Of a stretch of 64,000 nt of DNA, positions 1 to 64,000 are shown one piece after another. The notes under the pieces are model-generated. The model did not search any database. It worked only from the letters and a program-made list of their open reading frames with translations, and was not told the origin of the DNA. The position numbers and the translations under genes are program-made. Where the stretch lies: NCBI GenBank assembly GCA_903871875.1, contig CAIQIR010000107.1, positions 1 through 64,000 on the forward strand. Direction: 5' to 3'. Positions within the stretch are counted from its first letter, which is position 1. Each line of letters starts with the position of its first letter. Origin of the DNA: an uncultured Schlesneria sp. (GTDB lineage: Bacteria; Planctomycetota; Planctomycetia; Planctomycetales; Planctomycetaceae).

Positions 1-2364
1 CGACGCGATCTGCGACTCGACCCGAAGACTCGCCAATTGACGATGGTCTCGGGTGGCCAGCAATTCGGGCACACGATTGATGACTGGGGCAATCGCTTCA
101 TCTGCTCGAACAGCAATCATATTGTCCAGGTCGTGTGGCCGCTGAATTATCTGGAACGCAATCCGTTGCTGGCGATCCCGGACACGATTCGTTCGATCGC
201 GAAAGAGGGTGCAGCCGCAGTCGTGTTTCGGACGAGTCCTGCCGAACCGTGGCGTCTGGTGCGAACCGCTCGCCGCGCGGCCGATCCCGAAATGATCAAG
301 CGACTGCCGCCGACCGAACTGGTGCCGATCGGCTTCTTTACCTCGGCCACTGGCGTGACGATCTATCGCGGTGGCGTTTACCCGCCCGAGTTTCAGGGGA
401 ACGCCTTCATCGGCGATTGCGGAGGCAACCTCGTCCACCGAAAAACGCTGACGCCCAACGGCATCAGCTTCGTCGCTCAGCGGGCGGATACCGATGTGGA
501 GTTTCTGACGTCGACCGACAACTGGTTTCGTCCGGTGAATTTCGTGAATGCCCCGGACGGAACGTTGTACGTCCTGGACATGTATCGCGAAACGATCGAA
601 CATCCTGCCTCACTGCCCGACGACATCAAAGCGATGGTCGACCTGGAAAGCGGACACGATCGCGGTCGCATCTGGCGCATGATCCCACCCAACTATCATC
701 GAACCCCGCCTCCAAGATTGGATCTCGTGTCGACAGCGGACCTGGTGTCGCAACTGGGATCGCCGCATGGCTGGATCCGCGACACGGCCCAGCGATTGTT
801 GGTGGAACGCAACGATCAAGCCGCCGCCGAGCCGCTGCGTCAACTGCTGCGAGGCGTACTCGCCAACAAGTCGCCTTCCCCGTCGCCGCAAACTCGATTG
901 CACGCGCTCTGGACGCTGCACGGCTTGAAAGCCTTGAACGCGGGTGACGTCGAAGCCACGTTGCTCGACCCGGACGAACATCTGCGTGAACAGGCCCTGC
1001 GACTGGCACCCGAATTCGTGCCCGCCTCGCCCAATGTCGCTCACGCGGCGCTGGCACTCGCCCAGGATCCCGCAGTCCGTGTTCGCTGGCAGTTGGCGTT
1101 CACACTGGGGGAATTTCCCGCTCCATTCGCCGTTCAGGGATTGAATGCCATCGCCCGACAAGCGGCCGGCGATCCCGATTTGCGGATCGCGTGGCTCTCG
1201 TCCAGTCACGCTCAGATGGCGGCCATCGCCGCCGAGCTGTTAGCTGGAGAGACCGAACCGGTCCGGCCGTTGCTGGTCGACATCGCTCGACTGATTGGTT
1301 CCGCAGCGGATCCGGCCGATAGTATCCGACTGCTGGAACTGCTGGTCGGCAGTTCGATTCCCGATGCCACGCGGGTGCCCGTGTTGCTCGCGCTGGGTGA
1401 AGGTCTCAGGCGGCGCGGATCGACGATCGCCAAAACGCTGGAGAGTGCGAAATCCCGGGCCACGATCGCGGATTCACTCGCTCGATTTTTTGAACGACAA
1501 AGCAAAGTGGCACTCGATCCGGCGGCGACGGACGCAGATCGACTTGCGGCCGTCAAATTGCTGGCCCTGGCCGAGGGGGGCTTGGCCACACGGACATTGG
1601 GCGAACTGTTCACGCCTCAAACCACACCCGATTTGCAGCAAGCCGCCGTGAAATCACTGGCCACGCAAGGTACGGCCACGGCGTTTGGATTGATGATCGA
1701 ATCGTGGAAAAGTCTGGGCCCGGGCACGCGGCGCGAAGTCGTGGATAATCTGGTGCAAACCGCCGATGGTGCACTGGCGCTGCTCGCCGCTGTGGAGAGT
1801 GCCGCAGTCAAGCCGGGTGAGATCGAACGAGACAAACGGCAGTTGCTGTTGAATCATCCTCAATTGCCGGTGCGCGATCGAGCGAAGCAGATATTGGCCG
1901 ATGCCCCCAGTAATCGCAAAGAGGTCGTCGCCAATTATCAACCCGCATTGGAGCTGACGGGTGATGCGGCACGCGGTCGCCTGCTGTGGGCGAAGACTTG
2001 CCTGCAATGTCATCGTGTGGGGACCACTGGGCATCAGGTTGGCCCTGACTTTGTCAGTGTGCAGAACAAATCGCCTGCCGACCTGCTGGTGGCGATTCTC
2101 GATCCGAACCGGGAAGCTCAGCCCAACTTTCAAACCTACACCGCGGTGACGAAGCAGGGACGAATCCACACGGGCATCATCTCGGCCGAAACCGGGGCCA
2201 GCCTGACACTGAAGCGAGCGGAAGCCAAGGAAGATGTGGTCCTGCGCGACACACTCGACGAACTCGTCTCGAATGGAATTTCTCTGATGCCTGAAGGGTT
2301 GGAAAAAGATCTCGATCGACAGCAACTGGCTGACATCATCGCGGCGCTCAAGAGCGGTCAATAA
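1..2364 (+). CDS. Planctomycete heme-binding dehydrogenase-like protein, 5' end missing
   Basis: The frame is open to the left edge of the window, so the true start lies upstream; the first in-window start-like codon (TTG at 37) is internal. About 787 residues are visible. The N-terminal part (YxxDMYRE-type segment near 570-600) looks like the end of the Pirellula/Verrucomicrobium membrane-bound dehydrogenase domain (TIGR02604-like, a six-bladed sugar-dehydrogenase-type propeller). The middle (about 720-1900) is an alanine/leucine-rich alpha-helical array resembling HEAT repeats. The C-terminus is a heme c domain of the TIGR02603 type, with CLQCH at 1999-2013 followed by a VGPDF segment. Such proteins are exported and are thought to take part in oxidation of carbohydrates or similar substrates; the substrate is unknown. 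A good terminator follows. Confidence 0.88.
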   Translation, partial: RRDLRLDPKTRQLTMVSGGQQFGHTIDDWGNRFICSNSNHIVQVVWPLNYLERNPLLAIPDTIRSIAKEGAAAVVFRTSPAEPWRLVRTARRAADPEMIKRLPPTELVPIGFFTSATGVTIYRGGVYPPEFQGNAFIGDCGGNLVHRKTLTPNGISFVAQRADTDVEFLTSTDNWFRPVNFVNAPDGTLYVLDMYRETIEHPASLPDDIKAMVDLESGHDRGRIWRMIPPNYHRTPPPRLDLVSTADLVSQLGSPHGWIRDTAQRLLVERNDQAAAEPLRQLLRGVLANKSPSPSPQTRLHALWTLHGLKALNAGDVEATLLDPDEHLREQALRLAPEFVPASPNVAHAALALAQDPAVRVRWQLAFTLGEFPAPFAVQGLNAIARQAAGDPDLRIAWLSSSHAQMAAIAAELLAGETEPVRPLLVDIARLIGSAADPADSIRLLELLVGSSIPDATRVPVLLALGEGLRRRGSTIAKTLESAKSRATIADSLARFFERQSKVALDPAATDADRLAAVKLLALAEGGLATRTLGELFTPQTTPDLQQAAVKSLATQGTATAFGLMIESWKSLGPGTRREVVDNLVQTADGALALLAAVESAAVKPGEIERDKRQLLLNHPQLPVRDRAKQILADAPSNRKEVVANYQPALELTGDAARGRLLWAKTCLQCHRVGTTGHQVGPDFVSVQNKSPADLLVAILDPNREAQPNFQTYTAVTKQGRIHTGIISAETGASLTLKRAEAKEDVVLRDTLDELVSNGISLMPEGLEKDLDRQQLADIIAALKSGQ

Positions 2365-2375
2365 ATAGAACAATC

Positions 2376-2405
2376 ACGAGCCGTAACCAGATGGGGCTCG
2401 TTTTT
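2376..2405 (+). terminator. Rho-independent terminator after the heme-binding protein
   Basis: Inverted repeat ACGAGCC (2376-2382) / GGCTCGT (2395-2401), with the T run 2401-2405 closing the second arm. It lies 12 bases past the stop codon at 2364. Confidence 0.75.
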
Positions 2406-2538
2406 CGACGGGGTGGAACGGTGACCAGAAAACATCGGACGTACGATGTCCGTCGGGGGATTGACTGTTTTCCGTACGGCGTCGATGTCACAATAACCAA
2501 GGATTGATGTTCCGCCTCTGTTTGCGAGGAGCGATGTG

Positions 2539-4005
2539 ATGATGCGGAGGACACTCGCCGGTTTGATGGTCTTGTTGGCAGCACCTGTGTTCGCCGACGA
2601 TTGGCCTCAGTTTCGGGGGCCCAATTGCTCGGGCTATTCGCCGACCACAGCAAAACTTCCCATCACGTTTTCCAATACGGAAAACGTCAAGTGGTCCGCG
2701 ACGCTCGGTGATGGCATCGGCTGTCCGGTGATTGCCGACGGTCGTGTGTTTACCTCGACGATGATCGACGATCAGACAGTGGGACTGGTTGCCTTCGATG
2801 CCGCGTCGGGCGAGAAACTCTGGACGCGGTCTTGGCCGATCGGCGACGCGGACGAAATCCATAGCACCAACAGTCATGCCGGAACCACCCCTGCCGCCGA
2901 TGCGGAACGGGTCTACTTCTATTTCAGCACGCTGGGCATGGTCGGTCTCGATGCCAAAACAGGCGTCGATGTTTGGCAGCAACCGTTGCCAGTCCCCTAT
3001 TTCATTTTTAAATGGGGCGCGGGCATGTCGCCCGTGCTTTACAAAGACCTGGTACTGTTCTGCCAGGACGATGATCTGCACCCGGCCCTGTATGCCTTCG
3101 ACAAACGCACGGGCAAGATTCGTTGGAAGGACGACCGCAATGACATGGCGGTCAATTATTCCCACCCCGTGATTTGCGAGACCCCCACGGGCGATGAGAT
3201 TGTCGTTGCCGGAACAGGTTTATTGATTGGCTACGATCCGGCGACCGGTCAGCGGTTGTGGTACGCCCGCACGCTGCTGCGGAACATCAAGACGACTCCC
3301 GTCAGTCACAAAGGCATCGTCTATGTGTCGCTACAAAGTAAAGGCATCGCCAGTCAGTGGCTGGCCTCAATCGACCGAGCCGACACCGGCAACAGCGACG
3401 ACAAAGTCACCAAGGACGAGGTGCAAAAATTCTTCGGCAAGCGTCCCGTGCCCGATGCCTTTTACGCGAAAACGTTCGACCGCGGCGATCTGAATCAGGA
3501 CGGTGTGCTCGAAGGACGCGAACTGGATATTGCGTTTTTGCCCCCGGGCAACGAGGCCGGCGCGGCGTACGATGCCAAGGTAGCGGAGGACGAATTCATT
3601 CTGGCGGTGAAGGGCGGGGGGCGGGGCGATGTCACGAAGACCCATGTCTTATGGAAGCATCCTACCAAACATACCGACCACATCGTCTCGCCCCTGATCG
3701 TCAACGATCACATGCTGCTGATCAAATCGGGTGGCATCGCGACCTGCTTTGAAGCGACCGCCGGTAAACCGCTGTTCGGTCCGGCCCGGATCAGTAACGC
3801 CGGTGATTATTTTGCTTCGCCCGTGTACGGAGATGGAAAGATCTATATCGCTGGCGAGAACGGCAATATCGTCGTCCTGCGTGACGCGCCCCAATTGGAT
3901 GTTTTGGCGGTGAACGATATGGGCGAATCGATTCTCGGCACACCCGCGATCGCCGATGGGGCCTTGTTTATTCGCACCCGAAAATCGCTGCTGAGGATTC
4001 AGTAA
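2539..4005 (+). CDS. Exported PQQ-type beta-propeller protein with EF-hand motifs
   Basis: About 488 residues. GTG 2536, ATG 2539 and ATG 2542 are consecutive; ATG 2539 is preferred because GAGGAG ends about 7 bases upstream. A Sec signal peptide (MMRR, hydrophobic core, cleavage near VFA-DD) precedes WPQFRGPN, the usual opening of planctomycete PQQ-like (BamB-like) propellers. Several PQQ-repeat blades follow, of the pattern V-x-A-x-D-x-x-T/S-G-x-x-x-W. Inside the propeller, about residues 285-330, are two acidic loops of EF-hand type (DRADTGNSDDKVT and LNQDGVLEGRELD), so a calcium-binding insertion is likely. The substrate is unknown. It may be transcribed alone; the next start is 63 bases away. 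Confidence 0.87.
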   Translation: MMRRTLAGLMVLLAAPVFADDWPQFRGPNCSGYSPTTAKLPITFSNTENVKWSATLGDGIGCPVIADGRVFTSTMIDDQTVGLVAFDAASGEKLWTRSWPIGDADEIHSTNSHAGTTPAADAERVYFYFSTLGMVGLDAKTGVDVWQQPLPVPYFIFKWGAGMSPVLYKDLVLFCQDDDLHPALYAFDKRTGKIRWKDDRNDMAVNYSHPVICETPTGDEIVVAGTGLLIGYDPATGQRLWYARTLLRNIKTTPVSHKGIVYVSLQSKGIASQWLASIDRADTGNSDDKVTKDEVQKFFGKRPVPDAFYAKTFDRGDLNQDGVLEGRELDIAFLPPGNEAGAAYDAKVAEDEFILAVKGGGRGDVTKTHVLWKHPTKHTDHIVSPLIVNDHMLLIKSGGIATCFEATAGKPLFGPARISNAGDYFASPVYGDGKIYIAGENGNIVVLRDAPQLDVLAVNDMGESILGTPAIADGALFIRTRKSLLRIQ

Positions 4006-4068
4006 TCCGCTGACTACAACCGCCATGTTGACCGCTCACTTACCCACCCTGTCAGGAACGACTTCGCC

Positions 4069-4848
4069 ATGAGAAAAAGCAAGACGCTCGCTCGTATTCG
4101 CCAGAACCAAATGGTCCGGATGTGTGCCCTGGGCCACTTCATGCCGTTCTTCATCAAGCATGCGGCTCATTTCGGGTTCGACTGTATCTGGCTCGATCTG
4201 GAACATCGCAACTTCTCGGATCGCGAAGTCCAGACACTATTGGCTCATTCGCATCTGCACGACATCGACATCATGGTGCGACCGGCGACGATCGAGAAAA
4301 CGCGACTCTACCGCTACCTGGAGGATGGCGCGACCGGACTCATGATCCCCCACGTCAGCACACCCGAGAAAGCCCAAATGCTGGCCGATGCGGTTAAGTT
4401 TCCTCCGCTGGGCGATCGCGGCCTGGACGGTGCGGGTCTCGATGCCGATTACTATCTCGGCGATGGCGACTCTTTTGTGCAGGAAGCGAACGAAGAAACG
4501 TTTCTGGTCGTACAGATCGAAACGCCACTGGCCGTACAAAACGTCGATGCGATCGCCGCCATCCCCGGAGTGGATGGGCTGTTTGTCGGACCGGGCGACC
4601 TGGGTCTCAGGCTAAAGCACGAGACGGGCGGCATGACGCTGGAGAGTGCCTTTGAACGCGTCGCCGAAAGTTGCCGACGGCATAAGAAGGCTTGGGGCAC
4701 GCCCGTGGGCACGCCGGAGATCATGAAGAAACGACAGCAGCAAGGTGGACAATTGCTCAATCACGGCGGCGATTTTGGCGCCGTGATGAATATGCTGAAA
4801 GAGTCGGCCGCGGTCTTCGAACAAAACGAACGAGGATCGGTGAAATGA
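4069..4848 (+). CDS. HpcH/HpaI-family aldolase
   Basis: 259 residues, the normal size for class II 2-oxo-4-hydroxy-acid aldolases (HpaI, GarL). The family cleaves or forms a 2-oxo-acid C-C bond with pyruvate as one product and binds a divalent metal. Visible signatures are the WLDLEH segment (residues 41-46, with the catalytic-type histidine), QIETP (metal-ligand Glu) and VGPGDLG (metal-ligand Asp). AGGAACG lies about 9 bases before the ATG. The stop overlaps the next start as ATGA (4845-4848), so translation is probably coupled. It is the first gene of a five-gene operon. Whether the true substrate is a sugar-acid or an amino-acid-derived keto acid cannot be told. Confidence 0.87.
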   Translation: MRKSKTLARIRQNQMVRMCALGHFMPFFIKHAAHFGFDCIWLDLEHRNFSDREVQTLLAHSHLHDIDIMVRPATIEKTRLYRYLEDGATGLMIPHVSTPEKAQMLADAVKFPPLGDRGLDGAGLDADYYLGDGDSFVQEANEETFLVVQIETPLAVQNVDAIAAIPGVDGLFVGPGDLGLRLKHETGGMTLESAFERVAESCRRHKKAWGTPVGTPEIMKKRQQQGGQLLNHGGDFGAVMNMLKESAAVFEQNERGSVK

Positions 4849-5642
4849 CTCTGGCTGGCAAGTGGGCGTTGATTACGGGGGCAGGTCGAGGCATCGGAAA
4901 AGGCTGCGCCATGCAACTGGCGCGGCAGGGAGCCGATGTCGTCATCAATGATCGTCCAGGCAGCTTAGACCTGCAGACGACGTCCGACGAAATTCGAGCA
5001 CTGGGCCGAACGTGCCACGCGATCGAAGCGGACGTCTTTGCGCGGGCCGGTTGCGAACAACTGGTGCAGCAAGTCTTGGAACGAACCGCTCGCATCGACA
5101 TTCTGATCAGTAACCCCGCCTACAGCCGCCGCGGTGCGTTTCTCGACTACCCGCCCGAACAGTTCGAGCGAACCATTAACGGCACACTGACCAGCGGTTT
5201 TCATATGAGTCAACTGGTCGGCCGTCACATGGTCGCTCGCGGTGGCGGCGGAAAGATCGTCTTCATTTCCAGCGTTCAGGCCGAAATGCCGATCAGCCTG
5301 TGCGCCCCGTATGGCGCAGCGAAAGCCGGGCTGAATCATCTGATGAGATCGATCGCGGTCGAACTGGCACCATACCGCATCAATGTGAATGCGATCGAAC
5401 CAGGCTGGATTGATACTCCTGGCGAACATGTGTCGTTCTCGGACGAAACCATTGCCAACGAGGGGAAGCAGCTACCCTGGGGACGCTTGGGGCTACCGGA
5501 AGAGATTGGTAACGTTGCGGCGTTTCTTGTCTCGGACCAGGCCGACTACATCACCGGGACGGTGTTGCCTGTCGACGGCTGTTTTCGCTTCAAGGATTGC
5601 GGGGCCGAAAAGATCATTACTCCTGCAGGCACGCCGCAATGA
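4845..5642 (+). CDS. Short-chain dehydrogenase/reductase (operon copy 1)
   Basis: 265 residues from ATG 4845, which overlaps the aldolase stop; a longer in-frame extension upstream would lie within the aldolase gene. Classical SDR: nucleotide-binding TGAGRGIG at residues 11-18, NAY-type replaced by SNPAYS near 89-94, catalytic Ser 142/143, Tyr156 and Lys160 (YGAAK), and the C-terminal YITGTVLPVDGC segment. It probably oxidises or reduces a hydroxyl/keto group with NAD(P). The stop overlaps the next start (ATGA, 5639-5642). Confidence 0.9.
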   Translation: MTLAGKWALITGAGRGIGKGCAMQLARQGADVVINDRPGSLDLQTTSDEIRALGRTCHAIEADVFARAGCEQLVQQVLERTARIDILISNPAYSRRGAFLDYPPEQFERTINGTLTSGFHMSQLVGRHMVARGGGGKIVFISSVQAEMPISLCAPYGAAKAGLNHLMRSIAVELAPYRINVNAIEPGWIDTPGEHVSFSDETIANEGKQLPWGRLGLPEEIGNVAAFLVSDQADYITGTVLPVDGCFRFKDCGAEKIITPAGTPQ

Positions 5643-6556
5643 CAGCCCCCTTCCACACGTTTGAATTTGGCGACGCGGCGGCTCGCCCGCACCTGCTGAT
5701 CACAGGTGGCGTGCACGGTGACGAATTTGAACCGGTCGCCGCCATTCGCCGCTTGCGAACCTTGTTCGAGACTCGCGCCGCGGCTATTGCGACATTTCGC
5801 GGACGGATCACACTGATTCCTGTGGTCAATGAAGCGGCGTTTGTGCGGGGACATCGCTGTGCCGACGATGGCCTCGATCTGGCTCGAACATGCCCGGGCC
5901 GGCCACTAGGCAGCGTGACCGAACGAACGGCATGGGCGCTGAGCGAATTGATTCAACAGGCGGATGGCTACATCGATCTGCATACCGGCGGAACCGAACT
6001 GTGCGTCTACCCGCTGGCAGGATATATGTTGCATAAGAAGGCCGATGTCCTGGAAATGCAGCGGCGTATGGCGCGGGCCTTCAACCTGCCTGTGGTCTGG
6101 GGCACGTCGCCAGAATTGGAAGGCCGGTCGCTGTCCGTCGCACGCGACGCGAATGTCCCCGCGATCTATTGCGAGTACCTTGGTTCGGCCACCTGTGACC
6201 CGGCCGGTGTCGAGGCCTATGTCGAGGGCTGTCTGAATGTGATGAGTGTCTTCGGCATGCTGAATCGGGAACTTCCGGCCAGTTGCGTGGCACATTTCCT
6301 CGAAGATCCCGAACCCGATTCCGGTCATCTGCAGGTCTGTCATCCGTCACCGCTGACGGGCTATTTTGAAACCTGCGCGCAGCTCGGCCAATCGATTCGG
6401 CAGGGCGATCCGCTGGGCACCATCTTTCCATTGGACGGTGGCGCACCTGCCACCATCACATCGGCCCAGACCGGTATCGTGCTGGTGTTACGGACGTTTC
6501 CGCGGGTTCGTGCCGGGGAATCAGTGGGTGTCGTATTGGAGCTGCCGGAGTCATAG
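5639..6556 (+). CDS. Succinylglutamate desuccinylase/aspartoacylase-family zinc deacylase
   Basis: 305 residues starting at ATG 5639, coupled to the upstream SDR by a 4-base overlap. The zinc-binding signature GGVHGDEFEP gives His26 and Glu29, and the third ligand is His115 in YIDLHTGG. The family (AstE, aspartoacylase, DoeB) hydrolyses an N-acyl amino acid to the free amino acid and a carboxylate, or trims related amides. The usual NLNRxFPG segment is here DLARTCPG (residues 80-87), suggesting an altered substrate pocket. The C-terminal part (from about residue 235) has the beta-barrel-like end with the GTI and V-x-R-x-x-P elements of the DoeB-like branch. The natural acyl group is not evident. 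Confidence 0.84.
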   Translation: MTAPFHTFEFGDAAARPHLLITGGVHGDEFEPVAAIRRLRTLFETRAAAIATFRGRITLIPVVNEAAFVRGHRCADDGLDLARTCPGRPLGSVTERTAWALSELIQQADGYIDLHTGGTELCVYPLAGYMLHKKADVLEMQRRMARAFNLPVVWGTSPELEGRSLSVARDANVPAIYCEYLGSATCDPAGVEAYVEGCLNVMSVFGMLNRELPASCVAHFLEDPEPDSGHLQVCHPSPLTGYFETCAQLGQSIRQGDPLGTIFPLDGGAPATITSAQTGIVLVLRTFPRVRAGESVGVVLELPES

Positions 6557-6632
6557 GTCTCGGCAGCGACGTCTCGCGGTCGGTTGATGTAATTGGTCAA
6601 TTGTCGAAACAGAACGGAGGTCGCCTCGATTC

Positions 6633-7556
6633 ATGGAACACACGACACAGCAACGGCGGGTCTATCTCTCAGGCAAGATGGTTCCCGAATCCGAGGCGAA
6701 GATCTCGATTTTCGATAGTGCGGTCATGCTGGGCGACAGCTTGACCGAATCGACTCGCACGTTTCGTCACCAACCATTCCGACTAGACGATCATATCAAG
6801 CGGCTGTTTCGGTCATTGAAGGTCGCCCGCGTCGATCCTGGGCTTTCGCCCGTCGAACTCACGCGAGTGACGTTGGAGGTGCTCGATGCGAATCGGTCGT
6901 TCATGGGACCGGACGATGATTGCTGGATCGTGCACAACATCTCGCGCGGGTTGATGAAGCCGGGCCCTAGCGTGTCTCAGCAAAACTCGGCAACAATCAT
7001 GATCTTTACCAGTCCCATGGATCTGCGGGGTTGGGCTCGTTACTACACGGAAGGCTGCCACGCGGTGACATCGCTCAGCCGGGCCATCCCGGCACAGTCG
7101 CTCGATGCCCGAATCAAAAACCGCAGCCGCTTGTCTTATACGCTCGCTGATACTGAAGCCCGGTTGATCGATCCCGACGCTCAATGCATTTTGCTCGACA
7201 TTCATGGGAACGTGTCCGAGAACAAAGGCGGCAACGTCTTCGCGGTGATGGACGGCCAGCTACGAACACCGTCGACGGACAATTGCCTGGCGGGGATCAG
7301 CCGACAAACCGCGTTGGAATTGGCCGCGGAACTGCAGATCCCCGTGCGTGAAATGCCGCTGCAACCGTATGACCTCTATACGGCCGACGAGGTCTTCTTC
7401 ACGAGTACCCCTTACTGCATTATGCCGGCCACCAAATTCAATGGACTGCCCGTCGCTGACGGACAGGTGGGTTCGATCACCAAACAACTCTTGACCGCCT
7501 GGAGCCAACGAGTCGGCGTCGATATCGTCGCTCAGGCGCAGCGTCAGTTGGGCTAA
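6633..7556 (+). CDS. PLP class IV aminotransferase (BCAT / D-amino-acid transaminase-like)
   Basis: 307 residues. Fold-type IV signatures are present: SIFDSAVMLGDS near the N-terminus, the PLP lysine at Lys162 (ARIKNRSRL), the SENKGGNVF segment with Glu195, and TPSTDNCLAGISR, which closes the cofactor site. This group includes branched-chain aminotransferase, D-alanine transaminase and aminodeoxychorismate lyase; the lysine context and lack of a BCAT-typical C-terminus leave the substrate open. It starts 76 bases after the deacylase and is read in the same direction, so it probably belongs to the same operon. GGAGG is present about 12 bases upstream of the ATG, rather far for an optimal site. 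Confidence 0.85.
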   Translation: MEHTTQQRRVYLSGKMVPESEAKISIFDSAVMLGDSLTESTRTFRHQPFRLDDHIKRLFRSLKVARVDPGLSPVELTRVTLEVLDANRSFMGPDDDCWIVHNISRGLMKPGPSVSQQNSATIMIFTSPMDLRGWARYYTEGCHAVTSLSRAIPAQSLDARIKNRSRLSYTLADTEARLIDPDAQCILLDIHGNVSENKGGNVFAVMDGQLRTPSTDNCLAGISRQTALELAAELQIPVREMPLQPYDLYTADEVFFTSTPYCIMPATKFNGLPVADGQVGSITKQLLTAWSQRVGVDIVAQAQRQLG

Positions 7557-7600
7557 GTAACGATCACCACACCACCCAGCACTTTGCAGTGAAAACTACG

Positions 7601-8395
7601 ATGACAGAACCCACGATTCAAAAACTGTTCGATCTGACGGGTCGTGTGGCCTTGATCACGGGCGGCTCGGGACATCTCGGCCAGTCGCTTTCCAGGGCTC
7701 TGGCGGAAGCCGGTGCGAGCGTCGTGGTCGGCAGCCGGGACCAGGCCCGGGCTCAACGTGTGATCGAGGAATTGCCTTCACCGAGTGGGGTGAAGCATCA
7801 TGCGGTGGTTCTCGATCAGATGGAAGAAGCATCATTAAACGAGGGGTTTGATGCGGCAGTGACGGTGGCCGGCCAGGTGGACTTCTTGATCAATAATGGA
7901 CAACAGGGCCATGCTCTCGATCTGACAACAGTTACGGCCGAGGCCTTTAACAAAGATCTGCAAAACGCAACGGGCTATTTTCTGCTGGCTCGTCGGCTAC
8001 ACGATCATGTGGTGGCACGCGGCGTACCGGGTTCGATCGTAATGATCGGATCGATGTACGGCGTGGTCGGTTCGTACCCCGATGCGTACGAGGGAATCTG
8101 TGTGGCCAGTCCGGTTCAGTACCACACACTGAAAGGTGGAATCGTCCACATGACACGCCATCTGGCGGCTTATTGGGCCAGAGACCGGGTCCGCGTCAAC
8201 TGCCTCAGCCCTGGTCCATTTCCCTCAGAGAAGGCTCCACAAGCGATGGTCGAACGGCTCAGGACGAAAAGCCCGATGGGCCGCATGGGCGTGCCGCACG
8301 AACTGAAGGGACCGTTACTGATGCTGATCAGCGATGCCGGCAGCTATCTCACGGGCCAGAACCTGCTGGTGGATGGAGGCTGGACCGCCTGGTGA
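7601..8395 (+). CDS. Short-chain dehydrogenase/reductase (operon copy 2)
   Basis: 264 residues from ATG 7601; an in-frame GTG at 7589 would add four residues and neither has a clear ribosome-binding site. Rossmann motif TGGSGHLG at residues 20-27 (Leu replaces the usual Ile), NNGQ near 98-101, catalytic Ser151, Tyr174 and Lys178. Between Ser and Tyr the protein carries a longer loop (SYPDAYEGICVASPVQ) than most SDRs. Ends with LTGQNLLVDGGWTAW. Clearly different from the SDR at 4845, so it is not a recent duplicate. Last gene of the operon; it is followed by a hairpin shared with the convergent fabI. Confidence 0.88.
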   Translation: MTEPTIQKLFDLTGRVALITGGSGHLGQSLSRALAEAGASVVVGSRDQARAQRVIEELPSPSGVKHHAVVLDQMEEASLNEGFDAAVTVAGQVDFLINNGQQGHALDLTTVTAEAFNKDLQNATGYFLLARRLHDHVVARGVPGSIVMIGSMYGVVGSYPDAYEGICVASPVQYHTLKGGIVHMTRHLAAYWARDRVRVNCLSPGPFPSEKAPQAMVERLRTKSPMGRMGVPHELKGPLLMLISDAGSYLTGQNLLVDGGWTAW

Positions 8396-8420
8396 ATGCC
8401 CCGTGTTCTCAGGGCATTCA
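8393..8420. terminator. Hairpin between convergent SDR and fabI
   Basis: Nine-base inverted repeat TGAATGCCC (8393-8401) / GGGCATTCA (8412-8420), ten-base loop. The first arm includes the SDR stop codon. There is no T run on either strand, so it may be a bidirectional or Rho-assisted end rather than a classical intrinsic terminator. Confidence 0.45.
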
Positions 8421-8465
8421 CCGCTGGTCAGGTTCCGGCGAACTCGTCCGAGCAAACTCGATTGA

Positions 8466-9272
8466 TTAGAACTTGGCGTCGGCCGGTGGTGCTCCCATGA
8501 CGTGGTAGCCGCTGTCGACGTGCAGGGTCTCGCCGGTGACTCCGCTCGACATATCGCTCAGCAGATACAGACCCGTTTTGCCGACCTCTTCCACGTCGAC
8601 GTTGCGGCGTAGCGGAGCCATCGCACCGTACATGCTGAGCATCGAATCGAAGTCTTTCACGGCCGACGAACTGAGCGTCTTGATGGGACCGGCACTGAGG
8701 GCGTTGACGCGAATTTTCTTTTGACCCAATTCATTGGCGAGGTATCCCACCGAAGATTCGAGCGCCGCTTTGCAAAGGCCCATCACGTTGTAACCGGGGA
8801 TAACGCGTTCGCCGCCCAGATAGGTCAGGGTGATGATGCTGCCGCCGTTGGGCATCAGCGCCTGGGCTCGTTTGCAGATCGCCATCAGGCTGAAGACACT
8901 GATGTCCATCGAGGTCTTGAAGCCTTCGCGGCTGCAACCGTAGACCGGGCCCTTGAGGTCTTCAAGCGGGGCGTAAGCCACTGAGTGGACCACGAAATCG
9001 AGTTCCCCAAAGGTCTCTTTGGCGACGGCAAATGTCCGGTCCAGATCTTCGTCTTTCTGGACATCGCACGAAACGACCATCTTCGCGCCGATCGGATCGA
9101 CCAGCTTGCGGACGCGACGCTCCATCTTGGGATTTGCAGGATCGCGATCGGGCAGATGTGTAAAACCGAGCGCTGCCCCTTCCTTGTGAAGCTGCTCGGT
9201 AATGGCCCAGGCGATCGAATAATCGTTGGCGATTCCGAACACGAGACCCCGTTTTCCAGCCATCAAACTCAT
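8466..9272 (-). CDS. fabI: Enoyl-[acyl-carrier-protein] reductase (NADH), FabI type
   Basis: 268 residues from ATG at 9272 (AAGGA about 7 bases upstream on the minus strand); an in-frame ATG at 9278 is too close to that site. Last reduction step of fatty-acid elongation, trans-2-enoyl-ACP to acyl-ACP, in the cytoplasm. FabI features: [19 protein letters not shown] (the Ala-Asn-Asp form of the nucleotide loop), SVAYAP, and the wide-spaced Tyr-x6-Lys pair in YNVMGLCK, which separates FabI from classical SDRs. The C-terminus has [19 protein letters not shown]. The 167 bases upstream are free for its own promoter. Confidence 0.93.
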
Positions 9273-9439
9273 CGTCATTTCCTTCTGCAGCCGACTGCGG
9301 ACCGTAGCGCGACTCCGTTGGCAGCCCCGGTATGGTCGACACTTGCCGGACCACGCCCACACGATAACACAGCCGAGAAAACCCGCAACCGTGACAGGGG
9401 AATCAGCCTCCCGCAATCACTCGTTGACGCGGAGGACGT

Positions 9440-10537
9440 CTACGGGGTGTAAGAAGGGCTGTCGTCGAAATAGACGTAATGCCGAATCGCAGAAGCGATC
9501 GCCGGCTGGGAATAGTAATGTGCCCAGATGTGTCCCACTCCCACCAGTCCCGTCACGCCGTAATCAATGATCTTCTGGTTCCATTCCCCCAGTTCCGCAC
9601 GATCACCACGGGTCACGCCTGTAATGGCCAAGGCCCCTGTCGAGACCGGTCGACGCAGTGGATAGAACAGCAACGGGAAATCGGCCCGATTACGCAGATT
9701 GATGACCGCCTCGGCACGGCACAGCGCCAGCCCATAGCGCTCGTTGGGATTCAGCCAATCATGATCGATCGCGGCCGCCGCCAGGACGACGCGAATCCGG
9801 CGAACGGGATGAGCCCCCGTAGCCAACTTCCGTCCTTCAATCGATCCGCCTGCCATGGCATGCAATGCCGACGCCACCATTCGCGTCCCGTGGCTATGGC
9901 CGATCAAACAGATCGGATGATCGACACTCACTTTGGCGACCAGGTCCGCCAGGTAAAACCCGTTAAGCGATGCGCGACGGCCCAGCTTGTTGACTTCGAT
10001 GTGGGGACAGATTCCCCCGTCGTCACTCGCCCAGGTATAGAAAATCAGATGGACCCGCTGACAAGGAGCCGCTTCCCGCAACCAGCGGTACGTATAAGCC
10101 GAATCGTTCAGCATCGAATCCCAGGTCACGAAACTGCCGTGCGCCATGAAACAGACCGGCACGCCAGGCTCAAGTGACCCCAGCAGTTCGTCAATGTTTG
10201 TCGCACGGCCGGGATTGGGCCCGTCGAATCGAAAGACCTCGTAGTTGTAGCCCAACCCACGCTCGACGGCGCAGCGCCCGCCCCGGGTACTGACGATCCA
10301 ATAGTCAGGGTCGCAGGGCCCTCGGACGATCGGCCCTGAACCCGTGGTCAGATTTTGGTACGGCAGCGATTCCACCGCGTCGGGTGACGGGGGGATCGCC
10401 TGTCCCTGAAAATACAGCCCATCGACGGTTTGTGCCTGCGCCACCCACGGTGTGAAGGTGAAACCCCACAGTGCAATCAACAGGACACGGCAATATCTCA
10501 ACGCCATCGTCGACCGAGGCGTAAAGCGCGTCGTCAT
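9440..10537 (-). CDS. Exported alpha/beta-hydrolase-like protein
   Basis: About 365 residues from the ATG at 10537; a TTG at 10555 would add six and ATG at 10507 would shorten it by ten. A signal peptide (core LLIALWGFTFTP, cleavage near AQA-QT) points to export. The nucleophile elbow is GHSHG (Ser215 in this numbering), preceded by a hydrophobic strand HPICLIG; an earlier CFMAHGSF segment resembles an oxyanion-hole strand. This suggests a lipase/esterase or DUF900-type hydrolase. Six or more cysteines in the exported part may form disulfides. No specific substrate can be assigned. It lies upstream of fabI on the same strand with a 167-base gap. Confidence 0.72.
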   Translation of the reverse strand: MTTRFTPRSTMALRYCRVLLIALWGFTFTPWVAQAQTVDGLYFQGQAIPPSPDAVESLPYQNLTTGSGPIVRGPCDPDYWIVSTRGGRCAVERGLGYNYEVFRFDGPNPGRATNIDELLGSLEPGVPVCFMAHGSFVTWDSMLNDSAYTYRWLREAAPCQRVHLIFYTWASDDGGICPHIEVNKLGRRASLNGFYLADLVAKVSVDHPICLIGHSHGTRMVASALHAMAGGSIEGRKLATGAHPVRRIRVVLAAAAIDHDWLNPNERYGLALCRAEAVINLRNRADFPLLFYPLRRPVSTGALAITGVTRGDRAELGEWNQKIIDYGVTGLVGVGHIWAHYYSQPAIASAIRHYVYFDDSPSYTP

Positions 10538-10718
10538 GGAAACCAACAGCCCCAAAATGACCAGTTAACCTGTGGACTCGGCGTTGGTTATCGACGCGAA
10601 TGGCCGCAGACCCCGAGTAGAAACGGAACGCTTTGGGCGTCCTCTCGGAATGCTGACCTGTTGCGGAACATAGACTTTGTTGGATTGGCGTTTTCGTCAA
10701 AGTCGACCCAAAGACGAC

Positions 10719-10754
10719 AAACAGCCTCGCGTGAAAAGTCACCCGAGGCTGTTT
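10719..10754 (-). terminator. Hairpin terminator downstream of the OmpH-like gene
   Basis: Perfect 11-base inverted repeat AAACAGCCTCG (10719-10729) / CGAGGCTGTTT (10744-10754). On the minus strand the second arm ends in TGTTTGTCG, a short T-rich tail. It lies about 100 bases past the stop of the gene at 10856, and could also act on plus-strand transcripts. Confidence 0.6.
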
Positions 10755-10855
10755 GAAAATCATCAGACCGTTCGCTCCTGGGGCAATTTCCGCCGCAGGA
10801 AAGGATCGGGAAGGGGACTCGTCCGTGGGACTTCGACCTGGTAAGCAGTCGAATC

Positions 10856-11542
10856 TCAGCGGACCGATTCTTGTTCGTCAGCATCGACGTTGCGGGCGGC
10901 CGATTTGGCCGATGAACGCTTGGCAGTCGATTTCGTCGGGGTTACCGCGGGTTCGGGCTTAGCGGCGGTCTCGACCTTTTGTGGGGCCGCCATCGTCACG
11001 GGATGCTTTTCCCGCAGCACTTTAATGACGTCATCGGTAATGTCGACACCCGAATCAACCGACAGCAGCAGGCCTTCGTTCTTTGGAATGACGATGCTCA
11101 GACCTCGCTTGGCAGCAACTTCTTGAGCGATTGGCTTGAGATCAGCGCGGAACTTGGCAATTTGCTTTTGCTTGAATTGCTCGTATTCAGCCCGTGCCTG
11201 GTTCTGAATTTGTGTCAATTTCGTCGCGGCGTTGTTCGCCATGTCCGTGTATTCTTTTTTCTCTTCTGGCGTCAGTTCGTCGCCATATTCCTTCTTCTTT
11301 GCGCTCAACTGTTCGTTGGCATTTTCCACAATCTTCTTCAAAGATTGGTTAAGCGAATTCTGTTCGAGCTCCAAAGACTGAGCCAAAATCCGATCGCGAC
11401 CTGTTTCGGCGGCCACTTTGTCGAGATCGACAACCGCCATTCCTCCACGTGCCGTCGGCGCAGACAACCCACTGATCTGGCCACAGCCGGTCAAAGCCGC
11501 CGCTGTTGCCGTGAAAACAAAAACCATCCCTAAGTGACGCAT
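10856..11542 (-). CDS. OmpH/Skp-family protein with a lipoprotein signal
   Basis: 228 residues from ATG 11542, which has AAGGAG 6 bases upstream on the minus strand. Skp-type chaperones hold unfolded outer-membrane proteins in the periplasm. The OmpH start VVDLDKVAAETGR is followed by a long charged coiled coil (about residues 50-125, rich in Lys/Glu/Gln) and the C-terminal beta element LSIVIPKNEGLLLSVDSGVDITDDVI that is typical of the family. Unlike ordinary Skp, the signal peptide ends in LTGC (Cys20), a lipobox, so the protein is probably membrane anchored. A Pro/Ala/Lys-rich tail (about 50 residues) follows the conserved domain. It is divergent from the gene at 11896. Confidence 0.86.
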   Translation of the reverse strand: MRHLGMVFVFTATAAALTGCGQISGLSAPTARGGMAVVDLDKVAAETGRDRILAQSLELEQNSLNQSLKKIVENANEQLSAKKKEYGDELTPEEKKEYTDMANNAATKLTQIQNQARAEYEQFKQKQIAKFRADLKPIAQEVAAKRGLSIVIPKNEGLLLSVDSGVDITDDVIKVLREKHPVTMAAPQKVETAAKPEPAVTPTKSTAKRSSAKSAARNVDADEQESVR

Positions 11543-11895
11543 CCAAAACTCCTTTTTTGGACATGTGGTGTTGAAGTCATTACCGACGGGCGGGAACCTA
11601 TGCGAAACCAAAAAAGACGTCCAGATCAGAATGGAGACAACATCTGCCTCAACGGAAAAATCCGCAGAGACGTCAGAAGCGTCGCCCCCCCGATTTCACG
11701 CCTCCTAGAGACAGACTCGGCTCCGTCGAATCCGATTTAACCGTTGAAATCATTAATCCCCCGTTCGCTCGATTAGTGTGATCTCCGTATTTTTTCGATG
11801 CAGTTAGTCATCTGTGAGCTAGGTTTCACCCAAAATGTAAAGCCTTGTCATTGTCGATGTGAAATCGAAAGGATCACATTGGAAGGGAAACCACC
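11543..11895. promoter_or_regulatory. Divergent intergenic region, 353 bases
   Basis: Lies between the minus-strand OmpH-like gene and the plus-strand gene at 11896, so it must hold both promoters. The part 11740-11860 is AT-richer than its surroundings. I could not pick convincing -35/-10 pairs, and no RNA gene or coding frame is supported. Confidence 0.5.
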
Positions 11896-12948
11896 ATGCG
11901 AGCCATGAGAGAAGAATTCGTGGATCCGTTGCCGACGGATCCGGCCAACGCCACGCTGCTGTTTGGAAAATCGCCAGTCGCGTGTTACATCGTCGAAACG
12001 ACGGACATCGGATTTCGCGTCGCAGTCCCTGGCGTCGGACACTACGAGGGCGATCCAAAACTGACTCTGGCCACCGAAGAAGGCGCCTACCCCGTGCGTT
12101 TGGTTTTGCAAGAACCGCACGCCGGTGGATACTCGTATCGCCTGAAACGACTCGATCTCGTTGCGCCCCCAGCCGATCCGCAGCCTCAGAAAAGCCGATT
12201 GTGGAATCCTTACTACTGTGCATTGGGGATCGGCGGGGTCATCGTGGCCGGTTTGTTGTGTGTGCCAGCCGTGAACGAATCGATTCCCTTGCTGAATATC
12301 CACCAAAGTCAACTCGAAGTCCTCAGTTGGTGGGCAAATGTCACCGGCCAACACCAAAACGTCGACAGTTCCAGTTCTGTAAAGAAGCAGGGGACAGGAA
12401 CCAAGATCGCACCGAAATCTCAATTCGACGACTTGGACGATTTTTCGACGATTTCAGTTTCGTTGGTTTCACCCGCTTCAAGGCCTGTGGCCGCAGCGAA
12501 GTCTCAATCGGCGGACGAGAAAGACAAGACTCGTAACCGCGCTGCCAGTGATCACACGGCGAAAGCACTGTCCCTGAAAGCCGTACTGGAAGAAGGGCAG
12601 AGAGGCCTGATTCGGACCGCGACTCGTGCCAACATTCCCTGGCTCTATGAGGCGGATCAGTCAGATTCCGAGCTTTCCTTGCGATTGTCGGAAAAGGCGT
12701 TGTTCGATTTGAGGCAATTCGAATTGGGCCTGCGCCGCTTGCCGAAAGAAACGTCCACAGAGGCAATCACTAGTTTGAAAGAGACGCTTCTGCTGGCCAG
12801 TCGCGGCGACGATCGCGGTCGACGTGTTCCCGGCATGCGGGACGTTTTCGTATTAGCATCCGACGATGCAAAGATTTACTTTCGGACCGAACAGGGCCAA
12901 CTGGAACTCGTTCGAGTCCTGCCACTCGATTTCAACAAGGCTGATTGA
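11896..12948 (+). CDS. Single-pass membrane protein with PilZ-like N-terminal segment
   Basis: 350 residues; AAGGGAAA precedes ATG 11896 by about 6 bases. Not a family I can name with certainty. Residues about 15-95 form a small beta-rich domain with the pattern C-x-I-V-E-T-T-D-I-G-F-R-V-A-V, reminiscent of the PilZ core (D/N-x-S-x-x-G), though the PilZ arginines are not clear. A transmembrane helix follows (YYCALGIGGVIVAGLLCV, about residues 109-126), then a Ser/Lys-rich linker and a helical C-terminal domain (from about 225) with a beta end. The next gene starts two bases after the stop and also carries a PilZ-like domain plus a membrane helix, so the two probably work together. Confidence 0.65.
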   Translation: MRAMREEFVDPLPTDPANATLLFGKSPVACYIVETTDIGFRVAVPGVGHYEGDPKLTLATEEGAYPVRLVLQEPHAGGYSYRLKRLDLVAPPADPQPQKSRLWNPYYCALGIGGVIVAGLLCVPAVNESIPLLNIHQSQLEVLSWWANVTGQHQNVDSSSSVKKQGTGTKIAPKSQFDDLDDFSTISVSLVSPASRPVAAAKSQSADEKDKTRNRAASDHTAKALSLKAVLEEGQRGLIRTATRANIPWLYEADQSDSELSLRLSEKALFDLRQFELGLRRLPKETSTEAITSLKETLLLASRGDDRGRRVPGMRDVFVLASDDAKIYFRTEQGQLELVRVLPLDFNKAD

Positions 12949-12950
12949 TC

Positions 12951-13556
12951 ATGGACCAATTTGAAACCGAGAGCGCTGTCGATCAGGAATTCGACGCCAC
13001 CGTGAGTACGTACTCGCTGCCCTTGCCCCAACTAGAAGATCAATCCGCAAAACTGGCGGCGCGGGCACTCAAATCACGCATGAAAGAGTTGCACCAACTC
13101 TCGCTGATGCTGCACCAACCGGAAGAAGACACACCACCCTCAACGGACACTCGCCATAGGTCAACCGAGCCGAACCAACGTCAATTTTACCGTTGCCCGC
13201 TTCCCGAAGAACAAAGCGTCGGAATCCTCAATCTGAATGGCCACCGATTCCATTGTCGGATCGTAGAACTCTCCATTGGCGGTTTTGGGGTTGTCCTAAC
13301 TGGAAAGCCCCAATTTGCGTTGGGTTCGATCGGCAGCCTAAGAACCCCCAGCCTAAATTACGTCGTCAGTATTACGCGGCAAGAGGATCGCGACGGGGCT
13401 ACCTTTATCGGATTGAAGCAACTGGAAGAGGTGTTGGATTCGAACCAGCGGCTGCCAGGTGAACCGTCATCCGTTTGGGGTTATCTGGTCGCCTGCGTAT
13501 CGGGAGCCTTGATTGCTACCGTGTCGTACTACTTCATGAACAGTCCCGCGCACTGA
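12951..13556 (+). CDS. PilZ-like domain protein with C-terminal membrane helix
   Basis: 201 residues from ATG 12951 (an in-frame TTG at 12945 overlaps the previous stop). The first 70 residues are helical or disordered. Residues about 75-160 hold RQFYRCP, then C-R-I-V-E-L-S-I-G-G-F-G-V-V-L, which resembles the PilZ signature (RxxxR then D/NxSxxG) with the first arginine pair incomplete. Canonical PilZ domains bind cyclic di-GMP; whether this one can is doubtful. A hydrophobic helix (GYLVACVSGALIATVSYYF) ends the protein. It is translated right behind the gene at 11896, and converges on the gene at 13579. Confidence 0.68.
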   Translation: MDQFETESAVDQEFDATVSTYSLPLPQLEDQSAKLAARALKSRMKELHQLSLMLHQPEEDTPPSTDTRHRSTEPNQRQFYRCPLPEEQSVGILNLNGHRFHCRIVELSIGGFGVVLTGKPQFALGSIGSLRTPSLNYVVSITRQEDRDGATFIGLKQLEEVLDSNQRLPGEPSSVWGYLVACVSGALIATVSYYFMNSPAH

Positions 13557-13578
13557 CGCGCCTGCTGAATAGTCCGGG

Positions 13579-16500
13579 CTAGTCCAAAAACAAAAACTCA
13601 GACGAGTTCCACATCGCGCGACAGAATGCGGCCAGACCCCGTCGCGACACGAAGTCGCGACTGAGTGTGATCTCGTCGAGATCAGGTTCGCGTCCGAACA
13701 ATAGTCGATAGGCTCGTTGAATTTGACCATCGGTTGACGGGCTCTCGCGGAGCAACCGGTTCGCAAAGTGATTCGCCATTCTCAGGCCAAACGAGTGATT
13801 GAGCAGCGACAACGCTTGCAAGGGTGTCACGGTCGACGATCGACGCGGCGTGGTCGTCGAAGGATCGGGACAGTCAAAATTGTCGAGGAACGGACTGCGA
13901 CCTCCGCGAGCCCACATGCGATAAACGGTCCGACGATGATTTTCGTGGCCCACCGGATCAATTGGATCGTAAAACTGCGTCCCTTTGAAGAAATACGAAT
14001 TCACGTCCGAATAACCTTTTCCGCCGATCTGAGTGTTCAGTTCATCCGCGACGGACAGAATGGCGTCCCGTACTTCTTCGGCTTCCAGACGACGGGGATT
14101 GATCCGCCACAGCAGCCGATTGTTGATGTCCTGTCTAGCCGCGTCCGCATCGAATTTCGACGACTGCCGATATGTCGCTGAAGTCACCAGCAACCGATGC
14201 AATCGCTTCAATGAAAAGGTACCCGTCGCTATGCGCGGGGGCCCCGTTGAGTTCGAGACCTGCCCACGGCCGGTGCCTTGAAATTCTTGAGACAACCAAT
14301 CGAGCAACTCCGGATGACTGGGCCGTCCGGCATGGAAGCCCAGATCGTTGGGCGATTCCACCAGCCCCGTACCAAAGTGATAATGCCAGACACGATTTGT
14401 CATCACGCGGGCGAACAGGGGATTGCGACCGTCGGTGATCCAATTGGCAAGTTCCCGCCGTCGGTGCGATTCGATCGCATCCGGACGCAAACCAAATTGC
14501 GGCGTCAGCCCTTGGATGGCCGACAACCCCGCTGGTTCCACCTCGTCCCCCAGCGAGACGACGCTGCCGCGTCGGTGAATCTTCATCGGTCCCGGCTGCG
14601 TGGCAATCGCCGTGTAAAGATTGATCGGGCTCGTCTTGGTCAGTGCTGCGTGCCGCTCCACCAGGTCGCCCAATTCCTGCCGATGCGATCGCCGAGCCGC
14701 TTGTTCGTGGGTGGGAAGGTTCGCCACGATTTCGGCTTCGGTGACATAGGTATTGGACCTGTCTGTCGACACGGCCACTTCCTCGGGCGTCAAGGCTTTG
14801 TCGTAGAGGCGAGCGGACACGATCGTGCCGTTCAGCATCCGATTGCCACCAGCTTCCGTACCGTGCCGCAACCCGAATACAACCAGCGACGTGGCCGCTT
14901 CGAATTTGATGGCGTCCTGTTTTCGGATCGCAGCCCCGTAAGGCTGTCCATTGCGGTACGCGAGAATCGTTCCGTCAGCTCGATAGACTTGGTTCATCAC
15001 GACCGTTTCATCCTGGCCCCGATCTTCGGCGGGTCCCTGAAAGGACGACGTCCGCCGATGTCCGTCGCTTCCCGCCATCCAGCGACGCGGTTCCAATTCT
15101 CCGTAGACGATGGCGTCAAACGCACCTCCATCGGCCGTTTGCACGCAGATCGCCGCACCGCCCGCTTGATCTAATGTTTTCAGACGAACGCAGACTTCGA
15201 GCGTCTTTTCCAACAGGTCTCGAGGCAATCGCGGCGTCCGACCGAATGACGATCCATCGACGACCAACCCTTCCGACGAACGCACGGCCGATCCAATCAG
15301 CGAGACATTCAGCCGCCCCACCAGATCTTGAAGGCCTTGCGTAAAATCCCAAGCCGCCAAGGGAGTCGGAACCGGGACGACAAACTTTACGGGTGCCGCA
15401 TTCGCGCTTCGCCGCGTGAGAACCGCTTCACGGACGGGCGTCTCTTGATTCTTCAGAGCCTTCGTCAATTCCTTGATGCGACTCTGCCAACCAGCCAATT
15501 GGCGTTCGACCTCGGCCGGCTGGAATTGACGTTCGCCGTGATCGATGCCCGATAATGCGGAGGCCAATTGATAATATTCGCGCGTCGTGATCGGATCAAA
15601 CTTGTGATCGTGACAACGAGCACAATTCACCGTCAGACCGAGAAACGTCTGGCCTACAGTTCCGACAATGTCCTCCAGTTCATCCTGCCGCATCATCGCC
15701 CGCATCCGATCGACGACGGGCACCACCGTGTCATGAGCGCCCGCGACCAGGAACCCGACCGCTTTCATCGCCTCCACATCATCCGGGGCCAACAGATCTC
15801 CGGCCAGTTGCCACCGAACGAAATCGTCGTACGGCAGATCGCGGTTAAACGCCTCAATCACCCAATCTCGGTAGGGCCACGCATTGGGACGAGGCAAATC
15901 TCGCTCAAAGCCGTTGCTCTCGCCGAACCGGACGACGTCCAGCCAATGCCGGGCCCAACGTTCACCATAGTGAGGCGACACCAGCAACCAATCCACTAAC
16001 CGCTCGTAGGCATCCGGCCGCGTATCAGCAACGAATTGATCGATCACTTCCGGGGACGGAGGAAGTCCGTGCAGATCGAACGACAGCCGGCGAACTAACA
16101 CTCGCCGTTCGGCTTCGTTCGACATCGTCAAATTTTTTACTTCGAGTTTTTCTGCGACAAAGGCATCGATCGGCTGGCGATGATTCTCGGGTAACTTGGC
16201 GAGCGGAATCGGGACGGGACGCAGGATCTGTAGCGACCACCAATCCAATCCTGCGCGATGTTCCGACGAGAGCGCGAAGGGATCCAATGGACCTCCCGCC
16301 CAGTTGGCCCCGGCCGCGATCCAGTCCTTCAGCAACCGCTTTTCGTCATCCGATAGGGGATGCTCCGGCGGCATTTCGTTCCGTTCAACTCGCTGCCAAA
16401 ACAGGCTTTCCTCGGGTCGATTCGGCATGATCGACGCTCCAGAATCGCCCCCCTTCAGCAACGTCTCTCGCGTGGTCAGATCAAACTTGCCTTTTGCCTC

Positions 16501-16662
16501 ATCTCCAGCGTGGCAGGAAAGACATTTGTGAGCCAACAGCGACTTGGCTTGTACCGCAACCCTGTCGTCCGCCCGAACAGACGTAACAAGTACGAGCAGC
16601 ACACCGGTCGCCACCAAAACTCGTCGGCCGATTTTCATTCCCCACGTAACGACTGTTCCCAT
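13579..16662 (-). CDS. Planctomycete cytochrome C / DUF1549 / LamG / DUF1553 protein
   Basis: 1027 residues, exported. ATG 16662 has GAGGGA about 10 bases upstream; ATG 16638 is an alternative. The signal peptide runs to about residue 31 (SVRA-DD). Then a planctomycete cytochrome c domain (PSCyt1) with CLSCH at 47-51; a DUF1549 domain (PSCyt2, about 160-370, with RHWLD and CARCHDH, a second heme-type motif); a LamG/concanavalin-like insertion (about 430-640); and a C-terminal DUF1553 domain (PSD1, about 740-990, with NRVWHYHFGTGLVESPNDLG and SLLNHSFGLRMA). These proteins are a large planctomycete family linked to sulfated-polysaccharide use. The substrate is unknown. It converges on the PilZ-like gene with a 22-base gap. 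Confidence 0.92.
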   Translation of the reverse strand: MGTVVTWGMKIGRRVLVATGVLLVLVTSVRADDRVAVQAKSLLAHKCLSCHAGDEAKGKFDLTTRETLLKGGDSGASIMPNRPEESLFWQRVERNEMPPEHPLSDDEKRLLKDWIAAGANWAGGPLDPFALSSEHRAGLDWWSLQILRPVPIPLAKLPENHRQPIDAFVAEKLEVKNLTMSNEAERRVLVRRLSFDLHGLPPSPEVIDQFVADTRPDAYERLVDWLLVSPHYGERWARHWLDVVRFGESNGFERDLPRPNAWPYRDWVIEAFNRDLPYDDFVRWQLAGDLLAPDDVEAMKAVGFLVAGAHDTVVPVVDRMRAMMRQDELEDIVGTVGQTFLGLTVNCARCHDHKFDPITTREYYQLASALSGIDHGERQFQPAEVERQLAGWQSRIKELTKALKNQETPVREAVLTRRSANAAPVKFVVPVPTPLAAWDFTQGLQDLVGRLNVSLIGSAVRSSEGLVVDGSSFGRTPRLPRDLLEKTLEVCVRLKTLDQAGGAAICVQTADGGAFDAIVYGELEPRRWMAGSDGHRRTSSFQGPAEDRGQDETVVMNQVYRADGTILAYRNGQPYGAAIRKQDAIKFEAATSLVVFGLRHGTEAGGNRMLNGTIVSARLYDKALTPEEVAVSTDRSNTYVTEAEIVANLPTHEQAARRSHRQELGDLVERHAALTKTSPINLYTAIATQPGPMKIHRRGSVVSLGDEVEPAGLSAIQGLTPQFGLRPDAIESHRRRELANWITDGRNPLFARVMTNRVWHYHFGTGLVESPNDLGFHAGRPSHPELLDWLSQEFQGTGRGQVSNSTGPPRIATGTFSLKRLHRLLVTSATYRQSSKFDADAARQDINNRLLWRINPRRLEAEEVRDAILSVADELNTQIGGKGYSDVNSYFFKGTQFYDPIDPVGHENHRRTVYRMWARGGRSPFLDNFDCPDPSTTTPRRSSTVTPLQALSLLNHSFGLRMANHFANRLLRESPSTDGQIQRAYRLLFGREPDLDEITLSRDFVSRRGLAAFCRAMWNSSEFLFLD

Positions 16663-16974
16663 CGGTGGCTTGTCCCTCGGACATCGATTTTCACTCTTCC
16701 GTTGTGGCCCATATCATACCGCATAACGCGATGTCGTGGGTGGCAATTTGAACATTCCGCCAGCCTTTGTCAGTCGGCAAGAGCCCCGACTAGGCTCAAG
16801 ACGGGTTTCGTGACGAACGGTTAGCGGTAACGCCGACGTTCGCGCGCCAGAAAAGGGCCGAAAACGGCGACTGATTCGATCGAGTTTCTTCGCATGGTGG
16901 GCGAAGCGGCTGTGGGCCGCTAGAGTGTCCGCCATCTACGAACCTTCCTCATTTTTAACTCGATCATCGCATTT
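16663..16974. other. Divergent intergenic region, 312 bases
   Basis: Between the minus-strand DUF1553 gene and mutS. It should hold the promoters of both. I saw no coding frame, RNA gene or strong hairpin; short open frames here are not supported. Confidence 0.4.
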
Positions 16975-19701
16975 ATGACGCCCACTCCCGAACGTACACC
17001 CACTCCCGCCATGCAGCGTTACCTGGAGGTGAAAGCCCAACACCCACACGCCATCGTGTTGTTTCGGATGGGTGACTTCTACGAGCTATTTTATGAAGAC
17101 GCCGTCACCGCGTCGAAAGCAGTCGGACTGACGCTGACCAGTCGCGACAAGGCATCAACGAATCCGATTCCGATGGCGGGATTTCCCTATCACCAATTGG
17201 ACGGGTACTTGCAGAAGCTGGTCCGCGCGGGCTTTCGAGCGGCCATCTGCGATCAGATGGAAGACCCGAAACTTGCCAAAGGCCCCGTCAAACGCGATGT
17301 CACTCGCGTGGTCACGCCCGGCACATTGACCGAGGATTCACTACTGGATCCTCGTGAAAGCAATTTTCTGGCCTGTGTCTTCCCAACGAAAGAGATTTGC
17401 GGTCTGGCCTGGCTGGAAGTGTCGACCGGACGGTTCCTGATGGCCGATCTGGCCGCGGACCATGTCGTGGACGAGATCGCACGCATCCGTCCGGCGGAAT
17501 GTCTGATCCCCGACAACACGCACGACCTGCCGCTCGTCCAGACATTGATGCAAACGTCCGGCATGCTCGTCAGCGATCGTCCGCCCTGGTCGTTTTCCAT
17601 CGACCAGTGCAAACGAACGTTACTCGATCAATTCCAGACGCGGACACTTTCCGGCTTTGATATTGATGAAGACACTCCCGGCGTCACGGCCGCCGGAGCC
17701 TTGTTCGAATACGTTCGTGAAACGCAGAAAAGTGGTTTGGGGCATATTACGCGGTTGGAACCCTACCGCCGCGGAACCAGCCTGCTGATCGATGAAGCCA
17801 CGCGGCGCAGTCTGGAGCTGACTCGAACCTTGCGCGAAGGACAACGTGAAGGCAGCCTGTTGGCTGTCATTGACGAGACGGTGACGCCGATGGGCGCGCG
17901 ACTGCTGGGCGAATGGCTGTCGAATCCGCTGACCGACCCCGCACGGATCAATCTGCGACTGGACGCGGTGGAAGAATTGACCACCGATGCCGTGTTCTGT
18001 CGAGATCTGCGAGAACAGCTTCAAGAGGCATATGACCTGCAACGGTTGACCGCACGCGTCGCCACGGGACGATGTTCGCCCCGCGATTTGTCGTGTCTGG
18101 CTCGAACGCTAGCATTGTTACCCAAGCTGAAGGCGAAGTTATCGGGACGAACCGCGCGGCGACTGGTGGAACTCGAAGGACGACTGGACCTTTGTCCTGA
18201 AATTCGGTCTGACATTGAAACGGCACTCGTGGATGAGCCCCCGATGCTGATCAGCGACGGCGGCATGATCCGTGAAGGGCATCACGCGCAATTGGACGAA
18301 TGGCGCGATTTGGCTCGCGGCGGAAAAGACTGGATCACCCGTTATCAGGCCGAAGAGATCGAGCGGACGGGAATCCCGAATCTGAAAGTCGGATTCAACA
18401 AAGTCTTTGGCTACTACTTGGAATGTACCGCAGCCCAAGCGGAAAAGGTTCCCGCTAACTATCTGCGCAAGCAAACCTTGAAGAACTACGAACGCTTCAT
18501 CACACCGCAGCTGAAAGAATACGAAGAGAAGGTCTTGCGAGCGGAAGGTCAAGCGGTGCAACTGGAGCAGGAATTGTTCAGTGCGCTGCGCGAACGCGTC
18601 GCCCTGCAATCTGCTCGCTTGCGTGAGATTGCCGAAGTGCTGGCCGAGATCGACACTCTCGCCGGACTGGCCACCCTGGCGGTACGAGCGGGCTATTGCC
18701 GCCCCAAAATCACCATGGAACCAGTGCTGGATATCCGGGAGGGACGACATCCCGTGCTGGATCGGCTCAAGCCCAGCGGTGAATTTGTACCGAATGATGT
18801 TCGGATGGGCAAATCGAAAGTGTCGCCAGGTGAGGCTCGTTCTGCGACGAAAGAGTCGGACACCGCTGCGCTGAACTCGGCGGGCAGCGATGCGAAATCG
18901 GCGGCAACCAACTTGATCGCGGATGCCCCTAGCGGACTGATGCAACTCATTACGGGCCCGAATATGGCCGGTAAGAGTACTTATATTCGCCAAGCGGCCT
19001 TGATCACGATCATGGCACAGATGGGTTCGTTCGTGCCGGCCCGCGCGGCATGGATCGGGATTGCCGATCGAGTCTTCGCACGGGTGGGTGCCAGCGATGA
19101 ACTGGGCAAAGGCCAAAGTACATTCATGGTCGAGATGACCGAAACGGCCCGCATTCTGAATGCGGCGACCAAACAGAGCCTGGTCATCCTGGACGAAATC
19201 GGTCGCGGCACCAGCACCTATGATGGAATTTCTCTCGCTTGGGCGATCACCGAATACCTGCACGATGTGACAGGTTGTCGAACGATGTTCGCGACGCACT
19301 ACCACGAACTGACGCAACTCACGCAGTCGCTCAAAGAATGCGTCAACTGGAATGTGGCCGTCCGCGAAGATGCCGACGACGTCATTTTTTTGCACAAGAT
19401 TGTGCCCGGTTCGGCGGACAAGAGCTACGGCATTCATGTGGCGCAACTGGCGGGTGTGCCGCGTCCGGTACTCGATCGCGCGAAGGTCATTCTGCAGACT
19501 TTGGAAAACGATCACGTCGACGAATCAGGAAAAACCAAGGTTCCCGCTCGCCGAACCCAAAAAAAACGCGAACTTCAACTGGCCTTGTTTGCCGAGGAAG
19601 AACATCCGCTGATCGACGAATTGCGGCAATTGAATGTCAATGAGATGACGCCCCTGGCCGCCTTACAAGAACTTCATCGTTTGCGGCAGCAAATAAAATA
19701 G
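16975..19701 (+). CDS. mutS: DNA mismatch repair protein MutS
   Basis: 908 residues, slightly longer than most MutS1 proteins. Binds mismatched DNA as a dimer and starts repair with MutL. Seen: the N-terminal mismatch-recognition domain with the Phe-x-Glu motif in FYELFYEDA, connector and lever domains, and the C-terminal ATPase with Walker [10 protein letters not shown] at residues 661-669, Walker [16 protein letters not shown] and the signature ATHYHEL. Between VPND (about 606) and the ATPase core (about 650) is a roughly 40-residue Ser/Ala/Lys-rich insertion absent from ordinary MutS. No clear ribosome-binding site precedes ATG 16975. A mutL was not seen nearby. Confidence 0.97.
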
Positions 19702-19727
19702 CTCGGGGAAACTCGATTTTTCCCGAG
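19702..19727 (+). terminator. Hairpin just after mutS
   Basis: CTCGGGGAA (19702-19710) can pair with TTCCCGAG (19720-19727), with one bulged G; it starts directly after the stop codon. No long T run follows, so efficiency is uncertain. A second short hairpin, TTTTGCGG/CCGCAAAA, lies at 19744-19762. The rest of 19702-20054 holds nothing else I can support except, presumably, the rho promoter. Confidence 0.45.
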
Positions 19728-20054
19728 AAATCCCACATCCCTTTTTTGCGGAATCCGCAAAAGTCTGAATTTCACAGTTGCATTCTGTCTCGGAAATTGC
19801 CAAAACAATTCTACTGCTAAAGAGTACCCTCCTTGTTAAACTTCTGTTGAACTCCAATCTCAATTAATGTGCCTGATCCTTTCAGCCCTGACAGGGTGTG
19901 CGAAGAGAAATTCAGAACGTCCGCTCCGCATCAGCTTTCTGGGCTTGCCCCGCAAGACAAAACGTCACAAATTACTGTGATCGTATCGCGATTGTCGAAA
20001 CGGTTCCGTAACCGACATCGTGATTGACCGAATCCCATCCCGATTCCTCTATTC

Positions 20055-21602
20055 ATGCCCACCCAAAACAATATGAACATGAAGCCTCGCCCGTCATATC
20101 CTCGAACGACACCCGCTGCCGCTCCATCGCCCTCAGACTGGGACACCCCGGAAGAGGCCCCCTTGTCGGCCTCGATGGGCCGCGAAGCACCGATCAGCCG
20201 CGAAGCGAATACTCGTGAATCGAACGTATCACGCGAAGCACCTCCGGTCGCGAAATCATTCGTGGACGTGGAAGAAGATGACGATTCCGTCCACTTCGTC
20301 GCGGACGAACGGTACGAGGAAATCAAACGTGGTGGGACGGACATCCATATCGCCGAGCTGCAACGGCTGACGATGAAGGATCTGATCGTTCTCGCTAAGC
20401 AAGAGAACATCACCGAATACACCGGTCTGAAAAAGCAGGACCTGATCTTCAAAATCCTCAAAGAGAGGACGAAGATGAATGGCCTGATGTTCGGCGAAGG
20501 GACGCTCGAAATCCTGCAGGACGGGTTCGGGTTTCTGCGAGCCGCCGATTACCACTATCTGCCGTGCCCGGACGATATCTACGTATCCCCCAGTCAGATT
20601 CGCCGGTTCGGTCTGCGTAACGGTGCGATGGTCGCCGGCCAGATTCGTCCTCCCAAGGAAAATGAACGGTACTTCGCTCTGTTGCGCGTGGAAGCCATCA
20701 ACAGCGAAGACCCGAATCTGCTGACGGAAAAGGTCTTCTTCGACGACCTGACGCCACTGCATCCGACACGACGACTGAAGTTGTGCAGCGATCCCAATGA
20801 ATTGAGCACCCGTGTGGTCGATATGGTCGCTCCCATCGGCATGGGACAGCGCGGGTTGATCGTGTCACCGCCGAAAGCGGGCAAGACGATCCTGTTGCAA
20901 AAGCTGGCCAAGGCCGTATTGGCCGCCGATCCCGAAGTTTACGTGATCGTGTTGCTGATCGATGAGCGACCCGAAGAAGTCACGGATATGGAGCGGCAAG
21001 TCAAAGGCAAGAACTGCGAAGTCATCAGCAGTACGTTCGATGAACCGCCGAGCCGACATATTCAGGTTTCGGAAATGGTCATCGAAAAGGCCAAGCGTAT
21101 GGTCGAATACGGCCAGCACGTGGTCATTTTCCTCGACTCAATTACGCGGCTGGCCCGTGCCTGGAATACCGAATGCCCGCATTCGGGTAAAATTCTGACC
21201 GGTGGTGTCGACGCGAACGCGCTGCAGCATCCGAAGCGATTTTTCGGAGCGGCCCGTAACGTCGAAGAAGGCGGCAGCTTGACGATCGTGGCGACGGCGC
21301 TGGTCGACACCGGCAGCAAGATGGACGACGTGATCTTTGAAGAATTCAAAGGCACCGGTAACACCGAATTGCACCTCGACCGCCGCATGGTGGAAAAGCG
21401 AGTCTGGCCCGCAATCGACGTCAACAAGTCCGGTACCCGTCGTGAAGAACTGCTGTTGTCGGAAGAAGAACTTCGCCGAGTCTGGTTGTTGCGACGAGTT
21501 CTAAACGACATGAATCCGGTGGAAGCCATGGAGCTGCTGGTCAGCCGCATGCGACGCACCAAATCCAATGATGAATTCCTGATGACCATGAACCTCAGCT
21601 GA
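20055..21602 (+). CDS. rho: Transcription termination factor Rho
   Basis: 515 residues; E. coli Rho has about 419, and the difference is an N-terminal extension. Hexameric RNA helicase that ends transcription at Rho-dependent sites. After about 70 residues of Pro/Ser/Arg/Glu-rich, probably disordered sequence comes an acidic stretch, then the Rho N-terminal helix domain ([15 protein letters not shown]), the cold-shock-type RNA-binding domain ([10 protein letters not shown]) and the RecA-like core with Walker A SPPKAGKT (residues 271-278) and Walker [14 protein letters not shown]. The primary RNA-binding and catalytic parts look intact. It is followed by ribH after 106 bases. Confidence 0.97.
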
Positions 21603-21708
21603 CAGGCGACGTCCCACGGCTGAAATGCCGGATGCAATTTGTCCGATGCTGAAATCCGTCCTTCGACCTCGTGATCGCACCGGGGTCCTTATTGAGAAGT
21701 CTGTACTG

Positions 21709-22188
21709 ATGCCCAACGTTCTGGAAGGAACACTACTGGCCGGCAATGTCCGAGTCGCAATTGTCGTCTCGCGGTTCAATGACCTCGTGACCGAGCGGCT
21801 GCTGACAGGGGCCGTCGACACATTTCGTCGTCATGGTCTGGCCGATGACCGGATTACGATCGTGCGAGTCCCCGGTTCGTTCGAAATTCCGCTGCCAGCC
21901 AAACGGCTGGCCGAAAGCGGTAAATTCGCTGCCGTGGTCTGTCTGGGTGCGGTGATCCAGGGCGAAACATCGCATCACGAATACATCAATCATCCAATGG
22001 CCTCGGCGATCATGCAGGCATCGCTATCGAGTGGCATTCCCGTGACTTTTGGCGTTTTGACCTGCCATTCCATGGAACAAGCCCTGGATCGCGCCGGCGG
22101 TAAGGCGGGAAATAAGGGCATCGAAGCGTCACTGGCCGCGATCGAAATGATCAATCTTTTGAGCCAGATGAAATCGCTGGAACTCTGA
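21709..22188 (+). CDS. ribH: 6,7-dimethyl-8-ribityllumazine synthase
   Basis: 159 residues from ATG 21709, the usual RibH length; an in-frame ATG at 21646 and an earlier start at 21625 would add a tail without family resemblance. Condenses 5-amino-6-ribitylamino-uracil with dihydroxybutanone phosphate in riboflavin synthesis; the enzyme forms 60-mer shells or pentamers. Family segments seen: [34 protein letters not shown] (catalytic His) and PVTFGVLT. No FMN riboswitch was recognised upstream. The ribH-nusB order is common in bacteria. Confidence 0.95.
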
Positions 22189-22253
22189 ACGCCGTCCCGC
22201 CGTCTCTTTGATCAATCGCCAAGAATTGATCACCACTTGACTGATCCACCCGT

Positions 22254-22259
22254 TATAAT
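22254..22259 (+). promoter_or_regulatory. Candidate -10 box upstream of nusB
   Basis: A perfect TATAAT sits 49 bases upstream of the nusB ATG. No good TTGACA lies 16-18 bases further up (TTGATC and TTGACT occur at poor spacing), so this is only a candidate. Confidence 0.3.
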
Positions 22260-22307
22260 CGGGCCGCGTCCTGCCGAAATTGGCTTTGCCCTCCACCGAG
22301 CACCTGA

Positions 22308-22778
22308 ATGTCACCCCGCCGCCATCAAGCCCGCGAAGTCGCGCTGCAAATGCTGTTTCAGAAAGATCTGAATCCAGATGTTTCTCCCGATATGATCCGT
22401 GAACAGATGCAAGAAATGCTCGGCAACAACGAGCAAATGTGCCGATTCGCCTGGAGCTTGTTTGCCGGTACGATCGAATCGCTGAAAGTCATCGATCAGA
22501 AAATCGAATCCGTCGCCGCGAATTGGACGGTCAGCCGCATGCCGCCGACCGATCGAAATGCGATTCGTCTGGGGGCGTTCGAGCTACTGTTCACCGATAC
22601 GCCTCATCCGGTTGTGATCGACGAAGCGTTGGAGCTGGCCAAAAGTTTTGGTTCGGCCCAATCAGCCTCCTTCGTCAACGGGATCCTCGACAAGCTGGTC
22701 CCGGCCGCCAGACGCTTGGCTCCACTGCCGAAGAGTAAGGGATCTGACGAAGACCTTCCCGCGGTCTCCGGCGAATAA
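22308..22778 (+). CDS. nusB: Transcription antitermination factor NusB
   Basis: 156 residues. RNA-binding subunit of the NusB-NusE complex acting at boxA during rRNA antitermination. All-helical family with the RRHQAREVALQMLFQ opening, an FAWSLFAGT helix, the WTVSRMPPTDRNAIRLGAFEL core and the PHPVVIDEALELAKSFG segment, followed by SFVNGILDKL. A 20-residue polar tail ends the protein. Separated from ribH by 119 bases. Confidence 0.95.
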   Translation: MSPRRHQAREVALQMLFQKDLNPDVSPDMIREQMQEMLGNNEQMCRFAWSLFAGTIESLKVIDQKIESVAANWTVSRMPPTDRNAIRLGAFELLFTDTPHPVVIDEALELAKSFGSAQSASFVNGILDKLVPAARRLAPLPKSKGSDEDLPAVSGE

Positions 22779-22882
22779 TTGCGGGCCGGCTTTCGAGTGA
22801 CTCGTCAGTGATGTGACTCTGATCGGCAGCCAGCACTGACCGACTGGTGACGAGTTGAACTTCTCTTAGAACGCGAAGAGGA

Positions 22883-22898
22883 CGGGCCGTACGGCCCG
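22883..22898. repeat. Perfect 16-base palindrome between nusB and the winged-helix gene
   Basis: CGGGCCGTACGGCCCG reads the same on both strands. It lies 105 bases after nusB and 137 bases before ATG 23035. It could be a protein-binding operator or part of an RNA hairpin; there is no T run behind it. Confidence 0.5.
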
Positions 22899-23034
22899 AT
22901 TCGTTGCATCGCACGGCGACGAATGTCCGTTTGGAAAACTCTTCATCGGCCGTCGATCTGAACCTGGTGCTTTGAGTTACGTGCTGAATTTCGTGTAAGA
23001 TTCGTCGCTGATCCCAGATCCGATGAGGCGACAC

Positions 23035-23376
23035 ATGAAAAAAGCGGCGGCCAAACGCGATGTGACGGTGGATGCTCTTGGAGCCCCACATGTCTGGACG
23101 TTTATGACAAATCACACGCATGTGTTGCTTTGTCTTTATCGACAATCCGATCAACGATTACGAGACGTCGCGGCGGACGTCGGGATTACTGAACGGATGG
23201 TGCAGCGCATCGTGTCCGAATTGGTGGCCGCTGGCTATCTCCAAATCACGAAGGAAGGCCGCTGCAATCGGTACACCGTGAAATCGTCGCTCCGACTTCG
23301 GCATCCATTGGAGTCTCATCACACAATTGGCGTACTACTGTCGCTACTAACGACGGAACGCGTGCGAAAAAAATAA
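23035..23376 (+). CDS. Small winged-helix DNA-binding protein
   Basis: 113 residues from ATG 23035, with GAGG six bases upstream; an in-frame ATG at 23023 lacks such a site. Residues about 20-85 form a winged helix of the MarR/ArsR type: TFMTNHTHVLLCLY, then the helix-turn-helix DVAADVGITERMVQRIVSEL, and a wing ending in GRCNRYTVK. It carries no obvious ligand or metal site. The gene downstream is a convergent copper-type ATPase, so it is not a divergent regulator of that gene. Its target is unknown; a 16-base palindrome upstream is a candidate for autoregulation. Confidence 0.75.
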   Translation: MKKAAAKRDVTVDALGAPHVWTFMTNHTHVLLCLYRQSDQRLRDVAADVGITERMVQRIVSELVAAGYLQITKEGRCNRYTVKSSLRLRHPLESHHTIGVLLSLLTTERVRKK

Positions 23377-23520
23377 TGCTCCAGGCGTTGGCATTTTTCT
23401 CTGCTGGAACGAGCAAACGATTCTGATGAACGCATGCTTGGCTGACTGGCGGAACGTCATGTCTGCGACATTTGACGACGACGCAAAAATGGACTCACTC
23501 GAAAAAGACAGGTTGTCGAG

Positions 23521-25902
23521 CTAAGAGATCGACGACTCCCCGTGATCATCGCGTCGGGAGGTCGTTCGCAAGCGAAGTGCGTTGGCGATGACAGACACGG
23601 AACTGAGACTCATCGCGGCTGCCGCGAACATGGGGCTGAGGCCGATCCCCCACAAGGGATACAGAACGCCCGCGGCTACAGGAATTCCGATCGCGTTGTA
23701 GGCAAACGCGAAAAACAGGTTCTGACGGATATTGGCCGAGATCCGGCGACTCAGTCGGATCGCTTTGGAAATCCCTCGTAGATCCGGCTGCACGAGAATC
23801 ACGCCGGCCGATTGTTTGGCGATATCGGTACCGGTTCCTAGCGAAATCCCAACAGTCGCCGCCGCCAATGCGGGTGCGTCATTGATTCCATCACCGGCCA
23901 TCGCGACACGATGGCCCTCTTGTTTCGATCGATCGATCATCGCCAGCTTGTCATGCGGCTTTAGTCCGGCGAGGGCGTCCGACGCGGCCATGCCCAGCTC
24001 AGTCGCCACTCGCTGTGCGGCCTCAGCATGATCACCCGTTAACATTCGGACACGAATCCCAAGTGCTTTCAAATCTCTCACGCCTTGCCGAGCGGTCTCG
24101 CGAATGGCGTCGGAGAAATCAATTTCGCCGATCATGCGTCCATCAACCAACACAACCGCCGATGTCATGGCGGACACTCGCTCACGTCGTGTCGAAAGCC
24201 CAGTCTGATCAGCGGTGCCAAACCCAACCGAGACATCATGCCCGTCGACTCGTCCACTGACTCCCGTTCCCGGAACCGAGGCAAAATTTGTGACCGGTTT
24301 CAGAGGCAGATTGGCCGCGTGAGCCGCTGCAACCACCGCACGTGCAAGGGGATGTTCGCCAAGCTGTTCTACTGCCGCAGCCGGCATCAAGACGTCGTCC
24401 ATGGTGAAGCCAGACGCAGGGATCACCGCGGTCACTGTCGGCTGTCCCACGGTCAGGGTTCCGGTCTTATCGACAAACAACGTATCGATGCGACCTAGAT
24501 CCTCAAGCGACTGTGCATCGCGGAACAGCACACCGTCACGCGCCGCCCGCCCCATGCCAACGGTGATCGCCATCGGTGTGGCCAAGCCCAGCGCACACGG
24601 ACAGGCAATGATCAACACAGCCACAGCATTGGTCAATGCATGATTCAGTCGCGGAGCCGGTCCTAAGGTCAGCCAGACGACAAACGTAAGAGCGGCCACG
24701 ACGACGACAGCGGGTGTAAACCAGCTGGCAACTTGATCGGCCAATTGTTGTACGGGCGCCCGGCTGCGCTGGGCTTTTGCGACCAAATCGACGATTTGTG
24801 ACAACATCGTCGACCGCCCGACCAGTTCGGCCCGCATCAGGAATGAACCGGTTTGGTTCATCGTTCCCCCCACGACCGCATCCCCGGTGTGCTTGGTCAC
24901 GGGCAGGGGTTCGCCGGTGAGCATCGATTCGTCAACCGTCGTCCACGCCACACGCGGGCTTTGCTCTCCGGCCAACTGTGCGGACGTGTCGATCGCATCG
25001 TTTCCCAGGACCTGGCCATCCACCGGTATCCGTTCACCGGGACGGACTCTCAACGTATTTCCTGCTGCGACCATCGATAGCGGAACATCCATTTCGTTGC
25101 CGTCCTGAACCAGATGAGCTTCCGGCGGCACAAGTTCCAATAGTTCTCGAATCGCCTGGCTCGTGCGACGGCGCGCGCCGTGCTCCAGAATTTGTCCGAG
25201 CAACACCAGCGTGGTAATCACGGCCGCGGATTCGAAGTAGAAGTCGTGTCCGTGCAGGGAACCTGTGAAGAGCATCCCGACGCTGAATCCAGTGGCGGCG
25301 CCCACCCCCAGCAGGATCAGCGTGAACATGTTCCAATGACGCGTGAAGAGTGACTTGGCACCGATGACCCAGAATGGCCATCCGCACCAGCCGACGACTG
25401 GTATCGCGAGCATGAGTTGCAGATACGCCGACACTGCATGACTGAAAACGCGATTGACGGGCAAACCGATCATCGGTCCCATCGCCAGCACGACCAGCGG
25501 CACCGAACAGACAATCGCGACCACAAATCGACGCCACAAATCCCGCAATCCTTCGTCCGAATCGGATTGAACCGCCGAGCTGAGATCAGGTTCAAGCGGC
25601 ATTCCGCAGATCGGGCAATTTGCCGGATGGTCGCTGAACACATCCGGGCACATCGGACAGAAATAGGTTGTTCCAGGCGGAGGCGGAGAAGCCGAAACAG
25701 ATGTCGGGGCTAGGAACTTGGTCCGACAATACTCTGAGCAGAAATACCAGAGTTTTCCGTCTTTCTCGCACGAGATCGCTGTTCGCGAGTCGACCGTCAT
25801 GCCGCAGATCGGATCAATGGCCTGACCTTTGACCGGCTCGTCTTTGAGCACGGTCAAACCCGGCACAGTGAAGACAGGGCGGGGCGGGGCGGGATTGTTC
25901 AT
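23521..25902 (-). CDS. Copper-type heavy-metal P1B ATPase with YHS and metal-binding N-terminus
   Basis: 793 residues. ATP-driven export of a soft metal, most likely Cu(I), across the inner membrane. The N-terminus lacks the usual GMTCxxC HMA domain; it has instead a YHS domain (about 30-63, with DPICGMTV and FCSEYC) and a short heavy-metal-binding segment (FCPMCP ... [10 protein letters not shown], about 81-105). Then eight expected membrane helices with CPC at residues 434-436, the phosphorylation motif DKTGTLT with Asp478, the HP motif in EHPLARAV, and [11 protein letters not shown]. The C-terminal helices end with [16 protein letters not shown], which carries the Met-x-x-Ser-Ser elements of Cu(I) ATPases. 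It converges on the winged-helix gene. Confidence 0.93.
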
Positions 25903-26078
25903 GCTCGCACGATTATTTCTGCTGGAGTGATCGCCGGCCTATCGGGGTGCCCTATTCTGCACGACACCCACTAGAATTACCGCCGGTGAATAGTACCCAG
26001 AAACTAACTGACATGCTGCGGCGACAGCGGAATGATTGACGTGCGAAGATCTTTCAAGAGATCCTCCAAAAACGACAA

Positions 26079-26513
26079 CTAGCCTGCCCGACTCACTGCC
26101 AACTGTTCCCACAGTGGTGGCCCCAGAATCAGGAGCCCGATCACCAATGCCGTCAGGCTGAGGATCAGCACGGCTCCGGCCGACACATCTTTGGCGATTT
26201 TCGCTTGCTCGTGCCATTCGGGAGAAAGCAGGTCCACGATCGCTTCGACGGTGGTGTTGATCGTTTCGCCCGCCAGGACCGCCCCGATTGTCAGCACCAG
26301 AAGACTCAGGTGTAAGAACTCCAGTCCCAGCCAAATCGCCAACCCGATCGTGACGACACCGACCACAATATGGATTTTAGCATTCCGCTGGGTGCGGATC
26401 GTGTGGCACAACCCGTTCCACGCATGAATGACACTTTGCCAGAAACTCGGCTGCTTCACAGTAGGTGTTCGTCTTGTTTCGAGTAATACCGAGTCCTTGT
26501 TTGTGGTTGTCAT
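26079..26513 (-). CDS. dgkA: Diacylglycerol kinase / undecaprenol kinase family protein
   Basis: 144 residues from ATG 26513; longer in-frame extensions lack resemblance. Integral membrane lipid kinase, recycling diacylglycerol or undecaprenol by ATP-dependent phosphorylation. Seen: an N-terminal amphipathic part (SVIHAWNGLCHTIRTQRNAKIH), three membrane helices, and the family signature AGETINTTVEAIVDLL followed by HEQAKIAKDVSAGAVL, which supplies the active-site Glu and Asn and the conserved Lys-Asp. Which lipid it uses cannot be decided. It lies 176 bases upstream of the copper ATPase on the same strand. Confidence 0.9.
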   Translation of the reverse strand: MTTTNKDSVLLETRRTPTVKQPSFWQSVIHAWNGLCHTIRTQRNAKIHIVVGVVTIGLAIWLGLEFLHLSLLVLTIGAVLAGETINTTVEAIVDLLSPEWHEQAKIAKDVSAGAVLILSLTALVIGLLILGPPLWEQLAVSRAG

Positions 26514-26730
26514 TCTCAGTATCAAACGTCTAGTCCGCAAGCGACTTAGGCGATCCGGCAAATCATTTTGACGAACCCCGTCAACGGCCCCTACGAGCGA
26601 TTCACTGCTCGAACGCCCAGGTTTCGGCTGCCGGAATTCGCGTCCAGTGGCCGAATTCTTTGTCACAGACTACGATGCCCATCGGACAGATTTTCTCTTT
26701 TGACACACGAACTTGCCCTGCACAATCACT

Positions 26731-27897
26731 ATGACTCACGATACGCTGAAACAGATTGAACAAAAGGTTTACGCCGGCGAACGAATCACTTTCGACGAGG
26801 GTCTGTACCTCGACGAACAAGCGGATCTCCTCACGCTGGGACGGCTGGCGAATCACGTTCGCGAGCGAAAGAACGGCAACTTCGCTTACTACAACACGAA
26901 CGTTCATCTGAACCCCACCAATGTCTGCGTGTATCGATGTCGATTCTGCGCTTTTCGTGCCGATTTGAAGGCCGAAAAGGCCTATGTCTTCAGCGACGAC
27001 ATGTTGCGAGAACGGGTCCTCGAAGCGCGATCCAATGGGGCGACCGAGATTCATGTCGTCGGCGGCCTGCACCATCAAAAAAAATTTGACTGGTACCTGA
27101 ACATCGTTCGCGTGCTGCACGAAACCTGCCCGGAAATTCATATCAAGGCCTGGACGGCCGTCGAAATTGGCTGGTTCAGTTTTATTACGAAACAATCGAT
27201 TGAATGGGTTCTGAAAGAAATGGTCGATGCCGGCTTAGGCAGCATGCCGGGCGGCGGGGCCGAAATCTTCCATCCCGATGTTCGCGATCAGCTGTGCGAA
27301 CACAAAGCCGACGCGAAAAACTGGATCACGATCCATCGTGCGGCTCATCAACACGGCCTGCGATCCAATGCGACCATGCTTTATGGGCATATTGAACAGG
27401 CCCAGCACCGAATTGACCATCTTTGTCAACTACGAGCCCTGCAGGACGAAACCGGGGGATTTCAAACATTTATTCCGCTGGCTTTTCACCCCGAAAACAC
27501 GGGACTGGACCAGATCGTCAAGCCGACCGGAGCGATGGACCTGCGGATGATCGCCTTGTCGCGAATCATGCTCGACAATTTTGACCACATCAAAGCCTAT
27601 TGGATCATGCTGGGCGAGCAGATCGCTCAAGTGGCGTTGGGCTTCGGCGCGGATGACATCGACGGAACCGTTGTTCACGAAATTATTTATCACGATGCCG
27701 GTGCCAAGACACCTGAAGGACTAAGCGTCGAGCACTTGCATCGTCTGATTCGCGAATCGGGCCGTGAACCGGTTGAACGAGACACGCTCTATCGCCGTGT
27801 GATCCGCGATGGAGCCCGTTGGACCGTCGGCGAACCGTTGATGTCCGGATCAACATCGACGAGACACGGTGAATTGCCGAAATCAGTGCCCGTCTGA
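26731..27897 (+). CDS. mqnE: Aminofutalosine synthase (futalosine menaquinone pathway)
   Basis: 388 residues from ATG 26731; a TTG at 26713 would add six. Radical SAM enzyme joining 3-(1-carboxyvinyloxy)benzoate to the adenosyl radical to give aminofutalosine, the second step of menaquinone synthesis by the futalosine route. The cluster motif is Cys66-x3-Cys70-x2-Cys73 (CVYRCRFC). The segments GLGSMPGGGAEIF, HPENTGLDQIVKPTG and LDNFDHIKAYWIMLG separate MqnE from CofH and MqnC. It stands alone here; no other mqn gene is in the window. Ends with a short Ser/Thr-rich tail. Confidence 0.92.
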   Translation: MTHDTLKQIEQKVYAGERITFDEGLYLDEQADLLTLGRLANHVRERKNGNFAYYNTNVHLNPTNVCVYRCRFCAFRADLKAEKAYVFSDDMLRERVLEARSNGATEIHVVGGLHHQKKFDWYLNIVRVLHETCPEIHIKAWTAVEIGWFSFITKQSIEWVLKEMVDAGLGSMPGGGAEIFHPDVRDQLCEHKADAKNWITIHRAAHQHGLRSNATMLYGHIEQAQHRIDHLCQLRALQDETGGFQTFIPLAFHPENTGLDQIVKPTGAMDLRMIALSRIMLDNFDHIKAYWIMLGEQIAQVALGFGADDIDGTVVHEIIYHDAGAKTPEGLSVEHLHRLIRESGREPVERDTLYRRVIRDGARWTVGEPLMSGSTSTRHGELPKSVPV

Positions 27898-28150
27898 GGA
27901 CGAAGGTCGAGGGAAAACCTTCTCCGGCCAGACCTTGAGTAATGGCCAGCGGGCCTCAAACAGTGTTTCTACATCGACGAACTCCCCTTTTCAGAGAATG
28001 CCAAATCTGTTAGAGAGTCGATCGTCCGTGCCGAAAACACGATCGGATGGTGTCCAATCTTCGGATTTGGCGCTGTTGTGTCTCGGCGGACCAATGGACC
28101 GCGGCGCGGCGGTTTCGAGGAGTGGGGGGCATTGGGGGAAGGGATTTCCC

Positions 28151-30655
28151 ATGTGGAATGGAATCTGGAAGCTCACCGCAATGGTGGGAGTCGTTGGTGT
28201 CGGTTTATTTGCGGCTTATCAAGCGCAATTGGGGATGAAGAGTCTCACGGTGGCGATCAAGCCCGGAGATACCCCGTTCGACGAGGCTAGCCCTGAGCAG
28301 GCAGCACCTCCTGAAGAAGCAGGGTACGCCAAAGGCACATTGCCTGATGACGAGCCTTCGTTCGCACAGGATCAGAATTCGGAACCAGAACCGCAGGTCT
28401 CAAGTTCCTCACGGCGACGCAAGTCGCCATCCGAACCGGACAACGGGTCGTTTGACGAATTGTCGCCGAAGCAATCGATGGCCAAAAAAGGCCGTGCTTC
28501 AAACAATACCGATGTCAAAATTCAGGCCGTCAATCGACGCGCCGGTGTCGATTTCCGTAAACTGGATGAACCTGAAGAGACAGCCACCGATGACGCCAAT
28601 CAGACGACAACTCAACTGATCGAAGACGACGCCGAAGAATCAAAAAGCCGTCGCGAACCGATTCAACAGACGAACGTGTCATCGACGGATGACGCCGCCA
28701 CAACCAGCGAGACGGAAGCCAATCCGTTTCCTGATGACGTTCAGGTCACTGTTCGCGAAGAAGAATTGTCCACCGACACCGTTGCTCAAGACAAGCCGCC
28801 TCAACAATCAGGGAAAGCACAAGTCTCCGCTGATTTTGACTCTGATCCGCCACCAATCGTTTCCAAACGGGCAAAACAAAAGGCCGGTAAAAAGGCCGAA
28901 GTGACGGTCGAAGAAGAGTCAAATCCTTTTGGCGACGATCCGCTCACGCCGCCGCCAGCCTCCAAGTCGCTTCCGACCGAAGATGCTCCTGCGGCAATAC
29001 CATCGAATAAAGCAGATCCATTGACGGAATCTGCCCCCGTTTCGATCCGTGATTCAGTTCCTGCCAAGGTTCCTGAAAGCCTGCCTCAAGATCCCGCTCC
29101 AATTGCGACTCAGCCATCACGAACGCGGAACATCGCACCGGCCCAATTGCCCGAAGATTTGAACTCGGACCCACTGGCCGATTCTGCTCCGCGGAAACGT
29201 GAACCGTCCACACGCCGGTTGGACTACGACCGCGTCATGCCGGTTGACATGATCGGAGACGGCGTCATCGGCGATGCCTCACAGCGAGGTCTTCAACAAC
29301 CGCGTCTGACGATTGAAAAGGTCGCGCAGCAGCAAGCAGTCCTCGAACAACCGCTGATTTACACAATCATCGTGAAGAACGCTGGTACGGTCGATGCCCA
29401 TAATGTGGTGATCGAAGATCGCATTCCCAAAGGCTCCGAACTGGTCGGCACCTCACCCCAAGCCGAACTTTCTGGAAAGCGACTGATCTGGAATCATCTG
29501 ATCCTGAAGCCGAACGAAGAAAAGAAAATCTCGATCAAGGTCATCCCCAAACAAGAAGGCCCGATCGGCAGTGTGGCTCGCGTTTATTTCGCGACCGAGG
29601 TTTCAGCCGAGATTGTCGTGGCGGCTCCGCAGTTGGAATTCACCGTCAAAGCCCCGCAGGAAGTTCGCCTGGGTCAGCGATTTGACATGATTTTCAATTT
29701 GAAAAACGTGGGTAAAGTTGATGCCAACAACATCATCGTGCGGGACATTGTACCCGATGAACTGAAAAACGATGCCGGCAGCGACATTGAATGCCCCGTG
29801 GGAAAACTGGCTCCGGATGAAGTTCGTGAAATCGTCCTGTCGGTGACTGCGTCAAAAACCGGTAGTGTAATGAATCGAGCGACATTGACGGCTGATAGCG
29901 GTGTCAAGAAATCGCTCGACAGTACGATCGACATCGTTGGCGAAGTGCTAGTGCTGACTCGGTCAGGCCAAAACCGGCTGTATGTCGAACGTCCCGTTGT
30001 CTTTACCAACAACATCCGCAACGACGGCAATCAGCGAGCGGACAGAGTCAGAATTGCCGAAGTCGTTCCTGCCGGAATGGAGTTCGAGACCGCGTCGGAC
30101 GGCGGCAAGTACGATCCCAATTTGAGGGCCGTCGTCTGGACGTTGGGGCCGCTCGCACCCGGCAATGACAAATCGGTCACAGTGAAATACGTGCCGAAAG
30201 AGACCGGAACTCATGCGGCGAAGATCACGGCCACCGGTGCGGCAGGCAGCACCGCTGCCGTCAACTCGAGTGTCGACGTGGTGGGAAAACCCGAACTGCA
30301 GATGGAAACACTGAGTGCCACGGGGGCGGTGACGCTGGGTGAACGGATTACGTCTCGTTTCCAACTGAACAATACCGGAACCGCCGCTGCGATGAATGTC
30401 CAGCTGCGAATCCGGCTGCCTCGCGAGCTGCGGTTGATCTCGGTCAAAGGTGCGAAATTCCAGCAGCAGGAAGACGACATCATCTTCGATCCGATTATCG
30501 AATTGGCACCGCGGACCAAAGCCGCATACGAATTGGTGCTGGAACCGATTGCCGAAGCGGATGCCCAAATCGCACTCGAGATTTCGGCCGACCATTTGAC
30601 CAAACCCGGCCGTCGGATCGAGACGATTCAAATCGCTCGCGACGCGTTGAAGTAG
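28151..30655 (+). CDS. Membrane-anchored DUF11 repeat protein with acidic linker
   Basis: 834 residues from ATG 28151, which has GGGGAAGGGA six bases upstream; the frame is open further up but without a better start. One N-terminal membrane helix (LTAMVGVVGVGLFAAY) anchors it. Residues about 40-360 are acidic, Ser/Pro/Glu-rich and probably disordered. Residues about 385-830 hold four tandem DUF11 (conserved repeat) domains, beta-sandwich modules with the pattern Y-x-I-x-V-x-N-x-G-T/K-x-x-A-x-N-V-x-I/V-x-D-x-I/V-P. Such proteins are exposed at the cell surface or periplasm in planctomycetes. No enzymatic motif is visible. A strong terminator follows. Confidence 0.85.
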   Translation: MWNGIWKLTAMVGVVGVGLFAAYQAQLGMKSLTVAIKPGDTPFDEASPEQAAPPEEAGYAKGTLPDDEPSFAQDQNSEPEPQVSSSSRRRKSPSEPDNGSFDELSPKQSMAKKGRASNNTDVKIQAVNRRAGVDFRKLDEPEETATDDANQTTTQLIEDDAEESKSRREPIQQTNVSSTDDAATTSETEANPFPDDVQVTVREEELSTDTVAQDKPPQQSGKAQVSADFDSDPPPIVSKRAKQKAGKKAEVTVEEESNPFGDDPLTPPPASKSLPTEDAPAAIPSNKADPLTESAPVSIRDSVPAKVPESLPQDPAPIATQPSRTRNIAPAQLPEDLNSDPLADSAPRKREPSTRRLDYDRVMPVDMIGDGVIGDASQRGLQQPRLTIEKVAQQQAVLEQPLIYTIIVKNAGTVDAHNVVIEDRIPKGSELVGTSPQAELSGKRLIWNHLILKPNEEKKISIKVIPKQEGPIGSVARVYFATEVSAEIVVAAPQLEFTVKAPQEVRLGQRFDMIFNLKNVGKVDANNIIVRDIVPDELKNDAGSDIECPVGKLAPDEVREIVLSVTASKTGSVMNRATLTADSGVKKSLDSTIDIVGEVLVLTRSGQNRLYVERPVVFTNNIRNDGNQRADRVRIAEVVPAGMEFETASDGGKYDPNLRAVVWTLGPLAPGNDKSVTVKYVPKETGTHAAKITATGAAGSTAAVNSSVDVVGKPELQMETLSATGAVTLGERITSRFQLNNTGTAAAMNVQLRIRLPRELRLISVKGAKFQQQEDDIIFDPIIELAPRTKAAYELVLEPIAEADAQIALEISADHLTKPGRRIETIQIARDALK

Positions 30656-30694
30656 TCGATTTCGGAATCAGCGATTTCACCAAAGAATTCCCCG

Positions 30695-30726
30695 CCCCGG
30701 ATGCATTCGGCATCCGGGGTATTTTT
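30695..30726 (+). terminator. Strong Rho-independent terminator after the DUF11 gene
   Basis: Perfect 10-base stem CCCCGGATGC (30695-30704) / GCATCCGGGG (30710-30719) with a five-base loop, followed by TATTTTT (30720-30726). Confidence 0.9.
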
Positions 30727-30769
30727 ATGGCGTCACGCACATGAGACAGTGGTACTGGTAGAATAGGTC

Positions 30770-33559
30770 ATGATGAGCAACCTGTTCCACATTCTGCGCC
30801 GTCACTTTCCGCCAACGGATCACGTAATGTGGCCAGCCGCATTACGCGAAACCGGTCATCCGATCGGACCGAGATCCCGCCCCGTCGGCATATTACGATC
30901 GCTGCGGCACCGTCTCTTTACAAACAACGAACAATCTATCGTCTTCGCGTCGATTGTGGTTCTGTTTTTCTTCTTGGCCTTGGCCGGGTCTGTTGCCCAA
31001 GGTGACGAGACATTTTCACGCTACTTCGAACAATTGCGACAGCGTCGGCTGTATTCACTCGCCGAAGCAGACGCATTATCGCGATTAGCAGCTGCTGATT
31101 TGCCGCTGGTGACGAAGACCGAAATCTGTCTCGAGCTTTCTCGTACGCTGGCTGAACATGCGGGATTCGTCACGGACGAACAACGCAATGAACTGTGGCA
31201 ACGAGCCAGAACATGCGTTCAAGAGCTGTTGGAGCAACAGCCGTCGAATCCCAGATCGGTCCTGCTGAACGATCAAATCGCGGTGGTGGCCGTGACGGAA
31301 GGTGACTGGTTACGAGGTGAACGCGAAGTTCGCCCCTTCGACGAAGCGTTGCTCAATCAGGCACGTACCGCCTGCACCAACGCGATCGAACAGCTGCAAT
31401 TGATTGAGAAATCGATCGCGGAATCTTCCCGTGATCCTCAATTGAAACGATCCACCGCAGGAGCCTTATCTGGATTCGAGTGGCGAACGCTGCAGCATCG
31501 CTTGCGCTGGCAGCTGGGGTTGTCCTACCGCAATCGTGCCGAACTGGATCCCGTCGGCTCAGCCGGACGGGCGGCGGACCTGACCGATGCCGAGCAATCG
31601 GTGCGTCGTTTGGTTGGCGTAGCCGATGAGCCGCTGCAGTCGCGAGTCCGTCTGTTGCTGGTTGTGTGTTCACGACTGAAAGGCGAACGCGAACGAGCGA
31701 TGGAGATGATCACGGCGCTGGACAAAAATGAATCGAAAACCGGCGACGCCCTCCAAAATGAGATTACCGCCGAGCGAGTCCAGTTGCTGATCGAATTGAA
31801 GCAGCCGACGGAAGCGGCCGAAATCCTCGTCAAAACACGAAGCCAGCAACAGCGGTTGACGGGTGAGTTATGGTTGCTGCAGGTTCGAACTTTGTTGGCG
31901 TTTCGCGAGATCTCGCTGGGAAATCAACAAGAGCAGTTGACCGCTCGACTGGCGGATCAAATCATCACGACGATCAGTCGCTGCGAGGAACAGGTCGGAG
32001 GTTATTGGAGTCGCCGTTGCCAGCAGTTGTGGGACAATTCGCAGACCGCACAAAAATATGGCGAAGATCTCGACACGTTAATGCAGCAGGCTCGCTCCGA
32101 CTTTAACGCCGGGCGAATGGAAAACGCATTGGCAAAATATGTCGCGGCGGAAAAATTAGCCTCGGACCGCGGGCAAGCGGAACTGGCCCTGGAATTGGCC
32201 TTTACCCGAGCGTCGATTCTGCTGGAACAGCAGCAATTTGACTCGGCAGTCGCCGAGTTCTTCCGCTTGGCAACCGACTATCCGAAACACTCTCGCGCGG
32301 CGAAGGCGCATCTGCTGGGAACCTATTGCCTCGGCCGATTGTACGACGAGAAAAAGACGCAATCACGGCGTGAGGCCTATGCAGGGGCACTCGATCAGCA
32401 CATTCGCACCTATGCGGGCGATGCCACCATCAATGAGGCACGTTTTCTCAAAGCGCAGTTCGAAGAGCAGCGTTTACAGTCCACGTTGGCCCTACCGCTG
32501 TATCTGCAAGTCGATCGGGAACATGCTCGAGCACTGGATGCGATGGCGGGGGCGGCTCGCTGCGACGAAACGATCCTGGAACGCATGATCGTACGACACC
32601 TTCCGTCCGAAGATTTCCAGCGCGAGGCGATCCATCATTTGTCGGAGTTTCTCTCGACCACAGACGACTCAATCGAAAAGTGGACGACCAAGCACGCCGA
32701 GATTGCTCTGCGGCTGGCCTCAATCCTCTTAATGGCCTCGGGCGATTCCAATCGACCAGATGAGACAACTCCCCTGCGGGCGAAGCAAAAAGACAACTCG
32801 CCCGATTCCAATGTGCCTGTCCGATACTCGCAAGCGGAAGGATGGATTACGCGCGTTGTTTCGTTCACAGAGCAACCGAATTCCGAAGCAACGACAGCCG
32901 AGGTCAAACAACGATTGCGTCAAAAGGCCATCCCTTTGTTGATCATCGCCCTGGCAATCAGCGGGAAATCTGTCGAAGCCGATCGGATGTTGAAATCGTT
33001 TTCTGACAAACCTGCGACCGTCGTGGCGACGATTGACCGCCTGACGCAACTGGCTGTCACAACGCCGCGGAATCAACGAATTCGAATCGCCCTCATGCAA
33101 CTGCGGGCCGCTGAACAAATCGCCTCACAGCGTAGCCAACTCTCTCCTGTGGAATGTGATCAATTGGATCGCAGCCTGGTGCAAGCCTCTCTGGCCGCCA
33201 GTCAGTTCCCCAAAGCAGTGGAAGTGGGCCGACAGCTTGCCGAACATGGCGAAAAGAATCTCGATACGCAGCGCAGCCTGGCAAATCTTTTCAGTGATGT
33301 GATCGACCGCGACAGCAATCTGCTGGCCAAACAATGTTGGCGACGCGTCGAATCCCAGACAAAAGCCGGATCCGCAGAATGGCTCACAGCGCGAGCAGGA
33401 ATTCTAGAGAACTGCGTGCGTCTGAAACAATTCGACGAGGGACGCAAGCTGTTGCAAGTGACGAAAGTCCTCTATCCTGATCTCGGCGGTGACTTGCTGA
33501 CGACAAGGTTTGAAGCGGTCGACAAAGAGCTGCAAACGGGAAAAAACGAGTCGCGTTGA
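30770..33559 (+). CDS. Exported TPR-like helical repeat protein
   Basis: 929 residues. A hydrophobic segment (SIVFASIVVLFFFLALAGSVAQGD, about 56-79) after a long basic N-terminal part works as a signal anchor or signal peptide. The rest is alpha-helical with TPR/SEL-type pairs, for example FNAGRMENALAKYVAAEKLASDRG and QQFDSAVAEFFRLATDYPKHSRAAKAHLL (given here as neighbouring repeat helices). No catalytic motif. TPR proteins of this size in planctomycetes probably scaffold periplasmic or envelope complexes. It follows the DUF11 gene after a strong terminator, so it has its own promoter. It converges on waaA with a 53-base gap. Confidence 0.75.
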   Translation: MMSNLFHILRRHFPPTDHVMWPAALRETGHPIGPRSRPVGILRSLRHRLFTNNEQSIVFASIVVLFFFLALAGSVAQGDETFSRYFEQLRQRRLYSLAEADALSRLAAADLPLVTKTEICLELSRTLAEHAGFVTDEQRNELWQRARTCVQELLEQQPSNPRSVLLNDQIAVVAVTEGDWLRGEREVRPFDEALLNQARTACTNAIEQLQLIEKSIAESSRDPQLKRSTAGALSGFEWRTLQHRLRWQLGLSYRNRAELDPVGSAGRAADLTDAEQSVRRLVGVADEPLQSRVRLLLVVCSRLKGERERAMEMITALDKNESKTGDALQNEITAERVQLLIELKQPTEAAEILVKTRSQQQRLTGELWLLQVRTLLAFREISLGNQQEQLTARLADQIITTISRCEEQVGGYWSRRCQQLWDNSQTAQKYGEDLDTLMQQARSDFNAGRMENALAKYVAAEKLASDRGQAELALELAFTRASILLEQQQFDSAVAEFFRLATDYPKHSRAAKAHLLGTYCLGRLYDEKKTQSRREAYAGALDQHIRTYAGDATINEARFLKAQFEEQRLQSTLALPLYLQVDREHARALDAMAGAARCDETILERMIVRHLPSEDFQREAIHHLSEFLSTTDDSIEKWTTKHAEIALRLASILLMASGDSNRPDETTPLRAKQKDNSPDSNVPVRYSQAEGWITRVVSFTEQPNSEATTAEVKQRLRQKAIPLLIIALAISGKSVEADRMLKSFSDKPATVVATIDRLTQLAVTTPRNQRIRIALMQLRAAEQIASQRSQLSPVECDQLDRSLVQASLAASQFPKAVEVGRQLAEHGEKNLDTQRSLANLFSDVIDRDSNLLAKQCWRRVESQTKAGSAEWLTARAGILENCVRLKQFDEGRKLLQVTKVLYPDLGGDLLTTRFEAVDKELQTGKNESR

Positions 33560-33612
33560 GCATCGAAGACGAACAGCGAAGAGGCGGTTCGAAATCGTCA
33601 TCAGTTCAAGAC

Positions 33613-34935
33613 TTATTCACGGCTGACAATTTTGGCCATCAGATCGACCGTCCGCCGCGTGGCGCCTTGTTGTGTTGCCACGAAGGCACGGGCGGCGGCG
33701 CCCATACGTTGTCGTTCTTCCGGCGAAATGAGTAATTCGCGAACAGCCTCACGAAGCTGATCGGGACCATCGATGACCTTGGCCGCGTGTTGTGACAACA
33801 GCGCCTCGGCCACGTCTTTGAAGTTCCATGTATTGGGGCCAAATAGCACCGCCGCACCATAACCGGCCGGTTCAATCATGTTTTGCCCGCCTCGATTTGT
33901 CAGGCTTCCTCCGACAAAGGCAATCTCGGCCAGGCCCCAGCAGGCCGCCAATTCGCCCAGCGTATCCAGCAATATCACCGGACACTCGGCCGCCTCATTG
34001 GTTGAGGCAGAAACCGATGCAGATGTGGTCGCGATCTGCTCGCTACGACGAAGCAGCGCGCAACCTCGCTGCCGAATCAATGCGGCAACCTCGTCAAAGC
34101 GCTCTTTGTGCCGCGGGACCAGCACCAATCGAAGTTGTGGAAATTCCGATCGCAATTTCAGCCAGGCATCGATCGCGTATGATTCTTCAGGATCTTGAGT
34201 ACTTCCAGCGATAAAGACTTGTTCTGACTCGGTCAGCTTGAACGACGTTCGCAACTCGATGGTCTTCGGATTTTGGCGATTGGATTCGACGCGATCGAAT
34301 TTGATGTTTCCGGTGACGATCACGCGGTCAGCCGGGGCACCCAATGTTCGCAGCCGATCGGCATAGGTTTCATTTTGAACTGAAAGCACTTCGAAGCATG
34401 ACAGCAACCGCCGCATCAGTGGCTTCAATCGGCAATAGCCGCGAAAGCTTTTCGCTCCCATCCTTCCGTTGATCAACGCCAACGGAATTCCACGTCGCCG
34501 GGCGGTCAGAATGAAATTGGGCCACAGTTCCAGTTCCACCAGACCAACCAAATCCGGACGAATGGCCACGAGCGCTCGGTCGACAGCCCAACTGAAATCC
34601 AAGGGAAAGTAAGTGACGGTCTGCCGCGGATACTTCGAGCGAGCGACGTCATAACCGGTATCGGTGGTGACCGTGATCACAATTTCCGCAGCGGGAAATC
34701 GCGATTCCGTCTCTTCCACGACTTTCTGCAATTGCAGAACTTCGCCGACACTGACCGCATGGAACCAGATGCAGGGCTTACCGGGTTGTTGTCGAGTCAG
34801 TCGACCGGTCAGCTTTTCTCGCCAGCCGTGACGATATTTGCCCTTGGTCAAACGACGATAGGCCACCACCGGCGAGACCGCCGCCAGAATCAACACGTAG
34901 ATGCCGTTCAATAACCAGCCGAAGACGAAGGGCAT
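33613..34935 (-). CDS. waaA: 3-deoxy-D-manno-octulosonic-acid (Kdo) transferase
   Basis: 440 residues from ATG 34935; AAGGGG lies five to six bases upstream. GT-B glycosyltransferase of family 30 that adds Kdo to lipid A precursors at the inner-membrane face. One N-terminal membrane helix (GWLLNGIYVLILAAVSPVVAY), then the N-terminal domain with WFHAVSVGEV, VTVTTDTGYDVARSKYP, and the C-terminal nucleotide-sugar domain with AGSTQDPEE, VPRHKERFDEV and GGSLTNRGGQNMIEPAGYG. Its presence is evidence for lipopolysaccharide-type outer membrane in this organism. It follows secA with an 18-base gap, so the two are probably cotranscribed. Confidence 0.95.
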   Translation of the reverse strand: MPFVFGWLLNGIYVLILAAVSPVVAYRRLTKGKYRHGWREKLTGRLTRQQPGKPCIWFHAVSVGEVLQLQKVVEETESRFPAAEIVITVTTDTGYDVARSKYPRQTVTYFPLDFSWAVDRALVAIRPDLVGLVELELWPNFILTARRRGIPLALINGRMGAKSFRGYCRLKPLMRRLLSCFEVLSVQNETYADRLRTLGAPADRVIVTGNIKFDRVESNRQNPKTIELRTSFKLTESEQVFIAGSTQDPEESYAIDAWLKLRSEFPQLRLVLVPRHKERFDEVAALIRQRGCALLRRSEQIATTSASVSASTNEAAECPVILLDTLGELAACWGLAEIAFVGGSLTNRGGQNMIEPAGYGAAVLFGPNTWNFKDVAEALLSQHAAKVIDGPDQLREAVRELLISPEERQRMGAAARAFVATQQGATRRTVDLMAKIVSRE

Positions 34936-34953
34936 CCGATCCCCTTGTTTCTT

Positions 34954-37900
34954 TCAATTCGCGCCGTGGCATTTTTTGTATTTTTTGCCGCTGCCACACG
35001 GACAGGGATCGTTCCGGCCAACTCGATTGCCAAAGTTTCGAATCGGTTCGACTGCAGCGGGCTCGTTCTGAACGGGCCGTTGACCGCCGCCACCTTGAGA
35101 ATTCAAAGCGGGATGGTCGTCGGGAATGTCGTCATCTGCGGGCGATTCGTGAACCTGTGACGTGATTTGCCAGCGATCGGCGGTCGGTTCGCGGACTTCC
35201 ACCGCAATGCGGAAAATCGTCCCCGTGACTTGCGAGGCAATTCGATCCCACATCTGTTCGAAAGCTCGCATCCCTTCCCGGCGGTATTCGACCTTGGGAT
35301 CCTTTTGTGCATATCCCACCAGACCGATTCCGGACTTCAATTGATCCATGAAATACAGATGGTCTTTCCAAGCGGTATCGAGTGTTTCTAGAGAAACACT
35401 TCGTTCACCGCCGTGGATTTCATAGCGATATTTCTGCTCGAAGCCGTGACGAACTTCTTGTTCCAGCGTATCACGGTCCGATTCGACCACCTTTGCGGGA
35501 TCCAGTTCCATCCCATATTCCTGCTTTGCCCACTCGGCCAATTCGCGAGCGGCTGTCGGATTGATGACTCGATCCGCAGCAGGAGGCGCGGCAAGGCCAT
35601 TCCGTTCGTGGTGAACGCGTGATCGCGGTCCACAGGCCGCCGTCAGGAGTTCTTCCAATCGCTTCGCGGCTTGTTCGCCCCGAGCGAAGTATTGGGCGCT
35701 GATCTCCATCAATTGCTGAGCGATATCCGCTTTCGATTTGGATTCGATCTGCTCTAGCGAAAGTCCCGTTCCAAACCGACGGTTGGCCCAATCGACCAGA
35801 GCTTCGCGATTATAACGAGCCACGCCGTTATGTTCGGCCATGAAGTGAGACAGACCCACCGACACTGGCAATTCGATCTCTTTGCGATGGTAAAGATCGT
35901 CGATTTCCTTTTTGATCAGGACCGTTGAATCTTCCGGCGACAACCCTTCGAACTGTTCCGGCTTCATCGAGATGCCGTACTGCTGTTGCAACCATTCACA
36001 CAGCGATTGACGACCCCACTTTTCGTCCAGGAACATTTCGACAGGACTGAAATCGAATCGATTGATCGTTTCCAGCGCCCGTTGATAGAGATGTTCGTGG
36101 AGCTTACCGGTATCCAGTGATTCCGGATCATTTTCCGTGAGGAAGGCGATTTTCTTCAGTTCACGCTCGTTGGTATTGAGCGCATAGTTGGTGTTCACCC
36201 ACTTGGACAACGCCTGCCAATTCTGTTCGCGTGCATCCACATCCTGTGGAATACTGTCTTCGATCTGCTCGCGAATGTTCTCGTAGGCTTGGCGATCGGC
36301 TCGATCCTTAAGGAACAGCACCAATTGATCGGCCTGCATGTCGCGAACATCACGTGTCTTCAGTTCCAGACCGCATTGTTGTTGCACCCAAGCGACGATG
36401 GTTTCCCACCGATAGCTCGACTTCAGGAAATATTCGGTCTTCAGCAGCAGTTGCTTGTCGATCATTTCGAGAATCAACGTGCGACAGTTGGCCCCTTCCA
36501 AAATCGACTGACGGTAGGAATAAACTCGCTTTCGCTGTTCATCCATCACTTCGTCGTACTCGAGCAGATGTTTACGCTGTTCGAAGAAGCGTTCTTCGAC
36601 TTTCTTCTGTGAGCTTTCGATCTGACGCGTGACCAGGGTGCTTTCGATGCGCTCACCCTCTTGCATCCCCAGCCGCGACAGCCAATCCTTGACCCATTCA
36701 CCACCGAACTTTCGCATCAAATCGTCTTCGAGCGAAATGAAGAAGCGGCTAGAACCGTTGTCTCCTTGACGACCGGCACGGCCACGCAACTGCAGGTCGA
36801 TACGGCGTGAATCGTGTCGCTCGGTCCCAATGACGTGCAATCCGCCTAGCTCGGCCACCTGGCGACCTTCTTCGGCCATGCCGTCTCGCTGCGCGATCTT
36901 CTTGGTGAGCTCTTCCCAGACGGACTTCGGCACGTCCAGACGCGTCGGATAGAGTGGCCGACCGTCTTCATTCTTCATTTGCTTGAGTTCGTCCCAAGCC
37001 AGATATTCAGGATTGCCGCCGAGAATGATGTCAGTACCACGACCGGCCATGTTCGTCGCAATCGTCACCGCCTCGCGACGCCCGGCTTGGGCGATTGTTT
37101 CCGCCTCGCGTTCAGCGTATTCCGGCTTCGCGTTCAACAGTTTGTGTTTGACGCCATTCTTGATCAGCTTGTGGCTGAGCTTTTCGGAATTCTCGATCGA
37201 GACGGTTCCCAGCAAGACCGGTCGTCCGGTTTGATGGACTTCTTTGATCTCTTCGACGACCGCGTCCCATTTTTCGCGTTCGGTGCGATAGACGGCGTCA
37301 GGGTAGTTGATGCGTTTGAGCGGACGATTCGTGGGGACCGAGATCACGTCCAGATTGTAAATCTTCACGAATTCGGCCGCTTCGGTCATGGCCGTTCCAG
37401 TCATCCCGGACAGTTTATCGTAGAGCTTGAAGAAGTTCTGCAAGGTGATCGTGGCGAGCGTCTGCGTCTCTTCCTTGATCTTCACGCCTTCTTTTGCTTC
37501 GACGGCCTGATGTAAACCGTCGCTCCACTGGCGACCTTCCATCATTCGGCCCGTGTGCTCGTCGATAATGATGATCTCGTCGCCGCGAACAATATAGTTC
37601 ACATCACGTTTGTAGAGATGATGAGCTCGCAAGGCATTGTCGATCAGGTGCGGCCATTCCATATTGCCGGCCGTATAGAAGCTTTCGACGCCGGCCAATT
37701 CTTCGGCATGGCGGACACCTGCTTCTGTCAGGTGGCAAGTGTGCTCTTTTTCTTTAACTTCAAAGTGCACATCGCGCTGCAATTGCCGGGCGATCTTTTC
37801 GGCCCGGGGGTATTTAGAAACATCGTCGTGCGCGCGGCCCGAAATGATCAGCGGTGTTCTCGCTTCGTCGATCAGGATGTTGTCGATTTCGTCGATGATC

Positions 37901-38604
37901 GCGTAGGTCAGTTTTCCCTGCACCTGCTCTTGCGCGTACATCTTCATGTTGTCGCGTAAGTAGTCAAAACCGAATTCGTTGTTCGTACCGTAGGTAATGT
38001 CACAAGCGTAAGCTGTCTTCCGCTCGTGCGTTTCCATATTCGATTGAATGGCACCAATGGTCAGCCCCAGCCCCATGTGCAGCGGGCCCATCCATTCCAT
38101 ATCGCGCTGGGCGAGGTAATCGTTGACTGTGATCACGTGAACGGCCCCGGCCACTGCATTCAAAAATGCTGGCAAGGACGCCACCAACGTCTTTCCTTCA
38201 CCGGTGACCATTTCAGCGATCATGCCTTTGTGAAGGATATATCCCCCGACCATCTGCACGTCATAGTGACGCATCTTCAGGTAACGCTTGCTCGATTCGC
38301 GAACTGCCGCGAAGGCTTCGGGCAGCAGCATGTCCAACGTTTCACCGTCGGCCAGACGTCGCCGCATCTTGGACGCGGTCTCTCGCAGCTCGCCATCGCT
38401 CAGCCGTTCAAATTCAGCTTCCAGTCCGTTGATGCGGTCGAGAAATGAACCGGGAAGAATGATTGAGTTGCCGGATTTGTCCCGCGAAAATCCGATTTGA
38501 CGTACGCGGCGTTCATTCGACGAACCAAAAATGTTGGTGATAAGTCGCTCGGCCCCCCCCAGCACCACGTTGAATGCATCGCCGACTTTGTCCAGGATTT
38601 CCAT
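34954..38604 (-). CDS. secA: Preprotein translocase subunit SecA, with expanded C-terminal half
   Basis: 1216 residues; E. coli SecA has 901. ATP-driven motor of the SecYEG channel. Nucleotide-binding domain 1 has Walker A TGEGKT (about 134-139), [11 protein letters not shown], and domain 2 has [15 protein letters not shown] (about 516-530) and [10 protein letters not shown]. The preprotein cross-linking domain and the helical two-finger [19 protein letters not shown] (about 1071-1089) are present, and a zinc-binding SEC-C end ([17 protein letters not shown]) closes the protein. Between residues 734 and 1062 (35419-36405) are five Trp-centred units (W739, W802, W871, W939, W1025) that look like repeats of the single helical-wing segment of ordinary SecA. 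Confidence 0.96.
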
Positions 38605-39054
38605 GATTCATCCGTTAATATAAGCAGCCGAGCATCCCTGACTAAGTTCGTCGCCGATGATGAACCGAGCGTTGCCGGGACCGAACAGGTGGACCCGATC
38701 TCAACGACTCGAATTCGACGGTAGTTGACAGAGCGACTCTGCCAGCCTGACAGTGACCATCGGTTTGCGAGCTATGCCAAATGACACGATAAATTGTCGA
38801 AACCGTCAGAGCGACACGGTATAGACGACGTAACTTGCTTGAGCCTCGCAGTTTATTTGGATGCCAGAACCCGGTCAATGCCGTCCAACTGCGATAAATC
38901 AGGCAAACAAATCAGCAAAGACGCAACCAGTATGCCACAATGGCCTGGATTGCAAGGTTTGCATAGGAAACGAATCGAACCAGAATCGGGGCCAATTCGG
39001 CCGCCCTCTTCCATGGAATCATTTCGTGGCCGTCGCGAAAACGGCTTTTGCGAT
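38605..39054. other. Intergenic region upstream of secA, 450 bases
   Basis: No frame on either strand looks coding. It must hold the secA promoter; an AT-rich TATATT lies just upstream on the minus strand but too near the start codon to be used with a normal leader. A hairpin, GAAAACGG (39037-39044) / CCGTTTTC (39061-39068), spans the end of the next gene. Confidence 0.4.
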
Positions 39055-39477
39055 TCAACCCCGTTTTCCGGCCGTTTGCAGAGCCGGGCGAATATCGGCC
39101 CATTTGGCAAGTGTCAGACGGCCTTGATTGTCTTCGACGAAAAACACCAGGTCTGTTTCCAAGACCTTTTCGTCGCCATATTTCACTCGGCCCTGCGCTT
39201 CGAGCGTGTTCGAAACAGCACGAACATCGCTCGGCATCATCTTGCCGCCCGACGGCGATCCCCACCTGTCGATCGCCAAATCGACTCCTTCGCACAAGTC
39301 GCCATCGTCATCGATCATTCCCAAACGGCAACCGCCGCCGCGTACAACGATCAAATCGACACCGCCTCCATCATCGACGACGATTCGAACTCCCGTTACG
39401 CCTGTAAAGGGTTCGTCGTCTCCAGAATTCGATGCCTGGGAACCGGAAGCGAATCCTCCCGTGTTGAAGCGGATCAC
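39055..39477 (-). CDS. Hypothetical acidic protein, possibly 5'-truncated
   Basis: 140 residues from a GTG at 39477 preceded by ATGAG; a weak start. Asp/Gly-rich, with IVVDDGGGVDLIVV and GMIDDDGDLCEGVDLAIDRWG, then a plausible folded end (VKYGDEKVLETDLVFFVEDNQGRLTLAKW). No family recognised. Codon choice (about 60% G/C at third positions) resembles neighbours. Starts without a signal peptide and looks like the middle of a longer exported protein, so it may be an N-terminally truncated remnant. A GC-rich hairpin sits directly upstream. Longer open frames on the plus strand over the same bases have no protein-like features. Confidence 0.5.
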   Translation of the reverse strand: MIRFNTGGFASGSQASNSGDDEPFTGVTGVRIVVDDGGGVDLIVVRGGGCRLGMIDDDGDLCEGVDLAIDRWGSPSGGKMMPSDVRAVSNTLEAQGRVKYGDEKVLETDLVFFVEDNQGRLTLAKWADIRPALQTAGKRG

Positions 39478-39491
39478 CTCATGGAGCGATC

Positions 39492-39528
39492 CGGCGCAGG
39501 GCCTGTCGCAAGGCGAGGGCCTGCGCCG
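39492..39528. repeat. GC-rich imperfect palindrome
   Basis: CGGCGCAGG (39492-39500) pairs with CCTGCGCCG (39520-39528), and inside it GCCT (39501-39504) pairs with AGGC (39511-39514). The shape resembles a REP-type element or a processed hairpin. It lies 14 bases upstream of the GTG of the 39055-39477 gene. I did not see another copy in the window. Confidence 0.5.
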
Positions 39529-40145
39529 ATTCCTGGAACGAAAGCGTAAGCCCCAATCGTCGGCGGTCGAGCGTAGCGGCCGATATTCAATGGATCAAAA
39601 TGATCGTGGGGCATTGTTTTTTAGTCGGCTTGGTGTTTTTGATTTTGTGGCTGGGAGCCCCTGAACTGTGGAGAGCTTTGGATCCACCGAACTATGGTCA
39701 AACGTAGGCTGAGACCCGGCGGAAAGAAATTGCGATCAAAACTGATAAACTGTGATCACATACAGTTCCATGTGATTCTTGGCCAAAAATTGGCGCGACA
39801 AGTTCACTGAAATCGCGTAATTCCGCCAAGAAACCCCGTCCTTTCATCAACGCGAGTGCACAGCAACCGTGACTCCTATGCGCCAGGGGCATCCGCATTT
39901 CATTCTACGCCGGCCCGACATTATTTTGGCTATCACGATCCAGCCAAATTGCCCTCGCTTGAATGAAAAATCACGTCATTCACGAGCGTTAATGTCAAAA
40001 AGCCGCTTTTCTTGGGGTCGTTGATATTCCCCCGTTTCCCGGCTGGTTTTCCCCGTGGACTGTCGCATCAGATGGTCTGGCGGATAGAATTAGCCGCCCT
40101 GTTAACGAACCATTTGATCTGTTTTGATTCGAAGGACTGTTGTTG
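39529..40145. other. Gene-poor region upstream of bioB, about 615 bases
   Basis: AT-richer than the flanks. No convincing coding frame, RNA gene or terminator; short open frames lack start signals and protein-like composition. It should hold the bioB promoter. It may contain decayed sequence. Confidence 0.4.
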
Positions 40146-41216
40146 ATGGAATGCACGCTGGCTGCGGACCGCTGGAATGACCTTGCCGCTCGGGTTCTGT
40201 CGGGACATGAAATCACCGCCGACGAGGGGCTGCAGATTCTCCAGTCTGACGATGATGAACTGCTGGAATTGCTCGCGGCCACTTATCGCGTACGTCGGCA
40301 GCATTTCGGGAAAAAAGTCCATCTTTACTTCCTGAAGAACGCCAAAAGTGGCCTTTGCCCGGAAGATTGCGGTTACTGTTCCCAGTCGATTGTTTCCGAA
40401 GCGGAAATCCCTCGATACGCCCTGCTAAATGAAGCAAAGTTGATGGAGGGCGCGGAACGAGCGGTGGCGTCGCAGGCTCGAACCTATTGCATCGTAACTT
40501 CGGGTCGGGGCCCCACCAATCGCGAGGTGGAACATATCGCCAATACGGTGACCAAGATCAAAGACAAATATGGATTGCATATTTGCTGTTGCCTGGGCCT
40601 GCTTCAACCAGAACAAGCGGAGACACTTAAGGCGGCAGGCGTTGATCGAATTAATCACAACCTGAACACCAGCCGGTCCTTCCACGACTCGATCTGCTCG
40701 ACACATACTTATGATGACCGATTGAAAACCCTGCAGGCCGTGCGCAACGCCGGAATGGAACTGTGCAGCGGTTTGATCGTGGGGATGGGGGAAACCGACC
40801 GCGATTTGGTCGATGTCGCATTCGAACTGCGAACACTTGGAGTTCATTCGACGCCGGTGAATTTTCTGCATTCGATCGATGGTACACCACTCGAACGAAA
40901 ATGGGATTTGAATCCCCGCTATTGCTTGAAAACCCTGTGTATGTTCCGGCTGGCAAATCCAACAGTCGAACTGCGAGTGTCCGGAGGACGCGAAGTCAAT
41001 TTACGATCGATGCAAGCGATGAGTCTGTATGCAGCGAATTCGATGTTTGTGAGCGACTATCTCACGACCAAGGGTCAGGCTGCCGAAGATGATTTTAAAA
41101 TGGTGGAAGATCTGGGTTTTGAAATCGTGATCGGCGATCACGAGGCGTACCAAGCCTGGAAGTCTACGCAGGCGGAAACATCCGTTCAGGCACAGCCGGT
41201 GACCTGTCACGGCTAG
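40146..41216 (+). CDS. bioB: Biotin synthase
   Basis: 356 residues from ATG 40146, with GAAGGAC about 8 bases upstream; TTG codons at 40140 and 40143 are less likely. Radical SAM enzyme inserting sulfur into dethiobiotin. The [4Fe-4S] motif is Cys71-x3-Cys75-x2-Cys78 (CPEDCGYCSQ). Other family segments: ICCCLGLLQPEQAETLKAAGVDRINHNLNT, GLIVGMGET and NFLHSIDGTPLE (each a known BioB element), and the C-terminal SGGREVNLRSMQ with the Arg that binds the [2Fe-2S] cluster. No other bio gene in the window. Confidence 0.95.
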   Translation: MECTLAADRWNDLAARVLSGHEITADEGLQILQSDDDELLELLAATYRVRRQHFGKKVHLYFLKNAKSGLCPEDCGYCSQSIVSEAEIPRYALLNEAKLMEGAERAVASQARTYCIVTSGRGPTNREVEHIANTVTKIKDKYGLHICCCLGLLQPEQAETLKAAGVDRINHNLNTSRSFHDSICSTHTYDDRLKTLQAVRNAGMELCSGLIVGMGETDRDLVDVAFELRTLGVHSTPVNFLHSIDGTPLERKWDLNPRYCLKTLCMFRLANPTVELRVSGGREVNLRSMQAMSLYAANSMFVSDYLTTKGQAAEDDFKMVEDLGFEIVIGDHEAYQAWKSTQAETSVQAQPVTCHG

Positions 41217-41348
41217 TGTGGTCGGAACAACTCAGGACTTGCGAAACGGTCGTAGCAGGGTGACACTAGTATCCGCTGTCGGTAGGTCTCACTCTGGTCG
41301 ATCTTTGCCGCTCAAGAGTTCCCCGTGCGGGGACTCAGGAGATCTCTG

Positions 41349-42176
41349 TTGAATATCATGAATGTGTTGCGACGCAAGCCAAAACCCAAATGCCCGCTCT
41401 ACATGACCGAAGAGGAACGTGACGGACTGCGTGCCGCCGGGCGTTTCAACGCGCAGATGATGGATTATGTCCGTCCCTTCGTGAAAGCCGGCGTCACCAC
41501 GCTGGAACTCGACAAACTCGTGTACGAATACACGATGGACCACGGGCACATTCCCGCATGCCTGGGATACAAATCGTACCCAAACACGATTTGTACCAGC
41601 GTAAACGAGGTTGTCTGCCACGGCATTCCCAACAAGATGCCGCTGCGTGACGGTGATATCGTTAATGTCGATCTGACGACGATCGTCGACGGCTGGCACG
41701 GAGATTCGTCGGAAACTTTCTGCATTGGCCAGGTGTCCGATGAAGCTAAGAAACTGGTTCAGGCCACGTTTGACTCGCTTTACCTGGGCATTGATGCGAT
41801 CCAGCCTTTCGGCAAGATCAGCGACATCGGGGCAGCAATCGAACGGTTCGCCCGGAGCCAGGGGCTGTCGGTTGTTCAGGAATATCAAGGACACGGATTA
41901 GGCCGCGAATTCCATCAAGAGCCCGGTGTTCCCCATTATGTCCCGAAAACAGGTGGGGCTCAGGTGGTGATCGAACCAGGTATGTGCTTCACCGTTGAAC
42001 CGATGTTGAACGTAGGCACCTGGAGAACGATGCTTGATACGCGAGACAAATGGACCGTCCGCACGATGGACCTGTCTCTGTCTGCCCAATTCGAACACAC
42101 CATCCTGGTGACAGAAACGGGTACAGAAATCCTGACGCTGACCAAGAACGGCCCGCAAAAGGGATATCAGTTCTAA
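41349..42176 (+). CDS. map: Methionine aminopeptidase type I
   Basis: About 275 residues. AGGAG at 41337-41341 is 7 bases before TTG 41349, so TTG is the best start; ATG 41358, nine bases on, is an alternative. Cytosolic dinuclear metalloenzyme removing the initiator Met. Seen: CHGIPNKMPLRDGDIVNVDLTTIVDGWHGDSSETF, which gives His and the two Asp ligands, HGLGREFHQEPGVPHY with a His ligand, and MCFTVEPM and QFEHTILVTETGTEILT with the two Glu ligands. The N-terminus carries a short basic stretch (RRKPKPKCPLY) not seen in the minimal type Ia enzyme. Its TAA shares bases with the stop of the convergent gene. Confidence 0.94.
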   Translation: MNIMNVLRRKPKPKCPLYMTEEERDGLRAAGRFNAQMMDYVRPFVKAGVTTLELDKLVYEYTMDHGHIPACLGYKSYPNTICTSVNEVVCHGIPNKMPLRDGDIVNVDLTTIVDGWHGDSSETFCIGQVSDEAKKLVQATFDSLYLGIDAIQPFGKISDIGAAIERFARSQGLSVVQEYQGHGLGREFHQEPGVPHYVPKTGGAQVVIEPGMCFTVEPMLNVGTWRTMLDTRDKWTVRTMDLSLSAQFEHTILVTETGTEILTLTKNGPQKGYQF

Positions 42177-42382
42177 ATCCCGTAGGACAGAACCCACAGA
42201 ATCCCGAAAACGACGGCCATAAAACCGATGATCTGGATAAACAACCAGATCGCTCGACGAAGAATGCGATCGGGAAGCTCAAACCGGCTAGCGCTGTACA
42301 CCAGACTGACCACCATGGCCAACGGTAACAGATACCACGTCAGATTGGTTGTTTGTGCCAGCAATAGAGTTGCAAGAATCAT
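42173..42382 (-). CDS. Small two-helix membrane protein
   Basis: 69 residues, two hydrophobic helices (LTWYLLPLAMVVSLVYSAS and WLFIQIIGFMAVVFGILWVLS) separated by a polar RFELPDRILRRA loop. No known family recognised. Only 12 bases behind the gene at 42395, so probably cotranscribed with it. Its stop (TAG, read from CTA at 42173-42175) overlaps the map stop (TAA at 42174-42176), so the two genes converge with a 4-base overlap. Composition and tight spacing support it as real. Confidence 0.7.
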   Translation of the reverse strand: MILATLLLAQTTNLTWYLLPLAMVVSLVYSASRFELPDRILRRAIWLFIQIIGFMAVVFGILWVLSYGI

Positions 42383-42394
42383 TGCATCAGGTAC

Positions 42395-43291
42395 TTAGAC
42401 GGAAGTCGCGGGATTATTCACAGGAGGTGACTTGGGCAGCTTGGTCGAGTCTGGGTTCTCTTCCGCATTCGGAACATACCACGATTCGTCTCCGAATCCA
42501 TAGGCCGGACCTTGAACACAGTCCCAAATCGCCAGGACATTCAATAATCCGGCGATCCAAGTAAAGACGAGGGCAAGTTCATGTAATTTGCCGAGTCGGC
42601 CGGTAATTTCTTGAAGCTGTTCCAAATCGGGTGGAACTCCATAACCGTCGATGATCGGCCGTGGAATCGACCCCACGATCATGCGCGATCCGGGCCCAGA
42701 ATCATCATCTCCGACGACTCCGCACTTCAGACTTCGGCGAAAGCCGGCACCGACCGGCTTGTCCAGATAAAACCCTCCGGCCAGCTTTAACTCGACCGGT
42801 TTCCCGTTCAGGGTACCAGTGAAGTTCCCTTTCGTTTCCGTTCCATATTCGCCGGACTCCGGCGTGAAACTCACCGTTCCTTCAAGCTTGTCGCCAGGGG
42901 TATCGTTGTCGACGGATGTCAGGCGTCCCGAGAACTGGGCCGTTAATGGCTGATCAAGCTGGCGAACCGTGCGATTGTCTTCTCGCAGCAAGCGTTTTTG
43001 CTGCCACAAAGCTGGATAAGCGATTGCCCCGGCGCCTAACTGAGCCGCATAGTGCAGCGTGATCCGTCGCGAAGCCCCTCGTTCAGGAAGGTTGTAAACA
43101 ACAACACCTTCACCCAACTTCACGCCCCAGACAAACAAACCCAGAATGCCGAAAAAGTAGATTCCGGCTTTAAGAATACGCCCTTGGAACAAGTGTCCCA
43201 GACCCGGCACCAGAACCGCCAGGAGCAATGCCACAACGACGCTTCGTTCTTCCCAAGGTTTGCGACGGACGGCCGGAGGAACAGTCGGCAT
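42395..43291 (-). CDS. Multi-pass membrane protein (DUF6677-like)
   Basis: 298 residues from ATG 43291; an upstream in-frame start would add 22 unlike residues. N-terminus RRKPWEERSVVVALLLAVLVPGLGHLFQGR is of the TM2/DUF5683 type: a hydrophobic helix then PGLGHLFQGR and a second helix (GIYFFGILGLFVWG). A soluble beta-rich part (about residues 95-190) with SFTPESGEYG follows, and a C-terminal helix (ELALVFTWIAGLLNVLAIWD). I believe this matches a planctomycete family now called DUF6677, but could not verify that. Function unknown. Confidence 0.7.
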   Translation of the reverse strand: MPTVPPAVRRKPWEERSVVVALLLAVLVPGLGHLFQGRILKAGIYFFGILGLFVWGVKLGEGVVVYNLPERGASRRITLHYAAQLGAGAIAYPALWQQKRLLREDNRTVRQLDQPLTAQFSGRLTSVDNDTPGDKLEGTVSFTPESGEYGTETKGNFTGTLNGKPVELKLAGGFYLDKPVGAGFRRSLKCGVVGDDDSGPGSRMIVGSIPRPIIDGYGVPPDLEQLQEITGRLGKLHELALVFTWIAGLLNVLAIWDCVQGPAYGFGDESWYVPNAEENPDSTKLPKSPPVNNPATSV

Positions 43292-43600
43292 GCGGTGGCT
43301 TTCGAGGCAATTCAATATGTAAACCGCGAGACGCGGCCCGAGGCAGACCCCAACCACCAGGTAGGAGCAAATCGATTTCGATTCATCCCGTCCAGTAACC
43401 GGTCCGGCATTGTAGCACAGGTTTCGATTCAGAGACTAGGGCAGCACCGAAGCGATTTCGATGCGTCGTTTTCGAGAATATCAGGCAGAAACCCCGCATT
43501 CGCAAAGGATTCGGTCTGCTGCCCAAAACGCCAGATCTTTCGAACAACCCGATTCGCGATTTGACCGTTCAGGCATCTCTGCCAGTCCGTTCCATCTCCT
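43292..43600. other. Intergenic region, 309 bases
   Basis: Between two minus-strand genes. It holds the presumed promoter of the 42395 gene. No gene or structure is supported; a short plus-strand frame near 43461-43600 has no start signal. Confidence 0.35.
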
Positions 43601-44683
43601 CTATTTTGTAGCCGAGTTCTTATACATCAACATTCCCGCCGCTCCAACCGCGGCAGCATTTCCTCCCGATGAACCCTGGGTATCCTGACTGCCTGAAATG
43701 TTGAACGTACTCGAATTAAAACCAGAGGTGGTTGAGGGTGTCGTCGAAGTCGGGGGTAGGGTTGATGGAACGCGTCCCGTTTGAGGCTGACTGGGGGGAA
43801 CACCGGGAGTAAATGATGCCGGAGTCGCCTTCTCGTCTTTGGAGGACCTTTGATCCTTCGCTGGATTGTCGTCTTTTTTGACGTTCGCCAAGGATTCTGG
43901 CGAAGGAGGGACAACATTCGGGTCTTCCGGGAACCATTGCGTCACGTTGACGGGGACGCCTGTCGGAGCGGAGTTCGACGGAGAAGTCCTTGATCCGCCG
44001 AGCGGCCAGAAGACTCGCTGGCCGGTGAAATCGGATCCGTTGTAGATTGAACCTCGTTGGAAGGGCCCCGTCCCGAAGACCCATGTATCACGAGCGTCTG
44101 CTGTAATCGGAGTTGCTCCTGACTGCCACAACGCCTGGCCGGTTACTTGGTTGTAAGCAAACACGGCGATCTTGGCGACGCCCTTTTGATGGGTCTTTTT
44201 GGCGAACGGAATTTCGGGAATCACTGACGGAGCCCCCGCCGCCAGGGCTCCGGTTGGTAAACTGGTCTGCGGCACACCGATCAACACATCCTGTCGATTC
44301 GTGCCGACCGCTCCCGCCCGGGCTTCGACGACATACGTCGCATCGTCCCGATTGGCCTTCAGAAACACTCCTTCGGCCAGCAATCGCTGGCGGATCGAAC
44401 TAACGATGTAGCCCTCGTCCGAAACGCCTTTGAGATATTGCGGATCAAAGAAGACGTCTTTGCCTTTTAACGGTTCAAAGTCCATCTCGTTGACGGATCG
44501 GTCGATTGCGGCGGACAGCAAAATCTGCTCGGTCCCCGTACGCAACGTGTCGGACATGCGCGTTGTTCCGCAGCCGACCATCAAAGCGACGGCAATCGTG
44601 ATCAATACCCCCAGCCGAGTTGATGACACGTCTGTACGACGCGCCGTCTTCCAGTGGGAATGCCTGCGATGAAACATCACCAT
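43601..44683 (-). CDS. Predicted lipoprotein (DUF6655-like)
   Basis: 360 residues from ATG 44683; ATG 44677 is an alternative. The N-terminal positive stretch and helix (LGVLITIAVALMVGC) end in a lipobox with Cys38. The conserved part (about 40-240) has TRMSDTLRTGTEQILLSAAIDRSVNEMDF, Y-I-V-S-S-I-R-Q-R-L-L-A-E-G and TYVVEARAGAVGTNRQDVLIGVPQ, which look like a lipoprotein family of planctomycetes that I recall as DUF6655 (unverified). The last 120 residues are Pro/Ser/Thr/Gly-rich and probably disordered, ending in a glycine/alanine segment. Function unknown. Confidence 0.68.
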   Translation of the reverse strand: MVMFHRRHSHWKTARRTDVSSTRLGVLITIAVALMVGCGTTRMSDTLRTGTEQILLSAAIDRSVNEMDFEPLKGKDVFFDPQYLKGVSDEGYIVSSIRQRLLAEGVFLKANRDDATYVVEARAGAVGTNRQDVLIGVPQTSLPTGALAAGAPSVIPEIPFAKKTHQKGVAKIAVFAYNQVTGQALWQSGATPITADARDTWVFGTGPFQRGSIYNGSDFTGQRVFWPLGGSRTSPSNSAPTGVPVNVTQWFPEDPNVVPPSPESLANVKKDDNPAKDQRSSKDEKATPASFTPGVPPSQPQTGRVPSTLPPTSTTPSTTSGFNSSTFNISGSQDTQGSSGGNAAAVGAAGMLMYKNSATK

Positions 44684-44808
44684 TCGTATTTTGTCTTCAC
44701 AATTCTGTGGACGGGAGAGCGAGTACTGTAGGTCGCAATTGCCAATCCGCCAAGCGGATTTTGGCTGAAACGAGGCGCCAGAACACCCTACTCACCCCAG
44801 ACCACCAT

Positions 44809-45294
44809 TTAAGGAGATCCCATTTGGGGAAGTCCGCCAAATTGCCGGACCGCCTCATACACGACGGCGCAGACGGTATTGGCCAGATTGAGACTGCGGA
44901 CTTCGGGGTGCATGGGAAACTGCAACGTATGGCTGCGGTATTGATCCACGATACTGGCCGGAAGCCCATTCGTTTCACGGCCGAAAAGCAGAATATCTCC
45001 GGGAGAAAAGCTCGCACTCCAAACCGTCTGCGCGGCCGGATTTTCGATACACCAGACCGTTCGGCCCGGCAGACGCTGGATCAAGTCGCTCCAGTTCTCG
45101 ACAACTTCGTAATCCAGGTACGGCCAGTAATCGAGGCCCGCACGACGCAGCTGACTTTCATCAAGGCTGAATCCCAGCGGTCGAATCAACCACAATTTGG
45201 CCCCAACCGCCACGCAGGTTCGACCGATATTCCCTGTGTTAGGAGGGATCTCTGGCTGAAACAGCACAATATGCAACAGCGGCTCGCGGGACAT
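44809..45294 (-). CDS. trmL: tRNA (cytidine(34)-2'-O)-methyltransferase
   Basis: 161 residues, the usual TrmL size. SPOUT-fold methyltransferase that modifies the wobble base of tRNA-Leu with SAM. Seen: LFQPEIPPNTGNIGRTC, RPLGFSLD, DYWPYLDYE, then LLFGRETNGLP and the knot-forming FPMHPEVRSLNLANTV. Starts 34 bases after hpnH on the same strand, so likely cotranscribed. Confidence 0.93.
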   Translation of the reverse strand: MSREPLLHIVLFQPEIPPNTGNIGRTCVAVGAKLWLIRPLGFSLDESQLRRAGLDYWPYLDYEVVENWSDLIQRLPGRTVWCIENPAAQTVWSASFSPGDILLFGRETNGLPASIVDQYRSHTLQFPMHPEVRSLNLANTVCAVVYEAVRQFGGLPQMGSP

Positions 45295-45328
45295 CGATGC
45301 TCGGCCCTCAGGGCATCATTCCCAACGA

Positions 45329-46456
45329 TCAGGAACTTAATACCGGTAGCTCAACCTTGCGAATTCGCTCGGAATCGGACGTCGAATCCTGATCCTGTCC
45401 GGCCCGCCCAGCCGCGGAATCGTCAGGCGGAAGCTTTTCGCGGCCCGCACCAAACAGCGTCAATTGGACGACTCGCGAGAACGCCTTCACCGATCCAAAT
45501 GTATCGGCGACCGCAGTCGCTTCGTATCCGCAATGTACCATACAGTCGGCGCATTTGGGATTGCCGCTGGCACGTCCGTACTTGGACCAATCCGTCGTAT
45601 CGAGCAGTTCCTGGAAAGTTTCACAGTAGCCCTCGTTCAGCAGATAGCAGGGACGTTGCCAGCCGAAAAGATTGTAGGCAGGCATGCCCCACGGCGTGCA
45701 TTCCAGATCCCAATGCCCTTTTAAGAACTCCAGGAACAACGGCGAAAGATTGAATTTCCAATTTCGTTTCGCATTGCCGATGATGCGTTTGAACAAATTC
45801 GTGGTTTGATTGCGGTGCAGAAACAGTTCTTGCAGGGGCGCCTTTTCGTATTGATACCCCGGCGAAATCATCATCCCTTCCACACCCAATCCCATCATGC
45901 TGTCGAACATTTCTCGCATCGCATCAGGATCGGCATTGTTGTAGACCGTGGTATTCGTCGTAACGCGAAAGCCCTTGGCAACAGCCGCTTTGATCGCACT
46001 GACCGCGACGTCATAAACCCCTTCACGACAGACCGCAAAATCATGTTCGGCTTTCGGTCCGTCGATGTGGATCGAAAAGGACAAGTACTTTGACGGCTTG
46101 AATTGATCGATGTGCTTTTCCAGCAGAATCGCATTGGTACACAGATAGACGTATTTTTTGCGAGCGACCAAACCGGCGACGATCTCACCAATCTGAGGAT
46201 GCAATAATGGCTCGCCGCCCGGAATGGACACCATCGGCACTCCGCATTCGTCGACCGCCTTGAAGCATTGTTCCGGTGTCAGATTTCGACGCAAAACGTC
46301 CGCTGGGTATTGGATCTTGCCGCAACCCGCACAAGCGAGATTACAGCGAAACAGCGGTTCGAGCATCAAAACCAGTGGATACCGCTTAACGCCACGCAGC
46401 CTCTTGCCGATGACATAACTGGCCACTGTCCACATTTGCGAAATGGGCACGCCCAT
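45329..46456 (-). CDS. hpnH: Adenosyl-hopene transferase HpnH
   Basis: 375 residues from ATG 46456, which has GGAG eight bases upstream; an earlier start would add 12 residues. Radical SAM enzyme that joins an adenosyl group to diploptene, first step of extended (C35) hopanoid side-chain synthesis. Cluster motif Cys38-x3-Cys42-x2-Cys45 (CNLACAGC). Other HpnH segments: GGEPLLHPQI, SIHIDGPKAEHDF and LFGWQRPCYLLNEGY, then a Cys-rich end (CADCMVHCGYEA). No squalene-hopene cyclase in the window. The last 35 residues are a polar, Ser/Asp-rich tail. Confidence 0.93.
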   Translation of the reverse strand: MGVPISQMWTVASYVIGKRLRGVKRYPLVLMLEPLFRCNLACAGCGKIQYPADVLRRNLTPEQCFKAVDECGVPMVSIPGGEPLLHPQIGEIVAGLVARKKYVYLCTNAILLEKHIDQFKPSKYLSFSIHIDGPKAEHDFAVCREGVYDVAVSAIKAAVAKGFRVTTNTTVYNNADPDAMREMFDSMMGLGVEGMMISPGYQYEKAPLQELFLHRNQTTNLFKRIIGNAKRNWKFNLSPLFLEFLKGHWDLECTPWGMPAYNLFGWQRPCYLLNEGYCETFQELLDTTDWSKYGRASGNPKCADCMVHCGYEATAVADTFGSVKAFSRVVQLTLFGAGREKLPPDDSAAGRAGQDQDSTSDSERIRKVELPVLSS

Positions 46457-46822
46457 ATCAATAACTCCGTGAATCGGTCCTCTTGACCTCAAATAGACAT
46501 GATCAAGGTTTAGCAGTTTTGCCAGCCCGTGTCAGCAGTGGAAGCCGACGTCGAGTGCCTTTTTCCGTCATCTCAACGGGGCGGTCAGAATTGCCTCGAG
46601 TGAGTCGGACGATTCGGATGGGTACGCCGATCGAAAATCGTCGCGATCCAGTTGTCCCACAGGAATCACAACAACCCAACGGCCAGTGACAATCCCGTAA
46701 TCTGATACTCGTGGTTCCCGCAGCCGGCAATGGATTGTGGGTTAGTGACGTCAAAATTCAACGCGAGCTTGGCTATCATCAACGCGCGAGACACAAAGCT
46801 CCATTCAACGCGGGAACAAAAT
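46457..46822. other. Divergent intergenic region, 366 bases
   Basis: Between hpnH (minus) and the gamma-glutamyltransferase gene (plus). Short open frames on both strands here do not look like proteins. No RNA gene or strong hairpin seen. Confidence 0.4.
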
Positions 46823-48577
46823 ATGATGACACGGATTGCGCGGCCTCAAACGGCTTACAGCCGGCGGTTGTGCTGGATGCTGGCGTGCAGTGCAGCGGTG
46901 GCAGGCATGATGACCGTCACTGTATCAGCCGATGAATTCGATCGACCGGCTGGTATGCGAGGTCAAAGCCGATCAATGGTGCTGGCTCGAAACGGAATGG
47001 TCGCCACGAGTGACCCGATGGCAGCACAAGCTGGCTTGGATGTCCTGCGTCAGGGAGGCAATGCAATTGACGCCGCGATCGCCGCAAACGCCATACTGGG
47101 TGTCGCCGAGCCAATGAACTGTGGCCTGGGAGGTGATCTGTTCGCCATCATCTGGGACGCCAAAACCAAAAAGCTATACGGACTGAACGCTTCCGGACGC
47201 AGCCCGCGATCACTGACTCGACAGGTATTCCAAGACAAGCAGCTAAAAGAAATCCCCTCGGAAGGCCCCCTTTCATGGTCAGTGCCCGGCTGTGTCGATG
47301 GCTGGTACGAATTGAATACTCGATTTGGAACTCGTCCCTTAGCCGAATTGTTGCAACCAGCCATTGCCGCAGCGGACCAGGGTAGGCCGATCACGGAATT
47401 GATCGCGACGGATTGGAGTCGAGCTCAAAAGAAATTGGAAAAATGGGCCGATTCATCTCGGGTCTATTTACCGGGCGGAAAGCCCCCAAAAGCCGGTGAG
47501 GTTGTCCATCAGCCGGAACTGGCTGCCAGTTATCGATTGATCGCCACACAAGGGCGTGACGGATTTTATAAGGGCGCAATTGCTGCAGAAATCGATCGTT
47601 TCAGTCGAGAAAGCGGAGGCTATCTTACGGCTGCAGACCTGGCCGCTCATACCAGCGAATGGATCACTCCCGTGTCGACCACCTATCACGGCTATTCGGT
47701 CTGGGAATTGCCGCCCAACGGGCAGGGGATTGCCGCCTTGCAGATGTTGAATCTGCTGGAACCGTTCGATCTGAAATCATTGGGACAGAAAAGTCCTGAA
47801 TTCGTTCATCTGGTTGTTGAAGCAAAAAAGCTTGCGTTCGCTGATCGAGCCAAGTTTTATGCCGATCCCGCGTTCGCCAAGCTGCCAACGGCCGAATTGA
47901 TCTCGAAGGCGTACGCCGATCGTCGTCGGGTGCTCATCAATCGTGATCAGGCCGCGACCAATATCCTCGCGGGGGATCCCAAACTGGAACATGGCGATAC
48001 GGTCTATCTGACGGTGGTCGATAAAGACCGCAACTGCTGTTCACTAATTCAAAGCGTCTGCAGCAGTTTCGGATCGAAAGTGGTTCCCGGAAAGGTGGGA
48101 TTCATCATGCAGAATCGAGGCGCTTCGTTCGCTCTGTCAGACGATCATTTCAACCGCCTTGAACCAGGTAAGCGTCCCTTCCATACCATCATTCCCGCCA
48201 TGGTCACGCAAGATGACAAGCCCTGTTTTTCGTTTGGCGTCATGGAGGGGGATATGCAGGCACAGGGCCACGTTGAAGTGCTGATCAACAAGATTGATTT
48301 CGGTATGAACGTTCAAGCCGCAGGAGACACGGCGCGTATCCGTCACGGTGGCAGTCCGTCACCCAGCGGAGGGCTCGGTGCAGCAGACGGTGGAACAGTC
48401 TATCTGGAAAGCGGTTTCCCGACCGCCACTCGAGATCGACTGAAAGCACTCGGCCACAATGTCGCGGAAAAGGGCGATGGATTTGGCGGCTACCAGGGCA
48501 TCTGGATCGACTGGACGAACGGGGTCTTACACGGGGCATCCGATCCGCGGAAGGATGGTGCCGCGGTCGGCTATTGA
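46823..48577 (+). CDS. ggt: Gamma-glutamyltransferase / glutathione hydrolase
   Basis: 584 residues from ATG 46823; ATG 46826 is equally possible and there is a longer open frame upstream without a good site. Exported: signal-peptide core (LCWMLACSAAVAGMMTVTVSA). Ntn-hydrolase that cuts itself into two subunits, then transfers or hydrolyses the gamma-glutamyl group of glutathione. The autocleavage nucleophile is Thr393 in HGDTVYLTVVD, with the usual small-subunit start; the family's GDTTH is here GDTVY. Other segments: MVATSDPMAAQAGLDVLRQGGNAIDAA, PMNCGLGGD and GSPSPSGGLG. Normal length. Confidence 0.9.
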   Translation: MMTRIARPQTAYSRRLCWMLACSAAVAGMMTVTVSADEFDRPAGMRGQSRSMVLARNGMVATSDPMAAQAGLDVLRQGGNAIDAAIAANAILGVAEPMNCGLGGDLFAIIWDAKTKKLYGLNASGRSPRSLTRQVFQDKQLKEIPSEGPLSWSVPGCVDGWYELNTRFGTRPLAELLQPAIAAADQGRPITELIATDWSRAQKKLEKWADSSRVYLPGGKPPKAGEVVHQPELAASYRLIATQGRDGFYKGAIAAEIDRFSRESGGYLTAADLAAHTSEWITPVSTTYHGYSVWELPPNGQGIAALQMLNLLEPFDLKSLGQKSPEFVHLVVEAKKLAFADRAKFYADPAFAKLPTAELISKAYADRRRVLINRDQAATNILAGDPKLEHGDTVYLTVVDKDRNCCSLIQSVCSSFGSKVVPGKVGFIMQNRGASFALSDDHFNRLEPGKRPFHTIIPAMVTQDDKPCFSFGVMEGDMQAQGHVEVLINKIDFGMNVQAAGDTARIRHGGSPSPSGGLGAADGGTVYLESGFPTATRDRLKALGHNVAEKGDGFGGYQGIWIDWTNGVLHGASDPRKDGAAVGY

Positions 48578-48687
48578 ACGGCTCTGCGATCGCGGTCGAC
48601 GACCACCGAAGAGATCGACAATGGCTTTCCCACGGTGAATGCCAGTGAGGATCGAACAAAATCTGCTGAGCAGACGACGTTTTTTCG

Positions 48688-49896
48688 TCATTTCTTGCTT
48701 GAGTTGCCGGAATCGTCGAGCGAGAGCTGCCGGATATCCGACTCCAATCGCCCATTTCGAAGCTCACTTAAAAGCTGCTGGCGATTGATTTCCCGGCCAG
48801 ATGCCATCGACCACGTTCGGATCATGCCGTCACTCGTGCCCGAATACATCCTGTCATCAGTCGAAGAAAACAAAAGGGCGGTCGTCACTGATTCCGAACG
48901 AAATTGATAAATGCATTCGGCCGTCAGACCATCAAGAACCTGAATTCCCGCATCAGCACAACTAATCGCCACCCACCGTCCGTCAGAGGAAACCGCGGCA
49001 CATTGAAACCCACCCCAATCGGACGTTTGAACGTTCCAAACATTCTCACCGGACTGTGTGTCATAGAGCCTGACTGATTGACGACGCACGACGGCCAGCC
49101 AGCGACCGTTTTCAGATAGGACAGGTGCTCGCGTTAGCAAATTCGATCCCGCGATCGTCATTTCGAACTGACCTGCCTGGACATCGTAGACAGCGATCTC
49201 GCCTAGTTCGGTCGAAACGAACAACCGACGTCCGTTAGCATCTAACGCAATTTTATTGGTAAGTTCGCGAAGCCCAAAGTCGAACGATGCAGGTACATCC
49301 TGTGAAAGATCCCAGCAGCGAACCTGAGTCCCGCCAATCACTCGAATGGCGGTCTTCCCGTCGAGCGATAACACGGCCATCAGACTTTGACCGCCAGAGT
49401 TCTCTTCCGAAACGATCAATTCATTGTCTCGATAAATCAGCGTCTCGGAATCGTCGTCACACAGTAAATACGTCGAGGAATCCCAACTCACATTCCAATA
49501 TCGGATCGGTCGGAATTCTTTTGAACAAACGCGACTCGCCTCACCCGTCAGCAAATCCACGGACAGGATCTCCTTGGGACCTCGTTGCAGCCAAAGCTCT
49601 TTGCCGGCCGAAGTCAGAGAGAGATTCGAAAGCGATTCAGTCGTGACTGGCCCACAGGCCGACGTTGGCCCTTCCGCCCTCGGATTCAAAATGAACGGAA
49701 TGACGAAAACCACAGCTCCGCAGACCAGGCCAATTAACAACAATTCCAACAGAGTTGTCGCAGAGACAATTCCCCGCCGACGGCTTGGCACCTCGAGGCC
49801 TTTACAGGTCGAAGGCGTTCGACAGAAATGGTTCGACAGGTTTCCGCCAGGATCATTTCCAACCAACCACGCAGAAAATAGGGCTCGGCTGCGCAT
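48688..49896 (-). CDS. Membrane-anchored WD40-like beta-propeller protein
   Basis: 402 residues from ATG 49896 (a GTG at 49902 is an alternative). One membrane helix near residue 55-75 (TLLELLLIGLVCGAVVFVIPF) after a basic Cys/Ser-containing N-terminal part; the helix start loosely resembles a type IV prepilin signal but lacks a clear Gly/Phe/Glu+5 site. The rest is a beta-propeller of about seven blades, of the pattern V/L-S-x-D/N-G-R-x-x-A/V, with motifs such as VRCWDLSQD, IAVYDVQAG, VRLYDTQSG and IQVLDG. WD40-type propellers are binding scaffolds. Converges on the gamma-glutamyltransferase. Confidence 0.75.
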   Translation of the reverse strand: MRSRALFSAWLVGNDPGGNLSNHFCRTPSTCKGLEVPSRRRGIVSATTLLELLLIGLVCGAVVFVIPFILNPRAEGPTSACGPVTTESLSNLSLTSAGKELWLQRGPKEILSVDLLTGEASRVCSKEFRPIRYWNVSWDSSTYLLCDDDSETLIYRDNELIVSEENSGGQSLMAVLSLDGKTAIRVIGGTQVRCWDLSQDVPASFDFGLRELTNKIALDANGRRLFVSTELGEIAVYDVQAGQFEMTIAGSNLLTRAPVLSENGRWLAVVRRQSVRLYDTQSGENVWNVQTSDWGGFQCAAVSSDGRWVAISCADAGIQVLDGLTAECIYQFRSESVTTALLFSSTDDRMYSGTSDGMIRTWSMASGREINRQQLLSELRNGRLESDIRQLSLDDSGNSSKK

Positions 49897-50280
49897 GTTC
49901 ACGTGCCTTTATGAGCAGGAAACCAGCTTCGGAATTCAACATCTCCGTCTCGCGGCGCAAGGTATTTTCACGAGCAACCGTGCCCCCAGTGCACTCACAC
50001 GGAATGTCATTCATCACCCGCAACCGAAATGACGCAATGTCTTTTATAAGACGCATTGACTTTTGTCAATCACCAAATCGGCAGCGGGCGGCATTGTCGA
50101 ATTTGCTATCGCAACGCCGATGGCGACTCAGATTCCCGAATCGCTGCTGAGATTCCACTTGGCAAACTTTGGAAGCATTTTTGGGCAATAGACCGAACAC
50201 TTCGTAAAACGAACCTTTAGCCTGTCGACGTGTCCATGCGGCGGCGGTCCGGTTTCATCCCTTTTCTCAGAAAGCTCGCC
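49897..50280. other. Divergent intergenic region, 384 bases
   Basis: Separates the WD40-like gene (minus) from the methyltransferase (plus). AT-rich around 50030-50060. Several short open frames on both strands but none protein-like. No RNA gene supported. Confidence 0.35.
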
Positions 50281-51066
50281 ATGAACGCCGATCAGCAGCG
50301 TCGATTGATCGTGGAACAATTCACGAAGCAGGCCGTCGCTTTTTCTCAGCTTCCGAACCACAACAATGAAGAAACGAATCGATTGGTTCTTGAAACGGGC
50401 CAGATTGGCCAGGAAGACACTGTCCTGGATGTCGCTTGCGGCCCCGGCCTGATCAGTACGGCCATCGCGAGACACGCTCGACATGTGACGGGGATCGACA
50501 TTACCCCAGCGATGATCGAAGAGGCGCGGCAGCGGCAGATCTCGCTGGACCTGACAAATATGTCATGGCAGATCGGTGACATCACGCGATTGCCGATGGC
50601 CGACGCGCAATTCTCGCGTGTGGTGACTCGCTATTCGTTTCACCATTTTTTGGACCCGCAAAGTGCGCTGCGCGAGATGGCTCGTGTTTGCCAGCCCGGA
50701 GGCTGGTGCACGGTCATTGATGTCTTCATGTCCTCGACGGATCAGGCCGAACTTTACAATCAGATGGAGAAACTGCGTGACCCCTCGCACGTGCGAGCTC
50801 TACAAATTAACGAGTTTCCTGAGCTATTCCTGAATGCGGGTTTGCTGAACTTTCGCACGGCCTATTACAAGGTCGAAGTCGAATTGGAACAGTTGCTGAA
50901 GGCCACGTATACGATTCCGGCCGACGCCGAACGAATCCGGTCGATTTTTGCCGCCGATTTGAAGGTTGACAGAATGGGTGTCGGATCAATGGTCAAAAGC
51001 GGACAGATCTTCTTCAGCTTTCCTATCATGGTCTTTGCCGGACAAAAGCCGAATACGGAACGCTGA
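50281..51066 (+). CDS. Class I SAM-dependent methyltransferase
   Basis: 261 residues from ATG 50281; an in-frame ATG at 50230 would add 17 basic residues. Motif I VLDVACGPGLIS (about 43-54) binds SAM; then ITPAMIEEAR, ITRLPMADAQFSRVVTRYSFHHF, and the post-motif FLDPQSALREMARVCQPGGW. This is the UbiE/Methyltransf_11 pattern; substrate unknown. The C-terminal 70 residues are a helix-rich cap. Confidence 0.85.
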   Translation: MNADQQRRLIVEQFTKQAVAFSQLPNHNNEETNRLVLETGQIGQEDTVLDVACGPGLISTAIARHARHVTGIDITPAMIEEARQRQISLDLTNMSWQIGDITRLPMADAQFSRVVTRYSFHHFLDPQSALREMARVCQPGGWCTVIDVFMSSTDQAELYNQMEKLRDPSHVRALQINEFPELFLNAGLLNFRTAYYKVEVELEQLLKATYTIPADAERIRSIFAADLKVDRMGVGSMVKSGQIFFSFPIMVFAGQKPNTER

Positions 51067-51122
51067 CACTGTCATACCCCGCCGCCGCACCTGAACAGCG
51101 GTCGCTCATCGCCGAAGAAGTC

Positions 51123-51545
51123 CTACGTCGAGGTCGTCAGGCCTTCGTTTAGCCGGGCGAGCACGATGTCAGCCATCAGCGGATGCAGCCCCAAATGGGG
51201 ACAGAGAATGAACTCGACCAGCGGGAATTCGTTGGCGAGGTCTTGTCGAAACTGCTTCAAATCATTCACCACGTGCACGCCGGCCGAAAGAAAATACGGC
51301 AGCATTAATATCCGAGTCGCCCCACGATGAACGCAGGTCCGGCCGCCGTTGACAATGGTGGGCTCGACCAACTCGAGATACGACACCTCAACAATGTCGT
51401 ATTCGTTTCGTGACAGAATGAATTTCGCCAATTTGACCAGATCGTCATTCGCCTCAGCGCGGCGGCTGCCGTGGGCCATCAACAACACGGCCGTACGTTG
51501 CAAATTGTCGTCGGTTCGATCAGGAGCAGGATTGGGTATTGGCAT
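51123..51545 (-). CDS. CbiX/SirB-like chelatase-type protein
   Basis: 140 residues from ATG 51545. Two signature His: AVLLMAHGSRRAEAN (near residue 20) and LPYFLSAGVHVVNDL, as in CbiX-type sirohydrochlorin cobalto/ferrochelatases, which are half-length proteins that dimerise. A role in metal insertion into a tetrapyrrole is likely but no other cobalamin or siroheme gene is in the window. The start lies four bases after the stop of the NtrC-like regulator gene, so the two are probably one transcript. No clear ribosome-binding site. Confidence 0.78.
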   Translation of the reverse strand: MPIPNPAPDRTDDNLQRTAVLLMAHGSRRAEANDDLVKLAKFILSRNEYDIVEVSYLELVEPTIVNGGRTCVHRGATRILMLPYFLSAGVHVVNDLKQFRQDLANEFPLVEFILCPHLGLHPLMADIVLARLNEGLTTST

Positions 51546-51549
51546 TGGA

Positions 51550-52890
51550 CTACAGATCGATCCCCAACTCTTCAATCTTTCGATAAAGGCTGGAAAGGCC
51601 AAGCTTCAAGCGTTTGGCCGCTTCGCGTTTATCGGGGCATTGATCGAGCACACGTAAGATATGCAACCGTTCGTAATGACGCAGAGCCGAACGAAGATCG
51701 TCCGTGTCAGGCAAGGGTTGATCAGCGCCGCGTAAATCGGGCGGCAGGTCGGTCGGTCGAACGTGAGTTCCTTCGCACATCATGACCGCTCGTTCGATGG
51801 CGTTGTCCAATTGGCGGACGTTGCCTCGCCATTGCGAGGACATCAGCAAACGAATTGTGTCGCTCGACGCCAGCGTCGCTTTGCGTCCCATCGCACGACT
51901 GTGTTTACTGATAAAAAACTCGGCCAGCTCCGGAATATCGTCCAAGCGTTCGCGAAGTGGCGGGATGCAGATTTTGACACCATCGAGTCGGTAAAACAGA
52001 TCTTCCTGAAATCGCCCGGCTGCAATTTCCGTTGACAGATCTTTCGTCGTGGCAGCGATGACTCGCGCCTTAGCCCGATAAGGTTCCGAACCGCCAACAG
52101 GAGTCACCTCTTGTTTTTCCACTGCTCGCAATAATTTGGCTTGCGTCGCCAACGGCAATTGAGTGACCTCGTCTAGAAACAGCGTTCCCTGACCGACGAG
52201 TCGAAACAAACCGGTTTGATCTCCCGCACTTCCCACGGAACCAAACAGCAGGGCATCGAGTTCGCTTTCAGGTCGTGTCGAACAGTTGGCTACCATGAAC
52301 CGTTCGTTCTGTTTAGGCCCCCATTGGTGCGCAGTGCGGGCGAACAACTCTTTGCCGGTTCCTGATTCGCCGACCAGGAGCAATGTCGCATTTGTGACGG
52401 CTACTTTTCGGATGGCGTCCTGGACCTGCTGAATGGCTTTGCTCGATCCGACGATCTCGTCGCTGTTATCGCGTCGCGACAACTCGCGCCGCAGCGCCTG
52501 GTTTTCGAGATAGAGCTCACGGTACTCGAACAGTCGCCGCAACTTGTTGGCCAGGTCATCAAAAATCACAGGCTTGACGAGATAGTCAAAGGCCCCCGAT
52601 TTGAACGCTTCGACGGCATTATCGACGGTCGCATAGGCCGTGATGATCAACCCCGAAAGACTGGGATTCAATTGCTGTAGACGTCGCAACAGATCCAACC
52701 CGTCTCCATCGGGAAGCTGGACGTCGCAGATCGCCACATCAAAATCCTGCTTCTTGGCCTGAAGCATCCCCGTTACGACGGACGACGCCACGCCGACTTC
52801 ATATCCTTCTTCCGCCAGAAATTCGCGGAGCGAGGTGCGAATAATGTCTTCATCTTCGACGATCAAAATCGAATGGGCGTGTTTTTGCAT
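51550..52890 (-). CDS. NtrC-like response regulator without a recognisable GAFTGA loop
   Basis: 446 residues from ATG 52890; a TTG at 52908 would add six. Receiver domain (about 5-115, phosphoacceptor Asp56 in CDVQLPDGDG, Lys106 in YLVKP), then an AAA+ domain with Walker A GESGTGKE (174-181), Walker B GTLFLDEV (235-242), a sensor-like RLDGVKICIPPLRERLDDI and WRGNVRQLDNAIERA, and a Fis-type helix-turn-helix (HTH_8) at the C-terminus (REAAKRLKLGLSSLYRKIEEL). The loop that carries GAFTGA in sigma-54 activators is here LFGSVGSAGDQTGLFRL (about 215-231) with no such motif. No partner kinase was seen. It precedes the CbiX-like gene. Confidence 0.88.
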   Translation of the reverse strand: MQKHAHSILIVEDEDIIRTSLREFLAEEGYEVGVASSVVTGMLQAKKQDFDVAICDVQLPDGDGLDLLRRLQQLNPSLSGLIITAYATVDNAVEAFKSGAFDYLVKPVIFDDLANKLRRLFEYRELYLENQALRRELSRRDNSDEIVGSSKAIQQVQDAIRKVAVTNATLLLVGESGTGKELFARTAHQWGPKQNERFMVANCSTRPESELDALLFGSVGSAGDQTGLFRLVGQGTLFLDEVTQLPLATQAKLLRAVEKQEVTPVGGSEPYRAKARVIAATTKDLSTEIAAGRFQEDLFYRLDGVKICIPPLRERLDDIPELAEFFISKHSRAMGRKATLASSDTIRLLMSSQWRGNVRQLDNAIERAVMMCEGTHVRPTDLPPDLRGADQPLPDTDDLRSALRHYERLHILRVLDQCPDKREAAKRLKLGLSSLYRKIEELGIDL

Positions 52891-53321
52891 AGTGAAAGGG
52901 ATCTGCAAATTATCGAAAACTCAAGGTGACCAGGGAGCTGTTTGCCGTGGAATCATAGTCATACCGGCTCCCTCCGGGCAGTGGACACGTATTATTCATC
53001 TCATTGATTAAAATCGTGGATCAGGAATGAGACCTTACCGGAAGATTGAGGGGTTAATCCGATCCGACCAGTACCAGCGGTCTGGAGCGCATCCGATGGC
53101 TGATTCTTGTATCTCAACGCACCCACTGATGATTTCTGATCAAAGTTTCCAACTACTCGGCGATTTCGGCAACTCTACTTAATGACGTTGCGTCGAATTA
53201 TGATATCGTAAACCGGCGATGCGAAGTTCGACAAATGTTTGTCGCGAACACTCGCCAAGAGTGACTTTGACTGCAACAATTCTCGGGTCTTGAGTTCATT
53301 ACTCGCCGAGGGCGATCGATC
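52891..53321. other. Divergent intergenic region, 431 bases
   Basis: Between the regulator gene (minus) and the giant membrane protein gene (plus). AT-rich stretches at 52990-53030 and 53140-53210 with a TATGAT at 53199-53204; no good -35 at normal spacing. No sigma-54 promoter of the TGGCAC/TTGC type was noticed. No gene supported. Confidence 0.4.
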
Positions 53322-56300
53322 ATGACGTCCGCAACCAATCCCGGCAACTATGTCGATTTTGACGAGTATGTCGGCCTAAAGCTGGAAAAGACCCGTTCGA
53401 CGATTCGAACCACGGATCTGCTAACGGCGGCAGCGGGTGTCGCGGCCTTGTTTCTTGGCTATTTGTTGATTTTTGTCGTGCTGGATCAATGGGCGGTCCG
53501 CGGCGGATTCGGCGTTTTTTGGCGGTGGATCCTGCTGTCCGGCCTCTTGATTTCCAACATCGCCTGGTTGGTCTGGAAGATGGGCATTCCCGCCTTTCGG
53601 ACGGTCAATGGTTTATTTGCCGCACAGGAAATTGAGAAAGCCCAGCCTGAATTAAAAAGCAACCTGCTAAATCTGGTTGATTTGAAAGCGGCCGGGCGTC
53701 CTGTGAATCCCGTCATCATGAAAGCGTTGGAACGGCAGGCAGCCATACGGCTGCAACAAGTTGATGTCTCGCAAGCCATCGATCACCGTCCGCTGGTTCG
53801 AACTGCGTATGTGCTCCTCGCGATCATCGTCGTGTTCTGTTTTTACGCGATGCTGTCGCCCAAAAAGATTTCGAATTCCATTTGGCGAGGCCTGTTACCG
53901 GCAGCAGAAGTTCCGCTGGCAACGATCACCGAAATTCTTGACGTGAAACCGGGCGATCTCACCGTGCCCGCACATCAACCCTCCGTAGAAGTGCAAGTTG
54001 ATCTGGCCGGAGAGATTCCCGCAAAAGTCTTGCTGATCTACTCGACAACCGACGGCCAACGCGACCAAACAATCGAATTACACTCAGAGCAAGAAGGGCA
54101 GCCTCGATTTCGAGGGCAATTGATCGGCGAAAGCGGTCAGGGACTGGTCCAGGAACTGACCTACTTCATTCAAGCCGGAGATGCTTCATCGCGGCCATAC
54201 AAAATCCATGTCGAACAACCACCGTCCGCAGATATTGAAAGCGTTCACATCGAGTTTCCCGGTTATATGAAACTTCCGCCAGTTGAACAGGCCCACAACG
54301 GCGCAGTGGACGCCTGGGAAGGAGCCAAGGTTCTGATCAACGCCAAAGCCAATATGCCGATTCGTTCCGCAATGATTCAATTTATGGACGACCCCCAGGT
54401 CGGCCCTACAGGCGAAGAAGTGCTGATGTCCGTCACCGGCAGCGGACGTCAGCTGCAAGCGACGTGGACATTGACGTTACGCGCCGATGGAACGTTTCCA
54501 AAATACTACCGAATTCATTGTCGGACTGAGGACGGCCGGGTCACTACCGGACATGTGATTAACCCGTTAACAATCAGGCCAGATTTGCCTCCGGAAGTCG
54601 TGTTATTACACCCCGATCGCGATATTGACGCGCCAGCTAACGCCACAATCCCCCTGCTGATTCAGACCCGTGATCCCGATTTTGAAATGGGATATGTCTA
54701 CCTGAATATTGAAAAATCGGGGCAAAAGATCCTCCGTGATCAACTTTCTGAGGGCCGGCAATCAAAGCTAGTACTCAAGCATGAACTCGCGTTAGCAAGA
54801 CTTAACCCTGCAGTGGGTGACACGATCGAGCTTTGGATCGAGGCTTATGACAACAAGCAGCCGCGTCCGAATTCAAAAAACACTCCGAAAATCAAGATTC
54901 GCATTGTGCCACCGGTTTCGCCAAAAGAGGCTGAACAACAGTTAGCCGACCAAAAAGAACGGCGTGATCAAAAAGTCGCCGAAGCCGACCCCGATACGAA
55001 TTCGGATCAGCCGGATGCCGCTCCGTCAAAAGATGAAGGACCGCAGGATCACGGGAAGCCAAACGACGCTCGCCCCCCAGAACCCAATCCCCCGGAACAG
55101 CCACCACAGCAAAACCCCCAAGACAACAAGGCTCAAGAAGGTCAGCAGGGCCAACAGGGGCAGAACAAGCAAGCAGGTTCGGGAAAGAAGAGTCAGAGTG
55201 GAGAAGCACAACAGGGAGCGGGCCAGCCCAAGGAGACAAAGGACGGCGGTTCTGGAAAGGCGAAAGAAGACAACGATTCATCGAAGGGACCGTCGAGTCA
55301 AAACGGGAAATCCCGTAAGCCTCTGAACAACGACGGTTCGCAGGATGATGAAGTGATTCGTCAGATCAGTGAACGACTGAACAAGGACAAATCATCAAAC
55401 CCGCAGCAGCCAAACAACCAGTCGCAATCGGATGAGCCGGAAACAAAACCCGCTGCTGATCAGAAAACCGACGGGAAAAAAGCCGAACAGCCATCTTCGG
55501 AGGGCGGATCACAAACCGAGAAAGACAAGAACGGCCAGGATCCGAATTCAAAATCGTCGAAGAAATCAGAGAGTAAGGACAAATCAGAAGGACAGGACAG
55601 TCATCCGAACGAGTCTGGCGAGAACCGGCCAAAAGATTCACAACGACAAGATGATGCTGGCTCTGAGCCGAATCCGTCGGCCGAAAAGGCCGACAAGCCG
55701 AATGACAAGGGGCTAAAGGCAGGCGATTCGAAAACGGAACCCACATCGTCCGAAGACCAGTCGAAAAACGGTTCCCAGGATTCGACCGACTCGAAAGGCG
55801 CTGATAAACAGGCCGGAAAACCGGAACAAAAGCCCGAGCCAAACAAGCAGGGCGGTCAGGTCGACAAGTCCAACGATCAGGGCGACAAGTCGGACGCTTC
55901 TAAAACAAAGTCGGATCCCAAAGAGGCCCCGCCGAAGAACGCCGCTCAGGAGACGACCCCGCAGGACTTGAGCAAGGAAGAAAAGAGCAACGGGAAAAAA
56001 GGGGAGAAGCCGGAAGCAAAATCGGACCAACAAGAACAGAATCAATCGGGGTCAAAATCCGACAGCGAAGACGCAAAAATGCCGGAGACCAACGATGACG
56101 AGAAGAATTCAAAGGGGAACAGGGGCTCAAAGTCGAAACCCAACCCTCAAAGTCCGGATGATGCCGCAAAATCCAAGGAGGGTTCCTCGGATCAAGCGTC
56201 GCAAGATAAGGGCGTGAAGGAACAAGTTCCCGATTCACCCGATTCAAAAAAGGGGAAACCCGACGGGACAGAGCAGGGAACGGCCAAGCCGGATCGTGAT

Positions 56301-57578
56301 CCTAACTCAAAGCCCACGAAATCCAAGAACGAAAAAGTCAAACGAGACCCGAACGAGAAGCCGGAAACTCGTCCTCAGCAAGATCCGACTGATTCATCGA
56401 ACGAACAAAACGACGGTGCATCGAAATCACCTTCCGGAAAGAATTCACCGGACGACAGTCAACCGTCCAAGTCGGGTGATAAGTCAGCAAAAACGCCAGG
56501 AGAAAAAGCGGACGGTTCGCAGTCTGACCAAAACGAACCCGCGAAAGACAAACCCGAAGGCCAGAAACAGGGATCCGCAGACGACAAGCAGAAACCGGGA
56601 TCAGAAAAAAGTTCGAACGATCCACAAGGTAGACCGTCCGACATTCAGAAGTCTCAAACGAAAGACGGGAAGCCGAGTACGGACGGACAAAACGAGGACA
56701 AAAAGAAGCCGGATTCGGCCAAAGATTCCCAACCTGGCGATCAAGACGAGAAACCCCAGTCTGAAGAGTCGGAGCAGGGGAAAAAATCCGCGGAGCCAAA
56801 CAAACCTGAGACCACTCCCACCAAAGGTGATCAAGCCGGCGGTGATAAGAATAAACCAGGTAACGACTCCTCTAAAGGAAAGAAATCCGATCAACGCGGA
56901 AAGAAGCCAGATTCAGGTAAGTCTGACTCAGGCAAATCCGAGTCGGGTAAATCTGATTCAGGTAAATCCGAAAAGAGCCAATCCGGCCAAGGCGACTCGG
57001 ACAAGGGTGACGGTAAAGAGGGAAGCCAGGGAGAGGGAAAGAAGCCGGGTGGAAAGTCGTCGAAAACAGGTTCTCAAAATAACCCCGCCGGAACCGGCAG
57101 CACGAGTGGTGATAGCGACGGAGAAACTGGCAATTCGGGTGATGCATCAGAGACGCTCAAGGGGGATGATCCAAATCTTGAATATAACCGTCAGGCGACC
57201 GAGTTGATTTTGCAGAAGTTGAAAAAGGATCTGGACCGCGGTGACGTCGATCCAGAACTTCTTGAACAACTCGGCTGGACCCAGACTGAAATGAAACAGT
57301 TTGCCGATCGGCTTTCTAAATCACTACGCGAATCCAAGCATCCTGAGGACTCGACAGAATCTAAGGCCCGCCAGCAGCAGTTTCAGGAAATGCTGAAGAA
57401 CCTGGACCTGCAAAGTGCGGGAACTCAACGAGCGGGCGAGAAGGAACCCAAACGGGACCTCAATCAAGTGGAGTCCAAGCGAACGCCGCCCCCACCGGCG
57501 TATCGATCAGCCTTCGAAAAATACACGCGCGACCTCAATCGCCAGAAACCGGCTGCAGGCAATAAATCTGCCAAATGA
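53322..57578 (+). CDS. Giant membrane protein with about 750-residue low-complexity region (DUF4175-like)
   Basis: 1418 residues. Three membrane helices (about 34-56, 67-85 and 160-180), then a beta-rich exported part (about 200-530) with KPGDLTVPAHQPSVEVQVDLAG and Ig-like strands, which resembles the planctomycete proteins related to DUF4175. Residues about 540-1285 are low complexity, made almost only of Lys, Ser, Asp, Glu, Gln, Pro, Gly and Asn, with short repeats such as SGKSD; probably disordered. Residues about 1285-1418 return to a helical composition (LILQKLKKDLDRGDVDPELLEQLGW ...). Its low-complexity DNA makes other frames look open; those are shadows. Function unknown; perhaps an envelope spacer. 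No homologous operon partners adjacent. Confidence 0.85.
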   Translation: MTSATNPGNYVDFDEYVGLKLEKTRSTIRTTDLLTAAAGVAALFLGYLLIFVVLDQWAVRGGFGVFWRWILLSGLLISNIAWLVWKMGIPAFRTVNGLFAAQEIEKAQPELKSNLLNLVDLKAAGRPVNPVIMKALERQAAIRLQQVDVSQAIDHRPLVRTAYVLLAIIVVFCFYAMLSPKKISNSIWRGLLPAAEVPLATITEILDVKPGDLTVPAHQPSVEVQVDLAGEIPAKVLLIYSTTDGQRDQTIELHSEQEGQPRFRGQLIGESGQGLVQELTYFIQAGDASSRPYKIHVEQPPSADIESVHIEFPGYMKLPPVEQAHNGAVDAWEGAKVLINAKANMPIRSAMIQFMDDPQVGPTGEEVLMSVTGSGRQLQATWTLTLRADGTFPKYYRIHCRTEDGRVTTGHVINPLTIRPDLPPEVVLLHPDRDIDAPANATIPLLIQTRDPDFEMGYVYLNIEKSGQKILRDQLSEGRQSKLVLKHELALARLNPAVGDTIELWIEAYDNKQPRPNSKNTPKIKIRIVPPVSPKEAEQQLADQKERRDQKVAEADPDTNSDQPDAAPSKDEGPQDHGKPNDARPPEPNPPEQPPQQNPQDNKAQEGQQGQQGQNKQAGSGKKSQSGEAQQGAGQPKETKDGGSGKAKEDNDSSKGPSSQNGKSRKPLNNDGSQDDEVIRQISERLNKDKSSNPQQPNNQSQSDEPETKPAADQKTDGKKAEQPSSEGGSQTEKDKNGQDPNSKSSKKSESKDKSEGQDSHPNESGENRPKDSQRQDDAGSEPNPSAEKADKPNDKGLKAGDSKTEPTSSEDQSKNGSQDSTDSKGADKQAGKPEQKPEPNKQGGQVDKSNDQGDKSDASKTKSDPKEAPPKNAAQETTPQDLSKEEKSNGKKGEKPEAKSDQQEQNQSGSKSDSEDAKMPETNDDEKNSKGNRGSKSKPNPQSPDDAAKSKEGSSDQASQDKGVKEQVPDSPDSKKGKPDGTEQGTAKPDRDPNSKPTKSKNEKVKRDPNEKPETRPQQDPTDSSNEQNDGASKSPSGKNSPDDSQPSKSGDKSAKTPGEKADGSQSDQNEPAKDKPEGQKQGSADDKQKPGSEKSSNDPQGRPSDIQKSQTKDGKPSTDGQNEDKKKPDSAKDSQPGDQDEKPQSEESEQGKKSAEPNKPETTPTKGDQAGGDKNKPGNDSSKGKKSDQRGKKPDSGKSDSGKSESGKSDSGKSEKSQSGQGDSDKGDGKEGSQGEGKKPGGKSSKTGSQNNPAGTGSTSGDSDGETGNSGDASETLKGDDPNLEYNRQATELILQKLKKDLDRGDVDPELLEQLGWTQTEMKQFADRLSKSLRESKHPEDSTESKARQQQFQEMLKNLDLQSAGTQRAGEKEPKRDLNQVESKRTPPPPAYRSAFEKYTRDLNRQKPAAGNKSAK
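56910..56969 (+). repeat. 15-base tandem repeat inside the low-complexity region
   Basis: Four units of 15 bases (56910-56924, 56925-56939, 56940-56954, 56955-56969), each coding Asp/Glu-Ser-Gly-Lys-Ser. The units differ mainly at third codon positions, which suggests age or selection on the protein rather than recent slippage. Confidence 0.85.
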
Positions 57579-57612
57579 ACTGACTTTCGGGTTTTATCAC
57601 CCTGAATGTCGG

Positions 57613-57699
57613 ATGACGTTTGCCGAAAAACTCGCTGCACTGCGAAAACGTCAAACAAGAGGCCATGGCACCACGTTGGGTTGTCGATTTTGCGATTGA
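57613..57699 (+). pseudogene. Possible 28-codon remnant with an XRE-like N-terminus
   Basis: Reads MTFAEKLAALRKRQT, the usual opening of many XRE-type helix-turn-helix regulators, then loses resemblance and stops at 57699. No ribosome-binding site seen. It may be chance or the decayed start of a regulator gene. It sits between the giant membrane gene and the dehydratase. Confidence 0.25.
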
Positions 57700-57770
57700 T
57701 CGCGAAGATCAACATTCGTGCTCCGCCGAGCAAAGAGGAATCTGATCGCGACAATTTCAAGGACAACGAG

Positions 57771-58778
57771 ATGACGGTTCGAATCGCCACAATCGATGAT
57801 GTTAGAACGGCCGAATCAGTGATTCGACAACATCTCTCGCCAGTTCCATTGATTCGTTCTTATCGGCTGGAACGGGAACTGGGTTTGCCACGCGGTCGGC
57901 GTATCTGGCTGAAAGACTATGGCTGGACTCCGGTGGGTTCGTTCAAACTGCTGGGGGCACTCAATTGGATGGCACAAAACCTGGAACGCATCGGTGATCG
58001 ACCGGTCGTGGCTCAATCGTCTGGAAACTTCGCATCCGCCATTTCCTTCGCCGGAATGGCCTATCAGAAGCGGGTGTTCGTCGTCATGCCCGAGTCAGCC
58101 CCGAAAATCAAATTTCAGCTGACGCGAACATTTGGCGCCGAAATCCTGACGTACGATATTTCACGCGATCATGAAACGGGCGATCGCGAACGAATGACCC
58201 GCGAATTGACCGAACAACAAGGAGGCATCCAAGCGTCTCCCTATGACGACGTACACGTGATTGCTGGTAACGGTGTCGGAGGTCTCGAGACCGTCGCCGA
58301 ACTGCGGCGTGAAGGACGCGAAATTTCGCAGTTCTTTTGTGCAGTCAGCGGAGGTGGTCTGATGGCCGGCCAAGCCCTGGCGGTCGCCGACGGATTTCCT
58401 CGGGCCAAGATCATCGGAATCGAACCCGAAGGTGCCAATGATTTCTGTCAATCATTAGCGACCGGACAACGAACCCGCCTGGAACGCCCAACCAGTATCT
58501 GTGACGGGCTGCTTTCGTATGATGTGGGTGAGCACAACTGGCCCATCTTGAAAAAGCATCTGTCACAAGCCATTTCCATCTCGGACAGCGAGACTCGGCA
58601 AGCGATGAAATGGCTTTACGAACAGCACGGATTGCGTACTGAACCTTCGGGAGCCATTGCCACCGCGGCCTTGATGAGTGGCCGGGTTTCCCTGGAGGGA
58701 ACCGGTGATATCGTCGCTGTGGTGAGCGGTCGCAATGTCGATGAGCCTCGCTTCCAAGAATGGATTTCGCTGGTTTAG
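57771..58778 (+). CDS. PLP-dependent threonine/serine dehydratase-like enzyme
   Basis: 335 residues from ATG 57771, with AAGGA 7 bases upstream; a longer frame starts at 57606 but its extra part is unlike the family. Fold-type II PLP enzyme that removes water and ammonia from threonine or serine. The PLP lysine is Lys59 in PVGSFKL, followed by VAQSSGNFASAI (substrate loop), a glycine loop CAVSGGGLMAGQAL, and the AIATAALMSG end. There is no regulatory ACT domain, so it is not the long biosynthetic IlvA form; a catabolic TdcB- or EutB-type role is possible. Confidence 0.85.
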   Translation: MTVRIATIDDVRTAESVIRQHLSPVPLIRSYRLERELGLPRGRRIWLKDYGWTPVGSFKLLGALNWMAQNLERIGDRPVVAQSSGNFASAISFAGMAYQKRVFVVMPESAPKIKFQLTRTFGAEILTYDISRDHETGDRERMTRELTEQQGGIQASPYDDVHVIAGNGVGGLETVAELRREGREISQFFCAVSGGGLMAGQALAVADGFPRAKIIGIEPEGANDFCQSLATGQRTRLERPTSICDGLLSYDVGEHNWPILKKHLSQAISISDSETRQAMKWLYEQHGLRTEPSGAIATAALMSGRVSLEGTGDIVAVVSGRNVDEPRFQEWISLV

Positions 58779-59130
58779 CCCTCGAAAACGTTAAGTCAGT
58801 GAAAATAGGAAACCCAGAGAAAGTACTGACGAGCTAGCCGGCGAGACCTCCGATTAGGGCATTTCTCCCAAATCCATAAATCTGGAGGTTTGTGCCGATT
58901 CTGCGAAAGATTCTGATTACAACGACCGATTCTATCATACGTGCGACGATTCGTTGAGCGGTGTTCCTTCATGGAATCGCCAAATCGAAGAACGCCGTAC
59001 GGCCGATCGTTTCAGGATGTGTCAGATAAAGCGGTCCGAGTTTTCATCAGACCATGTTCTTCGACACAACGGGAATGGGTAGAAACCCTACGATCGCCTC
59101 GTGGGATCATTGTCGTGCAAGGATGTTGTT
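58779..59130. other. Intergenic region, 352 bases
   Basis: Between the dehydratase and the small lipoprotein gene. Holds the lipoprotein promoter by position. TATCAT at 58933-58938 is a possible -10 without a good -35. No RNA or protein gene supported. Confidence 0.35.
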
Positions 59131-59379
59131 ATGAACGCGAAATCCGGTTGGCACAGATTGCTGGTTGCTGGCTTGCTGATGACAGTGACTTCGACCGGTT
59201 GTTTCCAGACAACTATTAGCGGTCAAACGTTGCCATCGGCCTACTACCTTGATGACGATGTGCAGTATTTCCCCAAGGGACCTGAGCAAAAACTGTCCAA
59301 TCAGATTCGTGCTTTGGAACGCTATAAAGCGCAGCGTCAGGCAGATGCGGAAGGCTTGAATGATAACAGCGGCAATTAA
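59131..59379 (+). CDS. Small planctomycete lipoprotein
   Basis: 82 residues from ATG 59131; AAGGATG lies six bases upstream. Signal peptide LLVAGLLMTVTSTGC with a lipobox Cys24. The mature part opens with ISGQTLPSAYYLDDDVQYFPKGPE, as in a small lipoprotein family I recognise from other planctomycetes but cannot name, and ends in a charged helix. Function unknown. A terminator follows. Confidence 0.8.
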   Translation: MNAKSGWHRLLVAGLLMTVTSTGCFQTTISGQTLPSAYYLDDDVQYFPKGPEQKLSNQIRALERYKAQRQADAEGLNDNSGN

Positions 59380-59444
59380 TTGCGAACGGCCCTGATCCGG
59401 TTCTCAGTCGCAGCGAGGAAAGCCAAAATCCAGATTTAATCCAG

Positions 59445-59475
59445 ACCGCCGAGTCGTTTTAATTCGGCGGTTCTT
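59445..59475 (+). terminator. Rho-independent terminator after the small lipoprotein
   Basis: ACCGCCGA (59445-59452) / TCGGCGGT (59464-59471) with an AT-rich loop, then TTCTT. Confidence 0.75.
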
Positions 59476-59644
59476 CAAGAGTAACTCGTACGTCGATGGC
59501 CGTCGGGGCCTTCGACGTCGGGGGGGACGAGCCCTTCGCGGCCGGCGTATTCAGGCATGGTTAATCCGCCTTAATACGCTGGCTTGCGGAGGGTTTTTTG
59601 TTGCGACAGCACAATCCCTACTCATACCGATCAGGTCGCTACGG

Positions 59645-61030
59645 TCAGGTGAAAAGTTCCATAATCGGCTTAGTGCCGAAATCGGCCAGAGGAAACGGCC
59701 GCCCTGCCGGTCCGGGAAGATGCTCTTCCACATTAAGACCCAGGCTGTGGAAGATCGTGGCCACCACGTCGGGCGGAGTGACAGGTCGTTCCGCCGGATA
59801 CCCACCCACCGGATCGCTACGCCCAATGACTCGACCACCTTTCACGCCACCGCCCGCAAAATAGACCGTCCAGCATTGAGGCCAGTGATCGCGACCACCC
59901 GCGGGATTGACGCGCGGTGTCCTCCCAAATTCTGCGAGATTGCAGACCAGCGTTTTCCCCAGCAGACCTCGCTGCACAAGATCTTCGATCAAGGCGCTAT
60001 ACCCTTGGTCGTACATCGGCGCCACAATATTCTTCATCCCCTCAATGGATGTAAACGGCAACGTCCCATGAATGTCCCAGGTGATTTCATTGAACACCGT
60101 CAGGAAGGTATTGATGGTGACAAATCGAACGCCCGCCTCAACCAATCGCCGCGCCAGTAAACAACACTGCCCGAATCGGTTCATTCCATAACGATCACGG
60201 ACAGACTGGGGCTCTTGTGACAAATCAAACGCCTGTCGTGCCTGTGGACTGGAGATGATTCGAAACGCCGATTGAAAACTACTGTCCAGTAGTTGCGCGT
60301 TCTCACTCTTTTCAAAACCCGAAACGGTCTGGTCAACGACATCTCGTAATTTGCGACGACGATCCAGCCGTGCTTCGCCGATCTGTTTGGGAGGCAATAG
60401 GTCCGGCACGACAAAATCAGGCTTCGAAGGATCGGCGTTCAAAGTGAACGGGTCGTGTGCCTTGCCAAGAAAACCACCGGCCTGACCATTCGGAAGATTT
60501 CCTCCGCCAGACCCCATCAGTTCGGGCAACACCACAAACGGCGGCAGATCTGTCCTACGCCCCAAAAGATAGGCCGTCACACTGCCTACATGCGGCGAGT
60601 TGACGCCCCCCGTAAAGAAACGCCCGGTCTGCATCATTTGCCATCCGGCATCATGAACGGCGGGCGCACTGTGGTTGCAGCTTCTCACGAACGAAATATG
60701 GTCGGCCAGTGCGGCATGTTTTGGGAAGATCTCACTAATTTGAATTTCGGGAGACTTCGTCGCGATCGCTTGGAACGGCCCCCGAATTTCGCGTGGCGCG
60801 TCCGGCTTCGGATCGAATGTGTCGAGTTGGCTGGGAGCCCCCAGATTGAAGATCATGATGCAAGATCGCTCATCAGCCGCTGGCCGATGGGCATCTCCCG
60901 ACGCCGCCTGCAGGGCGGCGAGATCGGCCATCGAAAGTCCGATTGCCCCTAACGTTCCCGCTTGCAAGAAATCTCGGCGAGAAAAGCCGTCGCACGTATG
61001 AGCCGATCCTGGGCCGACAAGGTTCAACAT
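59645..61030 (-). CDS. DUF1501-family exported protein (sulfatase-like fold)
   Basis: 461 residues from ATG 61030, which has AAGGAG eight bases upstream; a frame starting at 61111 is less likely. Twin-arginine signal SRRDFLQAG then a hydrophobic stretch. DUF1501 segments: IMIFNLGAPSQLDTFDPK, RSCNHSAPAVHDAGWQMM, GHEH-type segments and EFGRTPRVN, followed by RDHWP. The family is related to the alkaline phosphatase/sulfatase fold but lacks a confirmed activity; in planctomycetes it is usually paired with a DUF1553/DUF1549 gene, which is not adjacent here. Confidence 0.93.
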   Translation of the reverse strand: MLNLVGPGSAHTCDGFSRRDFLQAGTLGAIGLSMADLAALQAASGDAHRPAADERSCIMIFNLGAPSQLDTFDPKPDAPREIRGPFQAIATKSPEIQISEIFPKHAALADHISFVRSCNHSAPAVHDAGWQMMQTGRFFTGGVNSPHVGSVTAYLLGRRTDLPPFVVLPELMGSGGGNLPNGQAGGFLGKAHDPFTLNADPSKPDFVVPDLLPPKQIGEARLDRRRKLRDVVDQTVSGFEKSENAQLLDSSFQSAFRIISSPQARQAFDLSQEPQSVRDRYGMNRFGQCCLLARRLVEAGVRFVTINTFLTVFNEITWDIHGTLPFTSIEGMKNIVAPMYDQGYSALIEDLVQRGLLGKTLVCNLAEFGRTPRVNPAGGRDHWPQCWTVYFAGGGVKGGRVIGRSDPVGGYPAERPVTPPDVVATIFHSLGLNVEEHLPGPAGRPFPLADFGTKPIMELFT

Positions 61031-61160
61031 TGGGGAATACTCCTTCACGTGAAAATTCACGAGGAATGGAATGGGCGCCCGTTTCGATATCCCGATCCAA
61101 GGGGGGGCCATGACTATATCACGCGAGCCCCCCGGCGCGATCTCTGCCGACCGTGGACGT

Positions 61161-61193
61161 AAAAAAACCGGCGAAGCACTCGCTTCACCGGTT
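61161..61193 (-). terminator. Strong terminator downstream of csrA
   Basis: On the minus strand AACCGG-x-GAAGC pairs with GCTTC-x-CCGGTT (one C/A mismatch), followed by a run of seven T (61167-61161). It lies 33 bases after the csrA stop. Confidence 0.88.
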
Positions 61194-61226
61194 CGATTGT
61201 TTTTTCAATTCGAGCGATCAGATTCC

Positions 61227-61430
61227 TCAGAGGGAATCGACGTCACGATGGCCATTGACCTGATCATCAACGTGTCCGGCGGTTTCGCACAGTTCTTCGC
61301 GAACGATGTTCATATCGCGAGGAGCCTCGATACCAATTCGCACGGTATTGGGACCGATACGAACGATCGTGACCGTCACGTTATCACCAATCAGGATCTT
61401 CTCGCCTGGCTTTCGAGAGAGCACCAACAT
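61227..61430 (-). CDS. csrA: Carbon storage regulator CsrA
   Basis: 67 residues. Dimeric RNA-binding translational regulator. The protein opens MLVLSRKPGEKILIG and contains VRIGIEAPRDMNIVREEL, with the RNA-contact Arg in the C-terminal helix; the last 17 residues are a polar tail. AAAGGGG lies upstream of the ATG. CsrA binds GGA in mRNA leaders; its targets here are not visible. Confidence 0.95.
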   Translation of the reverse strand: MLVLSRKPGEKILIGDNVTVTIVRIGPNTVRIGIEAPRDMNIVREELCETAGHVDDQVNGHRDVDSL

Positions 61431-61911
61431 ACCGCCACCCCTTTCCTGGTCCTAAAAAATCATCCCTGTTTTTTGCTGAGCGGTCTCAACGTCTCGCCTC
61501 CACAACATCTATCCATGCGGCCATTAGCCATCAGTGTCGTCAACTGGAGTACGATGTCATAAGGATAACAGGTGGCCGCCGAGAAAATCTAGTCCAATCC
61601 AAGAATTCGAGAGAATCCACAAATCCCGCTCGCCTCGCAAAAACCGACCATAAATCCCGCCAAGCAAGGCACATTCGCCCCAAAAAACCGCAACGCCGGG
61701 CAAAAACAAACCCAAGGCACCGCCAAGAGACCCCGCCCACCCCGCAGACCACCTGCCAGCGAGAGCCCGCCACCACAGCCATGCACAATAATCAGGCACA
61801 ACCACAGTGCCTTCATTCTAAGCAGGCGTTGCACGCTTGCTTTTCGCAAAGTCCAGCCGGATGCTAGCGGCCGTGTTGGGATTAGACGGGTGATTCAATT
61901 GGGGGTGGCCG
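61431..61911. other. Skewed, T-depleted intergenic region, 481 bases
   Basis: Between csrA (minus) and the Gfo/Idh/MocA gene (plus). From about 61600 to 61815 the plus strand is almost free of T (under ten in over 150 bases) and rich in A and C. All three minus frames are open for 80 codons or so, which follows from that composition and not from coding. Two near-copies of 13 bases (ccacaaatcccgc-type) start at 61617 and 61648. No clear gene is supported. Confidence 0.5.
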
Positions 61912-62991
61912 ATGGTCAGGATCGGAATCGTCGGAATCGGATTCATGGGGTGGGCGCATTTCTCTGGCGCCACGAAAATCACGGAAGCAGGCCGCATCAC
62001 CGGTTCCAAGCTGAAGGGCGGAGCTGTCACAACGATCTGCGCTCGTAGCCCGGAAAAGTTGATCGGAGACTGGACCTCTATCCAAGGCAACTTCGGTCCC
62101 CGGGGGGCCAAGCTCGACCTGACAAAGATCGTGGCGTTTGACAATTATCACGAGATGTTTGCCTCACCAGACATCGACCTTGTCGATATCTGTCTTCCCA
62201 ACGATCAGCACGAGCAGGTCGCAATCGCGGCGTTGAACGCCGGAAAACATGTCCTGGTCGAAAAACCGATCGCGCTCGACCCCAAGTCGGCAGATCGCAT
62301 GGTGGCCGTGGCCCGCAAAACCGGTCGCCAACTGATGGTTGCCCAGGTCCTACCGTTCTTTCCTGAATTCAAGTTCGCCGCCGAGACGATTGCATCTGGA
62401 AAATACGGCAAGCTACTCGCCGCCAACTTCCGTCGAGTGATTTCGACACCGAAGTGGTCCAGCGACATGTCCGATTTTCGGAAATTGGGCGGCTGGGGAA
62501 TCGACTTGCACATTCATGACAACCATTTTATCAGCTTGATCTGTGGCGTGCCGCAGCAAGTCTTTTCGCGCGGGATCCTGCAAGACGGATTGGTGAACCA
62601 CGTTCACACGCAATATATCTATGATAATCCCGCGTTGGCCATCACTTCAGTCAGCGGCGGAATCGCCGCGGATGGATTGGCCTTTTCCGCCGGATTCGAG
62701 ATTTATCTGGAACGCGCCACTCTCCTTTACAGTGCTGGCACCTTGCAAGGGCAATGGACTCAAGATCGACCGTTGACACTGGTGACCGGCGGTAAGGCGA
62801 CTCAACCTAAGCTAAAAGGGGGCACCGAATGGTGTTCGGCGTTTACCTCAGAACTCCAATCGGCGGTCGACGTCGTGAAAACGGGTGAAACCTCAAGGTT
62901 ACTTTCCGACGAATTGGCTCGAGATGCATTAAAAGTGTGTCATGCCGAAGCGAAAAGCATCGCCACCAACAAACCTGTGAAGATTGGATAA
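61912..62991 (+). CDS. Gfo/Idh/MocA-family oxidoreductase
   Basis: 359 residues. NAD(P)-dependent sugar or inositol dehydrogenase type. Rossmann motif GIVGIGFMG (about 5-13), then VDICLPNDQHEQVAIAAL and the family signature VEKPIAL with its catalytic Lys, and a C-terminal alpha/beta domain with GGWGIDLHIHDNHFI, where the Asp/His are probable catalytic residues. GGGGGTGG lies a few bases upstream of the ATG. Substrate unknown; such genes are frequent in planctomycete sugar pathways. Confidence 0.9.
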   Translation: MVRIGIVGIGFMGWAHFSGATKITEAGRITGSKLKGGAVTTICARSPEKLIGDWTSIQGNFGPRGAKLDLTKIVAFDNYHEMFASPDIDLVDICLPNDQHEQVAIAALNAGKHVLVEKPIALDPKSADRMVAVARKTGRQLMVAQVLPFFPEFKFAAETIASGKYGKLLAANFRRVISTPKWSSDMSDFRKLGGWGIDLHIHDNHFISLICGVPQQVFSRGILQDGLVNHVHTQYIYDNPALAITSVSGGIAADGLAFSAGFEIYLERATLLYSAGTLQGQWTQDRPLTLVTGGKATQPKLKGGTEWCSAFTSELQSAVDVVKTGETSRLLSDELARDALKVCHAEAKSIATNKPVKIG

Positions 62992-63168
62992 GCAACCGGG
63001 TTGATTCCGTAACATACTCGCCAGCCAGATTGAAACATTTGCAAACCGACAGTTCCGTTGTTCGAATGCCGCTTTGATCGACGCTTCAGGATGAGACGCG
63101 GAAACGAACGGACCAGCAAAAGCTTCAAAATCTGGCCGCGAGCAGCTCAATTGATCGGATGCCCCTTG

Positions 63169-64000
63169 ATGGTTGAAAACCTTCCCTTCCAATCACTTCA
63201 CCACGATGGCCTGACCATTGAAGGCTATTCGCGCGCTGCGGTGCAAAGCTATTGGCGGGTTCCCGAATTGAAACTGGGCTTCGACCTGGGCGGTAGTCCG
63301 TGGGATTTCATGAGTCTTCCCACGATCTTCATCACTCATGCCCATCTGGATCATATGGCCGCCCTTCCTGTCTACGTGGCACGTCGACGAATGATGAAAA
63401 TGGCTCCCCCCACCATCTATCTACCAGAGGAAAATGTGGAGTGGGCAGATCGTCTGTTGAAAGTCTGGCAACGCCTGGACCGGGGACGCATGATCTGCAA
63501 TTTGATCGGGGTCAAACCCGGACAGGAAATCGAACTTTCTCGCGATCATCTGGTGACGGTCTTCGCCACACAACATACGGTTCCGTCTGTTGGTTACCTG
63601 GTCTGGCAACGTCGTCGGAAGCTCAAGCTGGAATATCAGTCGTTAAGCGGAAATGAAATCCGCGACCTGCGTAAATCGGGAACGGAAGTGACTCACGAAG
63701 TACGAACGCCCCTGGTTTGTTATACGGGGGACACGGCCCCTCCAGGACTCGACAATTATCCGCCCCTGTATGACGCCAAAATCCTGATCACCGAATTGAC
63801 TTTTTTTCGTCCCGACCATCGCAAAGAAAAAATCTACAAGTTTGGTCACATGCATCTCGACGACATCATCGAGCGGGCTGACAAGTTCCATAACGAGCTG
63901 ATTATTGCCATGCATTTCAGTACTCGTTATGCCACGAACCAAATCGAACGCGCCGTGATGAAAAAAATTCCCGCCGTACTGAAAGACCGAATTAAGCTGT
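63169..64000 (+). CDS. Metallo-beta-lactamase-fold hydrolase (RNase Z-like), 3' end missing
   Basis: Open to the right edge, so the C-terminus is outside the window; about 277 residues are visible. Starts at ATG 63169 (TTG 63166 is adjacent). The zinc motif [10 protein letters not shown] gives the HxHxDH ligands, followed by a central [28 protein letters not shown] and a late GHMHLDDII, an order that resembles RNase Z / ElaC-type tRNA 3' processing enzymes or the related MBL hydrolases. The exact role cannot be settled without the end of the gene. Confidence 0.8.

Follow-up and report, generated by a model that had tools for sequence, protein, structure and literature searches.

A planctomycete cluster of aldolase, dehydrogenase, deacylase and aminotransferase genes is part of a gene set whose presence and absence tend to coincide in related bacteria

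One of the closest described counterparts of the locus analyzed here is the Ong system, which serves oxidative chitin degradation in Pseudoalteromonas prydzensis by the GlcNAc1A pathway (PMC9537276, PMC12017989, in the parts available) and which, according to the accessible part of the first of these papers, employs an SSS symporter, a deacetylase and a PLP deaminase to reach KDG (PMC9537276). For Planctomycetota, the available part of another study describes strain SKZ5.1 as carrying many sialidase genes and no NanA (PMC11929135). The sequence-only reading of our locus knew of no described pathway with its combination of enzymes, and our literature search likewise found none.

The locus occupies positions 4069-8395 of a window of 64,000 nucleotides (contig CAIQIR010000107.1, assembly GCA_903871875.1, from an uncultured Schlesneria sp.), and its genes, with the one preceding them, are:

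2536..4005, forward strand: PQQ-type beta-propeller gene with BamB-like repeats (Pfam PQQ_2, 98.8 bits)
4069..4848, forward strand: ALD, HpcH/HpaI-type class II pyruvate aldolase (PF03328, 89.9 bits)
4845..5642, forward strand: SDR1, short-chain dehydrogenase (adh_short_C2, 201.1 bits)
5639..6556, forward strand: DEAC, AstE/AspA/DoeB-fold zinc amidohydrolase (AstE_AspA_cat, 79.1 bits)
6633..7556, forward strand: AT4, fold IV PLP enzyme, aminotransferase class IV (PF01063, Aminotran_4, 139.1 bits)
7601..8395 (alternative GTG start at 7589), forward strand: SDR2, second SDR (adh_short_C2, 123.6 bits)

The five families from ALD to SDR2 are as first read, all scoring in Pfam above the curated cut-offs (gathering scores of 25 for ALD and 28.5 for AT4). 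The positions of the open reading frames likewise bear out the shared direction, the two ATGA overlaps (ALD/SDR1 at 4845-4848, SDR1/DEAC at 5639-5642) and the gaps of 76 bases between DEAC and AT4 and of 44 between AT4 and SDR2, the latter counted from the ATG at 7601 (32 from the GTG at 7589); SDR2 orthologues are 264 aa long, which matches the ATG. Eight terminator-like sites were found in 2300-8700 (5.6 ± 2.6 in shuffles), none of them in the gaps between the five genes, and a scan of the same region revealed no sigma-70-like promoter. The cluster is conserved and its genes are probably transcribed together. The initial delimitation to five genes was sound in that all five are real and too narrow in that the beta-propeller and Gfo/Idh genes also belong with the set: the conserved block starts one gene before ALD, at the beta-propeller gene, which ends 63 bases upstream of ALD and whose product is probably exported. 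Six loci (L091-L094, L097 and L099) have an orthologue of it directly upstream of ALD or SDR1, and 13 of 80 named loci, no verrucomicrobial-labelled one among them, have one no more than 6 kb from DEAC. The cluster was also said to lack a transporter and a regulator; this is true within 4069-8395, where there is no SSS symporter, but in relatives a symporter gene lies inside the cluster or next to it.

The conserved neighbourhood for which a search had been suggested does exist, so that the refuting outcome named in advance, a gene order kept by no related genome, did not occur. All five genes are contiguous in three genomes of the same genus and four of the five in two further ones, and since congeneric genomes keep the order with proteins that are 66-86% identical, the arrangement is more than chance. 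The DEAC-SDR1-ALD neighbourhood was found in Verrucomicrobiota as well. Across the 80 named loci SDR1 lies within 6 kb of DEAC in 47 and ALD in 29. Gene calling missed SDR1 or DEAC at several loci, among them the one in the window, and recovered DEAC in 74 of the 80, so that counts derived from it are lower bounds; the figures just given come from a recount by homology, which has DEAC in 80 of 80. Genes of the Ala_racemase_N and D-ser_dehydrat families occur near module genes in L092, L227 and L230. Gene order is fluid, with the pairs ALD-SDR1, SDR1-DEAC, SDR2-Gfo/Idh and symporter-AT4 recombining, as would be expected if catabolic genes for several related compounds merely drifted together in large genomes and formed no single linear five-gene pathway. 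We regard such a loose association as distinctly unlikely, for the co-occurrence of the genes holds despite their dispersal over contigs and when it is counted by genus.

Presence was scored at 1e-70 for DEAC, 1e-74 for ALD (which takes in a contig-cut gene in G024), 1e-80 for SDR2, 1e-130 for AT4, 1e-90 for the symporter, 1e-65 for Gfo/Idh and, among the matches listed, 1e-75 for SDR1 (two fragments in G014); divergent ALD copies (37-40%) adjoining module genes in G015, G040 and G054 were scored as absent. Within the genus, 7 of 15 genomes have all five genes, the same seven for each gene, and in one of these (G009) the genes are spread over five contigs. Across 59 relatives ALD, SDR1, DEAC and SDR2 co-occur strongly, joined by a SiaT-like sodium symporter and a Gfo/Idh oxidoreductase, both encoded outside the window; 32 of the 59 genomes have none of these six genes and 18 have five or six. 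By genus (41 genera) the counts are 13/2/2/24 for ALD-SDR1 (p 5e-7) and 14/3/2/22 for both DEAC-SDR2 and DEAC-symporter (p 2e-6 each), these p values being too small since the genomes share kinship. Co-occurrence is more than linkage, because ALD is nowhere within 5 kb of DEAC in 10 of the 18 genomes that carry the two. A phylum-wide draw of 236 genomes yielded nine with DEAC, six with ALD and four with SDR1, all four lying within both other sets; ALD without SDR1 or DEAC in G193 and G248, and DEAC without ALD or SDR1 in five, count against a single module, SDR1 absences in this draw being soft (at most 11 candidates scored per genome). The five genes form part of a set that tends to be jointly retained or jointly missing among related bacteria. 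They are best explained as a local assembly of a catabolic module that occurs in Planctomycetota and Verrucomicrobiota and probably breaks down some nitrogen-containing nutrient, for instance an acetylated amino-sugar acid.

All 12 aligned orthologues of ALD keep R71, E151 and D177, and at least 90% have H46; we take these residues to match the known catalytic set of HpaI. The protein scores 106.1 bits against the HpaI 4-hydroxy-2-oxoheptanedioate aldolase model TIGR02311 (cut-off 368.8) and also matches the GarL and YfaU sugar-acid aldolases below cut-off. SDR1, with the motifs TGAGRGIG and YGAAK, has sugar 1-dehydrogenases as its nearest NCBIfam models (best: glucose and L-rhamnose), all below cut-off, and no PDB match at 1e-40. 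The nearest model of SDR2, again below cut-off, is gluconate 5-dehydrogenase, and in many relatives SDR2 is paired with a Gfo/Idh gene.

DEAC constitutes a separate clade. Its structure model (pLDDT 91.8) has DoeB (6twm) as the best solved match, and H26, E29, H115 and E179, presumably the zinc ligands H, E, H and the catalytic Glu by homology, are present in all 94 aligned DEAC rows. At the position where DoeB-like proteins carry Asn, all 94 rows (82 distinct sequences) have Ala82; the Asn of the DLNR motif is present in the alignments of 6twm and 3cdx and in both readable paralogues (L025 and L028) of seven. Catabolism of an ectoine- or hydroxyectoine-type compatible solute, which would combine a DoeB/EutE deacylase with an EutB-like PLP enzyme and an M24 hydrolase, appears very improbable: the replaced Asn and a score of 84.5 bits against the DoeB/EutE equivalog TIGR02994 (cut-off 402.7) speak against it, it gives the aldolase and the SDRs no role, and the M24 gene is absent from the window's cluster, even if the predicted fold is that of DoeB and some loci have PALP and M24 genes in the vicinity of DEAC (in 6 of 74, M24 is at most five genes away). 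An SSS ectoine importer in Planctomycetota, reported in the available part of PMC13342039, would also suit it.

The slot after DEAC is held by a PLP enzyme in many genomes, an aminotransferase here and an ammonia-lyase-like protein elsewhere, as in Verrucomicrobiota, where a PALP gene follows DEAC. AT4, a close orthologue of which is limited to 3 of 41 genera, has the PLP lysine K162 invariant in 10 of 10 sequences, a model pLDDT of only 76.5, and 159.4 bits against the IlvE branched-chain aminotransferase TIGR01122 (cut-off 245.55). In the PALP gene the threonine-synthase motif SVNPxRxEGQKT is gone and GNAGN is replaced by GGGG; we rejected its assignment as a housekeeping threonine synthase on account of the lost motif. 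This ammonia-lyase-like gene is present in 15 of 15 genomes of the genus, whether or not they have DEAC, and hence is not specific to the module.

The generic logic first proposed, i.e. N-deacylation, nitrogen removal and pyruvate-type aldol cleavage, is supported, because the catalytic residues are kept and a PLP enzyme occupies the slot after DEAC. Our best guess, with a probability of roughly 0.4, is a non-phosphorylating catabolism of an N-acylated amino-sugar acid that resembles Ong and uses other enzyme families. The SiaT-like sodium symporter would import a 2-amino-2-deoxy sugar in N-acylated form, or the corresponding aldonic acid; the sugar would be oxidized or epimerized by SDR1, SDR2 and, in genomes that have it, Gfo/Idh; DEAC would take the N-acyl group off the acyl-amino acid moiety; the PLP enzyme (AT4 here, the threonine-synthase-like ammonia-lyase elsewhere) would remove the nitrogen to give a 2-oxo acid; and ALD would split a 2-oxo-4-hydroxy acid into an aldehyde and a three-carbon 2-oxo acid, either pyruvate or hydroxypyruvate. 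The sugar-type hints are the symporter and the sub-cut-off sugar-enzyme scores of SDR1, SDR2 and ALD. Against this reading, with AT4 the product would keep its 3-hydroxyl, making it a less usual HpaI substrate, and glucosaminate is D-like, whereas the AspA family is known mainly for activity on L-amino acids. Moreover, at 1e-65 this genome yielded no Gfo/Idh (as was true of G003, G007 and G010), and the symporter here is divergent (44% identity) and encoded on another contig (C17). Genes of the M19, M24 and M81 peptidase families, seen in some clusters, have no place in the amino-sugar-acid reading.

A non-sugar N-acyl amino acid with a 4-hydroxyl, for example a hydroxylated glutamate or a small peptide, is a rather unlikely substrate. 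DEAC would then release the free amino acid, AT4 would form the 4-hydroxy-2-oxo acid, ALD would yield pyruvate and an aldehyde, and an SDR would reduce or oxidize the latter. The five genes suffice for this, and the fold relatives of DEAC (DoeB, aspartoacylase and CphZ) act on acyl amino acids or dipeptides, but two or three sugar-type oxidoreductases, the SiaT-like symporter and the ammonia-lyase in the AT4 slot are left unexplained. Distant class IV aminotransferases (36-43%) adjoining module genes in three genomes also favour it (in G022 by the symporter on C579 and SDR2 on C730; in G034 by Gfo/Idh and SDR2 on C443; in G023 by Gfo/Idh and DEAC on C61), as do the M19, M24, M81 and RraA genes that some loci have close to DEAC or PALP.

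The symporter, whose closest solved relative is SiaT (5nv9, 2.6e-49), is present in 21 of 59 genomes, all among the 27 holding at least one of the four core genes; its orthologues fall into two subgroups (at 61-73% and at 42-50%), G007 has no match at 1e-90, and in G029 it lies between the PQQ beta-propeller gene and ALD. It would also serve catabolism of a nonulosonic (sialic-like) acid, in which ALD would act first to give pyruvate and an N-acyl hexosamine, SDR1 would oxidize C1, DEAC would deacylate the acid and the PLP enzyme would remove the nitrogen. BNR_2 (sialidase-like) genes adjoin SDR2 or DEAC in several loci, and the cluster of G040 contains two BNR genes, a GntR/FCD regulator and a DHDPS gene whose best NCBIfam match is N-acetylneuraminate lyase (107.5 bits, cut-off 281). 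We nevertheless consider this route quite improbable, since the f11 BNR proteins have Asp boxes but the [FYW]R[IVL]P motif was not found in our scan, and we know of no HpaI enzyme that cleaves sialic acids. As a replacement for ALD, DHDPS should recur in genomes with DEAC and without ALD, yet it is present in only one of five, and G040 also carries a divergent ALD. With the G040 DHDPS protein as query, orthologues were found at 1e-30 in only 2 of 59 genomes (G040 and G057) and not in this one; the idea that DHDPS takes the place of ALD was rejected.

Should an amino-sugar acid prove to be the substrate, the module would represent a second way, put together independently, of catabolizing amino-sugar acids without phosphorylation, in two phyla noted for degrading glycans; it would give functions to three enzyme clades now at the hypothetical level (DEAC with Ala82, ALD and SDR1) and be a candidate for the way in which planctomycetes use the sugars that their numerous exo-glycosidases release. 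The more far-reaching claim, of an undescribed non-phosphorylating pathway for acetylated amino-sugar or nonulosonic acids in Planctomycetota and Verrucomicrobiota, assembled from a new AstE/DoeB-fold sugar-acid deacetylase (the Ala82 clade), an HpaI aldolase and PLP enzymes that replace one another in nitrogen removal, is unlikely; if true, it could account for planctomycetes rich in sialidases without NanA, such as the strain portrayed in the part of PMC11929135 at hand. With another substrate, there would still be a concrete seven-gene functional module in place of five separate annotations.

Compared with known systems, ALD shares family PF03328 and conserved active-site residues with HpaI, GarL and YfaU but falls far under each equivalog cut-off, while AT4 has PF01063 and the PLP lysine in common with the fold IV branched-chain and D-amino-acid aminotransferases, differing by scores below all equivalog cut-offs and a KNRSR motif after the lysine. 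DEAC aligns with DoeB/EutE (6twm) in fold, zinc-site residues and catalytic Glu; in contrast, it is only 25-28% identical, has no N-terminal extension and replaces Asn by Ala in the (D/N)(L/I)NR motif, and the window is without ectoine genes. The likeness to the nan (sialic acid) system consists in the SiaT-like symporter and BNR genes of some relatives. With Ong, as far as the accessible parts of its descriptions go, the module shares an SSS symporter, a cytoplasmic N-deacetylase, a PLP deaminase, a 2-keto acid product and non-phosphorylated first steps. Pfam detects no OngC-type fold III deaminase in 4069-8395, and by its predicted structure DEAC is not a deacetylase of the OngB-type amidohydrolase fold. 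Within the same limits of the sources, OngB is a D-aminoacylase barrel whereas the predicted model of DEAC has the AstE/DoeB fold, OngC is of fold III whereas AT4 is of fold IV and the alternative PALP of fold II, and Ong ends in a KDG kinase whereas the module has an HpaI aldolase and, in addition, the SDRs.

In the 7.6 Mb genome of this uncultured Schlesneria sp. (G000), the window contig (C107) carries five forward-strand open reading frames where the sequence-only reading had placed an operon, and Pfam matches bear out the families that it named: an HpcH/HpaI aldolase (ALD), a short-chain dehydrogenase (SDR1), an AstE/AspA-type deacylase (DEAC), a class IV aminotransferase (AT4) and a second short-chain dehydrogenase (SDR2). 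Two of the junctions have ATGA overlaps, as it had also claimed, and a site scan located no terminator-like sites between any of the five genes. The run and its flanks are:

2536-4005, forward strand, PQQ-type beta-propeller gene, 63 bases upstream of the five-gene run
4069-8395, forward strand, the five-gene run
8466-9278, opposite strand, FabI-like gene that bounds the run

Elsewhere in the window lie a 1418-codon ORF (53322-57578), set in a stretch that has an AT skew of 0.37 and short tandem repeats of 15-18 bases, and two proteins (26731-27897 and 40146-41216) that, from a look at their sequences, we take to resemble the menaquinone (futalosine) radical-SAM pair.

A conserved neighbourhood in relatives, which had been proposed as a check, was found: the five genes are contiguous in G003, G007 and G010. 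All five occur in the same seven of the 15 genus genomes (G000, G002, G003, G006, G007, G009 and G010); G002 and G006 keep ALD-SDR1-DEAC-AT4 together with SDR2 nearby on the opposite strand, G009 has the genes spread over five contigs, and G014 holds two SDR1 fragments and none of the other four. The original observation stands and exceeds what was stated, in that the genes represent a functional module present in two phyla. Its mechanism is our inference, and for the substrate we tentatively suggest an N-acylated amino-sugar acid (probability about 0.4).

Among 59 relatives, DEAC is carried by 23, ALD by 21, SDR1 and SDR2 by 22 each, AT4 by 9, a SiaT-like sodium symporter by 21 and a Gfo/Idh oxidoreductase by 16, the last two being confined to the 27 genomes with at least one of DEAC, ALD, SDR1 and SDR2. 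Counting these six genes without AT4, 32 genomes hold none, two hold one, two three, five four, 11 five and seven all six. Pair associations persist when counted by genus (41 genera; ALD-SDR1 13/2/2/24, DEAC-SDR1 13/4/2/22) and are weaker within the family (23 genera; p = 0.077 for DEAC-ALD, 0.0066 for DEAC-SDR1, 0.00016 for SDR1-SDR2), where no AT4 pair is significant; these p values overstate the evidence because the genomes share ancestry. DEAC and ALD are more than 5 kb apart or unlinked in 10 of the 18 genomes that have both. In a phylum-wide draw of 236 genomes, DEAC occurs in nine, ALD in six and SDR1 in four, all four with DEAC and ALD; two have ALD without DEAC and SDR1, and five DEAC without ALD and SDR1.

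When named genomes were scanned with DEAC, 243 relatives matched, of which we used the best 80 (19 verrucomicrobial by name; some are contigs also in the relatives' set, e.g. L155 = G029). Within 6 kb of DEAC, these 80 loci contain SDR1 (at least 45% identity) in 47, ALD in 29, the beta-propeller gene in 13, SDR2 in 10 and AT4 in five; the 19 verrucomicrobial ones contain SDR1 in 14, ALD in nine, and neither AT4 nor the beta-propeller gene. The planctomycete G029 has the beta-propeller gene followed by symporter-ALD-SDR1-DEAC-PALP (PALP, a threonine-synthase-like PLP gene), and the verrucomicrobium L186 the same five-gene order, interrupted behind the symporter by an ORF on the opposite strand. 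Locus L137, titled Candidatus Kuenenia stuttgartiensis, is a Planctomycetaceae beta-propeller-ALD-SDR1-DEAC cluster (DEAC 63% identity), and its title is probably wrong.

By clustering of the 74 of these 80 loci with DEAC called, PALP directly follows DEAC in 21 (13 of the 16 verrucomicrobial ones) and AT4 in five. A close AT4 orthologue, which occurs in three of 41 genera, has a symporter as its neighbour in G015 and G020. In G022, G023 and G034 the symporter, SDR2 or Gfo/Idh is flanked by a more distant class IV enzyme (36-43%). AT4 or PALP after DEAC, together with class IV enzymes beside module genes, argues for a predicted PLP enzyme that recurs at this step and varies in type. PALP is present in 15/15 genus genomes, with or without DEAC; the SVNPxRxEGQKT motif typical of threonine synthases is missing from it, and GGGG stands in place of GNAGN, as in serine/threonine ammonia-lyases. 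Second DEAC and PALP copies in G057 (C2:374059-376420, L123), stop-broken or in several frames, represent a decaying duplicate. AT4 (39%) and ALD (35%) paralogues lie about 1.2 kb apart on G000:C68 (L220:8022-9047 and ~10207-11200), and at similar spacing on G007:C20.

DEAC is predicted from sequence and modelling to belong to the DoeB/aspartoacylase fold. Its zinc and catalytic residues are conserved, and all 94 rows (82 distinct) have Ala82 where DLNR has Asn. Among solved structures the symporter matches 5nv9 best (2.6e-49), with SMVT, SMCT1 and vSGLT ranking below it; we take 5nv9 to be SiaT, its structure-table entry reading "putative sodium:solute symporter". Top-scoring models for the SDRs and the aldolase are sugar-related and weakly hint at such a function, since all fall below their cut-offs and SDR families are promiscuous. 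On G000:C17 (L130:7825-10370) a symporter homologue (44%) adjoins a divergently oriented ALD paralogue (35-37%); genes of PhyH and Amidohydro_2 type lie close to them.

The locus that offers most clues to the substrate lies in G040 (C10, ~2640-2662 kb; L110, L129, L227), where about 20 genes in a row, all on one strand, bring together nearly all module partner families and two regulators: GDSL, HEAT, PALP, SDR, DEAC, symporter, DHDPS, BNR, DUF1559, GntR/FCD, BNR, M19, 3HCDH, Amidohydro_2, D-Ser-dehydratase-like, SDR2, Gfo/Idh, ALD-like and a GntR-LacI-type regulator. In L107 DEAC starts at 9600, one base past the end of a BNR_2-type gene on the same strand (8430-9599) that has five Asp boxes; BNR genes related to it come after SDR2 in G003, G007 and G018.

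We recognised no description of this gene set in the open-access literature. In the portions available to us, a planctomycete isolate is reported with more than 80 sialidase genes and without NanA (PMC11929135), an SSS ectoine importer is reported from Planctomycetota (PMC13342039), and PMC10570557, PMC12343721 and PMC8857213 hold nothing decisive for the module. DEAC does not reach the curated DoeB cut-off and by that criterion is not a DoeB. Nearest in logic to the module, judging from the available parts of its descriptions, is the Ong pathway, an oxidative chitin route (PMC9537276, PMC12017989); its OngC is related to the broad Ala_racemase_N/D-ser_dehydrat group, and genes with these domains lie near module genes in four relatives (G002, G006, G040 and G054).
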